Source: Adenophora triphylla var. japonica
Lineage: Eukaryota; Streptophyta; Magnoliopsida; Asterales; Campanulaceae
Length of the DNA stretch: 64,000 nucleotides
Reading direction: 5' to 3'
Assembly: GCA_022495995.1 (NCBI GenBank)
Contig: JAFEMH010001362.1
Span: forward strand, 422,349-486,348
This document shows positions 1 to 64,000 of the stretch, in pieces. The translations under genes were made by a program, and so were the position numbers. Under the pieces are notes generated by a model, which was not told the DNA's origin, did no database searches, and saw nothing but the letters and a program-made list of their open reading frames with translations. Numbering within the stretch: the first letter of the stretch is position 1; each line of letters opens with the position of its first letter.

Positions 1-835
1 TCCCGCCGATATGATGCACCCGGCGATCGGTCAGTGACTGGGATGATTACGAAGCGAGTCGGCACTTCTCGGACTTCGTGGCGATCGAGCCATATGCGAC
101 GTTCGTCTTGAGGAGGCGAGGATGCCTCGGGTTTTAGAGAGGAGGGGCTTGGGATCCGCGGTACCCTCGGACGGATTTTTCCTACATCCGGGATGGGGTC
201 AGATTGAGGGTGCGAGATCCCTCGGCCGGCGGCTTCCACGAGCTTTCCGGCCTCGTCAGGGTATGAAGGTATGGCTTCACCTTTTCCCCTTCTTTTCTTT
301 CTTTTGTTTCATCATCTCTAGCATCACTTCTTTTTTTTTTTTTGACGCTTTTGCTTTTGTGCGGTTTTCGGAGGTGGTCGTCGAGACAGCGCGAAGCAAG
401 TGATCGGAGCTAAGAGGTTCATACGGAGGATGGTTGCTTGCGGGGCACCTCGAGGCTAGGGCGAGAGACCACGGCCGGCACTGTCAGACGGGAGGCTTCT
501 CCTATTCCCTCGGAGACTTCTTGAGACCCCTCTTTCTCCTCTCATTGATCACCGCGCGGCGCCTTCGGATCACGTCATTCTTGGGGATCCGCACGGGCGG
601 GGACACGTGGCGGCATGGTGGGTCGTCTCCGTATGTTCGGGAGTCGGACGCCTTCACCTTCGGATTCGATTTCTTCGGGGATGCAGGTTTACCCTATCGA
701 GTGTGCCGGTTGGTCAGACGAGCCTCTTTTACGGAGATGAGGACGATTACGAGCCGAGACTTTCGGGGCTCTGACGAGGCGGGCCCGAGTCGCAAGAGGG
801 CCGGGGAGACATCGGGTCTTGGAGACTCCGATTGA
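1..835 (+). pseudogene. Antisense additional ORF 1, C-terminal part (copy 1)
   Basis: This plus-strand segment matches 38071-38919 of copy 2 and is the end of the first antisense ORF, ending at a TGA at 833-835. Fragments in different frames (122-403 and 434-835) must be joined across an intron-like stretch at 261-364, which starts GTATGAAGG, is T-rich and ends GTGCGG where GTGCAG would be expected. The product is rich in Gly, Arg and Ser and has no domain I can name. In copy 2 the upstream part resembles the plant mobile (aminotransferase-like) domain. The start lies outside the window. Frame breaks may be sequence errors. Confidence 0.5.
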
Positions 836-1350
836 TTTTTATTATTTTTTTTTTAGATTTAGATTTGTACGAGATCATGCACATTTTTTTTGATGTAATA
901 ATTTAGGATTTTATTTATGTTTGTTTGTTGTTTTTTTTTGTACACTCTCCTTTTTTTTGGAATGTAATAATTTAGGATTTTATTTTATGAATGCAATGCA
1001 ATATGAATGCAGTGTTGCATGAGCCTTGGTTTTTTTTTGCAAGGGTGTTTGGTATATGGGTGGTTTGGGGAGGTTTTTGCACAAGTTTCGAGCAACGGGA
1101 CGGAATATTCCCTTTTGGTGTAGCGGCTTGGTACATTGCGGATTTTTCGATGGGGAGCAAACGTATCCGCGCGGATGGGGACGGCATCGACATTGTCCTT
1201 TGATTTTGCTTTAAATCTGGCTTTGCTTTATTTCAAATTCAAATATCTTCTTCAACCTCCGGCCCAAACTGACCATTTTCGGGGAGGAAGAGAGAAAAAA
1301 CCATGGAAAGCCTTAGAAAAGCTCCCTCAAAATTGTCCCAAGAGTCCCAA
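836..1350. promoter_or_regulatory. Spacer between antisense ORFs with putative promoter of ORF 2
   Basis: No coding sequence is supported here. The stretch is T-rich from 836 to 985. At 1164-1177 lies a CCGCGCGG-centred palindrome (TATCCGCGCGGATG), followed 30 bases later by a TATA-like GCTTTAAATCTGG (1208-1220), 130 bases before the ATG at 1351. The LTR of this family has the same palindrome just upstream of its TATA box, so I infer a promoter for the second antisense ORF. Confidence 0.45.
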
Positions 1351-2855
1351 ATGTCATTTTTCAACAAGTTCAAGGATTGGTCAGGAAATTATGCATGAGA
1401 GAAGGTCTTTCTTTGAAGAACGGTACAAGGTACGATGCTTGTGGTCTCTCGAAGAATTGGTTCCGGATTATGACCTCTTAAGGGCTTCTTCTTCGTTTTG
1501 GGATACTAGAAGGCATGTCTTTTGCCTTTCCTTCAACGAGATTGTTCCGTGTGGAAGAATTTCGGGCCTTGCTTGGAGGTCCGGAGGTGGAGGAGATAGC
1601 AATTCCTTTGTCAGGAGGAGCTTCTTTTGTTGACAAGTTGTGCAACCTTCTTCATCTTTCCCGGAGGAAGCACGAGGCATGATCCGCGGTCCCGACCATT
1701 TTGATATTTCCGGTCTTCCCGACAGATTTAGGGGCTTAGGCTTGGTGGATGACGCCTATTGGGATGCCTTTGCACTTTGCATGTTCGGCACTTTGTTCAT
1801 GGTCTATTCCTTCGGGATTTGCCATCGATCTCTGCTTGGATGTTGTCGTCCATTGTCGCACAGGCGAGAGATGTCGTTCCTTTGATTCTTGGGGAGACTT
1901 TTCATGCTCTCGGCCAGTTAGCTACCGGACGGCGGTACATGCACGGGGGCAGCCCGTTTCTCTTGACCACAGTGGGCGATGGAGCGTTTGGGGGTTCTTC
2001 GGGAAACCTACGATATGATCGAGCCTTGGACTTTTGCCGGGAGAGGTGTTGATGTAGACTTTGATGATCGGGGCTCGTGGGCACGTTGGATGGCGGGTCG
2101 CCGGGCGAAGATATCGAGATGGTTGGTGCCTCGTTGGCGGGTGGAGACTCGCGAGTGCTTCGGGGACGGGTCCCGTGGTTATGCTTAGGGGCTTTCTCGG
2201 TCCGGTTTCTACATTAGGCTCTGGTCCTTAGGCGGTTTGGCTTGGAGCGAGGTTCCTTTGGAGGGCTTTGATGATGTAGCCACCGGGGTGGTGGCTCCTG
2301 TTTCCATGGATGATCCCTCGGTGTTTCCATTTCTTTCCCGAGTATGGAGGTACGATGCCTTTCCTCCTCGGGTCATTCTCGAGCGTCAGAGGCCGGTGTT
2401 CTGACCACTTGGTACTGGATTGAGTACGAGGGGCATGCAGGAGAGACTCGGGTGGCTATTTTGAGACGGCGTGAGGCCATTGTAGGTGCGGAGGACCGGG
2501 CTGTTTACGAGAGGAGGAGGGCGGCGAGGCGAGCCAATCCTCATGGCCCGGAGCGGGGCGGCGTGACCGATTATGAGGCTTACGTCAAGAGACGGGGAGA
2601 GGAGGGCTCCTATGTTACCGGCTAGGTTACGGGAGATGAGGGATGACGCTAGGGCTACTAAGGCCACGACGGAGGCGGTTTGATAGACCACTTTGTTCCT
2701 ATACGAGCTTGGTAGGAGGAATGCAGGCATTTTTCCGGTTCGAGAAGAGAAAGACTCGGAGGGGAAGAAGAAGGGAGAGACCGATGCGAGTGGCTTGGAG
2801 TGACTACGAGGTTTCCAAGTATCCCTTTCTTGCCATGACGGACACATTAGTTTGA
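1351..2855 (+). pseudogene. Antisense additional ORF 2, DUF7745-like (copy 1)
   Basis: The ATG at 1351 opens MSFFNKF, and the same start context (GTCCCAA-ATG) is present in copy 2 at 39427. The reading then switches frame repeatedly but keeps a recognisable order. First comes DYDLLRASSSFWDTRRHVF (about 1467-1523) and the stretch ending near GLAW, typical of the N-terminus of DUF7745 proteins encoded by plant retrotransposons. Next is a block with VAQARDVVPLILGETFHAL (about 1850-1910). A basic C-terminal part follows (2386-2625), ending at TGA 2853-2855. The role of these proteins is unknown; they are thought to be captured domains carried by Tat/Ogre elements. The ORF faces the 3' end of pol, tail to tail. 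About three frame breaks would need correcting. Confidence 0.6.
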
Positions 2856-3109
2856 TTATGTATCTTAGTTTTCCTTTAGCGAGGTTGCCGGTTGTAGGAA
2901 TGAATCGGGCTTAGACTCATCAAAGAGCTTTTAACTTGTAATGAATATTTGAATTGCTTTAGAGTTTTTCGAGACGCTTTCATGGTACGATCAATTGTAT
3001 TGATGCCAAAGTATGGCTTTTATTTGTGCTTTAGACCGAACCGTTTCATTTGCCTACGTTCCCCTCATTTTGAGGAGCTCGGGTCTTCGTAGTTCAAGCT
3101 GGTGAACTC
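2856..3109. other. Spacer downstream of antisense ORF 2
   Basis: This holds no ORF of note. It is the common 3' flank of antisense ORF 2 and of the minus-strand pol, and matches copy 2 at 41133-41430. It should contain the 3' ends of both convergent transcripts, but I cannot point to a specific polyadenylation signal. Confidence 0.4.
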
Positions 3110-3497
3110 TTTTTTGTTTTTTTTTTTGTTTTTTTTTTTGGTGCAACCACATGTTTTTACCTAGGCCGCCCTTTTCGGGTTTCTAACCTAGTTGGGTATT
3201 ACTCTTTTAGCACTCTTTTTTTTTTTTTGTTTTTTTTTTTTTTTTTTTGTTTGTTTTTTTTTGGTGCAACCTGTTTTTACCTAGGCCGCCCTTTTCGGGT
3301 TTCTAACCTAGTTGGGTATTACTCTTTTAGCACTCTTTTTTTGTGTTTTTTTTTTTTTTTTTTTTTTGTTTTTTTTTGGTGCAACCACTGTTTTTACCTA
3401 GGCCGCCCTTTTCGGGTTTCTAACCTAGTTGGGTATTACTCTTTTAGCACTCTTTTTTTTTTTTGTTTTTTTTTTTTTTTTTTTTGTTTTTTTTTTA
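3110..3497. repeat. Minisatellite, about 3 units of 115-123 bp with long T runs
   Basis: Three near-identical units start at GGTGCAACC (3140, 3263, 3378). Each contains TTTTTACCTAGGCCGCCC, TTCGGGTTTCTAACCTAG and TTGGGTATTACTC, and they are separated by long T/G tracts. A fourth partial T tract ends at 3497. Copy 2 has a single unit at the same place (about 41440-41570), so the array expanded in this copy. Confidence 0.8.
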
Positions 3498-4780
3498 CGC
3501 GTAGTATCTGCGCGGCTTGTCACCATTCCTTTGGGTGTACAAAGGGATTCCGTCGAGGTCGCAAGTTGCATGGCTCCTCAGGAGAAGATCTTACGGACGA
3601 CATATGGCCCGACCCATACGAGGCTCCCATTTGCGAGAGGGTTGATACGGGTAGGGGGCTTTTCTTTTAGAACGAGATCACCTTCTCGGATCTCCCGATG
3701 CTTTACTTTCTTGTCGAAGGCTCTGGCCATTCTTCCTTGGTAGGCCGGATGTGTTCCATGGCCTTCGGTCGGCGTTCGTCTAGTAGGGCCAATTCGTCAT
3801 GGCGACTGCGGAGCCATTCGACCTCGTTGATTTGGCTTTCCGGCGGTATACGGAGCGAGGGTATTTCCGGCTCGATTGGGAGTACGGCTTCCATTCCGTA
3901 TGTGAGGGCAAACGGTGTTTCCCCGGTTGCCGTTCGGCCCGTGTTACGCGGCCCGAGTGCCGGGTGTAACTTCTCGGGCCAATCTACGCCTTGGACTGAC
4001 CATTTTCCGGATGATATTTTCCGAGTCTTGTTTCTTTGCTTCGACGGCTCCGTTGGTTTGGGGCTGTAGGGTGATGACTTGTGACGGGTTATTCGGAATT
4101 CCGCCGGCAATTTTCACATTCCCCTTGAAGTGGGATCCATTATACGAAATGATTTCGGTGGCAACCCGTATCGGCACATGATGTTTTCTTTGATGAAGAG
4201 GGCGACTTTCTTTGAATTGAGGATTTTGTAGGACTTGGCTTGACCCACTTGGTGAAATAATCCACGGCTACCGGGGCGAACTTCGTGGCCGTTCTTGCTG
4301 ATGGTGTGATTTTGCCTATGACATCAATTCCCCAAGTGACGAAAGGCGAGGGTTGTCATGCGGTATAACTTCGTGAGGAGGCAAGTGATTAAGATTTGAG
4401 TATCGGCGACATTTGTCGCGGCTTTTGACAAAGCTGGATGCGGTCGGCTTCCATGGTGATCCAAAAATACCCCATTCTCGGTATGATTTGCATCGAGCTC
4501 GAGCATTCATGTGAGGGCGCGAGGTACCACCATGTATTTCTTTCATGAGTTCGGTAGCCTCTTGTTTCTTGATACATCGCGGGAGGGGGCCTTGATAACG
4601 TTTTTGTATAACATGTTTCCCGAAAAGAACATAATGGGAGGCGAGAGCCGCTTGAGTGAGAGACTTTTTGCTTTGATTCCTTCTTTATATTCCCCATCTT
4701 CGTTTTTGAAAGAGGCCTCGCCATCCTTCGGTCTTGGTAAATGCGAGTGTACCGGGGATCATTGATCGGTTCGGCTTCCG
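3498..4780 (-). pseudogene. Integrase remnant, copy 1 pol
   Basis: Read leftward, this is the integrase. A zinc-binding part (HGGTSRPHMNARA, about 4510-4550) keeps the two His of the HHCC module, while the Cys pair is damaged. The catalytic core follows, with WGIDVIG (first Asp, near 4325), a second-Asp region reading SYNGSHF (near 4145; Asp replaced by Tyr) and NGAVEAKK (third acidic Glu, near 4055). The C-terminal part reads TGETPFALTYGMEAVLPIE (3875-3930) and GPYVVR (near 3610), ending near 3500. Such enzymes insert the cDNA into host DNA. Several frameshifts break the frame. The order and the YGMEAVLPIE signature place it confidently in Ty3/gypsy. Confidence 0.8.
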
Positions 4781-5300
4781 CTTCAATTTCGAAGCAATAG
4801 GCGGGGTTTTCTCTTCTCCCAGGCTACGAATGGTTTAACAGACTTTCCTTCGGGTATTTCGACAAGAGAGGCTAGTGTAGCGAGCATCTGCGAACTGTTT
4901 CGGTCTCTTGGCGAGGTAATGAAAGTGATTTCTTTGAATTGAGTTACTAACTCTTCCATGTAAGCATGATACTTACGCAAACCCGGATCCACGGTCTTCC
5001 ATTTGTTAGAGACACGATTGATGATGAGGGCGAGTCACCGTACACCTCCAATTCCTTGATATTTCTTTCAAGGGCGGCTTCCAACCGGCTATGCAAGCTT
5101 CATATTCGGCGGCGTTGTTGGTGACTTGAAGTTCGGCCTTGCTGCTATGGGGGTGTGTTCGTCGGTAGGATCGACCGAAGCATTCCTATCCCGTTCCCCC
5201 TTTTGTTTGACGCCCGTCGAAGAAGAGTTGCCCGGCGATTTTCTCCTTCTAGAGCGAAGATTCCATCATCGGGAAATTGAGGTTCGGAGTCCTCGGGACT
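4781..5300 (-). pseudogene. RNase H remnant, copy 1 pol
   Basis: Minus-strand fragments read NAAEYEACI-like, then LEAALERNIKELEVYGDS (about 5030-5095) and, further on, YMEELVTQFKEITFITSPR with LATLASLVEIPEG (4830-4960). These are the middle and C-terminal blocks of the Tat/Ogre-type RNase H, which removes the RNA template during reverse transcription. The first catalytic region is scrambled by frameshifts. It lies between the RT connection and integrase, as expected. Confidence 0.7.
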
Positions 5301-5326
5301 CATCACTTGGGAAATCGGCCGAGATG

Positions 5327-6655
5327 TTACGCCATTATGCGTCCTTTTATGGATTTCCTTGAAACATAAGCGATGTCATATTCGGCCAAAAGAACGACCA
5401 TTTTGCCAATCTCATGGAGATGGAAGGCTTGTCGAAACGGATATTTGATGGGGTCTATCCTTGAAACAAGATGTATCGGGTGAGGCTGCATGTAGTGTTT
5501 CAATTTTCCCACTACCCGGACCAAACTGCGCAAGTCTTCTCGAGCGAGTAATTGAGTTCGCTTCCTTGGAGCTTTACGCTACGAAATAGATGGCGTTTTC
5601 GACTTTGGAATCTTTTTCTCTTGAGCTAGCATAGCCCCAATTCTTTGTATCAGTGACAGTGAGATATAGCAAGAGTGGCTTTGCCGATGTGGTGGGCGAG
5701 AGAATCGGGGGATTCACAAGGTATGCCTTAATTTGTTCAAAGGCAAGGCGACATTAAGGGTCCATTACGTGTAGGCATTCTTTTTCATCAACTTGAAGAT
5801 TGGCTCGCGGATCGAGGTCGGGCGATTTACAAAGCGGCTTATGTATTGCGATCTTCCCATGAAGGATTTCACTTACGTCGGTGTCAGTGGTGGCTTCATT
5901 TCAACTATCGCCTTGATTTTACGGGGATCTACTTCGATTCCCCGTTACGTCACCATATATCCTAGTACCTTGCCTCGTCTTACAGAAGGTGCACTTGGCT
6001 GGATTCGGTCTCATGCTTTGTGGTCTCGGAGGCGGCCGAAGAATTTTCTCAAATCAACAAAGTGCTTTGGCCATCGATCCTCTGGAATGTATTATCATGT
6101 CGTCCACATAGACCTCAATTTCTTTGTGGATCATGTCATGGAGCAATGGCTGTAGGCGCCCTGCAGTACGTAGCCCCGGCATTCTTTAGTCGAATGGCAT
6201 GGCCGTGTAGCATTATGTGCCCAAGGGGTTGTGAAGGCTGTTTTGGCTTGATCTTCTTACGCCATTTTGATTTGGTTGTAGCCGGCAAAACCATCGACGA
6301 AAGATTTGACTTCGTGGTTGGCCGTGGAATCTACCAAAATGTCGATGTTTGGCGGGAAATCGTCTTTTGGGTGGCTTTGTTCAAGTCTCACGAAGTCTAC
6401 GCGGCATCGGATCTTTCCGTTGGCCTTGGTCACCGTCGCTATGTTGGACTGGCCATGTTGGGTATTCAATGACCACTGATGAACCACCTTACTGAGCATC
6501 TTTTCTATTTCCTCTTTCACTTGTAAGGACCATTCGGGCTTAATTCTTCTTAGCTTACCTTTGCGGCTTGACTTAAGGTCGAGCGGTATTCGGTGCTCAA
6601 CTATGGAAGGATCGAGGCACGGCATATCTTTATAGGACCATGCGAACACATCCAC
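5327..6655 (-). pseudogene. Reverse transcriptase, copy 1 pol
   Basis: The N-terminal half is one open frame (6257-6655). It begins DVFAWSYKDMPCLDP, then has KLRRIKPEWS, HPKDDFPPNIDILVDS and the palm motif SFVDGFAGYNQIKMA. Frameshifts follow. The catalytic YVDDM box is still readable at 6093-6110, preceded by EIEV. The thumb/connection (5327-5533) contains IDPIKYPFRQAF and YDIAYVSRKSIKG. This polymerase copies element RNA into cDNA from the tRNA primer. The sequence is closest to the Ogre/Tat branch in my judgement. The frame breaks make it inactive as written. Confidence 0.85.
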
Positions 6656-7930
6656 GAATTCTTTTAGCGGCTCGATTAGGGCAACCCTTTCGGTCCCTTC
6701 GAAGAAACTACCAATCTGCGTCTCTTTAGGCTCTTAGTAGTTCCCAAATTCACACTTGTCAAAATCTCTTCGGCGGCTTGGGCTCGATTTTCCTCTTTAG
6801 GACAACACTGCTTAAAGATTTCTTTGATATATTGTTCATTTAATGTGTACGCCTCTTCATCTAGTGAATCGTTATTAAGCTGTTTTTAGATTATTAGTTA
6901 ATTCATCATTAGTTAAAGTGGCAATTAAGGGATACTCGAAAGGTTCATCATTTCATTGAAGACGAAGGGGAATACAACGTTGGCTACGGACTCGTAGTCT
7001 TCGGGCGTGAGGCCGTCGGACGACTCGAGAGACTCGAACTTCAACAATGAGAGACTCGGAGGACTTTACAAAGGTTGACACGAAAGGACGGGGGACCAAT
7101 CCAAGCTTGGTGATCATTTCCTCTTTGGTCGCGGACGGAGCTGAGAGAGTTTCCCAATTCTTTAGCGGCATCGGCTGTTGGTGGCTTCACAACTCGGGAA
7201 AGGCATGGTCTCTGTGCTCCCTCTTCGGTCGTTGCTATCATCTCTTTGTACGAACCGAGAATCAAGCATGTTTGGCATCGAGAAGCGAGCATGTGGATGT
7301 AGGGATCTTCCTCAGTGCAGGGACTTCCGTTTCGTCATAATCGATCGCTCAATCCCGGATGTAAGGACGCATTGCGTCTCGGTGAGCGGCTAGAAAAATC
7401 TCATGTCCCATACTCGAGCGGAAAGGCTTGGCGGGTAGTTCGGCAAGGAGGACGTCCCACACGACGTTCATAGATTCGGCCAGTAGTCGGTGTTTCTTGA
7501 CTTTTATCATGAAAACCTCCTCGCCGGCGAGGCGAGGAATGGGTTTGCGAGAATGCGACAAATCGTGATTGAGGCCAGGGGACTTGTGTGCTGTATCACG
7601 GCGGTGTTCGGCATTTCCTTCCGATGCGCCTCCAAGTGTTGGAAATAGCAATTGAATTTGATGAATCGAACTTCTTCGGAGTCCAGCTCGCTTGAGTGTG
7701 TCGACATAGTTGGCATTCTTTGGATTCCAAAGGATCTTTGGCGAGACTTGCCTCTTGAAGGATGTAGCCCGGTGTTTGGCGTGGGCGTTCTTGGCTATTG
7801 TTTCGGCTTCGTTCCCTATGAGGAAGCTGTCACCCCTTATGACTTCAAGGTCTCCCTGCCGGTTGATGAATTTGACGCATTGGTGGAGAGTGGAGGCTAT
7901 GGCTTTCATGTGATGCAACCAAGGGCGCCA
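6656..7930 (-). pseudogene. PR-RT linker region, copy 1 pol
   Basis: An open frame at 7349-7918 contains ASTLHQCVKFI and GDLEVIRGDSF, the block that follows the protease in Ogre-like polyproteins, then a variable linker (6656-7300) with no recognisable motif. Copy 2 lacks most of the equivalent stretch. It carries no known enzymatic activity and probably spans the protease C-terminus and a tether to RT. Confidence 0.65.
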
Positions 7931-8152
7931 CTAGTAGAGAGTTTGTGAACTCGGAGGATATCCATTACATGGAACTTCGCGGGCACCATTTGGGTTTCGT
8001 ACCGAGTTCGAGTCACTTGTCCCCAGAATGGGGCGAGACGAACCGTCGTAGGCTTTGACGGTCAGGGTAGATGGGATCACGCGCCTTTCATTTATGCGGA
8101 GGGCCCTCATCATCTTTGAGGGAAGGACATTTACCGATGATCCATTGTCCAC
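7931..8152 (-). pseudogene. Aspartic protease, copy 1 pol
   Basis: The frame opens MDNGSSVNVLPSKMMRAL, the Ogre-type active-site loop in which DNGSS takes the place of the usual DTGA, followed by the flap-like VIPSTLTVKAYDGSSR and ILGT. Such proteases process the Gag-Pol polyprotein. The open part is 73 residues and continues, after a frameshift near 7925, into the TLHQ block. The Met is internal to the polyprotein; the true start lies upstream in gag. Confidence 0.75.
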
Positions 8153-9699
8153 TAATACCCCAGGAGTGACATGGTGTTGAGCCGAATAGTGATGTACAAA
8201 GCTTCATTGTGTTGGGAGACATCTCTTGGCAAATCTTCATCGCGAAGGTGATCATACTCCCATATAGGTGAGGATCATAGATTTGGTCCTTGTCTCGGGA
8301 TGGAGAGTCATCAAGCCGGTCACTTCGTGCCTTTTTCTTGCGAGGCGAGTCTTTGCAGAAGCCCACAGGTTATGCTTGATGCCTTTTGTGGCGGTTGCCA
8401 TCTCCGATCAACATGTTGATTGAGTGGGAGCGCCCAGGCCCAGCGTCGGTTTTCTTCATCGGTGTATACTCGGGAGGCTGGACAAAGGCGAACCTTGGGC
8501 GACCACGAGGGGTTGGACTTACGTTGCACGGTACTACGGTATCAGAAGGTCTCAATTCCGTCGTTGGCAAGGCTTTTACGCTCTTTTATCCCTTTTTGCT
8601 TTGGGGAAGGCGGCGGAGTAGAGTACATAATAATCAAATCCCCGAGATGGCTCCCGGCGTTCCCACTTTGTTATCACCGGCCTCGAATCTCTCCTTCAAT
8701 TTTTCTTTGGGAGGAAATTTTCTTTTTCTTAGGAGGACGGTCCTCGTGTATCCAATCTGATAGTCCCTTTCAAGGCAATCGGGACGATCACAAATATCCC
8801 ACCGAATGTGTTCTACGGGTGGTGGCGGATTTGGGACCTCGGGTTGGCGGTCTTTGGAAGGACTTTGAGTGGGCGAGTCGGGGATCTGGCTGCGGGCTCG
8901 TCAGTAGCGAGTGATTGGACTCCGCCGGATAATGAGAGATATTGAGGTCTGGGAACGGGCATATGTTTGTCCTTGAGTAGCCCCGGTCGGTTGGGATATT
9001 GTTAAGGTCCCAAAGTGGCGTGTGGCCTCTTGATCCGGGCTGTATGCATTGCAGCGTTCTTCCGGGGATTTGATGGTGACCATATTTCTTTAAGCTTGTT
9101 CACGATTTTCATCACTCGGGCGATATTTGTGGGACCATCACTTTGAGAGGGGACAGCGACGGTATACCGAACTCTTTCGTCCACGGCTATTTGTTTGGGG
9201 GCCGGTTGCCACTGTAAGTCGGCGGGCGGGAGTCCGGCGGTGGAAATATAGGAATCTTGGGGTAGCATCTTGATGTATCAGGGACTATTAAGAAGAGGAG
9301 GAGAACCTTCTTCTGTCTTTGCGGTAAAGGTGCCATCGGAATTGAGGCGATAGTCAAACCATGACTTGCGACTACCCCCGGTAGGTCATCAATTTGAGCC
9401 TCATGTCGAAGTCTCATTTGTTCTACCAAGCTGGATCCAATGCGGGAGTGCATGCGAGGGATTTTGGAGGACGGAGCAACGTTATCCCCTATCATTACCG
9501 GGCGATGCGAGACATTACGAAACCGGAGTTGGAACAAACGGCGAAGGCGATGACGCGCTTGACTCTTCCCAGTGATCAAACGGTGACCCGGTGCCGAAAC
9601 CAAGCTTTGTGCGGAGGCTGCGGGGGAAAGGACACGAAGGTTCGAGATGTGCAGGAATGGAAGGAGGGTAGGTGTTTGGGCTTTTGGCTCATGCAACAT
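8153..9699 (-). pseudogene. Gag remnant, copy 1
   Basis: The stretch between leader and protease should encode Gag. Minus-strand fragments include a 170-residue frame at 9187-9699 rich in Pro, Ser and Arg, a 9002-9268 frame containing VDERVRYTVAVPSQSDGPTN, and a polar, Pro-rich stretch at 8770-8960. No intact capsid domain or zinc knuckle is readable. I assign it mainly by position and by its match to the copy 2 remnant at 46280-46620. Confidence 0.5.
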
Positions 9700-10942
9700 G
9701 CGATTATTTGTTCACGTTTACTTAAAACATGTTTTATTAACCTAATCGGTTGGAAAAGATTGCTCTTCTTTTCGCAAACTACTACGATTCTGGATCGGTG
9801 GGCCCCGTCACTACGTCTATAAGCCCCTCGTATTCCACTGTATTTCGACCTCCCGGGGTGGGCGGCCCGGGCGAGGGTCCTATAGGGCAAGCGGGTCCCA
9901 CCGACCGAAAGAAAACGATCCTAAAAGTCGGCGGGTAATCGAGTCTTAACGAGCATTCGATGTAAATTACGGACAAAGGCGCGTCGAAAGTCAAGATCAT
10001 GTCAGAGGCTCGACAAAAAGTCGGCATGATTTGGGTGATAAGCGTCCACGATTGATCTTGACTTGTCGTCGGTTAAGCCGTAATTAGGCATGGAATAGTC
10101 ATTAATCCTTGATGACTCGGTGTCAATCTTTGGGAGTCGGTGTATAATTTGTGCCGGTCGAGCCGAAGTCAAGGCGCCGGTCAATATCTTGGTCAAAGTC
10201 TGCGGCGGAAAACCGGCGAGAACTTCGGCGATTAGCGGCGATTAGGGACCGAGAGATATTGAGTCGGTATGCCGACAAAGGCTTGAAAGGAAAGGTCTAT
10301 ACACGGACGGGGCATGACACGGACCGGACTAAAAACCAAGCGGGTCTCGGACAAAGTGTGTCACGGACAAGTGCATGGTCGACACGAGGCTCCGTAGGAT
10401 GTTTGGGTAGTCTGTGCTCATCGAGAAGGCGTAATAAGACCAAACGGACCGCGACAAGGATTTCCCGGGTTAAGGGCGTAGTGTGCGGTGTACGGTCACG
10501 TGCGCGTAGTGTGCAAGCGATCTATATTCTTTTACGAGTAAAATAGAGATTTTTTTATGTGTCTTAAAAATATGATGCATGATTTTTTTGGAAATTTTCT
10601 TTTTTTTTGAAAATCTTTTTTTGAATTTTTTTTATGAGCACATAAGCACGTAAGCATGAAAATTCCGACGGTTAGGGACATTATTCCGGCGAGTCAAAAA
10701 TTTTGACTTTCTCAGGCGGCCAAAACAACATGAAAGCGTGCAAAAATCAACACACACACAAAAATGATTTTCAAAGCCGGGACGGAAGCTTGACCCTCAA
10801 GCTTTTTTTTTGAAAACGGTGATACCGGTACGTGGGATTGTTAGACCACAATTTATCCCCGACTCGTGTTAGGAGGCGATAACGGGAAATTTAGTGGTTT
10901 CCACCAATATACCGAATACCATTTTTTTATTAAAAAGCTTAG
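9700..10942 (-). other. Leader/5' untranslated region of copy 1
   Basis: No coding feature is supported. The part next to the PBS (10380-10942) is the conserved family leader, seen again at 31985-32562 and 47957-48501. It includes GGATAAATTGTGGTCTAAC-like text, long A/T runs near 10550-10640 and the segment CCCAAACATCC (about 10400), which is where copy 2 entered element A. The remaining 680 bases toward gag have no recognisable motif. Confidence 0.6.
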
Positions 10943-10958
10943 TCCCAGTAGTCGCCCT
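10943..10958 (-). promoter_or_regulatory. Degenerate primer-binding site (tRNA-Arg type)
   Basis: Directly after the LTR end the minus strand reads GGGCGACTACTGGGA, a damaged form of TGGCGACTCCGCTGGGGA, which is intact in element A at 31967-31984 and complementary to the 3' end of a plant tRNA-Arg. The same damaged form occurs at 48502-48517. Confidence 0.65.
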
Positions 10959-10959
10959 T

Positions 10960-12713
10960 TGTAACGATGTGTTGCCTTTTCGCGGGAAAAATTCGATTTT
11001 GCGTTTCTTTGAAAAACCAAATAAAACCGGAAAAACGGAAGTCGCCACGCCATTTTAATTTTGAAGGGCCAAAACTTTGAAAAAGCCCGAGATCAGAGAT
11101 TTAGGTTCGGAGGTCATGTTACGCGTCGGGAAGGACGTTAGTGTGCACCCGACGCGCCTCGTAAAACGAGTCTTCCAAGCTGAAAATCATTTGAGTGTGT
11201 GTGTGTGTGTGTGTTTTGGCCAAAATAAGTTGAAACTGGAAAAAGTAAAAATTGGGATGTCTTTTTAAGACTTTAAACTGATCCCATGATTTTTTGGAGA
11301 ATTTTTGGTTTGAGATTTGGTACTCAAAAAACCTTTTGAAGTTGAGAAGTCACTTCTGCCAGAAGAAAATGGCAGCAGACACCTGATTTTGAAATGGATT
11401 CAAGGGTCCTAAAACTTCATAATCTGGATGAACTCAGAGAATGAAAGTTTCTCTAGACTCCTTGAATAAACTTTGTGTGAAAGAAATTTCCATTTTGGAG
11501 AAGATTTGAGGGGTCAAAACCTTCTGGAAACCTCAGATATGAGATCTGGATTCCCAGAAGCTGATGAACTAGCCTCTGAAAGAAAAATTGAAAAGAGGAG
11601 TTTTACTCACCCAAAAAATAAGGTAAAAATATGTCTGGAAAGCTCTGGATGTTGGCTACAAAAAGTGTTTTGTAGTCAACACCAAATTCCAAGTTCATCT
11701 GTGTCCAAAAATTAAGACCATGGACTGAGGTCTGAGAAAATTGCTACTGGACAGCAACTTCTCAAGAAAGAAAATATGATTTTAAGGGGTTTTGCATCCA
11801 TGCTTGTCCCCATTTCCCTAGGTTTTGGTTAGTGATCACTAGACATTTTAGTGGTGAATCAACTATACCAAACCATCCTTGGGGTACATTAGGACTAAGC
11901 ATTTCATTTGCTTGGGGAGGGGGATTTTACCCTTTGAAATCAAGATTTAGTGCTTGAAAATGGTTTTTTAGGGTTTTGAAAGTGCATTTTTGCAAGTAAG
12001 AAAGAAAAGCTTTGAAAATAATGTTGATCTTTGTAGAAGATCATCCATGGAGATGGTCTTCCATGGTGATTTTCTTAGATCTAGAGAAAAAAGATGAAAG
12101 AACTACATTTTGTAGTTTGAAGATGCATGCATGGATGAGATTTAGGGTTAGGAAGAAGAGGGTTTACCAATCTTCCTTGTGTTCTTGAGTGTTTGGCTTG
12201 AGTGTATGAGTGTTTAGGGCTTGAATATGAGAGTGAGTGGATGAGTATGAGTTGGGAAAGATTGGAGAGAAAAAGGTGACAATTCTTGAGAATTCTCACT
12301 GTTTTCTCTCTATATTTCGCCAGAACTTCGTTGCAATTGTGTTCTTCTTCCTTATTTTTGTGACTGGAGGGCTCAATTTATAGCCCTCCTGAGATGACAA
12401 TCCCATCCGCGCGGACAAGTCCAGGCAGCGTGCACTGTTCATTAAATGCAGCTTCAGCTTTGGACAAGAAGAATAATCTTTTTCAAAATTCAAATTAACA
12501 GCCAGTTTTTGTGTTTCCAGCCATTTCTATTTATGGTTTTCTTCTTTTGTTTTGCCTTTTGAGATTCTTTTTAAGGTTTAACCTTAAATAACAATGCCCA
12601 TTTTACCCTCACTTTGTTAGAAATGTTAGGATAGTTAGGAATTGTTAGAAATGTTATAACTTTCGTTAATTTTCTAACGAAAATTCTAACAAGCTCAAAT
12701 TGGAGCACTTACA
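10960..12713 (-). repeat. 5' LTR of copy 1 (Ogre-like family)
   Basis: A 1.75-kb LTR starts TGTAAGTGCTCC at 12713 and ends CATCGTTACA at 10960. It contains the family's (GT)n tract (11193-11212), the paired TTCGTTAG/CTAACGAAA arms near its start, and a TATA box. It matches the LTRs at 30232-31965, 32563-34348, 46621-47956 and 48519-50256. Many short frames across it are noncoding. Confidence 0.85.
12367..12416 (-). promoter_or_regulatory. Core promoter of the Ogre-like LTR (copy 1)
   Basis: On the minus strand a CCGCGCGG palindrome (12404-12416) is followed 15 bases later by GAGGGCTATAAATTGAGCCC (from 12388). There the TATA box sits in the loop of a 7-bp inverted repeat GAGGGCT/AGCCCTC. The same layout is found at 30528-30577 and in the other LTR copies. 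Confidence 0.6.
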
Positions 12714-12944
12714 GGTTGCGAACCATGTACTGCTCCTCCCTTAGCTCCCAGAAACTTTGACGTGGTTCTCCAAGAGATTGACGATGCAGAGGACATGGAG
12801 GAGGATGATCTGGCTTTTGAGGATGATACCCCCAAACATGGCTTCTCTGATTCGGGTAAACTCATAGGCCCCCAGCAACAAGAAGAAGAGGGAGAGGGTC
12901 GAGCTGCCACTAGCGGTCGAGCTGACGCTGGTCAAGACTCTTGA
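12714..12944 (+). CDS. C-terminal tail of an antisense ORF of element B, truncated by copy 1
   Basis: The plus strand is open from the insertion junction (12714) to the stop at 12942-12944, about 76 codons. The tail is strongly acidic (IDDAEDMEEDDLAFEDD near 12775-12830, then QQQEEEGEGR). It has no domain I recognise. Its place, antisense and downstream of pol, fits the additional ORFs of Tat elements, and the missing N-terminal part would lie beyond copy 1. A chance ORF is possible, but the open frame running exactly to the junction supports a real, interrupted gene. Confidence 0.45.
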   Translation, partial: GCEPCTAPPLAPRNFDVVLQEIDDAEDMEEDDLAFEDDTPKHGFSDSGKLIGPQQQEEEGEGRAATSGRADAGQDS

Positions 12945-13263
12945 TTTTGTTTTGAATGATGTTGTAACGAACAAGTTCCAAACAATTTTTTGCTTTTGTT
13001 TTATGTATGTGTGGATGCCTTGGCCCAGCTTTTTGGGAGGCATACTAACTCGTAACTTTTATTTGCTCAAGTCCTGGCCCGCTTTGGGGGACTTAGTCCT
13101 ATTGAATCACAACTGACTTTTGCTTGAATCTGTTTTGCTTTGATCCAACTATTTGTCTTGAATGTCGAGCTAGATTTTAATAGGACAGATGAGTCTCTAT
13201 AGGCCTTTATTCGGACTGATTTTTTGATAATTCAATCGACCTTGGACTTGTATAATTTCTGCA
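12945..13263. other. Noncoding stretch of element B
   Basis: A 320-base, moderately AT-rich region between the antisense ORF tail and the repeat array. I see nothing specific in it. Confidence 0.4.
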
Positions 13264-13683
13264 AACGAGATTGACTAAGAGTCAAACCTATTTAAGAGAG
13301 CGAAGCTGACCAAAGGTCGAGCTTGTCAGCATGAGGTCGACCTATATTTCAGACCTGTTAAATGAACGAAGCTGACTAAGGGTCAAGCTCGTTAGAGCAA
13401 AGTCGACTAAGAGTCGAACTTGTTGATTGAACGAAGCTGATTAAGAATCGAGCTCGTTAGGACGAGACTGATTAAGAATCGAGTCTGTTAGAACGAAGTC
13501 GACTAAGAGTCGGACTTGTTAATTGAACGAAGCTAATTAAGAATCGAGCTTGTTAGGACGAGACTGATTAAGAATCGAGTCTATTAGAACGAAGTCGACT
13601 AAGAGTCGGGCTTGTTGATTGAACGAAGCTGATTAAGAATCGAGCATGTTAGGACGAGACTGATTAAGAATCGAGTCTGTTGA
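13264..13683. repeat. 31-bp subrepeats organised in about 96-bp units (3' region of element B)
   Basis: Related 31-32 bp blocks alternate in a fixed order of three: GAAGCTGATTAAGAATCGAG, then GAGACTGATTAAGAATCGAG, then GAAGTCGACTAAGAGTCGG, each followed by a TTGTT/CTGTT spacer. The last two and a half higher-order units (13425-13683) are very regular, and the part before is more diverged. It lies between pol and the antisense ORF. Confidence 0.8.
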
Positions 13684-13836
13684 AATTAATGTAAAGTGCA
13701 ACATAACGTTGGATTGAATAGAATGGCAACTTTTATTGAAGTAGAAGCTTGCTTACATCAAATGGAGAGCTAGTACTATAACAAACTCAAACTTTGAAAA
13801 CTGCACTAATCTTTGACGGTGAACTAGAAAGTTGAA

Positions 13837-14833
13837 CTAGAAGTAATATTTGATGAGATGAGTAGCATGCCATGGGTGTTTCAATTCTTCACCATCTGGG
13901 TGGGCAATCATGTAAGTTCCCTCTTTGATGATTCGAGTAACAATGTAGGGACCTTCCCAGTTGGGAGATAATTTGTTCTATTGAGTTCTCCTTCCCGTTG
14001 CCTCGATCTTTCTTAGCACGTGGTCGCCTACTTGGAATGATCTCGTCTTCACCTTCTTATCATGGTAACTCTTTGTCCTCTGCTTGTAGTTGGCCATTCG
14101 TAAGTAAGCTGTATCTCGCTTCTCGTCAATCAAATCCAAGTCGATCAACCTGTTGGTGTCGTTCTGCTCTTGCTCAAAGAAGACCACTCTGGCTATAGGA
14201 AATCACAGCTCGGCTGGTGCCATGGCCTCCGACCCATATGTAAGAGCGAATGGGGTTTCCCCCGTAGGCCTCCGAGTGGTTGTGCAAACTGTCCAAAGAG
14301 CAAGGGGGAGTTCGTCCAACCAGTTGCTACGTCGACCAACTAAACCCGTCTTAAGTGAAGATAGGACGAGCTTATTCGCTGCTTCAGCTTGCCCATTGCC
14401 TTGAGGATAGGCAACAGATGATTGCCAATGCTTGATCCCTACTCGATCCATTTCTTCTTCGAAATCCTGGGAGAATTGTAGTCCGTTATCTGAGACGATG
14501 GCTCGAGGGATCCCAAATCGACACCAGATGAAGTCATGAATGAAATTGATGGCATTTTCTTCTGTAATTCTGGCCAAAGGTTTGGCTTCGACCCACTTCA
14601 TGAAGTAATTAATAGCCACAATCACGTACTTACAGTTTCCACGGGCGGGAGGGAAGGGTCCAATTAGATCGACGCCCCACATGTCAAATGGCCAAGCAGC
14701 GATCACTGGAGTTTGCTCCGTCGTAGGTAGATGAGGTAGGTTAGCAAACCTTTGACACTGGTCACATTGCTGAACAAAGTCGTAAGTGTCAGCTCTCATG
14801 TGTGGCTAGTAATAACCCAACATAATCAGCTTG
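13837..14833 (-). pseudogene. Integrase of element B
   Basis: The main frame (14203-14799) carries the second half of the zinc module (CDQCQRFANL, residues 13-22) and the catalytic triad: WGVDLIGPFP (Asp), VSDNGLQFSQDF (Asp) and GNGQAEAANK (Glu), then TPFALTYGSEAMAP. After a frame change at about 14200 come MANYKQRTKSYHDKKV and FQVGDHVLRK (13978-14187), an in-frame TAG at 13978-13980, and the chromodomain-less end NWEGPYIVTRI to HLIKYYF near 13837. The H-H half of the zinc module is at the end of the upstream frame (14834-15553). It inserts element cDNA; all three catalytic residues are kept. Confidence 0.85.
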
Positions 14834-15553
14834 TCAGCCAAGGTTCTGGCCCCCCGGGTGTCCACCACAAACCCCGCTATGTACCTCGTGCATTAACTGA
14901 GTGATCTCTTGGGGGTGAATGCACTTCAACAATGGCCTAGTGTACGATCTCCTAAATAGCATGTCTCCTTGAATAACATATCTCAGAGCCTTCATTTTGA
15001 TAGCTCGAGCTTTCTTCTCGTCCTCAGGGAGCTCGCCTGTCTCTAAGTATGCCTTCATTTCTTCGATCCAACACTTGTCATAAACCCAATTTCTCAAGGG
15101 GTCTTCCACACATTGAATTTTGACCCTTTCATATGCTGTATTCTCGAGGTAGGAGATAGGTTCTTCATGTGGCTCGTCTGTAGTAGCCAATTTCGAGAGC
15201 AGGTCGGCCAATTCATTATCTTCTCGACCAATCCTCTGAATTTCCCAAAACTCTAAGTCCTTTATCAATTCCTTTACCAGGTCGCAGTATTTGATCAAAG
15301 TAGAGTTCAGCACCTCGTACTCCCCTCGGACCTGGTTGACTATCAGCTGGGAATCACAATATGCTATGATTTTGGTCGCCCCAAAGCATTTGGCGTACTC
15401 GATGGATGCAACCAAAGCTTCATACTCTGCCTGGTTATTGGAGGCCTCAAACTTAAACCTCAATGCTTCCTCATAGACCGTCCCAGATTCTGGCTCGATC
15501 AATACTATCCCAGCTCCACTGACGTTCCTTGTTGCTGACCCGTCCGAGTACAC
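14834..15553 (-). CDS. RNase H and integrase zinc-finger start, element B
   Basis: An open frame of 239 codons holds a complete RNase H with its acidic residues: MYSDGSATRN (Asp, residue 4), NNQAEYEALV (Glu, about 44), IAYCDSQLIVNQV (Asp, about 67) and ELADLLSKLA (Asp, about 117). A linker follows, ending in HEVHSGVCGGHPGG, the paired His of the integrase HHCC module. It is part of the Gag-Pol polyprotein, so the Met is not a true start. It is followed at about 14830 by a break before the integrase frame. Confidence 0.85.
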   Translation of the reverse strand: MYSDGSATRNVSGAGIVLIEPESGTVYEEALRFKFEASNNQAEYEALVASIEYAKCFGATKIIAYCDSQLIVNQVRGEYEVLNSTLIKYCDLVKELIKDLEFWEIQRIGREDNELADLLSKLATTDEPHEEPISYLENTAYERVKIQCVEDPLRNWVYDKCWIEEMKAYLETGELPEDEKKARAIKMKALRYVIQGDMLFRRSYTRPLLKCIHPQEITQLMHEVHSGVCGGHPGGQNLG

Positions 15554-16264
15554 CTTCCAGCAATCGTCGGGTAGGCTAGTAACGGGCTGGGACTCATGCT
15601 ATTTTCCCTTAGCTTTCTCCTTCTGAACTCGCACCTCACTATCTTCCTTGGTGAACGTCAGCTCGACCAAGAAATCTGCCAAGGCTTGAGCCTTCAACGC
15701 CTTTCGAGGTCGATACTCGATGTCGAATTCTGTGAGAGCAATTGACCAATTGAGTAAACGACCCGAACTCTCCGGCTTGTGTAGAATCTTTCTCAAGGGA
15801 GAATTTGTGAGCACAACAATAGGGTGAGCTAAGAAGTAAGCTCGTAGCTTCCTTGAGGCCACGACTAAGGCATATGCGACCTTTTCTTGCATTGTAATAC
15901 CTGCCTTCAACGTCGGATAGAGCCTTGCTGACATAATACACGGGCTTCTGAAGCCCATCTTCCTCTCGAACTAGGACTGCTGCAACTGATTGATCACCCA
16001 CAGACAGATATACAAACAAAGTCTCGCCAATAGTCGGGCTGCTCAATAGAGGTGGAGTAGCTAGATACTCCATGAGCTGTTGGAACGACGAATGACATTC
16101 GGTCGTCCATCCAAAATTTTCGTCCCCCTCAAAGATTTGAAAAATGGGAGAGATCTTTCCGCTGACTTGGCTATAAAGCGACCTAGGGCTGCCACCCTAC
16201 CATTAAGTCGCTACATCTCTTTTATATTTGTTGGCTACTGCATGTTGATCAGAGCCTTTATCTT
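15554..16264 (-). pseudogene. RT connection/tether region of element B
   Basis: Two overlapping frames (15639-16073 and 15599-15958) together carry the block after RT: YLATPPLLSSP, ETLFVYLSVGDQSVAAVLV, KPVYYVSKALSDVEGRY, then YALVVASRKLRAYFLAHPI, PLRKILHKPESSGRLLNWSI and TEFDIEYRPRKALKAQALAD. Upstream the canonical RLNGRVAAL block holds TAG stops at 16235-16237 and 16211-16213. At the latter B' has CGG and the family consensus residue is Gln, so the ancestral codon was CAG. One frameshift is needed near 15930. Confidence 0.8.
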
Positions 16265-17968
16265 TTATGGATTGGCTTCAATACCTCGCTGGGACACCAT
16301 AAAGCCAAGAAAATTTCCCGCTGCTACTCCAAATACACATTTGCTCGGGTTGAGCTTCATGTCATTTGCTCGTAAATTGGCGAACGTTTCCTTTAGGTCG
16401 ACCACGTGACGTCCGCCCTTTGTTTTGATGACCATATCGTCGACGTAGGCCTCCATGTTTCGGCCAATTTGTGAAGCAAAGACCTTGTTGACCATACGTT
16501 GATAGGTCGCTCCTGCATTCTTTAACCCGAACGGCATCATGTTGTAGCAATAAATACCCCCAGCAGCTTGAAAAGCCGTCTTGACAATATCATCTTCATG
16601 CATTTTGATCTGATGATAACCTGAATAGGCATCGAGAAAGCTGAGTGTGGAATGTCCAGCAATAGAATCAAAGAGCTTGTCAATCCTAGGTAGAGGATAG
16701 TTGTCTTTTGGGCAAGCAAGGTTAAGATTGGTGAAGTCGACACACATTCTCCACTTGTCGTTGGATTTCTTCACCATGACCACATTAACTAGCCAGGTGG
16801 TGTGAGTAGCTTCCTTTATGATACATGCACTTAAGAGTTTTTGTACCTCGAGTTTGATTGCTTCCTCCTTGTCACGAGCAAAGCTTCTCAGCTTCTGAGG
16901 TTTGGGTTTTATGGTCGGGTTGACCTCCAGCCTGTGAACAACGTCCTCTTCCTTGATCCCCTTCATTTCTTCTACTCGCCATGCAAAGACGTCATTGTTT
17001 TCCTTTAGTAGCTCGATGATCTCTGCTCTTTCCTCGGCTGATAGTTGCTTTCCAATCTGAATCTTTTGCTCAGGATAAGAAGGATTTGTGATCACTGATT
17101 CCAGCTCGTCCACAGCCTCTAGCTCTGGACCATCTCTGAATTGTAGGGCCTCAACAATGATCTCTCGAACCCTCTGTCTTTCTTTGGCCCCCAAGTGTGG
17201 AGCTTCCTCGACGATCATGTTATCTAGCTTGTCTGCGATCTCACTGGTGGTAGCCCCCGAGTTATTGTCGACTTGGAGGCATAGCTCGCCTATGAAGACT
17301 TGGTCGACCATAACTGTATCTGGATCGACCATGGTGACTTCAGAGTGACGTGTCGACTCAGTCATGACCTCGTCATGTGAGCGATAGGTCGACTCTTCCA
17401 CGCTGGTGATTGTAGATAGTCTAGAAGTTGTGGTGACCGATTTTGACATCTTCAAATACCCCTCAGCAGTTTCAATCTCCAATTCCCTCTTCTTCCTAGT
17501 TCGTAGGACATGGTCAAGATATTCTCGAGCTGTGCTTTGTACACAGCCGACTCCAACTAGCGTCGGGAACTTAACTCGCTGATGGGGGATCGAGGCCACC
17601 ATTCCAAGTGCGACCTGACCAGGGATACCAAGAATTGCAGCATAATCACTATTCACATCAATGACAATAAATTTTACCTTGGAGATGACTCTGTAGGGGT
17701 GCTGGCCTATGTCGACATCCAGTTCAATCTGTCCTTTGGCATCGACCCGGTGGTTGGTGAAGCTCTTCAATCTGCCATCATATCGCTCGAGCTGCTCGTT
17801 TGAGAGTTCCATCTCCTGGAATGTTTTGTAAAACAAAATATCTTTGCAGGCCCCCGTGTCTATCAAGAGTCTGCTCGTCGTACACCCATCTATTAATCCT
17901 GGGATAACGAGAACCTGCTCTCTAGCTGCTACATTGGTTGCCAGCTCGTCCGGATAGAAACTAATCAT
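16265..17968 (-). CDS. Protease and reverse transcriptase of element B
   Basis: The longest open frame of the window (567 codons). Residues 20-110 are an aspartic protease: SRLLIDTGACKDILF with the catalytic Asp at residue 37, FTNHRVDAKGQIELDVDIG, and YAAILGIP. A variable linker follows, then RT from about residue 330: NDVFAWRVEEMKGI, KLRSFARDKEEAIKLEVQKL, WRMCVDFTNLNLACPKDNYP, FLDAYSGYHQIKM, TAFQAAGGIYCYNMMPFGLK and the YVDD box (codons at 16436-16447), then NPSKCVFGV and FLGFMVSQRGIEANP. It ends at TAA 16265-16267, where other copies have Glu or Lys. The Met is internal: gag runs into it in another frame because of a one-base deletion near 18030. Confidence 0.9.
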   Translation of the reverse strand: MISFYPDELATNVAAREQVLVIPGLIDGCTTSRLLIDTGACKDILFYKTFQEMELSNEQLERYDGRLKSFTNHRVDAKGQIELDVDIGQHPYRVISKVKFIVIDVNSDYAAILGIPGQVALGMVASIPHQRVKFPTLVGVGCVQSTAREYLDHVLRTRKKRELEIETAEGYLKMSKSVTTTSRLSTITSVEESTYRSHDEVMTESTRHSEVTMVDPDTVMVDQVFIGELCLQVDNNSGATTSEIADKLDNMIVEEAPHLGAKERQRVREIIVEALQFRDGPELEAVDELESVITNPSYPEQKIQIGKQLSAEERAEIIELLKENNDVFAWRVEEMKGIKEEDVVHRLEVNPTIKPKPQKLRSFARDKEEAIKLEVQKLLSACIIKEATHTTWLVNVVMVKKSNDKWRMCVDFTNLNLACPKDNYPLPRIDKLFDSIAGHSTLSFLDAYSGYHQIKMHEDDIVKTAFQAAGGIYCYNMMPFGLKNAGATYQRMVNKVFASQIGRNMEAYVDDMVIKTKGGRHVVDLKETFANLRANDMKLNPSKCVFGVAAGNFLGFMVSQRGIEANP

Positions 17969-20015
17969 CTCGTCTTTGATATAGCTTCTAGGGGGTACAT
18001 GAGGCGCCTTGCTGAGTTGGAATATCTTGTGTTGATGACAATATTACTAGCTTGCTCCGTAATAACGCCCAAGTTCAACCTAGGCTGCCTCAGCTCTGGA
18101 TGTCCACCCGCAACTCGCTCACCACCACCTGCTTGAGGTCTCTTCACATATGCGTCGAGCCTTCCCTGGGCGACCCACCTCTGAATGATACGCTTCAGGC
18201 TCATACAATCCTCTGTAGTATGGCCCGTATCTTTGTGATACTCGCAGTATTTGCTGTTATCCCTTCTGAACTTATTTGCTGGGTTCATAGGGGCAGGTGG
18301 GCCTAGCTCGACCGTATTCATTATCTCAGTTCAACTCACTGTTAAGGGAGTGAAAGCTTCAAGCACTTTCTCAGTCGCCCTAGTTCTATTCTTGCCATTT
18401 TTGTTGTTTCCCCCATTCTTGGTTGTGTCCTTCTTATCAGCATCAGCGACCTCAGCCTTGGGGCCTTTCCCCTTTTTATTTTCTTTTCTTTCCTCGGCCA
18501 ATGCCACATTATAGGCCTTCTCGAACAACTCTTGTCGAGTAGTCGCGCTCGAACCGTCGCCCGTAGTCCATATCCGCAGAAGCAATTCCATTCCTTAAAC
18601 AATTGATCACCCCTCTATCCGTGAGGTCCTCCTCGATCTTGTCGACCATCTCCTTGAATTTGGTATAGTAGCTCCGAGCTTTGGTTCTTTCCCTGTACCA
18701 GATTATTCAAGTCGGTGACTGTCGTCTTCCGAGCTCCAACAGTCGAGAAGCGATCCAAAAATTTCTTTCTCATGTAGGTCCAAGTTGAGATGCAACCTGG
18801 CGCCAAGCCATTGAACCAAGTGAGGGCTGCCCCAGTGAGTGTGCTTGTAAGTGCCTTGCACATCAAGTCGTCCTCATTGGAGACAAAGCACATGGTAGCC
18901 TCCAAGTGTTGTATATGGCTTTTGGCGTTGGTTGCACCCGAATATTTTTCTAGGACGGGTAGCCTGAAGCCTGGGGGAGGTCGACGGTCGAGCAACTCCT
19001 TGGCCAAGGGTCGAAGGGCAAAACCATCTCGTTCGTCCTTTCTAACATCCTCTTTCTTATCAGCTTCCCACTATTCAATTTTTTTCTTCCACAATAGCCA
19101 TTCCCTGGCATCTGGTCGGTCGTCCCTAGCTTGGGGGATATCGTTGGATCTTTGCCTTTCACTCCTAGGAGGAGTTATATGTCTGCTCCTTCTATCCATA
19201 TGAGATGGCGACCTTACTGACTGAACTGGCGACCTACGCCTTTCCTCTCTAACTGGCGACCTGCGCCTGTCATCTCTGACTGGCGACCTGCGCCTATCAT
19301 CTCTAACCTGCGACCTGCGCCTATTTTCTCCAACCGGCGACCTGCGCCTATCTCCTCTGTGGAACTGCGACCTTTGCGTCCTGGCAGGCGATCCACGCAA
19401 GCTTCGACTGGCCTCTAGCTATCGTCTTAGATCTGACTGGGCTTCCTGCTCTCTATTCCTGTTGAGGCTGGCCGTCAGATCGTCACTTGGAACATGAATA
19501 GGGGATTGAGCCCGTTGCACTATCCTGCGCTCGACATTCTGTCCCATGGCTTCATCCTGCCTAGCACTTCTCACGGGCTGCCTGTTAGAAATTTGGGAGG
19601 GGGCTGCCCTTTCTGACCTTCTATCAGCCTGCTCCGACTCCTCCTCCATTGCTATCAGCTCTGCTAGAATTTGAGCTCTCTCCAACAGCATCTCCTTTTT
19701 GCTTAAGGGATTGGTTGAGGGACCAACCTTGTCGCCTACAGCCATCCGACCCGTTTGATGCTTTGGAGGAGGTCGTGCTTCCTTCCTATCCATAGGCCGT
19801 TTGTCCCTTCTACCATCTCGCAATCCTCTGCCATCGGCGACACTATTAGATCGAGTTGCCCTAGTGTGATGACGAGGCGAAGGAGGAGGAGGCAAATTGA
19901 CATTGCGGTCTCCAGCATTGGTATTAGCGTTAGCATTAACATTAGTGTTGGCATTGGTATTCCCCCCAATGGGTTCATCCGAAGCGTCAGAAACATGTCC
20001 GTCTGCGATCACCAT
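17969..20015 (-). pseudogene. Gag of element B
   Basis: The ATG at 20013-20015 lies 40 bases after the PBS and is kept in B' (60172). In order: an Asn/Ala-rich N-terminus; a basic linker; Arg-rich tandem RRRSPVRDD-like repeats (about 19230-19390); the retrotransposon gag domain (GFRLPVLEKYSGATNAKSH, LTSTLTGAALTWFNGLAPG, 18615-19007); a Lys-rich stretch; and the zinc knuckle-like YCEYHKDTGHTTEDC (near 18225). The frame is continuous except for single stops at 19419-19421 (TAG), 19071-19073 (TAG) and 18331-18333 (TGA), and frameshifts near 18690, 18550 and 18030. At 19071 B' has CAG and at 18331 CGA, so these look like C-to-T changes. Gag forms the particle and packages RNA. Confidence 0.85.
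19230..19390 (-). repeat. 27-bp coding minisatellite (Arg/Ser-rich) in gag of B
   Basis: About six head-to-tail copies of a 27-base unit encode RRRSPVRDD and variants (RENRRRSQV, REERRRSPV). The product resembles the RS/RD repeats of splicing-type SR proteins. B' keeps a decayed version at about 60780-60905. Confidence 0.75.
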
Positions 20016-20056
20016 GGTTGTGGGTTGAAATAACTTTCGAGGTCAATAATGCACGT

Positions 20057-20074
20057 TTCCCGGCAATGGAACCA
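20057..20074 (-). promoter_or_regulatory. Primer-binding site of element B (tRNA-Glu type)
   Basis: The minus strand reads TGGTTCCATTGCCGGGAA three bases after the LTR end. It matches the complement of the plant tRNA-Glu 3' end (TGGTTCCGTTGCCGGGA...) with one difference. The same site is in C at 27512-27529. Confidence 0.8.
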
Positions 20075-20300
20075 AACTGATGCCGCAGGAAATGTGCTTA
20101 TCAATCTTCGTCCACGTGGCAGGACCAATCACTTGACTCCTTGACCTGAAATCAGAACCCACGACTAGCCGGATTTGTCTCTGGCTTAGACCCTCGGGCG
20201 TGAGAGTAAGTATGATATCTCGGAGAGCAAATATTGTAAATGAACAGAGATATTCAAATGACAAAATTGCAGTTACCTTAAAACCGTTGTGGTTGTCCTG

Positions 20301-20309
20301 TATTTATAG
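20301..20309 (-). promoter_or_regulatory. TATA box in LTR B
   Basis: The minus strand reads CTATAAATA about 225 bases before the LTR 3' end. B' has the same box at 59890-59898 and C at 27280-27288, so it is conserved across two families. Confidence 0.5.
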
Positions 20310-21383
20310 TTGTTTGTTGAGTGCGGTATATTTGGTAGGACTACATGAATCCCGTAATATGTGGGACGGTTACGTGTCTGTGGAACGTGTTCGTGAGTGG
20401 CTCCTGATTTGTAGGGAACCAGTTATGGAAAGTGTGGTGCGTACGTCTTACTTCATTAGGTCGACGCTTATTTGGTAGGTCGAGGTCGCCTGTTCAGCTT
20501 AGGTCGACCTGACTGATGGGTAGGGCTGGACCGTACCCGAAATAGAACTCGGATCGTAGAGTCGGACCAAGCTAGGTCGGGACCTCATGGGTCGGACAAT
20601 GAGCTCAGGTCGACTGATCCTATCGATGGGCCTTGGACCTAGTAGTCTTTGGGCTAAACCCACAGTGAGTGTGGTGGCAAAAGTAGATAAACGATTGGGC
20701 TTTACTCGCTGGGCCTAGCTCGTCACTTTTGGTATGTTCAAGACTCATTTTTCAGAGAACCATATAAGATACTAGTAATCTGTAAGGCTTTTGGCTCAAT
20801 ACAGAAGCTATAACTCCAATCTGTGGCCACAGAAGGGGACAGTCACAGGTATAATATAATCCGATCACCTTATAGAACAATTTCCATAATTGATCTTATT
20901 CCATTATACCCCTAAATATCAGTTGATTGAAACACATTCAAGCACATAATAGATACTTGAAAAGAAATCCACCATAGGGATAACAAACTAACAACATGGT
21001 ATTCATACTCTTGTTCAAACCAATACAATAGTGCAACATATATTTCATACACTATTAGCATCACAAACCATGAATGGATAGCCAAGTAAGGCCACAATGT
21101 ATCACAAACAAGCCTTACATGTTCAATATACAACAATGAGTAACCTCTATAAAGGTTCAAGATTAATTTACCAAGTTTGAATAACTTTGGTTAAGTCCCA
21201 ATCAAGCCTTTCAACCATATTTCGTACAATATTTAAACCTCTTCCTCAAATCCATTTTGACCAAGTAAGACACCATTGGATAGCTAAAGTGTTGTACTTT
21301 AATTATAGTCAAAGAGGGTTTAATTATATACTAGGTAGATTAGGGTTTTAATGCTTGAAAAATGGTTTAAAGGCAACAGGGCA

Positions 21384-21510
21384 GGGCACGAATCATGCCC
21401 TATGGCACGACTCGTGCCACTTAAACACCCCCTCTGATACATTCGTCCCACAGGGCACGACTCTTCCACATTGAGGGGACAGCTCGTGCCACAGGGCACG
21501 ACTCGTGCCC
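21384..21510. repeat. Cluster of GGCACGACTCGTGCC palindromes in LTR B
   Basis: Within 127 bases there are GGGCACGAATCATGCCC (21384-21400), GGCACGACTCGTGCC (21404-21418), a broken half (about 21453) and GGGCACGACTCGTGCCC (21494-21510). Each is a near-perfect dyad. The cluster is kept in B' at 58695-58818. The function is unknown; it may be a hairpin or a binding site. Confidence 0.75.
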
Positions 21511-22496
21511 TTCCCCAGAAAATCAGAATAGAGCCACAAACTTCAGCAAACCAAACAAAAATGTTATATACTCATTTCCTCTGTTTCTTAAGTCCCAAAA
21601 TAGTCACCAAACCTCACCCTAACTTATACCAAACCATTCCATACTCATTCCTATTCATTTCAACCCTAAGCAAAATATACCCAATCCATTTCCAACCACA
21701 TTAACAAGTCCCAAAAGACCATGCACATATATATAACCACTACTCTACCATTAACCATAATTTTAGTACTATCCTTTCAACTTAAACAACCCTAACATAA
21801 TCAAATCTAACTTCCACTCATTCAATTTCATTTCCAACTCAAAAGAAAATATTTCAAAAATGCCAAAACAATTTATATAACAACAACATCCAATTTAATC
21901 TTGAATGAGCAAGAATTGGAAGGAAATCATAATAACTTACCAAATTAATTCGAAAATAAGAAAATATTTTTCCGGATAGATGAAATCCCCTCGGCTTCAC
22001 GAACAATAATACGAAGACAGATCGAAAAACGGAAAGGAAATGAATTTACTATGAATTTAGGAAGGAAGAGTTAGGGTTTGGTTTCCATGGAAAGGATGAA
22101 GGCAAATTCCAAGCCGATGAACAATAAAATGAAGCTTCCCTCATAATTCCAAGGATAAACATTTCAACTTTTCACCTAAGCTCCTCTAAGGCCTTAGACA
22201 ATACAACTAACACCCTTAGGATTCCACTATTACACTAAAGCACCTCAACACTTATAAACTTTTTATTTAAATTTCAATTATTATAATTTTCACTACACAT
22301 TTCATATTTATTTAATTTGAAAATAAATAATTAAATTTTATTTATTAACATCATAAAATTCACATAAGTTATCAAATATTAAAATTGAACACATAAAACT
22401 TAACAATTAGCATGAAAGGCATAAATGAGATATTACACCCCCAACCCCACGTGCTCAACATGTGCTAAAATGGTGCCTAGGATTGGGTCGTGACAG

Positions 22497-23110
22497 TTAT
22501 GCTGAAAGGAAAGTGGTTCAAGTACGAATCTCAGTCAACATGTTTGGTTGCGAAAAGCAATAAGGGCCAGGATATGAGGAAGAAGGGTTCTTGCCGAAAG
22601 GGTCCAAGACCTGGAGATTTCTGTAATTACTGCATGGAGAACGGACATTGGAAATCTGAATGTCCCGAGAAGAAGAAGAGCGAGCACTTTGAGTCAACTG
22701 TTGTTGTAGAAGATGACGATCTGGATGATTCTGCCCGAGCAACCGAAGAAGACACACGCATGAGAGATGCATGGATTATTGATTATGGGCTTCTTATAAC
22801 GTGTATTTGCGTAGAGAGTGGTTTGCAATGTACTAGCAGGTAGATGGCGCCGATAATTATATGGCTAATGATTTTGTCTGTCGGGTGGTTGGCATAGGCT
22901 CCATAAGGGTGCAGACTTTTGGTGGTAAGTTATATACATTGAACAAGGTTAGACACAGTCCTAAGTAATAAAGAATCTGATATCTCTTAGTTTCAAAGGT
23001 TAAGCTGGAGGTCTGAATGTCTACAAGGGTTCAAATGTGATTCTAAAAGGGGTAACATGAGGTTCCTTGCATGTCCTCCAAGGTTCTACGTTTTTTGGCT
23101 CGAGTGTCGG
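22497..23110 (+). pseudogene. Ty1/copia gag-protease relic
   Basis: Beginning right at the LTR B edge, the plus strand encodes the end of a copia Gag with a zinc knuckle (CNYCMENGHWKSEC, near 22630), an acidic linker, and the protease start AWIIDYG (near 22770; the Ser or Thr and Gly of the catalytic motif are altered). After a frameshift at about 22845 come MANDFVCRVVGIGS and FGGKLYTLNKVRHSP, then a trace of the pre-integrase block (near 23060). The stops leave it nonfunctional. Element B inserted into it; its 5' part would lie beyond B. Confidence 0.75.
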
Positions 23111-23849
23111 GCATCATACCATAAAGAGAATGTGAAAGACACATATGAATAAATAATGCTATATTGATTCGTGTGGGAGTGTTGACAAACATATAGAGTA
23201 GTGAATTACTCTAGGAGGGAGAAATTCGAGCAAGCCACATTCAATAAGTTGGCACACACAGCGTAAATCTGCTCGGGATAAAGTGGAGATGACTCAAGTA
23301 TCCTATGTTAACGCAACACTAGCTCTGTATCTGAGAAGTGAAGAGAGAATCGAAGAGAAGTCGTTGAGTACTGTTGAGGTTCTAGTGATATGGTCACTTT
23401 CTCTGTTTTGGTTAGCAAAGGTTTAGCTGATATAAATACTCTTATCCCCTAGCATTGCTAAGTAGTAATTTTCTATAGATTATTACTCATCTATAGATAG
23501 TTAATATTGGTCATTGGTTTCTCACTCCAGGGTGCACATCTGTTATCTGTTCTAGTGATTCAGAAAATCGTGCACATAGTTGAGATATGTAATATGTTCT
23601 TGGATTTGCTAATATTAATATTATATGTTTTACCTCTGCTATTGGACTAGCCAAGTTAGTGAACCACCTAAATCTATGTGTTCTTGCAATTGTATTCATT
23701 ATTATATGCTGTCTTTTCTGCTTTGTTTCAACATTTGTCATTAGACAAAAGATTTTTATTTTAAAATTTCATGATAAAATGTTTTGTATATTCATGTCTT
23801 TCCAGTTATACCCTCTCTTTAATTATCTGTTTTTATTGATGTAAAATAA
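23111..23849. other. Unassigned filler DNA
   Basis: About 740 bases with no convincing ORF. The first 250 may be further copia relic, but I cannot align it by eye. The rest is AT-rich and holds nothing I recognise. Confidence 0.4.
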
Positions 23850-23851
23850 TA

Positions 23852-25037
23852 CTTCATCCGTCCCTAAATGAAATTCAAAATCTCATTTCAATTAGGGGTG
23901 TAAATGGTTCGGTTTTGTTCGGTCTCGGCCCATTTATAGACTGAACCACTAGTCATCAGTTTGGGAAAATTTCAGACCGAAGCGAACCCTGAAAAAGTCA
24001 AATCAAACCGAACCAAACCCCCCATGATTTGGTTCGGTTTGGTTCAAACTGCGGTTCCGTTTTGTGGTTCAAACCTTGATTTACATCGCGGTTCAAACCT
24101 TGGTTTACACCTCGGTTCAAACCTTGGTTTACACCTCGGTTCAAACCGTGGTTCAGAACGCTATCTAGACCGTAGTTCAGATCATAGTTAGACAACGTTT
24201 AAACCGTGATTAAAATCACGATTTGAACCATGCTTGATAACGCAACTCATTATCAAATTTATTTAAATCTTTCCTAATTATAAAGGAAGAGTAAGGGATG
24301 CGGGAGTTGAAGATAAAAGTTGAAGGAAAAAAGAGGCCGAAGGAAGAAAATATATTATATAATGTCGACCGGGCAAATAACTTGGTTAGTTATTTATCAC
24401 AATGAATATAATAAATGATGAAATTAATTTTGAATAAGATGAAAAACGGGGGGTTAGTGTTAGTATGATGTAATATAGGTTATTTTATTAATATAATGTA
24501 TATTAACATATGCGGTACGGTGGTTCGACCTATTGGTTTGATTTGATTGTTTGGTCCGATGGTTCGGTCCAGTGGTTTGATTTGACGGTTCAGTGGTTTG
24601 ATGGTTCGAGATCTGACAGTCTCAAACCACGATTTAGTTTGGTTTGGTTCGGTCTAGGAAGTCGGACCACAAATCAAATCGGACTATGTGGTTTGACGAT
24701 TTTTGAGATCGAAACAAACCATTTGTGCTTAAAAACTGAACCAAACTGAATAGTTTGGTTTGGTTCAATATCAAAACGCGATTTGAACAGAAGCGCTTAC
24801 ACTCCTAATTTCAATGGACACTCTGAAAATGTGTATTATTTTTTTTTTACATTTTAATGGCAAAAATCATAAATATTTTTGTTATCCACTTTTTAAATAT
24901 TTGGTTTTACGATAATAAAATGATTAGCGAATTTTTTTTAAAGGCATTTAGGGACAATTTCTTTAAAAAAAAAAACATTCATTTTAATACAAAATATTCT
25001 TGAATTCAGTCATTCGTTTAGAGGTAGAGGGAAGGAG
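23852..25037. mobile_element. Stowaway-like MITE split by a hAT insertion
   Basis: The 5' end reads TA-CTTCATCCGTCCCTAAAT and the 3' end GGTAGAGGGAAGGAG-TA. Removing the 915-base hAT element and one 8-base target copy leaves about 263 bases, a usual Stowaway size. The terminal repeats are only roughly similar, so the assignment is tentative. Confidence 0.45.
23893..24807. mobile_element. Non-autonomous hAT element with 8-bp target duplication
   Basis: The ends are TAGGGGTGTAAATGG and its inverted partner AGCGCTTACACTCCTA, flanked by a perfect 8-base duplication ATTTCAAT (23885-23892 and 24808-24815), the hallmark of hAT. The 915-base interior is made of GGTTCGGTTTGGTTC-type and GGTTCAAACC-type subrepeats in both orientations, with no transposase. 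Confidence 0.85.
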
Positions 25038-25073
25038 TATAAAACATATGAGGAATGTAATCCATTAAAATTA

Positions 25074-25332
25074 CTCCCTCTATCCCCTAATTAGTGTTCA
25101 TTTAAAAAAAAAATTATCACATATAATGAATGTCTTTTTTATTTTTTTGAAAATAACTTTGTCCCTAAATATACTTTTACCAAATTTTTGTACTAGTCTA
25201 TTTATACACGCAAAACTTAACGTTTAAAAGTAGATAATAAGATTATTTATGGATATTTTCCATTTAGTTGTATGAAAAATAGAAATTTTCAAAATGTCCT
25301 CTATAATAAAATTTAGATATTCATTGCCAAAA
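25074..25332. mobile_element. MITE-like sequence (left part)
   Basis: TA at 25072-25073 followed by CTCCCTCTATCCCC, a Stowaway-type terminus, and AT-rich sequence. A possible right end (TTCGTTTAGTAATAAAGGGA, about 25976-25995) lies beyond the 632-base element that follows, which may have inserted into it. Confidence 0.4.
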
Positions 25333-25964
25333 TCTTATAAAAAACGCGTTTTTTCTTAAGCTCAAGAAAAAATGTGTTTTGTTTCTCCGTTGGTGCCAGT
25401 GTGTCAGTGTGCCAGTACATGTGTAACAAAGTGTCAGTGTTAGTGTAAAAGAGTGTCAGTGCATGTGTAACAAAGTGCCAGTGAAACGCCCTAGGGTGCA
25501 ATCGCCCCTTCCTAGGGCGCGATCGCCCCATTTCCACCGAACGGCACCGCGCCATCGCCCGAAGGATGGGCGCGATCGCTCCCTTTGTCCAGAAACTCAG
25601 TGTCAGTGCATCTGTACCAAAGTGCCAGTGTTAGTGTAAAAGAGTGTCAGTGTGAAGATTGTCAGTGCATCCAAGGATGGGCGCGATCGCTCCCTTTGTC
25701 CAGAAACTCAGTGTCAGTGCATGTGTAACAAAAGGCCAGTGCATGTGTATTAAAGTGTCAGTGCTAGTGTAAAAGAGTGCCAGTGTGAAGAATGTCAGCA
25801 TGTATATTAAGTGTCAGTATAAAAAGTGCGGTGCATGTGTAACAAAGTGTCAATGTTAGTATAAAAAAGTGCCAGTGTGAAAAAGTGTCGGTGCATGTAT
25901 TATTATGTGTCATTGTAAAATAGTTTTTTTCTTAAGCTTAAAAAAAAACGCGTTTTTTATAAGA
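25333..25964. mobile_element. 632-bp terminal-inverted-repeat element with minisatellite core
   Basis: Terminal inverted repeats of about 40 bases (25333-25372 and 25924-25964) begin TCTTATAAAAAACGCG and contain TTCTTAAGCT. The core is a loose array of GTGTCAGTG/GTGCCAGTG blocks with CATGTGTAACAAAGTG and TTAGTGTAAAAGAGTG. It also holds a GC-rich island with GGGCGCGATCGCTCCC (two copies about 110 bases apart, 25567 and 25678) and related GCGATCGC motifs. There is no ORF and no clear target duplication. I do not recognise the family. Confidence 0.6.
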
Positions 25965-26020
25965 CCAACTCATATTCGTTTAGTAATAAAGGGAATAATT
26001 ATTTGCATTGAATTATAATA

Positions 26021-26283
26021 CTCCCTCCGTCCCACCTCACTTAAGAAAACTTTCCATTTTGGGCGTCCCACTAATTTTAAGAATTCCCAAAATGGAAACC
26101 TTAAATCACTATTCTCTTCACTCATTCTCTATCCTAAATTATTTTAATACTCACAACACCATTATAATTTACTATTTCCTTCACTCATTCTCTCTCCTAT
26201 TTTTATTTACACTCACAATATTTACCTTTTTCTTAATTCCCGTACCATTTCAAAAATTCCTAAGTGAGGTGGGACGGAGGGAG
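26021..26283. mobile_element. Stowaway MITE, 263 bp
   Basis: Perfect terminal inverted repeats CTCCCTCCGTCCCACCTCAC and complement, flanked by TA duplications (26019-26020, 26284-26285). The interior has internal TTCACTCATTCTCT duplicates and no ORF. It is the classic layout of a Tc1/mariner-derived MITE. Confidence 0.85.
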
Positions 26284-26542
26284 TATTTTTTAATCATTGT
26301 GGTCAAAATAAGTGAGATAAGTAAAAATGGAAAATAGGTCCAATATACTCCCATCCGAGAGAGGGTACATTAATTAATTGCTAAGGCCACGTTTGTATTT
26401 TTGTTTTACCTCTTATTTATCTTTTATTCAGATCCAGTTTCTTAAACTTTCAGACATTAAAAAATCAGATTCTTTGTTTTTTTTTTCTGGTTTAGATCTG
26501 AGTGTGTCTTAATGTTCTTATTTTTCGGACCCAAAAATAATA

Positions 26543-26752
26543 CTCCCTCCTTCCAAAATGTTTGTCCCATTTGATTTTTTTATTGAACTTTTACCACAAA
26601 TATATGACAATTTAATTATGTTCATGAAATTCTAAAAATTCCTATTGATTCACCATTAATAATATTATCAACAATAACTTTTAGAATTTCATGAACATGA
26701 GTAATCTCTCATAAATACGTGGTCAAAGTTCAACAAAAAAGTCAAATAGGAC
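26543..26752. mobile_element. MITE cut by insertion of element C
   Basis: TA, then CTCCCTCCTTCCAAAATG and TTTGTCCCATTTGA at the left. The right arm GTTCAAC...GTCAAATAGGAC stops exactly at the LTR C start (26753), before the expected complement of the left terminus. The missing 25 bases should follow the 3' LTR of C, but are not found in the window. Confidence 0.6.
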
Positions 26753-27509
26753 TGAACGATATAAACCGGATACGAACATGGGCTTGTTCGAGCTGGGCCT
26801 AATTGGATTGGGCCATGAATATTATCTAAATAGCCAAGTATCAGGGCCGAGTAAGGTCTTCCACGTATGCCGAGGAACGTTTACTTCGGCCTTATGACAC
26901 CACGCTTGGGCCGTCATGTCGCAAGTGATGAGGGGAGAAAAGTTCTTACCTCGGCATTTCATCACTATGACGAGGAAACAAAATCATTTACCCCGGCATA
27001 TATACTTGTCGGCCAATCACCAAATGACGAGGAAACAGAATCATTCACCTCGGCCTATTTGCCAAGGCCGAGGTAAAACATTTAAGTTCCTCGGCGTTCC
27101 GGTTAGCAGATTATACAGTCCTTATACAACAAGAATTGTACATTCATGATCCAATCAAGATTGTAACCAACCACACCACTTCAAGTCAAACAAGGACTCC
27201 TTAACAGATATAATTCTCATAGGATTATATCTTATCTCTTTACAAGTTTACTTCAACATGGATTCTATCAATCCATCCCTATAAATACAAGCCCCATGGC
27301 TCATAATTAGGTACATTACTTTTTACCTTGGGAAAACTCTGTCCATTTGTTTTCTCATATACAAACCGTGAACTTACTCTCACGCCGGAGGGCCTTTAGC
27401 CGGATCCGCCCCGGCTTAGTTTACGTGTTTTCTCTTATTTTCAGGCCTTGCAATCACCGGAGCAATCATCGCTTGGATTTGGGCTGTTTTGACGATTTTG
27501 GCATCATCA
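26753..27509 (+). repeat. 5' LTR of element C
   Basis: Starts TGAACGATATAAACC at 26753 and ends GCATCATCA at 27509, two bases before the PBS. It has a TATA box at 27280-27288 (CTATAAATA) and internal short repeats of the type ACGAGGAAACAGAATCATTC (26970-27065). The homology to the right-hand copy stops at the first base. Confidence 0.8.
27280..27288 (+). promoter_or_regulatory. TATA box of LTR C
   Basis: CTATAAATA, preceded by ATCCATCC and followed by CAAGCCCC, about 230 bases before the LTR end, the same spacing as in LTR B. Confidence 0.5.
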
Positions 27510-27511
27510 AT

Positions 27512-27529
27512 TGGTTCCATTGCCGGGAA
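27512..27529 (+). promoter_or_regulatory. Primer-binding site of element C (tRNA-Glu type)
   Basis: TGGTTCCATTGCCGGGAA, identical to the site in B and one mismatch from the complement of plant tRNA-Glu. It directly follows the LTR. Confidence 0.8.
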
Positions 27530-27871
27530 ATCGATTCAAACACCCTTTGTTTGGCCTGAAAAACGCTCGCTAAAAGCCAATTTTCTTGCCGGAATTATTC
27601 TCACATTGAACGGAATTTCTGGAAACCGCTTGGGCTCTATTCTTGAAACCGCCGGAATCTGCAAATTTCAACCTGAATTTACCCAGATTCCGTGGGAGGT
27701 GTTTTTGACGGGAAATTCCGCCCCAGTTGGCTTGAATTCTTTTGTGTTGAAAAAATCACAATTAGTTTTTTGTTGTGGTCAAAATTTGCCCTAATTTTGG
27801 CCATAAATTTGGTTCTATTGAAATTGTGATTTTTGGAGAATTCACACTTGGTAATTTGCTGTTGACTCACA
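27530..27871 (+). other. Leader of element C
   Basis: About 340 bases between PBS and gag ATG. An open frame crosses it (27489-27794) but starts inside the LTR and shows no protein features, so I treat it as untranslated. Confidence 0.5.
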
Positions 27872-29529
27872 ATGGAAGGACAGTTTACGAGTGTTACGGC
27901 TGAGGATCCCACCCAGGTGAATGGGGCGAACACTGGAGCCGAGGAGCTGCCTCCTCCTCCTCCTCTACCTCAGCCGGATGCCCCTCCTCCCCTCTCCATG
28001 ACCCTTCGTTCCAAGGGTCAGGTGAATGTCGAGGGAGAAGGTGCTGAGCTTCCTCGACCTACTCGTGCTCGCGGAAAGCAAGTGGCAAGGAAGAAAACAA
28101 AGAATGCCGACGCCGGTCAAGCAGGAGGAAGTCAACCCATTGACCGACGCTCTTTGTTACATAGGCAAATGGAGACATTACAAAGAATGTATGAAACACG
28201 AGGGCTCTCTTGCAATTGGACCCAGAGCATTCCATGGCTGAATTTATTAGGCCATCTCGTGGGCAACCCCTCGAAAAGGGACAGGATGAGCGGCGAGCTC
28301 CTCTCCTCAAAACCGGAGAACTACGAGGCAAGCTCCCAGAGAACCTACTTGTCCTCGGCATGACGGCAAGAAGAAGGACCGGAGTGGTTGACCGAGAAGC
28401 CACTTAACTCCCGGGGACGAGGAAGTAAATTCCGGGGACCTAAGAACGAGACTCGGCTGAGCAGGACGCCTTTGTCCCACGCTCGTCTCGTCGCTAGCCC
28501 CCTCGGCGTCCCACATCACCGCGAGCTCGTCGGCCAGGATTCTCCTCATCCTCGGCATATAGAGTTTGCTAGACCAAGGACCGGAACCGTACGGGATGAT
28601 ACTTGGTGGCCAAGACACAGGCGAAGCGTGATAAGGCCCCTTCCAAGCGGGACGACCAGGCGTGACGCGGAGCACGGTAGGGTGAATGATCGCCCCAAGG
28701 ACAAATCCGTCGAAGCTCCCAGCGAAGCACCCGCTCAAGCGGTGACAATGGAGTGGAAACCAAGCAATGGGAATTTGTTGAAGCAAGAGCTGGATGACAT
28801 GGAGAGGGGAAAGAAGTTCAATGACGATGATTATGGTAGGGCAACACGTCCATTCTCCTTGAGAATAACTGACTCCACCTAATCCCCACCTCAAACTCCA
28901 CTAATTTCGAAAAATACAATGGCACTGCGATGCAAAAGACCACGTGCGAGTTTTGAACAAACTATGAATCTCCTCACCACTAGCGATGACTGCTCATGTA
29001 AAGCTTTCGCGAGCACCTTCTCAGGAACGGCTTTGACTGGTTGTGAGCTTAAAAGAGGTAGCATCGATTCTTTGGAGAGGCATGAGGAGAATGTTCTTGG
29101 ACCACTTTGCTACACATTTGGTAAAGAGGAAGATAAGGTTGGCCGACTTGGCCAACATTGAGCGAGGAAAGGGAGAGACCACCCTCGGCTATTATAATCG
29201 ATTCGAAAAATGGCGGACCCGGGTTGAAGAGAGCCTCGGCGATAGGGAAGTCATTGTTTGTTTCAACTACGGCCTAAAATCTGGTCCCACTTGTTTATGA
29301 ACTCTCGGCCCGGGAACCTCAAACAAAGTCCGAACTATACAAGGTAGCTTATGCCATTTCCATGGGCGAGGACAAAACAAAGAAAAGGGGAGGCGACAAG
29401 ACGAAACGGAGGCGACGAGGCACTCGCCGAATGATAATGGAAACGGCGAGGGTTCCCGAAAGGGAAAAATAAAACAAGGAGCACGGAGAAGCTTGAATTC
29501 ACTCCTCTTACTAAACCCATCTCTACGAA
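27872..29529 (+). pseudogene. Gag of element C, N-terminal and capsid part
   Basis: The ATG at 27872 opens a Pro-rich N-terminus (ELPPPPPLPQPDAPP), then a basic stretch and MRKKTK-like Lys/Arg residues, up to a frameshift near 28210. Further fragments show the gag domain: FEQTMNLLTTSDD, CKAFASTFSGTALT (28940-29040) and, in the next frame, GYYNRFEKWRTRVEESLGDR (near 29190). At least four frame changes and a stop are present. The inverted copy C' has its ATG at 52738. It is a structural particle protein. Confidence 0.75.
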
Positions 29530-29532
29530 ATC

Positions 29533-30231
29533 ATGCAGCTGGTCAACCTTCCTCCACCTCATCCAATGACCAACAAGCCAAAATTCCCTCGTAACATGAA
29601 CAAATACTGTGATTTTCACAAAGACAACGGGCACACCACTGATGGCTGTTGGGCCCTCAAGAAAATAATCCAAAAATGGGTCGACGAGGGAAAGTTAGAT
29701 CGTTATGTCATGAAAAAAGACAATAAACGGAAGCAGAAGGAAGAGGAAAGTGAAGATGACGACAAAAGCGAGGATGAAGACCGCAGGCCCCCTAGGGCCG
29801 AGTTGCATGTGATACGGGAAGAGGTAACTTCTACCAGAAAACTAAGGGACCAGATCCACGAGCTGAGCAAAGTATACCATGTTCCTGCTTGGATCCATAA
29901 AGCAGAAGAGGTCATTAGTTTCTCTCCCAATGAGTTGGCTGGAAGCCGAGCAGCTCGTGAACAACCCTTGGTGATAAAGGGCAGATTAGACAATGTTGAA
30001 TCCGAAAGACTCCTCGTTGATACGGGGGCCTCCCGTGACATCCTATATTATTCAGCCTTCCAACAGATGGGCTTGAAAGACACCATGTTGGAACCTTATC
30101 ATGGAAGGCTAGAAGGATTCACCAATCACAAGGTGGGAGCCAAGGGAATTGTGGAGTTGGAACTTGAAGTCGGTGATAATCCCTTCTTAGCCAAAGCCAC
30201 AGTCAATTTCGTAGTCATGGATTTGACTAGC
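29533..30231 (+). CDS. Gag zinc knuckle and protease of element C, truncated
   Basis: Open for 233 codons up to the insertion point. It starts with the Pro-rich end of the gag domain, then the knuckle-like YCDFHKDNGHTTDGC (residues 35-49), a Lys/Glu/Asp-rich charged stretch (about 66-95), and the protease from about residue 140: ERLLVDTGASRDILYYSAF (catalytic Asp about residue 163), PYHGRLEGFTNHKVGAKG and NFVVMDLTS. The usual AILGRP-like end is missing because the LTR of A begins there. The last 15 codons of the reading frame belong to that LTR. Confidence 0.85.
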
Positions 30232-31965
30232 TGTAAGTGCTCCAATTTGAGCTTGTTAGAATTTTCGTTAGAAAATTAACGAAAGTTATAACATTCCTAA
30301 CAATTCCTAACATTCCTAACATTTCTAACAAAGTGAGGGCAAAATGGGCATTGTTATTTAAGGATAAACCAAGAAAAAGAATCAAAAAAGTGAAAGAAAT
30401 GGTCAAAAACCAAAAATAGAAATGGCTGGAACATAATCTGGCTGTTTAATTTAAAATTTAAAAAAGATTATTTCTTGTGTCCAAAGCCTGAAGCAGCATT
30501 TAATGAACAGTGCACGCGACCGATCCCATCCGCGTGGATAGGTTTGTAATTTTCAGAGGGCTATAAATTGAGCCCTCCAGTCACAAAAATAGAGAGGACC
30601 AAGAGCACAATTCACAGCATTTGGCGAAAATACTCGAGAAAACAGTGAGAATTCTCTAAGAATTGTCACCTTTTTCTCTTGAATCTTCCCAACTTTCACT
30701 CACTAAAATCAAACCCAAACACTCTTAAATTCAAGCCAAAGCCCCAAAATACAAAGAAGATAGGTATAACCTCCCTCTTCTTACCCTAAATCTCTCATCC
30801 ATGCATGCTTTTTTAAACTACAAAATGTAGTTCATTCATCTTCTTGTCTTAAGATCCAAGAAGATCACCATGGAAGTTCATCTCCATGGATGATCTTCTA
30901 CAAGGATCTACATTATTTTCAAAGTGTTCTTACTTTCTTGCAAAGAAAACACATTTTCAAAACCCTAAAAACCATTTTCAAGCACCAAATCTCATTTTCA
31001 AAGGATAAAATTCCCCTTCCCAAGCAAATGAAGTGCTTAGTCCTAATGTACCCCAAGGATGGTTTGGTATAGTTGATTCACCACTAAAATGTCAAGTGAT
31101 CACTAACCAAAACCTAGGGAAATGGGGACAAGCATGGATGCAAAAATCCCCTTTAAAATCATATTTTCTCTCTTGAGAAGTTGCTGTCCAGTAGCAATTT
31201 TCCAAGACCCCAGTCCATTGTCTTAATTTTTGGACACAGATAAACTTGGAATTTGGTGTTGACTACAAAACACTTTTTGTAGCAAACATCCAGAGATTTT
31301 ACTTTATTTTTTGGGTGAGTAAAACTCCTCTTTTCAAATTTTCTTTTAGAGGCCAGTTCATCAGCTTCTGGAAATCCAGATCTCATATCTGAGATTTCCA
31401 GAAGGTTTTGACCCCTCAAATCTTCTCCAAAATGGAAAATTCCATCGCACAAATCTTATTTAAGGTGTCTGGAATAACTTTCATTCTCTGAGTTTATCCA
31501 GATTATGAATTTTTTAAGACCCTTGAATCCATTTCAAAATCAAAGGTCCACTGCCTTTTTCATTCTGGCAGAAGTGACTCTCAAATTCAAAAGGTCTTTT
31601 GAGTACCAAATCTCAACCCAAAAATCTTCCAAAAAATCATGGGATCAGTTTAAAGTCTTAAAAAGACATCCCAATTTTTACTTTTCTGAGTTCCAACTTA
31701 TTTTGGCCAAAACACACACACACACACACACAAACGATTTTCAGCTTGGAAGACTCGTTTTACGAGGCATTCCGGGTGCACACTAACGTCCTTCCCGGCG
31801 TGTAACATGACCTCCAAACCCAAATCTCTAATCTCGGGCATTTTTCAAAGTTTTGGCCCTTAAAACAAAAATGGCGTGACGACTCCGTTCTTTTTCCGAG
31901 TTTTATTTGGTTTTTCAAAGAAACGCAAAAATCGATTTTTTCCCGCGAAATGACACATCATCACA
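30232..31965 (+). repeat. 5' LTR of element A (Ogre-like family)
   Basis: Starts TGTAAGTGCTCC and ends CATCATCACA, 1734 bases. It contains the TATA hairpin (30556-30577), a (CA)n tract at 31711-31730 and the GGCGTGACGACTCCG block near its end. It shares a specific short form (ACTCTTAAATTCAAGCC near 30723) with the LTR at 48519-50256 only, which pairs those two by descent. Confidence 0.85.
30528..30577 (+). promoter_or_regulatory. Core promoter of LTR A
   Basis: ATCCGCGTGGATAGG (30528-30542, an imperfect palindrome), then after 13 bases GAGGGCTATAAATTGAGCCC, where the TATA box lies in a potential hairpin loop (stem GAGGGCT/AGCCCTC, 30556-30577). Confidence 0.6.
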
Positions 31966-31966
31966 G

Positions 31967-31984
31967 TGGCGACTCCGCTGGGGA
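31967..31984 (+). promoter_or_regulatory. Primer-binding site of element A (tRNA-Arg)
   Basis: TGGCGACTCCGCTGGGGA one base after the LTR end. It is complementary to the 3' end of a plant tRNA-Arg, as known for Ogre elements. Confidence 0.85.
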
Positions 31985-32562
31985 TAAATAAGCTTTTTCT
32001 AAAAAAAAAATGATATTTGGTATATTGGTGGAAACCATTAAATTTCCCGTTATCGCCTCCTAGCACGAGTCGGGGATAAATTGTGGTCTAACAATCCCAC
32101 GTACCGGTATCATCGTTTTCAAAAAAGAAAAGCTTTTGAGGGTCAAGCTTCCGTCCCGGCTTTAAAAATCATTTGTTGTGTGTGTTGATTTTTGTACATT
32201 TTTCGTGTTGTTTTGGCCGCCTCGGGAAAAGTCAAAATGTTGACTGTCGGAATCATGCCCCTAACTGTCGGAATTTTTGTGCTTATGTGCTTATGTGTTC
32301 ATTAACTTTCAAAAAAAAAATTCAAAAAAAAAAGATTTTCAAAAAAAAAGAAAAATTTTCAAAAAAAAATCATGCATCATATTTTTAAGACACATAAAAA
32401 AAAAAATCTATTTTACTCAGAAAAAGAATATAGACTGCTTGCACACTACGCGCACGCGACCTTACACTGTACACTACGTCCCTAACCCGGGGAAATCCTT
32501 GCCGCGGCCCGTTTGGTCTTATTACGCCTCTCGGTGCAAGCACAGGATTACCCAAACATCCC
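31985..32562 (+). other. Leader of element A, interrupted by copy 2
   Basis: The family leader, with no ORF of note. It ends at CCCAAACATCCC, where the minus-strand LTR of copy 2 begins. In copy 1 the leader is continuous at this point (about 10400), so this is an insertion site. The candidate target duplication is ATCCC (32558-32562). Confidence 0.7.
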
Positions 32563-34348
32563 TGTGATGATGTCGCCATTTCGCGGGGAAAAATTCGATT
32601 TTTTGCGTTTATTTGAAAAAACTAAATAAAACCCGGAAAAAAGAACGGAGTCGCCACGCCATTTTTATTTTAAGGGCCAAAACTTTGAAAAATGCCCGAG
32701 ATCAGAAATTTGGGTTCGGAGGTCATGTTACATGCCGGGAAGGACGTTAGTGTGCACCCGGAATGCCTCGTAAAACAAGTCTTCCAAGCTGAAAATCATT
32801 TGTGTGTGTGTGTGTGTGTGTGTTGGCCAAAATAATTTGAAACTCAGAAAAGTAAAAATTGGAATATCTTTTTAAGACTTTAAACTGATCCCATGATTTT
32901 TTGGAAGATTTTTGGATTGAGATTTGGTACTCAAAAGACCTTTTGAAGTTGAGAGTCACTTCTGCCAGAATGAAAAAGGCAGTGAACCTTTGATTTCGAA
33001 ATGGATTCAAGTGTCTTAAAACTTCATAATCTGGATAAACTCAGAGAATGAAAGTTGTTCCATACACCTTATATAAGGTTTGTGCGAAGGAATTTTCCAT
33101 TTTGGAGAAGATTTGAGGGGTCAAAACCTTCTGGAAATCTCAGATATGCAATCTGGATTTCCAGAAGCTGATGAACTAGCCTCTAAAAGAAAATTTGAAA
33201 AGAGGAGTTTTACTCACCCAAAAAATAAAGTAAAAATACTTATGGAAATCTCTGGATGTTGGCTACAAAAAGTGTTTTGTAGTCAAAACCAAATTCCAAG
33301 TTTATCTGTGTCTAAAAATTAAGACAATGGACTGGGATCTTGGAAAATTGCTACTGGACAGCAACTTCTCAAGAAAGAAAATATGATTTTAAAGGGGGTT
33401 TTGCATCCATGCTTGTCCCCATTTCCCTAGGTTTTGGTTAGTGATCACTTGACATTTTAGTGGTGAGTCAACTATACCAAACCATCCTTGGGGTACATTA
33501 GGACTAAGCACTTCATTTGCTTGGGAAGGGGATTTTTATCCTTTGAAAATGAGATTTGATGCTTGAAAATGTTTTTAGGGTTTTGAAAATGAGTTTTCTT
33601 TGCAAGAAAGTAATAGAACTTGAAAATAATGTTGATCCTTGTAGAAGATCATCCATGGAGATGAACTTCCATGGTGATCTTCTTGGATCTAAGACAAGAA
33701 GATGAATGAACTACATTTTGTAGTTTGAAAATGCATGCATGGATGAGAGATTTAGGGTAAGAAGAGGGAGGTTATACTTATCTTCTTTGTATTTTGGGGC
33801 TTTGGCTTGAATGTATGAGTGTTTTAGGCTTTGAATGTAAGAGTGTTTGGGTTTGATTTGAGTGAGTGAAAGTTGGGAAGATTCAAGAGAAAAAGGTGAC
33901 AATTCTTATAGAATTCTCCTTTGTTTTCTCAGTATATTCGTCAAAATCTTGTGAATTGTGTTCTTCTTCCTCTTTATTTTGTGTATTTGGAGGGCTCAAT
34001 TTATAGCCCTCTGAATTTTACAAAAAAGATGTCCGCGCGGATAGGACTGCGGCGTGCGGCTTGTTCATTAAATCTTGCTCCGAGGCTTTGGACAAGAGGA
34101 ATAATCTTTTTTAAAATTCAAATTAACCAGCCAGATTATGTTTCCAGCCATTTCTTTTTTTGGTTTTTCTTATTTCTTTTGCTTTTTTGATTCCTTTCTT
34201 GGTTTATCTTTTTTTGGCAATCCCTAATCCACCCTTGGTTGGTTAGAAATGTTAGAAATGTTAGAAATTGTTAGAAATTTTAGGAATGTTATAACTTTCG
34301 TTAATTTTCTAACGAAAATACTAACAAGCTCAAATTGGAGCACTTACA
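32563..34348 (-). repeat. 3' LTR of copy 2
   Basis: Begins TGTAAGTGCTCC at 34348 and ends CATCATCACA at 32563. It contains a (GT)n tract at 32802-32822, the TATA hairpin near 34000 and the CCGCGCGG palindrome at 34030-34044. Just before it, on the minus strand, GAGGGGCTAC (34349-34358) is a candidate polypurine tract. It shares a duplicated TTCAAAGCC...TTCAAGCC form with the fragment at 46621-47956. Confidence 0.85.
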
Positions 34349-34720
34349 GTAGCCCCTCGGCGACGGCGCTTTCGAAGGAAGCGGGGTCGTCGATAAGAGT
34401 AAGGCTCCATATTTGGCGGGATGATCGAGTGATCGGGTGGCTGAACCTATTTAATAGGCTACCTACGTATCCTTAAGAGGAATCAAGCCAGTCGTAATTC
34501 GGGTCTTCGACCCTGGAGATGATGGCGTCTTAGGTGCCTCGAACCTGATGAGCGAGTTCTGCAGTCGGTTGCTGGAGAGAAAATCTGCTGGGGATAAGAG
34601 ATGACCATTTTCGGTTTGTTGGCTATCCGCTCTGCTGGGGATAGGAATGACCATTTTCGGTCTGATGGCTATCCGCCCTGCTGGGGATGATTGTGATTTA
34701 TCGTTTTCCTAGTGTTTGTG

Positions 34721-34991
34721 TGTGATAGCGTCTTAGGTGCCTCGAACCTTGGAGATGGCGTTTTAGGTGCCTCGAACCTTGGAGATGGCATTTTAGGTGC
34801 CTCGGACCTTGATGATGGCGTTTTAGGTGCCTCGAACCTTGATGATGGCGTTTTAGGTGCCTCGAACCTTGGAGATGGCGTTTTAGGTGCCTCGAACCTT
34901 GGAGATGGCGTTTTAGGTGCCTCGGACCTTGGAGATGGCGTGTTAGGTGCCTCGGACCTTGGAGATGGCGTTTTAGGTGCCTCGAACCTTG
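34721..34991. repeat. 30-bp minisatellite, nine units
   Basis: Head-to-tail GGCGTTTTAGGTGCCTCGAA + CCTTGGAGAT units, with GGA/GAT variants. Because the unit is a multiple of three, the plus strand is open through it (a repeated decapeptide), but nothing suggests a real protein. An isolated extra unit lies at 34516-34545. Confidence 0.9.
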
Positions 34992-35209
34992 ATTATGAAA
35001 TGGCCTTTCGGTGGACTTTGTCTGATGCCGAAGGAGAGGGTGACCGTTTTGGTCGGGGGGCTGGACCTAATGATAGGCTACCTACGTATCCCTAGCGGGG
35101 AATCAAGCCCTTTCGTAGTTTGAGATCTTCTCGAGATTTCGTTGGCTTTTGCGATTTCGTTAACTTTGCTGGGGATTTTGTTAGCCTTTGCTGGGGAAAA
35201 TCAGACGTA

Positions 35210-35690
35210 TTCGTCTGGGAAATCGGTCTTACGTTTGACTGCCGGGGAATGATTTTGATGAAAGATACGGGATCTCGTTATCTTTCTCAGGGAGGTCGGC
35301 CTTGCGTTTGACTGCCGAAGGGTAATTTTGATGAAAGATACGGGATTCCGTTATCTTTCTCGGGGAAATCGGTCTTACGTTTGACTGTCGGGGAACGATT
35401 TTGATGAAAGATACGAGATCTCGTTATCTTTCTCAGGGAGATCGGTCTTACGTTTGACTGTCGGGGAATGATTTTGATGAAAGATACGAGATCTCGTTAT
35501 CTTTCTCAGGGAGATCGGTCTTACGTTTGACTGCCGTCGAAAGATTTTGATGAAAGATACGGAATTCTGTTATCTTTCTCGGGAAGATCGGACTTACGTT
35601 TGACTGCCGTTGGATAATTTTGATGAAAGATACGGGATCTCGTTATCTTTCTCGGGGAGATCGGTCTTACGTTTGACTGCCGTTTGATGA
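35210..35690. repeat. 74-bp minisatellite, about 6.5 units
   Basis: Units contain TCTTACGTTTGACTGCCG, TTTTGATGAAAGATACGGGA and TCTCGTTATCTTTCTC. The period measured between TCTTACG starts (35227, 35300, 35373) is 73-74 bases. Confidence 0.85.
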
Positions 35691-35806
35691 TTTTCTTGAC
35701 AAGGGGCTGACTTTGGTTAACTTTGGTTAACTCTGTCAAGTTAGGGAGGCTGAAGCTGAGAGTCCTAGATTTTAAAGGGCAAAAGGGTCATTTTGACCAC
35801 GACAAT

Positions 35807-35850
35807 CCTATCCGCGGATAGGAGCGTGTTCGAGAGGGTTTTAAATGAGG
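35807..35850 (+). promoter_or_regulatory. Putative promoter of antisense ORF 1 (copy 2)
   Basis: A perfect 16-base palindrome CCTATCCGCGGATAGG (35807-35822) is followed by GAGGGTTTTAAATGAGG (35834-35850), 130 bases before the ATG at 35979. The LTR promoter has the same order and spacing: ATCCGCGNGGATAGG, then GAGGGCTATAAATTGAG. I infer that this is a plus-strand promoter related to the LTR one. Confidence 0.55.
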
Positions 35851-35978
35851 GTCGCCCCTTCTTCTTCCCCGATCTGTTTTTTACGAAAATTACGAGAGAG
35901 AGAGAGAAAATCGCCCCAAGCCGCCATTGTTGTCCAAAAAGCTTCAAAAATTTTCCGATTTCTTCGATTTTTTGAGCA

Positions 35979-38919
35979 ATGGAACACGGGGAAGGTGCTT
36001 TTCAAGGCCAAGGACGTGGCCCGGTAGCGGAGAGACGATTGGAGCTCGTCCGGATGAGGAGGCACTATACTCTTTCGCAATCGATTGCGGAGGAGCCCTA
36101 CCCCGATGCTTGGCAACATTGGGCTTCTGATCCGAGTCTCCGAACGGTATACTTTGAATCTTTTCATTCCCTTTGTTGATTTCTTGCTTGAGATTGAATT
36201 TTGGGTGATTTTTGAATTTTTTTTTTTTTTGAAAACTCGAATGATTGATGTTCTTGGCTTTGAATCTTGATTTTGATGCTTTGCATGTTATGAGTATATG
36301 AGTAACCCAAAATGTGCATTTTGCTTGGGAAAAAGAATTGGCATTTTCGCCATTTTTTTTTTAGTATCCGAAAATTATGGATGAAAATTGTGATTTTTTT
36401 TTTGAACATTGATTTTTGATGATATACATGTTGCAATGAATTTGTTGCTGTTCCAAAATGTGCATTTTGCTTGAGAAAAGAATTGGCATTTTGCCAACAT
36501 GAGATGATGATATGAGTGTATGATTTTTGATTGATTTTTTTTTTTGAAAAGTGGGACGGATTTTTCCTCCCGTTGATTGAATGCATGTTATTTTATGAAA
36601 AATGGGACGGAGTTTTTGCTTCCGTAGGATGTAGGATTTTTTTTTTTTGAGATGATGAATGATATGCATGCATGCATAGGAACTTTTTTTTTTTTTGAAA
36701 ATGGGACGGAGTTTTTACTCCCGTTGACTCTTTGTACGAAAGATTTTTTTTTTCATGAATGTTGATTGGGATTTCTTGGCTGTCTTTTTTTTTTGTGCGA
36801 GAAAAATGGGGCTATGCTCATTGTATCTTTGTTATCTTTGTCGAATTTTCTTTGAAATTTCATGATGCGTATGTATGCTTTTTTTTTCGTGCAAATGCGG
36901 ATGCAAATTTTTTTTGACATTTTCCTTTTTTTTTTGTTTTATTGCGGGGTGGAAACAACTACGTTACGGGCGGTGAACAAGATGAAGACTCGAGGATCGG
37001 TGGAGTACGTAGTTGACTTGTGGGACCGGCTTCCGAATGCGGGCCGAGGAGCTTTGCCGAGTCGAGGCAGTTGTTGTTGAGGCCGGGCTTTGGGAGTTCA
37101 TTGAGTGTTTGAGGGGATTGGTCAAGTTCCACTAAGAGCAAGGGCACGATGTTTGCTTTGGCGCGGCTTGGTGGGATGCGACCCACACGTTCACTTCTTC
37201 GGGGCGAGGCTATGGTTACGCCTTCCGACTATCTTTGCGATCAGGTTTGTCCTTTAATGGGCGCGGCATTGAGTGGCGGGACGGCTATAGCGACGCGGAC
37301 TGCGAGGCTCTTCTAGGATTTTCCCCTATTCCCAAAGGGATGGGGATGGAGTATGCGGTGGTCCTACGGGAAGATTGTGGAGACCATTGTGAGCTACGAG
37401 GGGGAGGAGAGGATAGGCGCAGAAGCGTGATTGCTAGGGCCTTCTTATGGTTTGCTTTTCGAGCACCCTTTTTGGACATGCTTTGAGGGGCGAGTCTTTG
37501 CCTTCTTGAGGTCCTTGGAGGACATGGAGATGGTGGAGACGTCTCTGGGGAGAAGCGAGGCGGCGAGCTTACTTTGCTCTTGATGGTACAGTAGGAAGAG
37601 GCTGTGAGCTCCTTATCTTGCTTTGAGTTTGCCACGGAGGTATAAGCTCTCTTTTGCTTTCCCTTTTTTTCTTGAGCACACACTTTTCTTTTGCCTTTGG
37701 ATTGATTGGATTTTTACCTTTCGCGGTATGGGCGTTGGAGTTTTCCACGTCACGATGTGGCGGCGGCCGGCGGAGTCGTCAGGGCGTATCCGTCCATGCG
37801 CTCTTGGTCCAAGCATGTCAGGAGAAGATAAGCTCCGAGGGCGTACGACTCTCGGATACGCGGATTGCCTTCCTTTGACGGAGGCGAGACGGATGAGAGG
37901 ATGATATTTTATCCACCCAGGATCGCTTCGAGGTGGCGCGGTTGAAGGGCGAGATTTGGGTTATGCGGCGGAGGATTACGAGAGATCGACTGCGATGCCT
38001 ATTATGCGGGAGAGAGGAGTGACACGCCGGCATGGCGTGAACTCGCCTTTGAGGACACCGGTGGAGCCTCCCGCCGATATGATGCATCCAGTGACGGATC
38101 TGCGACTGGGATGATTACGCGGGCGGCCGGCACTTCTCGGCATTTGTGGCGGTCGAGCCGTACCCCGTGTTTGTCTTGAGGAGGTGAGGATGCCCCGAGG
38201 TTACGGATAGAGAGGGCTTGGGATCCGCCGGTACCCTCGGACGGATTTTCATATATCCGGGATGGGAGTCCGATTGAGGTGCGAATCCCTCATCATCACG
38301 GCTTCCGCGAGCTTTCCGGCCTCGTCTAGGGTATGAAGGTATGAGCTTCTCCTTCCCTCCTTTCTTCTTTTTTTTTGCTTTTGTCTTTTCTTTTCTTTCC
38401 TGTCATCATTTTTCGCTTCAAGCATTTCTGACGCATTTGCTTTTGTGCGGTTTTCGGAGGTGGTTGTCGAGAAGGCGCGAAGCAAGTGATCGGAGCTAAG
38501 AGATTCATCGGGAGGATGGTCGCTTGCGGGGCTCCTCGAGCTAGAGCGAGGCGACCACGGCGGCGCACATCGGGCGGGAGGCTTCCCTATTCGTTCGAGA
38601 CTTCTTCGAGACTCCTCTGTCTCCTCTCATTGATCCCAGCGGTGCCCCGGATCACGTTATTCTCGAGGATCCCACACGGGTAGGGACACGTGCGGCGTGG
38701 TAGGTCGTCTTCGTACGTCCGGGGAGTCCGACGCCTTCACGCCCGGATATGATTTTTCGCGAGATCTCGCTTGCCCTATCGGGCGTGCCGGTTGGTCTGA
38801 CGAGCCTCTTTTACGGGAGACGAGGACGATTACAGGCCGAGATTTTCGGGGCTCTGAGGAGCGGGCCCAGTCGCAAGAGGGCCGGGGACGGGGCGTCGGG
38901 CGCTAGGGATTACGATTGA
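35979..38919 (+). pseudogene. Antisense additional ORF 1, plant-mobile-domain-like (copy 2)
   Basis: The ATG at 35979 opens MEHGEGAFQGQGRGPVAERR and runs 56 codons to DPSLRT, then GTATAC. A T-rich stretch (36147-36947) looks like an intron. The next part (36960-37500) contains EYVVDLWDRLPNAG, a block like the W-x-x-x-T-HTF region of the plant mobile (aminotransferase-like) domain, GIEWRDGYSDADCEALLGFS and ARAFLWFAFRAPF. Further intron-like stretches lie at 37640-37725 and 38331-38450. A basic C-terminal part ends at TGA 38917-38919. At least four frame breaks are present. The function in the element is unknown. The mobile-domain call rests on pattern only. Confidence 0.5.
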
Positions 38920-39426
38920 ATTACCCCACGATTTTAGATTTTGAGATTTATGAATGGGATTGAGATTTGTACGGCTTATGCACATTTTTTTCTTTTGTTA
39001 CCTTTTCTTTTTTTTTTTTTTTTGGGATGTAATAATTTTAGGATTTTATTTTATGAATGCAATGCGGTATGAATGCAATGTTGCATGAGCCTTGGTTCTT
39101 TTTCTTTTAGCGAAGGTGTTAGTGTTTGAGTATATGGGTGGTTTGGGGAGGTTTTTGCACGGGTTCGAGCAGCGGGACGGAATATTCCTCTTTTGGTGTA
39201 GCGGCTTGGAGTACATTGCAGATTTTCGATGGAAAGCAATCATATCCGCGCGGAGAGGAGGGATCACATCGACATTGTCCTTTAATTTTGCTTGAATCTG
39301 GTCTCACTTTATTTCAAATTCAAATATCCTCTTGACCTCCGGTCCAAACGGCCATTTTCGGGAGAAAGAGAGAAAATCCATGGAAAACCTTAGAAAAGCT
39401 CCATCAAAATTGTCCCAGAATCCCAA
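38920..39426. promoter_or_regulatory. Spacer between antisense ORFs, copy 2
   Basis: The counterpart of 836-1350. It holds a T-rich part and ATATCCGCGCGGAGA (39242-39256) upstream of a weak TATA-like GCTTGAATCTGG. There is no coding sequence. Confidence 0.4.
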
Positions 39427-41131
39427 ATGTCATTCTTCAACAAGTTCGAAGGATTGGTCGGGAGATTATGCATGAGAGGAGGTCCTTCTTTGAAGAAAGG
39501 TATAAGGTGAAGTGCTTATGGTCTCTCAAGGAATTGATTAGGACTACGATCTTTTGAGGGCTTCTTCCTCATTTTGGGATACTAGAAGGCATGTCTTTTG
39601 CCTTTCTTACAACGAGATGGTCCCGACCATCGAAGAATTTCGGGCCTTGCTTGGTGGTCGGAGGTGGAGAGATAGCGGTTCCTTTGCCGGAGGGGCTTCT
39701 ATTGTTGACCAATGATTGTGCGTCTCCTCCTTCATCTTTCCCGGAGGAAGGCGCAGGTATGATCCGTGGTCCCGATCATTTTGATATTTCCAGTCTACGA
39801 CTAGATTTAGGGAGCTTGAGGCTTGCTCGACGATGCCTATTGGGATGCCTTTGCACTTTGCATGTTCGGGACCCATTTGTTTATGGTCTATTCTTTTGGG
39901 ATCTTGCGCATCGGTCTACTTGCTGGATAGTAGTCGTTCGATTGTCGCTTGGGCGAGAGACGTCGTTCCTTTCGATCTGGGGAGACTTTCCATGCTCACT
40001 CGATGAGCATTGCGCTGCACGGGAGAACGACCTATATGCGCAGGGGCGGCCGTTCTCTTGACCACATGGGCGATGGAGCGTTTGGGGATTCTTCGGGAAA
40101 CTCTGACATGATCGAAGCCTTGGACATTTGCCGGGGAGGGGGTTCTTCTGTGGATTTGTTGATGATCGGGGGCTCGTGGGAGCGTTGGATGGCTGATGTC
40201 GCCCCGGGCAAGCGAGAAGATATCGAGATGGTCGAGTGCCTTGTTGGCGGAGTGGAGACTTGCGCGAGTGCTTGGGGACGGGTTGCTCGTATGGTACCAT
40301 GCTTAGGGAGCTTTCTCGGTCCGGACCTTCTATATTTCCGTCCTCGATGGATTACAAGACGATTCGGCTTGGAGCGAAGCGGAGGTTCCTTTGGAGATGA
40401 ACTTCTGATGAGGATATAGCCGCGAGGTGGTCGGCTCTGTTCTATGAGATGATAAGCACCTTCGGTGTTTCCATTTCTTTCAGAGAGCATGGGTATGACG
40501 TCTCTCCTCCTCGGGTTATCCTCGAGCGTCAGGAGCCAACTTGTTGAAGAATGACCACTTGAATTACTTGGGACAATTTTGATACGAGAGGCATTTAGGG
40601 AGAGACTTCCGGATTTTGGCTATTTTATGAAAATGGCGGCGTGAGGCCATTGTGGGTGCGGAGGACTGACAGCGGTTTACGAGAGGAGTGAGGGCGGATC
40701 GAGGGCCAACCCTAAGGACAATGACAGATGCACAGACTCCTCCGCGCGGATATGATCGGCCTTTCCATCAGAAAAATCTGCACTTACAGTCCAAGCTGCT
40801 GCACCAAGAGGAAGGCTCTATGCCGTGCGGCTAGGCTACGAGGAGATGAGAGGTGACACGCTCCCCAAAGGAGGGCATATACTGGGCCTAACACCGCTTG
40901 CCAAAAAGAAAAAAGAACCAAGGCTCATGCAACATTGCATTCATAGATCCATTGCGATTCCTATACCGAAGCTTAGTAGGAGAAAGACCGACATTATTTC
41001 TAGTTCGAGAAGAAAGAAGATTCGAAGAAAGGGAAAAAGAGGAGAGGCGATCTGTGAGTCAGCGCTTGGAGTGACTGCGATCCCGTTTCAGAGTATCTCA
41101 CTTTCTTGTCATCGGCGAGAATCACATTAGT
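39427..41131 (+). pseudogene. Antisense additional ORF 2, DUF7745-like (copy 2)
   Basis: The ATG at 39427 opens MSFFNKFEGLVGRLC. Blocks matching copy 1 follow in shifting frames: ASSSFWDTRRHVFCLSYNEM, a Gly/Trp stretch, ARDVV (near 39960), GDGAFGDSSGN (40070-40110), a 140-codon stretch with GGSWERWMADVAPGKREDIE (40165-40225) and GRVARMVPCLGSFLGPDLLY (40275-40335), then a basic end and TAG at about 41131. Two patches (40733-40800 and 40868-40960) are inverted copies of 39045-39262 and are foreign to the gene. It resembles retrotransposon-borne DUF7745 proteins; the role is unknown. Confidence 0.55.
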
Positions 41132-41620
41132 TTGATCTAGCGCCCGTGTATCTTAGTTTTCTTTTAGCGACTCGGTTGCCCGAGTTGTAGGAGCCCTGCA
41201 AAATCTCGGGCTTAGAATCGTCCTCATCTCCAGAAAAGCTTTTAGGACTTGTAATGAATATTTGAATTGCTTGAGTTTTCGAGGGCAGCTTTCGTGCGAA
41301 AAATTCGGTATCGTATTGATGTGTGCTATGGACTTTTGTTTGTATTTTAGGCCAAGACCGTTTCCGTGCTACCTACGTTCCCCTGCGGTAATGGATTTTG
41401 AGGAGCTCGGGTCTTCGTAGTTCAACTGACCTTTTTGTTTTTTTGTTTTTTTTTGTTTTTGTTTTTTTTTTTGGTAGGGAACCTTGTGTTTTTACTGAAG
41501 CGCGCCATGTGCTACCGGGTTTTGACCTAGTTGGGCATTACTGACCTAGCACTCTCTCTGATGAGATTTTCTTGGGCTCCTCCCTTGTTTTTTCTTTGTT
41601 TACGCGTAGTATACTGCGCG
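41132..41620. other. Spacer between antisense ORF 2 and pol, copy 2
   Basis: Matches 2856-3500 but with a single unit of the T-rich minisatellite (about 41440-41570). No gene seen. Confidence 0.5.
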
Positions 41621-44600
41621 GCTTTGTCACCAAAGCTAAATTCCTTGGGTGTACAAAGGATTCCGTCAATCTAGGGCTGCATGAGTTGCATATGGCTTCA
41701 CTCAGGAGAAGATCTTCGAGAGGACGGACGTATGGCCATTGCCGGTGACCCACATACGAGCTCCCGGGTTTCGGGAGGGGTTGGACACGGACCGAGGACT
41801 TTGCTTTCACTAACAGCGAGAGTCGCCTTCTCGGATCTCCCGATGCTTTACTTTCTTGTCAAAGCACGAAGGCTCTGGCCCATTCTTCCTTGGTAGGCTC
41901 GGATGTATTTCCATTGGCTTTAAGTGGCGGGAAATAAGCGTGATAGATAAGCGGGGCCAATTCATCCACAGGTGGCGACTCTGGAGCCATTCGACCTCGT
42001 TGATCGGCTTTCCGGCGGGTATACGGAGCGAGGATCTCAGCTGGAATTTGGGAGTCACGGCTTCCATTCCGTATGTGAGGGCAAACGGTGTTTCCCGATT
42101 GCTCGTGGCCCCGTGTTACGCGCCCAGGCTGCGCCCGAGTGCCGAGTGTAACTTCTCGGGCCAATCTACGCCTTGTCAAGGACAGCCATTTTCCGGATAA
42201 TGTTTTCCTGAAGTCTTGTTTCTTTGCCTCGGCAGGCTCCGTTGGTTTGGGGCACATGGGGAGATGACTTGTGGCACGGGTTGTGCAGATTACGCCGGCT
42301 GACTGTCGCATTCCCCGCGAAGTGGGATCCATTATACGAGTAATGATTTCAAGTGCAAATCCGGTATGCGCATATGATGTTCTCTTTGATGAAGAGGGCA
42401 ACTTTCTTTGAGATTTTGTAGGAGCGTGCCAAGGTTGTAGGACTTGGCTTGGCCTATGGTGAAATAATCTGTGCGGTTCCCAGGCTTCTACGAAACTTGG
42501 CTTCGTGGCTCGTTTCCTGCTTTCCGGACCTTTTGGCGTGATTTTTTGCCTATGACATCAATTCCCCTCCAAGTGACGAAGACGGGGGTTGTCGAAAAAT
42601 GCGGTATAACTCATTAAGAGGTAAAAATAGTTATTAAGGTTTGACGGCACATCGGCATTTGACCTCGCGGTCTCCACAATCTTTAGTAGGCTTGGCATAG
42701 CTCATCACGGTCCATGGGAATAGGGAACGAATCCTGAAAAGTCTGCCCCATTCTCGTATGGTTTGCATCAGAGGCTCGAGCATTCATGTAGACGTCGTTA
42801 GGGCTACCACCATGTATTTCTTTCATGAGGGCTCGGAAGCCTCTTAGGTTGCATTACCGATCGCGGATGAAGGGCGTGTGCGCTTCTTGTATAACATCGT
42901 ATTTCGCGAAAAAGCGGGACATAATGGGAGGCGATTCTTTACATGTTTATTCTTTTCGCCCAGTCCACTCAAACACTGATGAGAGCTTGTCTCGCTACAT
43001 TCACTCCTCCGGTCTCGATGTTATATTCCCCATCTTCATTTTTGAAGGAGGCTTCTCCGTTCTTAAGTGTCGGATGCGAGTGTACCCGGGGATCAGCTGG
43101 CCATGGGTTCGGCTTACGCCCCGAGATCTCAGAAAAAGCGGGATTTTCTCTTCTCGGCAGGCTCACAAAAAAAAAAAAGGAATGGTTTGACGGACCTTTG
43201 TCTCGCATAGGAATTGTGGTTCGAAAAAAAAAAAAAAAAAGGCTCGTTGCCGGAGCATCATGCTTTGAAAATCATTGCAATCTACATGGTAGTGGTAGCA
43301 GAAGTAATGAAATGAGCGATCTCCCTTGAATTGGGTTACTAGCTCTTCCAAAAAAAAAAGTGTGATATTTACGTAGCCCCGGGTCCCAACGGTCTTCATG
43401 ACATGGAGTGGGCTGTTAGAGACACGATTGATGATGAGGACGAGAGTCACCACTACACCTCAATTCCTTGATGTTTCTTTAAAGATCGTGGAAAAAAAAG
43501 CTTCCTGTGCCCGGCTATGCAATCTTTTCCATATTTGGGCGTTGTTGGTGACTTCGAAGATTGAGCCTTCAAAAAAAAAAATCACCAGTAGTGGGAGTGT
43601 TCGTCTAAAAGATCGACCCAGAAGCATTTATGAGTTCCATAAAATAAGTTGGTGCATTTGTTTCGCCAGGGCGAGGGTCGAGTAGAAAGAGTTGCCAGCG
43701 ATTTTCTCATCTTCACGAGCGAAGATTCCATCATCGGGAGGTGAGGTTCGGGTCTCGGGACTCGTCTTGGGCAAAATCGGCCAGTGAATGTTCTGTAAAT
43801 GACCATTATGCGTCCTTTTACGGCAACAAATTTCATTGCAAAGCATAAGTGATATCATATTCGGCCAAAAAAAAACGACCATTTGCCAGCCTCATGGAGA
43901 TGCGATTGTCAGGATCCCCTAAAAAAAATTCAGAGGTCTATCCTTTGAGAGCAAGATGCATTTTCGGGTGAGGCTGCGTGTAGTGTTTCGCTAACACGCT
44001 ACCCGACGAAGCATCAAAATCGAGGTCTTATTGATAAGTCTTAAGGCAGTAAATTGAGTTCGCTTCCTTGGAAAAAAAAAAAAATTGAAATAGATGGCGT
44101 TTTCGACCTTGGAATTCTTCTCTTCAAGCAAGAAATAGCTGATTCCAAATATACCGTTCGGAGGATCGGTTAGATATGGCAAGAGTGGCTCGAGATTTGC
44201 CGATGTGGTGAGCGAGAGAATCGGGATTCCACGAGTATCGAGCTCTGATACGTCTCTCAGCAAGGCGACCATCTTTAGCTGGAAGAATGTTCCATTCCGT
44301 GTAGGCATTTTCTTCATCAACTTGAAGATCGAAGACTCGCGAGATCGAGCGTCGTTCGTCCAGCCGGGTGTGATTTGGACAAATGGCGGCGTTATGATCA
44401 GTCTTCCCATGAGATTTCACTTAAAGAAACGAGTGAAAGAAGGGTGGCTTCATTTCAACTATCGCCTTGATTTTCCACGGGATCTACTTCGATTCCGTTA
44501 CGTGCACCATCATGTCCTAGCACCTTACCTCGTCTTGCACCGGCTAAAAATGCGAACTTAGGACTCTGGAGTTCGAGGTCCCCGACTTAATGATGGTCTC

Positions 44601-45310
44601 GGAGTTAGAAGAATTTTCTACTCAGAAAATGTCAACTTGGCAGTCCCAAAGTGAGCACGCTCGATCCTCTGAGAAATGTATTATCATGTCTTGCGTAGAT
44701 AGACCTCGATTTCTTTGTGGATCATGTCATGGAAACGTGTCCGTCTATGCCCTTTGGTCACGAATTCCCGGACGTTGCTTTAGTCGAATGCAGCCATGAT
44801 CCCGGGTCAACGGCGTTAACGTATGAGCCGTCTCGAGGGTTGTAATTCATCTTTTGGAGTCTCGATCTTCTTTCCATGATTTTTGCTTGATCGGCAGGAA
44901 GGTAAGCCATGTCTCACGAAGGATAGCGATCGGTCGATGGTTAGCGAAATCGTTCAAACAGTCGAACGTTTGGCGGAAATTTCTTGGAGCTCACTTCTGA
45001 AGTCTACACCACCTGATCTTTAAGCCTTGGCCTTGAGTCACCGTTACTATGTTAGAAAGCCATGTAGGATTTTGTATTCAATGACCACACGATGACCAGC
45101 GCCTGCCAACACGCATCTTTTCTATCTCCTCTTTTCCTTGTAGGGACCATTCAGTTAATTCTTCTTAGCCCAGCGAAATCTTCGAGAAAGATCTTGACCT
45201 GGGTCGAGCGGCTTTTCGATTCGGCTCCCACGCTATGGAAGGATCGAGGCTGGCACATATCTTTATAGGACCATTACAGAACACATCACCCGTATTCTTT
45301 TAGGCGAGTT
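41621..45310 (-). pseudogene. Integrase, RNase H and RT remnants of copy 2
   Basis: Read leftward from 45310, there are RT fragments (MPSLDPSIV-like text near 45260; the YVDD region near 44680 reads EVYLRKT, so the box is destroyed), RT connection (about 43900-44050), and RNase H (TQFKGD, YEACI-like traces, 43160-43900). Integrase follows with a WGIDVIG-like block near 42550, YNGSHF near 42325 and, at 41810-42067, IPAGKPINEVEWLQSRH and KKVKHREIREGD. Everything is heavily frameshifted, with several runs of 9-17 A inserted relative to copy 1 (43165-44090). Collinear with 3500-6655. Confidence 0.7.
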
Positions 45311-46620
45311 GGGCTCAATTAGAAAGGCATTACCCTGTGAGTTCGAGGTCCAGGAACGGAGCCTTCCCAATCTGCAAGGGCTCTTTATTAGGCTCTTGCT
45401 TTCCAAAATTCATGCACTCGGGGTCAAAATCTCTCTTCGGGCTTTGACAAGGAGCTCGATTTTCCCTCTTTCAGGGTGGCACAACTGCTGTGCAGATCAT
45501 TTGGGCGGATATTGTTCATTTAAGCGTGCAACTTCTTCATCGGGTGAATCGGACGCTGAAAACCCTTTTATTAAATGCCATCTCCCGAGTTTAGATTATT
45601 AGTTAATTCATCATTAGTTAAAGTGGCAATTAGGATACTCGAGAAAGCAGCGGGCCTTCGTCATTTCATTGAGAATAGGGGAATACGGATATTGGCCACA
45701 ATTTCGTGGTCTTCGGGCGTGAGGCCATCGGACGACTCGGAAGACTCAAACTCAACAATGGTAAGAGGCTCGAGAGGACTTTCTCTCCGGCAACCAGGTT
45801 GACCTGAGACACTGCGCTCATCGTTGGTTCGAGGTCACAGGGCCTCTGGGTGACGTCATTTCTTCTTTGCATGCGTCGCGGGCCGAACTTTGAAGCAGTT
45901 TCCCAATTCTTTAGCGGGATTTACGGTAGGTAACATTAAATGAGTTCGGCCGCTGATCGGGAGATCGATGGGTACATCAGCCAAATATGGCCTTTAGTCT
46001 CTTATCCTCTCTCCCCTTCCTCGATACGGAAGCGTCATAGATGCTTCCCTCAGAGCTCTATCTTCTAAGCTGGGGAAGAGTGAAGGGTAGCAGGGATCGT
46101 ATTGACACCGGTTGAATGTAGAAGGAAATCTTCGTCCCATCAGAAAGGTTAAGCTCATTCGGCATTTCTCCCAGCCAATCGTTACGAGTCGATGACTATT
46201 TCTTACGCTCTTTCATAACCCACAATTTGCTTTGGGAGTGGATTCGGGATTGCCAAAATTTGGAGTAGAGTCCATTAGGATCAAAAAAGCAAAAAGAAAG
46301 TAAGAAAAACAAAAAAATAAAATGTGTGTGCACATGTCATTCTTGGTTAGATCTAACCATGTTGTAAAGGAAAGATTCTGATTTTCTTGTCACAGCACGG
46401 AGGCGACATTTAATCGATGGCGGATTACGGCATTCTGCCGGATAGTCCCTGAGATCCAAGATGGGCAATCGGGACGATCCATTGTGAATATCCCACAAAT
46501 GTGTTCTACGGAGAAGTGGCGGATTTGGGACCTCGAGGTCCACAAAAATAAAGACGACACAATTGACATCTTCTAGGGCGAAGTCATGATTCTCCGCATT
46601 CCAAAAAACTGAGATATTAT
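45311..46620 (-). pseudogene. Linker and gag remnant of copy 2, protease missing
   Basis: 45600-45930 matches 6893-7170 (linker) and 46190-46620 matches about 8530-8945 (end of gag). The stretch equivalent to 7200-8530, with the DNGSS protease and the TLHQ block, is absent and replaced by about 260 bases I cannot place. The sequence stops matching at about 46620. Confidence 0.6.
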
Positions 46621-47956
46621 AGATATTGTCACCTTTTTCTCTTGAATCTTCCCAATCTTCACTCACTCAAATCAAACCCAAACACTCTTACATTCAAAGC
46701 CTAAAACACTCATACATTCAAGCCAAAGCCCCAAAATACAAAGAAGATAGGTATAACCTCCCTCTTCTTACCCTAAATCTCTCATCCATGCATGCATTTT
46801 CAAACTACAAAATGTAGTTCATTCATCTTCTTGTCTTAGATCCAAGAAGATCACCATGGAAGTTCATCTCCATGGATGATCTTCTACAAGGATCAACATT
46901 ATTTTCAAGTTCTCTTACTTTCTTGCAAAGAAAACTCATTTTCAAAACCCTAAAAACATTTTCAAGCATCAAATCTCATTTTCAAAGGATAAAAATCCCA
47001 TTCCCAAGCAAATGAAGTGCTTAGTCCTAATGTACCCCAAGGATGGTTTGGTATAGTTGATTCACCACTAAAATGTCAAGTGATCACTAACCAAAACCTA
47101 GGGAAATGGGGACAAGCATGGATGCAAAACCCCCTTTAAAATCATATTTTCTTTCTTGAGAAGTTGCTGTCCAGTAGCAATTTTCCAAGATCCCAGTCCA
47201 TTGTCTTAATTTTTGGACACAGATAAACTTGGAATTTGGTGTTGACTACAAAACACTTTTTGTAGCCAACATCCAGAGATTTCCATAATATTTTTACTTT
47301 ATTTTTGGGTGAGTAAAACTCCTCTTTTCAAATTTTCTTTTAGAGGCTAGTTCATCAGCTTCTGGAAATCCAGATTGCATATCTGAGATTTCCAGAAGGT
47401 TTTGACCCCTCAAATCTTCTCCAAAATGGAAAATTCCTTCGCACAAATCTTATTTAAGGTGTATGGAACAACTTTCATTCTCTGAGTTTATCCAGATTAT
47501 GAAGTTTTAAGACCCTTGAATCCATTTCAAAATCAAAGGTCCACTGCCTTTTTCATTCTGGCAGAAGTGACTCTCAACTTCAAAAGGTCTTTTGAGTACC
47601 AAATCTCAATCCAAAAATCTTCCAAAAATCATGGGATCAGTTTAAAGTCTTAAAAGATATTCCCAATTTTTACTTTTCTGAGTTTCAAATTATTTTGGCC
47701 AACACACACACACACACACACAAATGATTTTCAGCTTGGAAGACTTCGTTTTACGAGGCATTCCGGGTGCACACTAACGTCCTTCCCGGCATGTAACATG
47801 ACCTCCGAACCCAAATTTCTGATCTCGGGCATTTTCAAAGTTTTGGCCCTTAAAATAAAAATGGCGTGGCGACTCCGTTCTTTTTCCGGGTTTTATTTGG
47901 TTTTCAAATAAACGCAAAAAATCGAATTTTTCCCCGCGAAATGGCGACATCATCAC
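46621..47956 (+). repeat. Truncated inverted LTR of the Ogre-like family
   Basis: Begins inside the LTR at ATTGTCACCTTTTTCTC (matching 33905 reversed), runs to CATCATCAC at 47956, with (CA)n at 47702-47722. It is the mirror image of the 3' LTR of copy 2, including the TTCAAAGCC/TTCAAGCC duplication, but lacks its first 440 bases and promoter. Confidence 0.8.
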
Positions 47957-48501
47957 GGGATGTTTGGGTATCACTGTGCTTGCAGAGGCGTAATAAGACC
48001 AAACGGGCGCGGCAAGGATTTCCCGGGTTAGGGACGTAGTGTACGGTGTACGGTCGCGTGCGCGTAGTGTGCAAACGATCTATATTCTTTTACGAGTAAA
48101 ATAGATTTTTTTAATTTTTATGTGTCTTAAAAATATGATGCATGATTTTTTTGAAAATTTTCTTTTGAAAATCTTTTTTGAATTTTTTTGAAAGTTAATG
48201 AACACATAAGCACGTAAGCACAAAAATTCCGACGTTAGGGGCATGATTTCGGCGTCAAAATTTTGACTTTTCGGCGGCCAAAACAACACGAAAAATGTAC
48301 AAAAATCAACACACACAACAAATGATTTTTAAAGCGGGACGGAAGCTTGACCCTCAGCTTTTCTTTTTTTGAAAACGGTGATACCGGTACGTGGGATTGT
48401 TAGACCACAATTTATCCCGACTCGTGTTAGGAGGCGATAGCGGGAAATTTAATGGTTTCCACCAATATACCAAATATCATTTTTTTAGAAAAAGCTTATT
48501 T
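47957..48501 (-). other. Leader of A' (inverted copy of 31985-32562)
   Basis: Minus-strand leader adjoining the inverted LTR at GGGATGTTTGGGTA (47957). The same junction, mirrored, is at 32562/32563. No gene. Confidence 0.7.
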
Positions 48502-48517
48502 ATCCCAGTAGTCGCCC
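48502..48517 (-). promoter_or_regulatory. Degenerate PBS of A'
   Basis: The minus strand reads GGGCGACTACTGGGA, the same damaged form as in copy 1, whereas A (31967) is intact. The loss is around a CTCCGCTG string. Confidence 0.55.
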
Positions 48518-48518
48518 T

Positions 48519-50256
48519 TGTGATGATGTGTCGCGATTTCGCGGGAAAAATTCGATTTTGCGTTTCTTTGAAAAAACCAAATAAAACTCGGAAAAAGAAC
48601 GGAGTCGCCACGCCATTTTTGTTTTAAGGGCCAAAACTTTGAAAAATGCCCGAGATTAGAGATTTGGGTTTGGAGGTCATGTTACACGCCGGGAAGGACG
48701 TTAGTGTGCACCCGGAATGCCTCGTAAAGCGAGTCTTCCAAAGCTGAAAATCGTTTGTGTGTGTGTGTGTGTGTGTTTTGGCCAAAATAAGTTGGAACTC
48801 AGAAAAGTAAAAATTGGGATGTCTTTTTAAGACTTTAAACTGATCCCATGATTTTTGGAAGATTTTGGTTGAGATTTGGTACTCAAAGACCTTTTGAATT
48901 TGAGAGTCACTTCTGCCAGAATGAAAAAGGCAGTGGACCTTTGATTTTGAAATGGATTCAAGGGTCTTAAAAAATTCATAATCTGGATAAACTCAGAGAA
49001 TGAAAGTTATTCCAGACACCTTAAATAAGATTTGTGCGATGGAATTTTCCATTTTGGAGAAGATTTGAGGGGTCAAAACCTTCTGGAAATCTCAGATATG
49101 AGATCTGGATTTCCAGAAGCTGATGAACTGGCCTCTAAAAGAAAATTTGAAAAGAGGAGTTTTACTCACCCAAAAAATAAAGTAAAAATATGTATGGATA
49201 GCTCTGGATGTTGGCTACAAAAAGTGTTTTGTAGTCAACACCAAATTCAAGTTTATCTGTGTCCAAAAATTAAGACAATGGACTGGGATCTTGGAAAATT
49301 GCTACTGGACAGCAACTTCTCAAGAAAGAAAATATGATTTTAAGGGGGTTTTGCATCCATGCTTGTCCCCATTTCCCTAGGTTTTGGTTAGTGATCACTT
49401 GACATTTTAGTGGTGAATCAACTATACCAAACCATCCTTAAGTACATTAGGACTAAGCACTTCATTTGCTTGGGAAGGGGAATTTTATCCTTTGAAAATG
49501 AGATTTGGTGCTTGAAAATGGTTTTTAGGGTTTTGAAAATGTGTTTTCTTTGCAAGAAAGTAAGAACACTTTGAAAATAATGTAGATCCTTGTAGAAGAT
49601 CATCCATGGAGATGAACTTCCATGGTGATCTTCTTGGATCTTAAGACAAGAAGATGAATGAACTACATTTTGTAGTTTAAAAATGCATGCATGGATGAGA
49701 GATTTAGGGTAAGAAGAGGGAGGTTATACCTATCTTCTTTGTATTTTGGGGCTTTGGCTTGAATTTAAGAGTGTTTGGGTTTGATTTGAGTGAGTGAAAG
49801 TTGGGAAGATTCAAGAGAAAAAGGTGACAATTCTTAGAGAATTCTCACTGTTTTCTCGAGTATTTTCGCCAAATCTTGTAATTGTGCTCTTGGTCCTCTC
49901 TATTTTTGTATTTGGAGGGCTCAATTTATAGCCCTCGAAAATTACAAACCTATCCGCGCGGATGGGATCGGTCGCGTGCCTTGTTCATTAAATCTTGCTT
50001 CGGGCTTTGGACACAAGAAATAATCTTTTTAAATTTTAAATTAAACGACGGATTATGTTCCGGCCATTTCTATTTTTGGTTTTTGACCATTTCTTTCACT
50101 TTTTTGATTCTTTTTCCTTGGTTTATCCTTAAATAACAATGCCCATTTTGCCCTCACTTTGTTAGAAATGTTAGGAATGTTAGGAATTGTTAGGAATGTT
50201 ATAACTTTCGTTAATTTTCTAACGAAAATTCTAACAAGCTCAAATTGGAGCACTTC
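48519..50256 (-). repeat. LTR of A' (inverted copy of LTR A)
   Basis: Runs from about 50256 down to 48519, ends CATCATCACA, with (GT)n at 48757-48776, the TATA box near 49925 and the palindrome TATCCGCGCGGATGGG (49951-49966). It is close to LTR A, including the short ACTCTTAAATTCAAGCC form. The first bases (TGTAAG) are damaged to CAGAAG. Confidence 0.8.
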
Positions 50257-50990
50257 TGACTAGTCGAATCCATGACTACGAAATTGATGTGGCATGGCCA
50301 CAGAAGTGACGATCACCCAGACTTCAAGTTCCAAACCACGCTTCCGCTTGGCTCCAACCTTGTGATTGGTGAATCCTTCTAGCCTTCCATGATAAGGCTC
50401 TAAGACATGGTGTCTTTCAAGCCCATCCGTTGGAAAAGGCCAGATAACATAGGATGTCACGGGAGGCCCCAGGTGCCAACAAAGTGAGTCGCTCGGATTC
50501 AACATTGTCAATCCGGCCCCCTTTATCACCAAGGGCTGTTCACGAGCCGCTCGGCTTCCACCAACTCCGCTTAGGAGAGAAACTAACGACCTCTTCCTCG
50601 CTTTTGCATGGGTCCAAGCAGAAATACGGTATACTTTTCTCGGCTCGCGGATCCGGTCCCTTAGTTTTACCGTGCATGCTACCTCTCTCCCGTATCACAT
50701 GTAACTCGGCCACTGTGGAGGCCCGGCGGTCTTCATCCTCGCTTTTGTCGTCATCTTCACTTTCCTCTTCCCTTTTCCGCTTCCGCTTGTCGTCTTTTTT
50801 CATGACATAACGATCTAACTTTCCCTCGCCGACCCATTTTCGGGATTATTCTTCTTGGTGGCCCAACACCTATCAGCTGCGTGTGTCGTAAGGTTCCTTG
50901 GTGGGAAGTCACAAGATTTGCTCATGTTACGAGGGAATTTTGGCTTTGTCACTGCATCGGGACGAGGTGGAGGAAGGTTTACTAGCCGGT
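50257..50990 (-). pseudogene. Gag knuckle and protease of C'
   Basis: Mirror of 29533-30231. Readable blocks include KKDDKRKRKREEESEDDDK, AELHVIRE, then the protease text PYHGRLEGFTNHKVGAK (near 50370) and, at 50260-50300, the stretch up to the LTR. Compared with C it has frameshifts and many CAG-to-CGG changes (AACAGATGG to AACGGATGG near 50430). The LTR of A' interrupts it at the same base region as in C. Confidence 0.75.
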
Positions 50991-52738
50991 ACATGATTTC
51001 GTAGGGACGGGTTTAGTAAGAGCAGCGAATCTCAAGCCTTCGCCGCTTCTTCGTTTCATTTTTCCCTCTTGGAACCCTTGCACATTCCCATCATCACTGG
51101 CGAGTACCCGCTGCTGCTTCCGTCTCTCTTGTCGGCTCCCCTTTCTTTGTTTTATCTTCAAATACTTGAAATGGCATAAGCCACCTTGTATAGTTCGGAC
51201 TTCTTTATTCGAGGTTCCTGGCCAGAGTCTGCATACTCCAGGGGACCGGGACCCAAGCCAGAAGAAACAAACAATGACCTCCCTATCAGCCGAGGCTCTC
51301 TTCACACTGGTCCGCCATTTTCCGGAACCGATTATGCATTAGCCGAGGGTGGTTTCTCCCTTTCCTTGCTCGATGTTAGCCAAGCCGGCTGCCCCCATCT
51401 TCCTCTTACCAATGCGGTAGCAAAGTGATCCAAGAACATTCTCCTCATGCCTCCAAAGAATCGATGCTTCCTCTTTTAAGCTCACTCAACCAGTCGAAAA
51501 GCCGTTCCGGAGTATGGTGCTCATGAAAGCTTTACGTGAGCAAGTCATCACAAATGGTGAGGAGATTCATAGCTTGGTTCAAAACCTCAGCACGCTGGTC
51601 TTTTGCAGACCGTACATGCACATTGTACTTCGAAATTGGTGGAGCTTGAGGCGAGGATTAGGTGGAGGCCGCGGTTATCCTCAATGAGAACGCGACGAGT
51701 TGCTCAAATATAGTCATCGTCATTGAACTTCTTTTCCCATCTCCACGCTATCCGAGCTTTTTAGCCTAATGGGGCCCCATCGGTTGCTTTCCACTCCCTT
51801 GGCCTTTGCCGCTGAGCGGGTGCTTCGTTTGGGAGCTTCGATGGATTTATCCTCGGGGCGATCATTCACTCCTATTGTGCTCCGCGTCATGTCGGTGGTG
51901 TCCCGCTGAAGGGGCCTTATCACGCTTCGGTTCCTGTGTCTTGGCCACCAAGTATCATCCCTTGTATGGTTCGGGGGTCCTTGGCCTGAAGAAATTCACG
52001 AACACGGATTCGGGAGAATCCCGACGATGCCGAGGAAGAGGAGAATCATGGCGGATCGACGAGGACGAGGAGAATCTGGGGACGCCGGGGGTGCTATGAC
52101 TAGACGAGCGTGGTGACATTTCGCTCTGCTCAAACCGAGCCTTGTCCTTAGGTCCACTCGAGTTCACCTCCTCTTCCACTGAGCCACTGGCTTCTCAGGT
52201 CAACTACTGATCCCTCTTCTTACCGTCATGCCGAGGACGAGTAGGTTCCCCAGGGTGCTTGCCTTGGTAGTTCAACACCGGTTTTGAGGAGAGGAGCTCG
52301 TTGCTCACCTTGTTCCTTTCGGTGGGTCAGCTTCACTGATGGCTCTAACGAATTCACCTACGGAACGGGTCCTGGGTCCAATTGCAAAAGAGCACTCGTG
52401 TTTCATAAGCATCCTTTGCAATGTCTCCATTCGTTTATGTAACAAAAGAGCGTCGGTCAATGGGTTGACTTCCTCTTGCTTGACCGGCGTCGGCATCTCT
52501 TTGTGTTCTTCCTTCCCACTTGCTTTCCGCGAGCACGAGCGGGACGAGGAAGCTCGCCGCCTTCTCCTCGGCATTCGCACTACCGAATTCTCGGGAACGA
52601 AGGGTCGTGGAGAGAGGAGAGGGGCATCTCGACTCCAGGTAGAGGAGGAGGAGGAGAGCATCTCCTCGGCTCTAGTGTTCCCCCATTCACTGGGGTAGGG
52701 TCCTCATCCGTAACACTCGTAAACCTGGTCCAGTCCAT
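50991..52738 (-). pseudogene. Gag of C', N-terminal and capsid part
   Basis: The ATG at 52736-52738 opens MDWTRFTSV, equivalent to the start of C gag at 27872. There follow Pro-rich text (EPRRCSPPPPLP), a stretch with KQEEVNPLTDALLLHKRMETLQRM and the gag-domain traces near 51200-51600. It is broken into many frames. Confidence 0.65.
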
Positions 52739-53079
52739 CAGGAAGTCAACAAAGAAATTATCAAGCGCAAATTTTCCTATAAAAATCACAATTTCCAATA
52801 GATCCAAACTCCGTCAAAATTAGGGCAATCTTTGACCACAAACAAATTCAAATTTCTGCGATTTTTCCAACACAAAAATTCTCGAGCCGTAAAATTCCGC
52901 TTCGCACAGCGAACAGTAGATTCCAAAGCCGAATTTTTGCAAAATCAGGCTGGTAATCAGGAATGTAACCCAGCAAACAATCCAGTAAATTTCGTTCAAT
53001 CGGCAGAAAAATTCCTAGGCAAGAAATTTGGCTTTGAGCGAGGCGTTTTCCGTGCCAAACAAAGGGTGTGTCAATCTAT
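52739..53079 (-). other. Leader of C'
   Basis: Matches 27530-27871 reversed, with many differences. No coding feature. Confidence 0.5.
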
Positions 53080-53094
53080 TTCTAGTCTGAACCA
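53080..53094 (-). promoter_or_regulatory. Degenerate PBS of C'
   Basis: The minus strand reads TGGTTCAGACTAGAA where C has TGGTTCCATTGCCGGGAA. It is placed by flanking matches on both sides. Confidence 0.5.
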
Positions 53095-53096
53095 AT

Positions 53097-53891
53097 TCAT
53101 GATGCTAACTCGCTAAATCACCGCAACCATGTCGTACGAATGCTCACGGTGATATGCAAGGCTCGAAAAATAAAGAGAAAACACGTAAACCAAGCCTAGG
53201 CGGATCCGCCTAAAAGGCTCCTCCTAAGGTGAGAGTAAGTTCACGGCTTAGAGCGTGAGAAAACAAATTGACGTAGTTTCCTCCAAATGTAAAAAGTAGC
53301 ACGTACCCAAATAACGAGCCATTGGCTTCAGATTATAGGGATGGATTGATAGAATCCACGTTGAAGTGAACTTGTAAAGAGATAAGATATAATCCTAAAG
53401 AGAATTATATCTGATAAAAGAGTCATTGTTTCACTCGTCCCATCGTAGTCAGTTACAATCCCGATTGACTGGCGAATGTATAATCTTTGCCGAGCAAGGA
53501 CTGTGTGTAATCTGCTAGGGCTAACAGCTGAGAAACATGTCACATGGCACTGCCTCATTTAATAGTAATGAGGTTAATGATTCTGATTCCTTGTCATTAT
53601 TCGTGATTGCAAGACACGTAGATATGTGGAGGTAAATGATTTTGTTTCCTCGTCACTTTAGTATATACCGAGGTAAGAACTTTTCCCTCCTCATCACTTG
53701 GGCGACATCCTCAGGATACGACTGCCTGCCACGATGACATTAGGTCGGCGCGTATGTTCCTGCGGTATACGAGGAAGGTGTCTCTCTCGCCTCTAATACT
53801 TGGATGTTGGATTATGTTTATGTCTACCCGATTACTTAGTCCGCCGATCAAAACTCAGCACAAGTATTCGTATCTCGATTTATACCGTTCA
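53097..53891 (-). repeat. LTR of C'
   Basis: Starts TGAACGGTATAAATCG at 53891 and runs to about 53097. It contains AAGTGATGAGGAGGGAAAAG and GAGGAAACAAAATCATTTAC blocks as in LTR C. The match to C stops at the first LTR base; the outer flank (ATATTTAATT) is unrelated to that of C. Confidence 0.75.
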
Positions 53892-54939
53892 ATATTTAAT
53901 TATTATGATAATATATAAATATAGGTATTTATTAAGTTTAGGGCCTAAGACTATATTTTGGGCCCCTAAAATATTAAAAAAAAAATATTAGGATCCGCTC
54001 TGGCTTTCCATTTATTAGGAACTAGTCACTAATATTAATTTATATATCATATTCATTTTTAAGGAAAAGTGAAAAAAATGTATTCATCAAAAAAGAAAAA
54101 CTTACTTTAACATTATCATAATAAAGTTATGCAATTTTTTTTGGCACAAAAATATATAAAAAAAAAAATGCCAAATGATTGTGTTTTGAGAGGAGTTTTG
54201 CATGGAGAATATATGTATTTAAATTAATTTCATTACCCACTTTATGTCAAATAAATGATTAAACAAAAAGAAAGTAGAGTATAATAAGTGCCTGTAATTA
54301 TACCTATGACCAAAAATTATATATATATATTAATTTATTTAAATAAAAAAAACTGTAAGAAAAATAAAAATAATGAAAAGAATTAAATATTTGGATTTAA
54401 AATATTGAAACTTTAAGGGGACAAGATCAGAAAATGGCTCATGAGCTTAGTGGGTGTGGTATAAGTTCAATAATCATGCAACTTTAAGTAACGCGTTTCT
54501 GAGTGATTAATTAAATAGAAACGTAAACATAAAGGAGGGCACGTTGGGCAGATGGGGTGGTGGAAGTGATTGAGAATAAATATAGGATTATTTACTTTTA
54601 TTTTTCTTTGATTGTGGTTAAATGTGATGGGACAATATTTTTAAATTAATTATGATTATGTATTTATAGAAGGAAGGATCTAGTGAATCTTAGTCATCAT
54701 TTTGAATTTTGTGCTATGACTTCAAATATTATTTCACTAGTAAAAGTCCGTGTCCGAGGACATGGGGAAATTTAAAAAAAAAAAAAACGCCCGTGTTCGA
54801 GGACACGGGAATTTTTTTTTAAAGAGAGGGCAAAATGGGAAAGGAATAAAAAAGTGGGGGCAAAATGGTGAAATGGACACTTGAAACTGTTCATTGAACA
54901 TGAACAGTGCCAAAACCGTCCTTCCTTATACTATAGATA

Positions 54940-56522
54940 CCCTCTCACTCCGTCAAATCAAGAATTTGACATATTTTTAGTCAAATCAAAACTTTGGCAC
55001 CAAATCATTTATATAAAAAATAATGATTCTAATAAAAATTTAAAAATTATTATTGTATCAACATTGATAATACTTTCAATAACAATTTTTAGATTTTTAT
55101 TAGGATCATTATTTTTTATATAAACTAACAGAATATTCCGTGCGTTAAACGCACGATAAAAAAAAAACTTTGATAAATAACATTTAACTAAATCATATAG
55201 TTAATATAACTATCTCATTTGATTTGCATGACTGTCATTAAATAAAAATAATTATCTAATTTCTAAGTAATTAATATTATCAACAACTCTATTTTTTTCA
55301 TTAATTTGCGTCTTTTAAAATATATATTTTTTTATATAATCTTATAAAAGTCATACTTCGTATTTTCTAACCAATATTATATATTACTTTTCCTTTTTAA
55401 AATTATCTTATAGTTTTTATTTGTGAAAAACCCATATAAAATAGAATTTTTTAGAAAACTATTTTGAAATAGTTATGACAATTCATATTTGTTGTTTTAG
55501 CAATAAATATAAAATTTATAACCCAAAAAAGAATGAATTTAAAATTTCAATGCAAATTAATTATTCCAAAATTTGAAAATCCTTTCTTATACTTTCAGAT
55601 TTACCATTTTTTTAATTTATGAAAGTTCTACCAAATAACACTCATTGAAACTTAATTATATATCACTCTTTAAGAAGATGGTTCAATAAAATATTAAAAT
55701 CTCGCTTTTATTTTATTATTTTTTGAAATTTTAATGAACAAAAAAATATCAACAATAAACTCAAAAGTTGTATCAAAAAAGTGGCTAAATAAGATTTCAA
55801 GCCTATTTTTTACTATTAGCTAAAAAAATCACTTCGTTCGAAGAAATTAATGAAGATTTTGGAAAAAGGTTTTAATAAAAACAAAGAAGAATTTAAGAGA
55901 ATATAATTTTGAAAAATGTAATTTTCAACAAAAATATATCATCACATTAATTCTAATAATATTACGCATTTCTAAACACATGATCAATAGCTATTTCCGT
56001 TTTAAAAACACTCTTCATTTAAGAAAAAAATGAAAAAAATATATCTAAGTATCATTGTTATACATAAGTCTTTAAAAAATAATTATTGCTATTACCCACA
56101 TTTCAAAAATATCAATTCATTAAATGAAAAATTTCATGTGTTTCTAAATGTATTTTTATTATTATTTTTTCATATTTCATTTTTTACTTGCAAAATTAAG
56201 AATTTGCAAAACAATGATATTTATGAATTTGCGAAGAAAGGAGTTTAGGTATAGTAGCTAGAAGTAAGAGGAAAAAAGTAATGTTTCATTTGCATTTAAT
56301 TAATAGGAAAGAGAATAGGATAATATGTTAATTTAAAGACAATTAATTGTTTTCTTGATTAGTTGATTAAAAGCAAAAAATATTCTAGAACCATTTATGT
56401 TTTGGAGGGAAAATAGGCTTGTTAAAGTGCTACATGCACTTCAACCTTTATATATATATAGATTAGTGGTGAAGTTATCAAATTTGACTAAAAGTATCGA
56501 TTCTTATTTGGGACGGAGGGAG
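54940..56522. mobile_element. MITE with a 48-bp hairpin, split by an AT-rich insertion
   Basis: Left part: TA, then CCCTCTCACTCCGTCAAATC, then a hairpin with 48-base arms (55008-55055 and 55077-55124, 21-base loop). Right part (56474-56522): GTTATCAAATTTGACTAAAAG to GGGACGGAGGGAG, then TA. The right part complements the left terminus. Between them lies about 1.34 kb starting CTAACAGAATATTCCGTGCG and ending TATATATATATAGATTAGT, an apparent insertion of unknown class. Confidence 0.5.
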
Positions 56523-57386
56523 TATTAAGTACCACATTTTTTTTTATCTTGTAACAAAATAAGTTTTGCATTTTTGCATCTAAAAATTTAATGTAATTTA
56601 TCATAATATAAATAATATACAATTATTTTTAAATAAGTTGTACTTGGAAAAGCATAAAATGTCACATGTTATTGTGAGAAAAACGATTTTATATCGGTAT
56701 GGATCTCGTGAATCCGGTCGAGCATACAAGGCTGGATATGGCCATTTCGGGCTTAAGCGGCGGGAGGCTCGTAAGCCGTGGTTCGTGGCCCGTTTAGCCC
56801 GTACTTGTTGGCTCGCCTCCCGGCCCGCATAAAGAACATGACGGGCTTGGACATATATATTTGTGACGGAACGAGCATTGGCCGCGGGTAAGAAGATTCG
56901 TCGGAGTACGTGGCCATTTAGCTCTTTTTTCAATGTACATAATGTCGAAATAAACCCGTTTGAGGGGTATTTTCCTCCAACAAATAAAAATTATACCTTT
57001 TAAAAAATAATTATTTAAACTAAATTGTTTTTTAAAAAGTATAATTTAGTTTAAATTAAATTATCCTCAAATATATTTAGTTATTTAAACTAAATTGTTT
57101 TCTAAAAGGTATAAATTAAATTGTCCTTAAATATATTTAAACTAAATTGTCCTCAAATATATCCGTTAATAATTGTCTATAATCTCTCTATGCTATTTAT
57201 CAACAAATAAAAATTATTTTAAAATAAATTATTTTCTAAAAGTTATACCTTTTATAGAAAACATTTAGTTTAAATGATTTTTTATTTGTTGATATCATTA
57301 TAAACTATTGTTTTGTTATATCTATAAAATAACTAATTTTTTTATGTCGAAGTGGTTTTATATTTAAAAAAATAACTTATTAAATA

Positions 57387-57570
57387 CTCCCTCGGTCCCT
57401 AAAAGATTGTCATGTTGTACATTTTGCAATTATTAATGAAGAGCTTCACCTTCTTGTACGCCCTTAGTAGATTTGCACGTTAACATTCAAATGCAAGTTT
57501 AGAAATGGGACATACTTTTTTGGGACAAGTCAAAATAACAAATTAGACAATCTTTCGGGGACGAAGGGAG
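57387..57570. mobile_element. Stowaway MITE, 184 bp
   Basis: Termini CTCCCTCGGTCCCTAAAAG and CTTTCGGGGACGAAGGGAG are near-perfect inverted repeats, extended by ATTGTC/GACAAT, with TA duplications at 57385-57386 and 57571-57572. Confidence 0.8.
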
Positions 57571-57721
57571 TACTAAATTATTTTATTTTAATTTTCCAAG
57601 CTTTTCGATTTTACATTTTTATTTTTATTAAAGAATAAAAAAACTGAAACCCAGTTTAAGCTCGTGGATCTTTAGATCCGGACAAACGGGTGGGCTTGGA
57701 GGACTATTTTGGGACGGGTCG

Positions 57722-60114
57722 TGTAACGGCCCTAACCCTAGGCACTATTTTAGCATCATAGTTGAGCACGTGGGGTTGGGGTGTAATATCTCATTTATGC
57801 CTTTCATGCTATTTGTTAAGTTTTATGTGTTCATTTTGATATTTGATAACTTATGTGAATTTTAGGATGTTAATAAATAAAATTTAATTATTTATTGTCA
57901 AATAAAATAAATATGAAATGTGTAGTGAAAGTATAATATTTGAAATATTAATAAAAAGTTTATAAGTGTTGAGGTGCTTTAGTGTAATAGTGGAATCCTA
58001 AGGGTGTTAGTTGTATTGTCTAAGACCATGGAGGAGCTTTAGTGAAAAGTTGAAATGTTTATCCTTGGAATTATGAGGAAGCTTCATTTTATTGTTCATC
58101 GGCTTGGAATTTGCCTTCATCCTTTCCATGGAAACCAAACCCTAACTCTTCCTTCCTAAATTCATAGTAAATTCATTTCCTTTCCGTTTTCGATCCGTCT
58201 TCGTATTATTGTTCGTGAAGCCGAGGGGATTTCATCTATCAGGAAAAATATTTTCTTATTTTCGAATTAATTTGGTAAGTTATTATGATTTCCTTCCAAT
58301 TCTTGCTCATTCAAGATTAAATTGGATGTTGTTGTTATATAAATTGTTTTGGCATTTTTGGAATATTTTCTTTTGAGTTGGAAATGAAATTGAATGAGTG
58401 GAAGTTAGATTTGATTATGTTAGGGTTGTTTAAGTTGAAAGGATAAGTACTAAAATTATGGTTAATGGTAGAGTAGTGGTTATATATATGTGCATGGCCT
58501 TTTGGGACTTGTTAATGTGGTTGGAAATGGATTGGGTATATTTTGCTTAGGTTGAAATGAATAGGAATGAGTATGGAATGGTTTGGTATGAGTTAGGGTG
58601 AAGTTTGGTGACTATTTTGGGACTTAAGAAACGAGAAATGAGTATATAACATTTGTGTTTGGTTTCGAGTTTGTGGCTCTGTCGATTTTGGGAAGGGCAC
58701 GAGTCGTGCCCTGGCACGAGTCGTCCCTCAATGTGGAAGAGTCGTGCCCTTGGGACGAATGTATCGAGTGGGTGTTTAAGGTGGCACGAGTCGTGCCATA
58801 GGGCACTGATCGTGCCTGCCCTGCATTGCCTTTAAACCATTTTTCAAGCCTTAGAAACCTAATCTACCTAGTATATAATTAAACCCTCTTTGACTATAAT
58901 TAAAGTACAACACTTTAGCTATCCAATGGTGTCTTACTTGGTCAAAATGGATTTGAGGAAGAGGTTTAAATATTGTTCGAATATGGTTGAAAGGCTTGAT
59001 TTGGGACTTAACCAAAGTTATTCAAACTTGGTAATTTGATCTTGAACCTTTATAGAGGTTACTCATTGTTGTATATTGAACATGTAAGGCTTGTTTGTGA
59101 TACATTGTGGCCTTACTTGGCTATCCATTCATGGTTGGTGATTCAAATAGTGTATGAAATATATGTTGCACTATTGTATTGGTTTAAATATGAGTATGAA
59201 CACCATGTTGTTATTTTGTTATCCCTTTGGTGAATTTCTTTTCAAGTATCTATTATGTGCTTGAATATGTTTCAATCAGCTGATGTTTAGGGGTATAATG
59301 GAATACGATCAATTATGGAAATTGTTATATAAGGTGATGAGATTACATTATACACATGGTAATCCCCTTACGTGGCCCAGATTGGAGTTATAGCTTACGT
59401 ATTGAGCCAAAAGCCTTACAGATTGCTAGTATCTTATATGGTTCTCTGAAAAATGAGTCTTGAACATACCAAAAGTGACGAGCTAGGCCCGGCGAGTAAA
59501 GCCCAATCGTTTATCTACTTTTGCCACCACACTCTCGGTGGGTTTGGCCCAGCGATTACTAGGCCCAAGGCCCGTCGATAGGATCGGTCGACTGAGCTCA
59601 TTGTCCGACCATGAGGTCCGACCTAGCTTGGTCCGACTCTGCGATCCGAGTTATATTTCGGGTACGGTCCGGCCCTACCCATCGGTCGGGTCGACCTAAG
59701 ATGAGCGGGCGACCTCGACCTACCAAATAAGCGTCGACCTAATGAAGTAAGACGTGCGCACCACACTTTCCATAGCGGTTCCCTACAAATCGGGAGCCAC
59801 TCACGGACACGTTCCACGGACACGTAAGCTGTCCCACAAATTACGGGATTCATGCGGTCCTACCAAATATACCACTCATCGACAAACAACTATAAATACA
59901 TGACAACCACTGACGGTTTTAAGGTAGCGCAATTTTGTCATTTGAATATCTCTGTTCATTTACAATATTTGTTCTCTGAAATATCATACTTACTCTCACG
60001 CCCAGAATTGCAGCGGAGACAAATCCGGCTAGTCGTGGGTTACGATTTCGGAGTCGAGTCGAGTGATTGGTCTGCACGTGGACGAAGATTGATAAGCACA
60101 TTTCTGCGGCATCG
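57722..60114 (+). repeat. 5' LTR of B'
   Basis: Starts TGTAACGGCCC and ends GGCATCG (B: GGCATCA). It contains the palindrome cluster (58695-58818) and TATA box CTATAAATA (59890-59898). Confidence 0.8.
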
Positions 60115-60117
60115 GTT

Positions 60118-60134
60118 TGGTTCCATTGCGGGAA
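60118..60134 (+). promoter_or_regulatory. PBS of B' (tRNA-Glu type, one base missing)
   Basis: TGGTTCCATTGCGGGAA, three bases after the LTR. It has one C less than the site in B. Confidence 0.7.
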
Positions 60135-60171
60135 TCGTGCATTATTGACCTCGAAAGTCTTTCAACCCACC

Positions 60172-62130
60172 ATGGTGACGGATGACGGACATGTTTCGCC
60201 TCGGATGAACGATGAGGAAACACGCTAATGCTAATGCAAATGCTGGAAATGCAATCTTTGATGCCTCCTCCCCCTCGCCTCGTCATCACGCTAGGGCGAC
60301 GCGATCTAATAGCGTTGCGATGGCGAGGTTTGCGGATGGTAGAAGAAGAGACAAGCGGCTATGGACGGGCGGGAGCACCGCCTCCTCAGCGTCAAACGGG
60401 GCGAATGGCTGCGAGGAGACGGGCGGGTCCTCGGCCCAATCCCTAAGCAAAAAGGAGATCTTTGTTAGAGCGAGCTCAAATTCTAGCGAGTTAATAGCGA
60501 TGGAGGAGGAGCGGAGCGGGCGACGGAAGGTCGAAAAGGGTAGCTCCCTCCCGGGTTTCTAACAGGCGGCCGTGAAGTACTAGGCGAGAATGAGGCCGTG
60601 GGACGAGAATGTCGAGCGCGGGATAGTGCGGCGGGCTCAATCCCTATTCATGTTCAGTGACGATCGAGCCGGCCTCAGCGGGAATAGAGAGCGAGGAAGC
60701 CCGGTCGGATCTAAGACGACGGAGAAGCTAGTCGAAGCTTGCGTGGATCGCTGCCCGGGGAGAGGTCGCGGTCCACGAGAGGAGATAGGCGCGGGTCGCC
60801 GGTTAGAGATAGGCGCGAGTCGCCGGTTAGAGATGATAGGCGCGGGTCGCTCGGAGATGATAGGCGCGGGTCGCGCTTAGAGAGGAAAGGCGTAGGTCGC
60901 CGGTTCGATCGGTAAGGTCGCCTCTCGGGGATAGGAGAAGCGAGAGAGATAACTCCTCCTAGGAGTGAAAGAGCACGAAGCCAACTCGGGAGGGAACCCA
61001 GTGAAGAAGAGCGAAGGTCAAACGATGTCTCCCATGCTAGGGACGACGGGCCGGATGCGAGGGAATGGCTATTGTGGAAGAAAAAAATTGAGCAGTGGGA
61101 GGCGATAAGAAGAGGATGTTAGAAAGGACGAACGAAATGGATTTTGCTCTTCGTCCCTTGTCCGGAGTTGCTCGGATCGTCGACCTCCTCCGGGCTTCGG
61201 ACTACCCGTCCTAGAAAAATATTCGGGTGCAACCAATGCCAAAAGCCATATCTGACACTTGGAGGCTACCATGTGCTTTGTCTCCAGTAGGACGACATGA
61301 TGTGTAAAGGCACTTACTAGCACGCTCAGCTGGGCGGCCCTTACTTGGTTCAATGGCTTGGCACCGGGTTGCATCTCGACTTGGACCTTATATGAGAAAG
61401 AAATTTTTGGATCGCTTCTCGGCGGAGCTCGGAAGATGACGATCACCGAGCTTGAATAATGGTGTACGGGGAAAGAAAGCTCGATGAGCTACTATACCAA
61501 ATTCAAGGAGATGGTCGACAAGATTGAGGAGGACCTCACGGATAGAGAGGTGATCAATTGTTTCGGGAATGGAATTGCTTACGCGGATATGGACTACGGG
61601 CGACGGTTCAAAGCGTGACTACTCGACAAGAGTTGTTCGAGAAGGCCTATAATGTGGCATTGGTAGGAAAGAAAAGAAAAGAAAAATGGGAAAGGCCCCA
61701 GTGAGGTCGGCGATGCTTGATAAGAAGGACTCGACCAAGAATGGGGAAACAACAAAAATGGCAAGAATAGAACTAGGGCGGCGAGAAAGTGCTCGAAGCT
61801 TTCACTCCTTAACGGTGAGTCGAACTGAGATAATGAACACGGTCGAGCTAGGCCCACCTACCCACATGAACCCAGCAAACAAGTTCAGAAGGGATAACAG
61901 AAAATACTGTGAGTATCACAAAGATACGGGACATACTACTGAGGATTGTATGAGCCTGAAGCCTATCATTCAGAGGTGGGTCGACCAGGGAAGGCTCGAC
62001 GCATATGTGAAGAGACCTCAAGCAGGTGGTGGTGAACGAGTTGTGGGTGGACATCCGGGCGGCGGCCTAGATTGAATTTGGGCGTTATTACGGAGCAAGC
62101 TAGTAATACTGCCATCAAACACAAGATATT
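60172..62130 (+). pseudogene. Gag of B'
   Basis: The ATG at 60172 matches the gag start of B. Blocks are the Asn/Ala-rich start, an Arg-rich repeat zone at 60780-60905, the gag domain (FLDRFSAELG-like text near 61400) and the knuckle YCEYHKDTGHTTEDC (near 61910). The frame is continuous only in pieces. It keeps CAG at 61093-61095 and CGA near 61813, where B has stops, so it documents the ancestral codons. The transition to pol (IKHKIFQHSKAPHVPPRSY, near 62115-62170) is in the proper frame here, unlike in B. Confidence 0.75.
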
Positions 62131-64000
62131 CCAGCACAGCAAGGCACCTCATGTACCCCCTAGAAGCTATATCAGAGACGAGATGATTAGTTTCTATCCG
62201 GACAAGCTGGCAACCAATGTAGCAGCTAGAGAGCAGGTTCTCGTTATCCCAAGATTAATAGATGGGTGGACGACGAGCAGACTCTTGATAGACACGGGGG
62301 CTGCAGGATATTTTGTTTTACAAGACATTCCGGGAGATGGGACTCTCGAATGAGCGGCTCGAGCGATATGATGGCGGATTGGAGAGCTTCACCAACCAGG
62401 GTCGATGCGAAAGGACAGATTGAGTTGGATGTCGACATAGGCCAACATCCTACGAGTCGTCTCAGTAAAATTTATTGTCATTGATGTGAATAGTGATTAT
62501 CTTTGCAATTCTTGGTATCCACAGTCGGAGTCGCACTTGGAATGGTGGCCTCGATCCCCATCGGCGAGTTAAGTTCCCGACGCTAGTTGGAGTCGGTGTC
62601 TGAAGCACGGCTCGAGAATATCTTGACCATGTCTACGAACTAGGAAGAAGAGGGAATTGGAGATTGAAGCTGAGGGGTATTTGAAGATGTCAAAATCGGT
62701 CACCACAACTTCTAGACTATCTACAATCACCGGCGTGGAAGAGTCGACCTATCGCTCACATGACGAGGTCATGAGGCGAGTCGACACGTCACTCTGAAGT
62801 CACCGTGGTCGATCCGGATACGGTTATGGTCGACGAGTCTTCATAGGCGAGCTATGCCTCAGAGTCGACAATAACTCGGGGGCTACCACCGGTGAGATCG
62901 CGAGAGCTAGATGACATGATCGTCGAGGAAGCTCCACACTTGGGGGCCGAAGAAAGACGAGAGGGTTCGAGAGATCATTGTCGAGACCTACAATTCGAGA
63001 GATGGTCCCGAGCTAGAGGCGTGTGGACGGGTGGAATCGGTGATCACAAATCCTTCTTATCTGAGCAAAAGATTCGAGATTGGAAAGCAACTATCGGTAG
63101 GAAAGAGCGAGATCATCGAGCTACTAAAGGAAAGCAATGACGTCTTTGCATGGCGAGTAGAAGATATGAAGGGGATCGGAAGAGGTCGTTGTTCGCGAGT
63201 GGAGGTCGGCGACCATAAAACCCCCAAACCTCGGAAGGCGAGAAGCTTTGCTCGTGACAAGGAGGAAATCAAACTCGAGGTACAAAAACTCTTAAGTGCA
63301 TGTATCATAAAGGAAGCTACTCACACCACTGGCTAGCTAATGTGGTCATGGTGAAGAAATCTAATGGCAAGTGGAGAATGTGTGTCGACTTCACCAATCT
63401 TAACCTTGCTTGCCCCGAAAGACGGCTATCCTCTACCTCGGATTGACAAGCTCGTTGATTCTATTCTTTGGACATTCCACACTCGGCTTTCTCGATGCCT
63501 ATTCGGGTTATCATCGAGATCAAAATGCATGAAGATGATATTGTCAAGACGGCTTTTCAAGGCTGGCAGGGGTATTTATTGCTACTGACATGATGTCGTT
63601 CGGGTTAAAGAATGCGGGAGCGACCTATCAACGTATGGTCAACAAGGTCTTTACTTCACAAATTGGCCGAAACATGGAGGCCTACGTCGACGATATGGTC
63701 ATCAAAACAAGGTCGGACGTCACGTGGTCGACCTAAAGGAAATGTTCGCCAATTTACAGGCAAACGACATGAAGCTCAACCCGAGCAAATGTGTATTTGG
63801 AGTAGCAGCGGGAAAGTTTCTTGGCTTCATGGTGTCCCGGAGGTATTGAAGCCAATCCAAAAGATAAAGGCTCGATCGACATGCGGCGACGGCAAATATA
63901 AAGAGATGCGGCGACTTAATGGTAGGGTGGCGGCCCTAGGTCGCTTTATAGCAGTCGGCGGAAAGATCTCTCCCATTTCAAATCTTTGAGGACGAAAATT
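62131..64000 (+). pseudogene. Protease and RT of B', truncated by window end
   Basis: The protease starts DEMISFYPDKLATNVAAREQ and SRLLIDTGA (near 62277-62303), then is frameshifted. RT text includes SNDVFAWRVEDMKGI (near 63130-63175), SFARDKEE, EVQKLLSACIIKEATHTT, a FTNLNLAC block, SYGYHRDQ-like damage of the palm motif, and AYVDDMV near 63680-63700 in another frame, ending with NPSKCVFGV. At 63909-63911 the codon equivalent to a stop in B reads CGG. Confidence 0.75.

Follow-up and report, generated by a model that had tools for sequence, protein, structure and literature searches.

The analysed sequence, hereafter the window, is the final 64 kb of its contig, and the genome searched was the 2.48-Gb assembly of Adenophora triphylla var. 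japonica. The window contains nested copies of one LTR retrotransposon family, with LTRs of approximately 1.73–1.79 kb and TG...CA ends. In element A, the LTR is followed by TGGCGACTCCGCTGGGGA, a primer binding site (PBS) of the tRNA-Arg type. Element D, which has its LTR family in common with the others, shows the Ty3/gypsy order gag-pro-RT-RNase H-integrase on the minus strand, with domain matches to Asp_protease_2 (weak, 20.1 bits, cutoff 24.3) and RVT_1 at 16265–18043, RVT_3/RNase_H at 14834–15598 and the integrase domain rve at 14203–14805. The protease and RT of element D, which is better preserved than C and E, lie in a single 592-aa frame. As described in part of a survey of Ogre elements, Ogre proper has one ORF for gag-pro and another for RT-RH-INT, separated by 274 bp on average (PMC6317226). 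Since element D differs from this two-ORF type, the element was filed as Tat-clade and Ogre-like only, the criterion being judged on D, with C and E too degraded. Element E comprises the window from position 1 to approximately 7070 plus the locus directly before the window (L033), and carries RT and integrase matches on the minus strand. Element C also lies on the minus strand, and its internal region extends to approximately 46602. No pol match was obtained in element C itself, and C was placed and read through its relationship to E, to which it is 68–79% similar in the aligned parts.

The 3' LTR of element C (34348 to 32563, minus strand) contains a palindrome at 34032–34042 and a TATA block at 34011–33999. 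It is adjoined by a tract of PPT-like sequence (34349–34362, minus strand), which may serve as the PPT. Tandem repeat arrays with units of 46, 30 and 73 bp occupy 34584–35797, between the 3' LTR and the putative promoter of the first antisense ORF. Two ORFs on the plus strand, aORF1 and aORF2, are flanked in element C by the region aligned with the pol of E on one side and by the minus-strand 3' LTR on the other, and element E has the same layout. The antisense orientation of aORF1 within an Ogre-like Tat element, proposed in a preliminary description of this DNA, is supported by the 3' LTR, the adjoining PPT-like tract and the right-hand region that aligns with E pol.

The aORF1 gene starts with an ATG at 35979 on the plus strand. 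Its first exon has 56 codons (35979–36146) with a predicted GT donor at 36147, and a degraded plant mobile domain (PMD) part follows at 36985–37486 (plus strand), where frameshifts and stops interrupt a frame that is open in other copies. Exon 1 is open in 15 of 26 copies, and open frames downstream of it were found in single copies. One open copy matches the Pfam plant mobile domain (PF10536) with an E-value of 1.1e-22 (81.1 bits, cutoff 34.9; profile positions 11–172 of 347), while the window's own broken aORF1 has no Pfam match. Based on this match and on a rough exon-1 dN/dS of 0.24 over the 26 copies, a set selected for carrying the palindrome, aORF1 appears to be coding. The 5' part of aORF2 (39380–39712, plus strand, ATG at 39380) is degraded and DUF7745-like, with a weak match below the Pfam cutoff (E 6.5e-4, 19.3 bits, cutoff 26). 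Protein searches with the window aORF1 and the E aORF2 returned no match. Against the PDB, the PMD part produced a single match, with an E-value of 0.51, which was taken as chance.

Putative LTR promoters consisting of a palindrome followed by a TATA box were identified in element D (12372–12418, minus strand), element A (30526–30572, plus strand) and element B (49920–49965, minus strand). The promoter of element A, ATCCGCGTGGATAGG ... GAGGGCTATAAATTGAG at 30528–30572, is as the preliminary description gave it, and its palindrome (30528–30542) has one CpG changed to TpG. The window has six sites of the palindrome core TCCGCGCGGA, compared to an expectation of 0.03. Allowing one mismatch raises the number to seven, namely four LTR promoters, two aORF2 promoters and one inverted copy of an aORF2 promoter; the four LTR sites are the four window copies of the LTR that retain U3. 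The palindrome holds three CpGs within 10 bp.

Upstream of the ATG of aORF1, a perfect 16-base palindrome followed by a TATA-like block had been reported. Both are present on the plus strand, the palindrome CCTATCCGCGGATAGG at 35807–35822, 157 bp before the ATG, and the block GAGGGTTTTAAATGAGG at 35834–35850, and together they form the putative aORF1 promoter. An inverted repeat, GGGTCATTTTGACC, lies immediately upstream of the palindrome (35785–35798, plus strand). This repeat, which we take to be W-box-like (TTGACC), is recognisable in 26 aligned aORF1 copies and altered in several. A 16-bp palindrome was rejected as a remarkable feature by itself, as the window contains six of them against a mean of 1.4 over 30 shuffles. 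Plain local alignments between the LTR core and the aORF1 site were not significant window-wide (100 shuffles per LTR), the score being reached by 23, 77, 100 and 100 of 100 shuffles for the four LTRs. The TATA block pattern showed no enrichment in the window at up to two mismatches (13 sites against 15.5 expected); exact sites number only five, the four LTR promoters and the aORF1 site. When a two-block model was trained on nothing but the four LTR promoters, the aORF1 site scored highest of all positions outside the LTRs, both strands considered, with 33.3 bits compared to a maximum of 27.0 bits over 500 dinucleotide shuffles; the resulting Gumbel p of about 1e-4 is optimistic because the gap ranges were chosen after seeing the aORF1 site. 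The GAGGG-TATA block was rejected as the common part, since the aORF1 of element E has TATTAAT and the block is unenriched at two mismatches. The context GAGGG-TTTTAAAT belongs to one subfamily, and other copies carry TATTAAT. The earlier proposal that the region upstream of aORF1 is built like the LTR promoter thus holds in part: the layout of a palindrome and a TATA-like word recurs in many genomic copies, whereas the GAGGG-TATA context is limited to some family members.

Searching by homology with the aORF1 promoter and exon of the window yielded 3322 initial candidates; 40 of these were scored, and 30, the window among them, were extracted. The family form of the palindrome is the 18-bp CCTATCCGCGCGGATAGG, perfect in 24 of 29 close aORF1 copies, and the longer CGCGC core region is present in 29/29 close copies apart from the window. 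As other copies carry the longer form, the window copy is a variant shortened by 2 bp that is still palindromic by happenstance; the site described as a 16-base palindrome is real, but the form typical of the family is 2 bp longer. Conservation of the palindrome/TATA pair in other family copies, on which the preliminary description had beforehand made its proposal depend, was observed in many copies. Within the 29 close aORF1 copies, no extra conservation of the palindrome over its flanks was found (diversity 0.021 vs. 0.027), and 51% of 18-bp windows have a diversity as low as that of the palindrome. Since the palindrome diversity resembles that of the flanks, the conservation test on close copies does not show selection.

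The palindrome is also associated with the second antisense ORF. The core ATCCGCGCGGA is located at 39244–39254 (plus strand) in the putative aORF2 promoter of element C, with a TATA-like TTTAAT at 39281–39286. An inverted partial duplicate of this promoter region (40740–40945, minus strand, 74% identical) includes a palindrome at 40741–40751, and no counterpart of the duplicate was detected at the corresponding position of element E. In element E, the palindrome of the putative aORF2 promoter lies at 1164–1178 (plus strand), with an ATG at 1303, and the aORF1 promoter and LTR are in the locus directly before the window. All three putative promoters of E (LTR, aORF1 and aORF2) contain the 12-mer ATCCGCGCGGAT. 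Their flanks are mostly dissimilar, with p > 0.1 in five of six comparisons and 0.014 in the remaining one. The presence of the core before aORF2 in both C and E indicates that the LTR palindrome accompanies not just one antisense ORF but both. The palindrome described earlier ahead of aORF1 is confirmed, and a second putative antisense promoter, at aORF2, had been missed.

The exact window 16-mer occurs 29 times in the 2.48-Gb genome, and the reversed-pattern control does not occur. All 28 sites besides the window's own were fetched and placed. All 29 occurrences lie in putative promoters of these elements (aORF1, 25; aORF2, three; LTR, one), at 142–169 bp before the start for the 25 aORF1 sites and 117–122 bp before it for the three aORF2 sites. 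The 12-mer has 12,110 sites in the genome compared to 316 for the reversed control. Thirty of these sites, sought by the exact 12-mer and taken from the first 50 in assembly order, were fetched, and all 30 lie inside elements of this or related families; they are not 30 independent elements, as neighbouring ones probably come from the same element. They comprise nine main-family LTR promoters, two related-subfamily LTR promoters, six aORF1 sites, seven aORF2 sites and six mid-LTR sites. The mid-LTR sites belong to related families and lie away from known promoters; four of them (L064, L080, L081 and L087) match the window LTR on both sides, and two (L082 and L093) were assigned by similarity to L080. 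The expected order and strands were seen at several places among the fetched 12-mer sites. For example, a minus-strand LTR is followed by aORF1 and then aORF2, both plus-strand, at C1:1696555, 1698875 and 1702479 (L071–L073), which is the layout of element C. The motif is repeated in noncoding regions of the elements and confined to them at every site examined, with 0/30 12-mer and 0/29 16-mer sites at host locations outside. Searches for relatives outside this genome, two by pattern in IMG/VR and one by a scan guided by protein sequence, returned no match.

The distance from the 12-mer to a TATA-like word differs in clarity among the three promoter types. TATAAA starts 21–22 bp past the 12-mer in 9/9 main-type LTRs. 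For aORF1, a scripted scan found TATTAA or TTTTAAA at 18–20 bp in four of six sites and none in two, which by eye have TTTTAAT at 19 bp and TATTTAAT at 17 bp. For aORF2, the scripted scan found a TATA-like box in one of seven sites, at 33 bp; inspection by eye revealed TTTAAT 21–23 bp past the 12-mer in four of the seven, with the remaining three showing variants that differ by one letter. A common TATA box thus appears clear only for the LTR and most aORF1 promoters. Paired palindromes 31–33 bp apart were observed in seven loci, including the LTR promoters L084 and L085 and the aORF2 promoter L076. In a related subfamily, the L084 LTR promoter and the L076 aORF2 promoter have a common 69-column cassette in opposite orientation, which holds two palindromes 33 bp apart (score 91, compared to at most 37 in 200 shuffles).

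Collectively, the reading we favour as the probable one is that this Tat-clade, Ogre-like family has three putative promoters, in the LTR and ahead of aORF1 and aORF2, whose common palindrome is the site of a symmetric factor and makes them one regulon. The LTR promoter would drive gag-pol, and the two internal promoters on the opposite strand would drive aORF1, encoding a PMD protein, and aORF2, encoding a DUF7745-like protein. In all three types, the palindrome (family form CCTATCCGCGCGGATAGG, core TCCGCGCGGA) lies approximately 17–25 bp upstream of a TATA-like word. A symmetric (dimeric) factor binding the palindrome may couple sense and antisense transcription, and the units would then behave as one regulon. 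The sequence of the palindrome, its places and spacing, and its confinement to the elements at every examined site are direct observations; from the sequence we infer a single regulator of LTR, aORF1 and aORF2. The factor could conceivably be supplied by the element, with the PMD protein as the first candidate, which would give a self-regulating circuit. In this more specific form, the antisense-encoded PMD or DUF7745-like protein would bind the palindrome as a dimer, control gag-pol and its own synthesis, and reach thousands of family sites in trans, a proposal that we advance tentatively and consider rather doubtful as it stands.

Alternatively, a host transcription factor could bind the palindrome, a site that would have been acquired in each promoter of the family, with no element-encoded regulator. 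Host factors are commonly used by retrotransposon promoters, and the core of the palindrome contains a CGCG-box and GGATA/TATCC words, which we take to be sites of plant CAMTA and MYB-related factors. If host genes used the full site, its absence outside the elements among the 30 12-mer and 29 16-mer sites would be unpredicted, an objection that is limited in that shorter half sites could serve host factors. We regard a host factor as a serious possibility, albeit not the expected outcome. Common descent without common control would require that a piece of the LTR promoter recombined into the antisense region, or back, and that the palindrome is its remnant. Such pieces do move, as seen in the 69-column cassette and in the inverted duplicate at 40740–40945, and conservation of the palindrome in close copies does not exceed that of its flanks; yet element E has an identical 12-mer in three promoters whose flanks are mostly unrelated. 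CpGs in methylated repeats decay early, and a neutral remnant with three CpGs would be expected to share this fate. This explanation seems unlikely to us.

A structural or epigenetic role, as a CpG-dense methylation target, a cruciform or a nucleosome signal, rather than a transcriptional one, would account for the density of CpGs, for the C-to-T change at a CpG in the LTR copy of element A, and for the mid-LTR position of six of the 30 sampled sites. It sits poorly with the fixed TATA distance in all nine main-type LTRs and with the placement of the palindrome ahead of the ATGs of two separate genes, and we consider it improbable. Finally, the generic local alignments of the two window sites, which were not significant, would be in keeping with a chance resemblance between the palindrome and the LTR promoter in this single copy. 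The genome-wide counts and the placement of the sites refute this, leaving it a negligible probability.

The common regulon proposed here has partial parallels in known systems. In Grande, a maize element of the Tat clade, gene23 is antisense between pol and the 3' LTR and has its own upstream promoter and a nuclear product, according to parts of two reports that contain no mention of palindrome-type sharing with the LTR promoter (PMC7264820, PMC11963269). The antisense genes described here occupy the corresponding interval, with the pol-equivalent region on one side and the 3' LTR on the other. Unlike in Grande, there are two of them, one product has a plant mobile domain, and their putative promoters carry the LTR palindrome. 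A PMD extra ORF is reported in 57% of the Ogre elements surveyed, and the sections on coding parts, which the survey covers, describe no common promoter motif (PMC6317226). Our elements resemble Ogre in having such an ORF, a Ty3/gypsy pol and a PBS, presumably of the tRNA-Arg type, and differ from Ogre proper in the one protease-RT frame of element D. In Retand, the interval from pol to the 3' LTR holds antisense ORFs and tandem repeats, for which an excerpted account proposes a regulatory role, and the antisense ORFs carry Transposase_28 (PF04195) (PMC11963269). Antisense ORFs and tandem repeats occupy the same interval here, but the scanned antisense stretches gave no Transposase_28 match, with PMD and a weak DUF7745 match instead.

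VANDAL is a DNA transposon. In the anti-silencing system of VANDAL and VANC, as outlined in part of one report, element-encoded proteins bind noncoding regions of their own copies (PMC10398659). The confinement of a repeated motif to the elements in all sites examined here is similar to this target layout. VANDAL targets are tandem repeats, whereas the present case is an LTR element with one or two palindromes per putative promoter. In Arabidopsis, the PMD proteins MAIN and MAIL1 are tied, in the portion of the literature considered, to the expression of genes with the DOWN promoter motif and to transposon silencing (PMC7156037). The likeness lies in the protein domain, and MAIN and MAIL1 are host genes while the PMD described here is element-borne. 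Antisense genes with their own promoter (Grande) and PMD extra ORFs (Ogre) are thus already known, and what appears to be new is the palindrome common to LTR and antisense promoters. In agreement with the preliminary description, which had considered such a module undescribed, a literature search at the title and abstract level found no promoter motif common to an LTR and an antisense ORF.

The functions of the antisense genes of Grande, RIRE2 and Retand are given as not known in the relevant part of one report (PMC7264820), and the plant mobile domain is described, in part of another, as being of unknown function (PMC7156037). A palindrome found in three putative promoters and at thousands of genomic sites is a concrete bait for a regulator and allows a direct test of whether antisense genes control retrotransposition. 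If the proposed PMD regulon is true, it would parallel, in a plant retrotransposon, the role of VANC or that of retroviral regulators, and the element-borne plant mobile domain would gain a DNA target.

In the window, the TATA box of the putative LTR promoter is enclosed by a perfect inverted repeat, GAGGGCT-ATAAATTG-AGCCCTC (positions 30556-30577); each of the four LTRs here that retain U3 has this arrangement in its promoter. The palindrome, a short mirror-image site in the putative promoters of the LTR and the antisense ORFs, also occurs in the middle of the LTRs of related families, near positions 605-645 of the fetched genomic loci L064, L080, L081, L082, L087, and L093. In L080, L081, L082, and L087, these mid-LTR palindromes are paired, with a spacing of 31-32 bp. 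A 69-column double-palindrome cassette is common to the putative promoter of antisense ORF 2 (aORF2; L076:575-620) and that of an LTR (L084:572-620), and the two copies have opposite orientations relative to transcription.

Palindrome half-sites were also identified in a tandem repeat (34584-34688) near the polypurine tract (PPT)-like tract beside the 3' LTR of element C, with TATCCGC at 34624 and 34670 and GGGATAGG at 34638. This repeat shares the word GCTGGGGATA with the primer-binding-site region.

The window itself displays a near mirror-image layout (16115-33903 versus 46625-64000). Within-window comparison showed that 26.9-33.9 kb is an inverted match of 53.7-46.6 kb (87%) and 16.1-22.5 kb of 64.0-57.7 kb (89%). 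The inverted matches have a common junction, at which an LTR end abuts the leader of another copy.

A partial duplicate of the aORF2 promoter, inverted and facing the opposite direction, was located at 40740-40945; no counterpart was detected at the corresponding position of element E, a relative of element C. Upstream of the palindrome of antisense ORF 1 (aORF1) lies the inverted repeat GGGTCATTTTGACC (35785-35798), still recognisable across the 26 aligned aORF1 copies, which may represent a second regulatory site.
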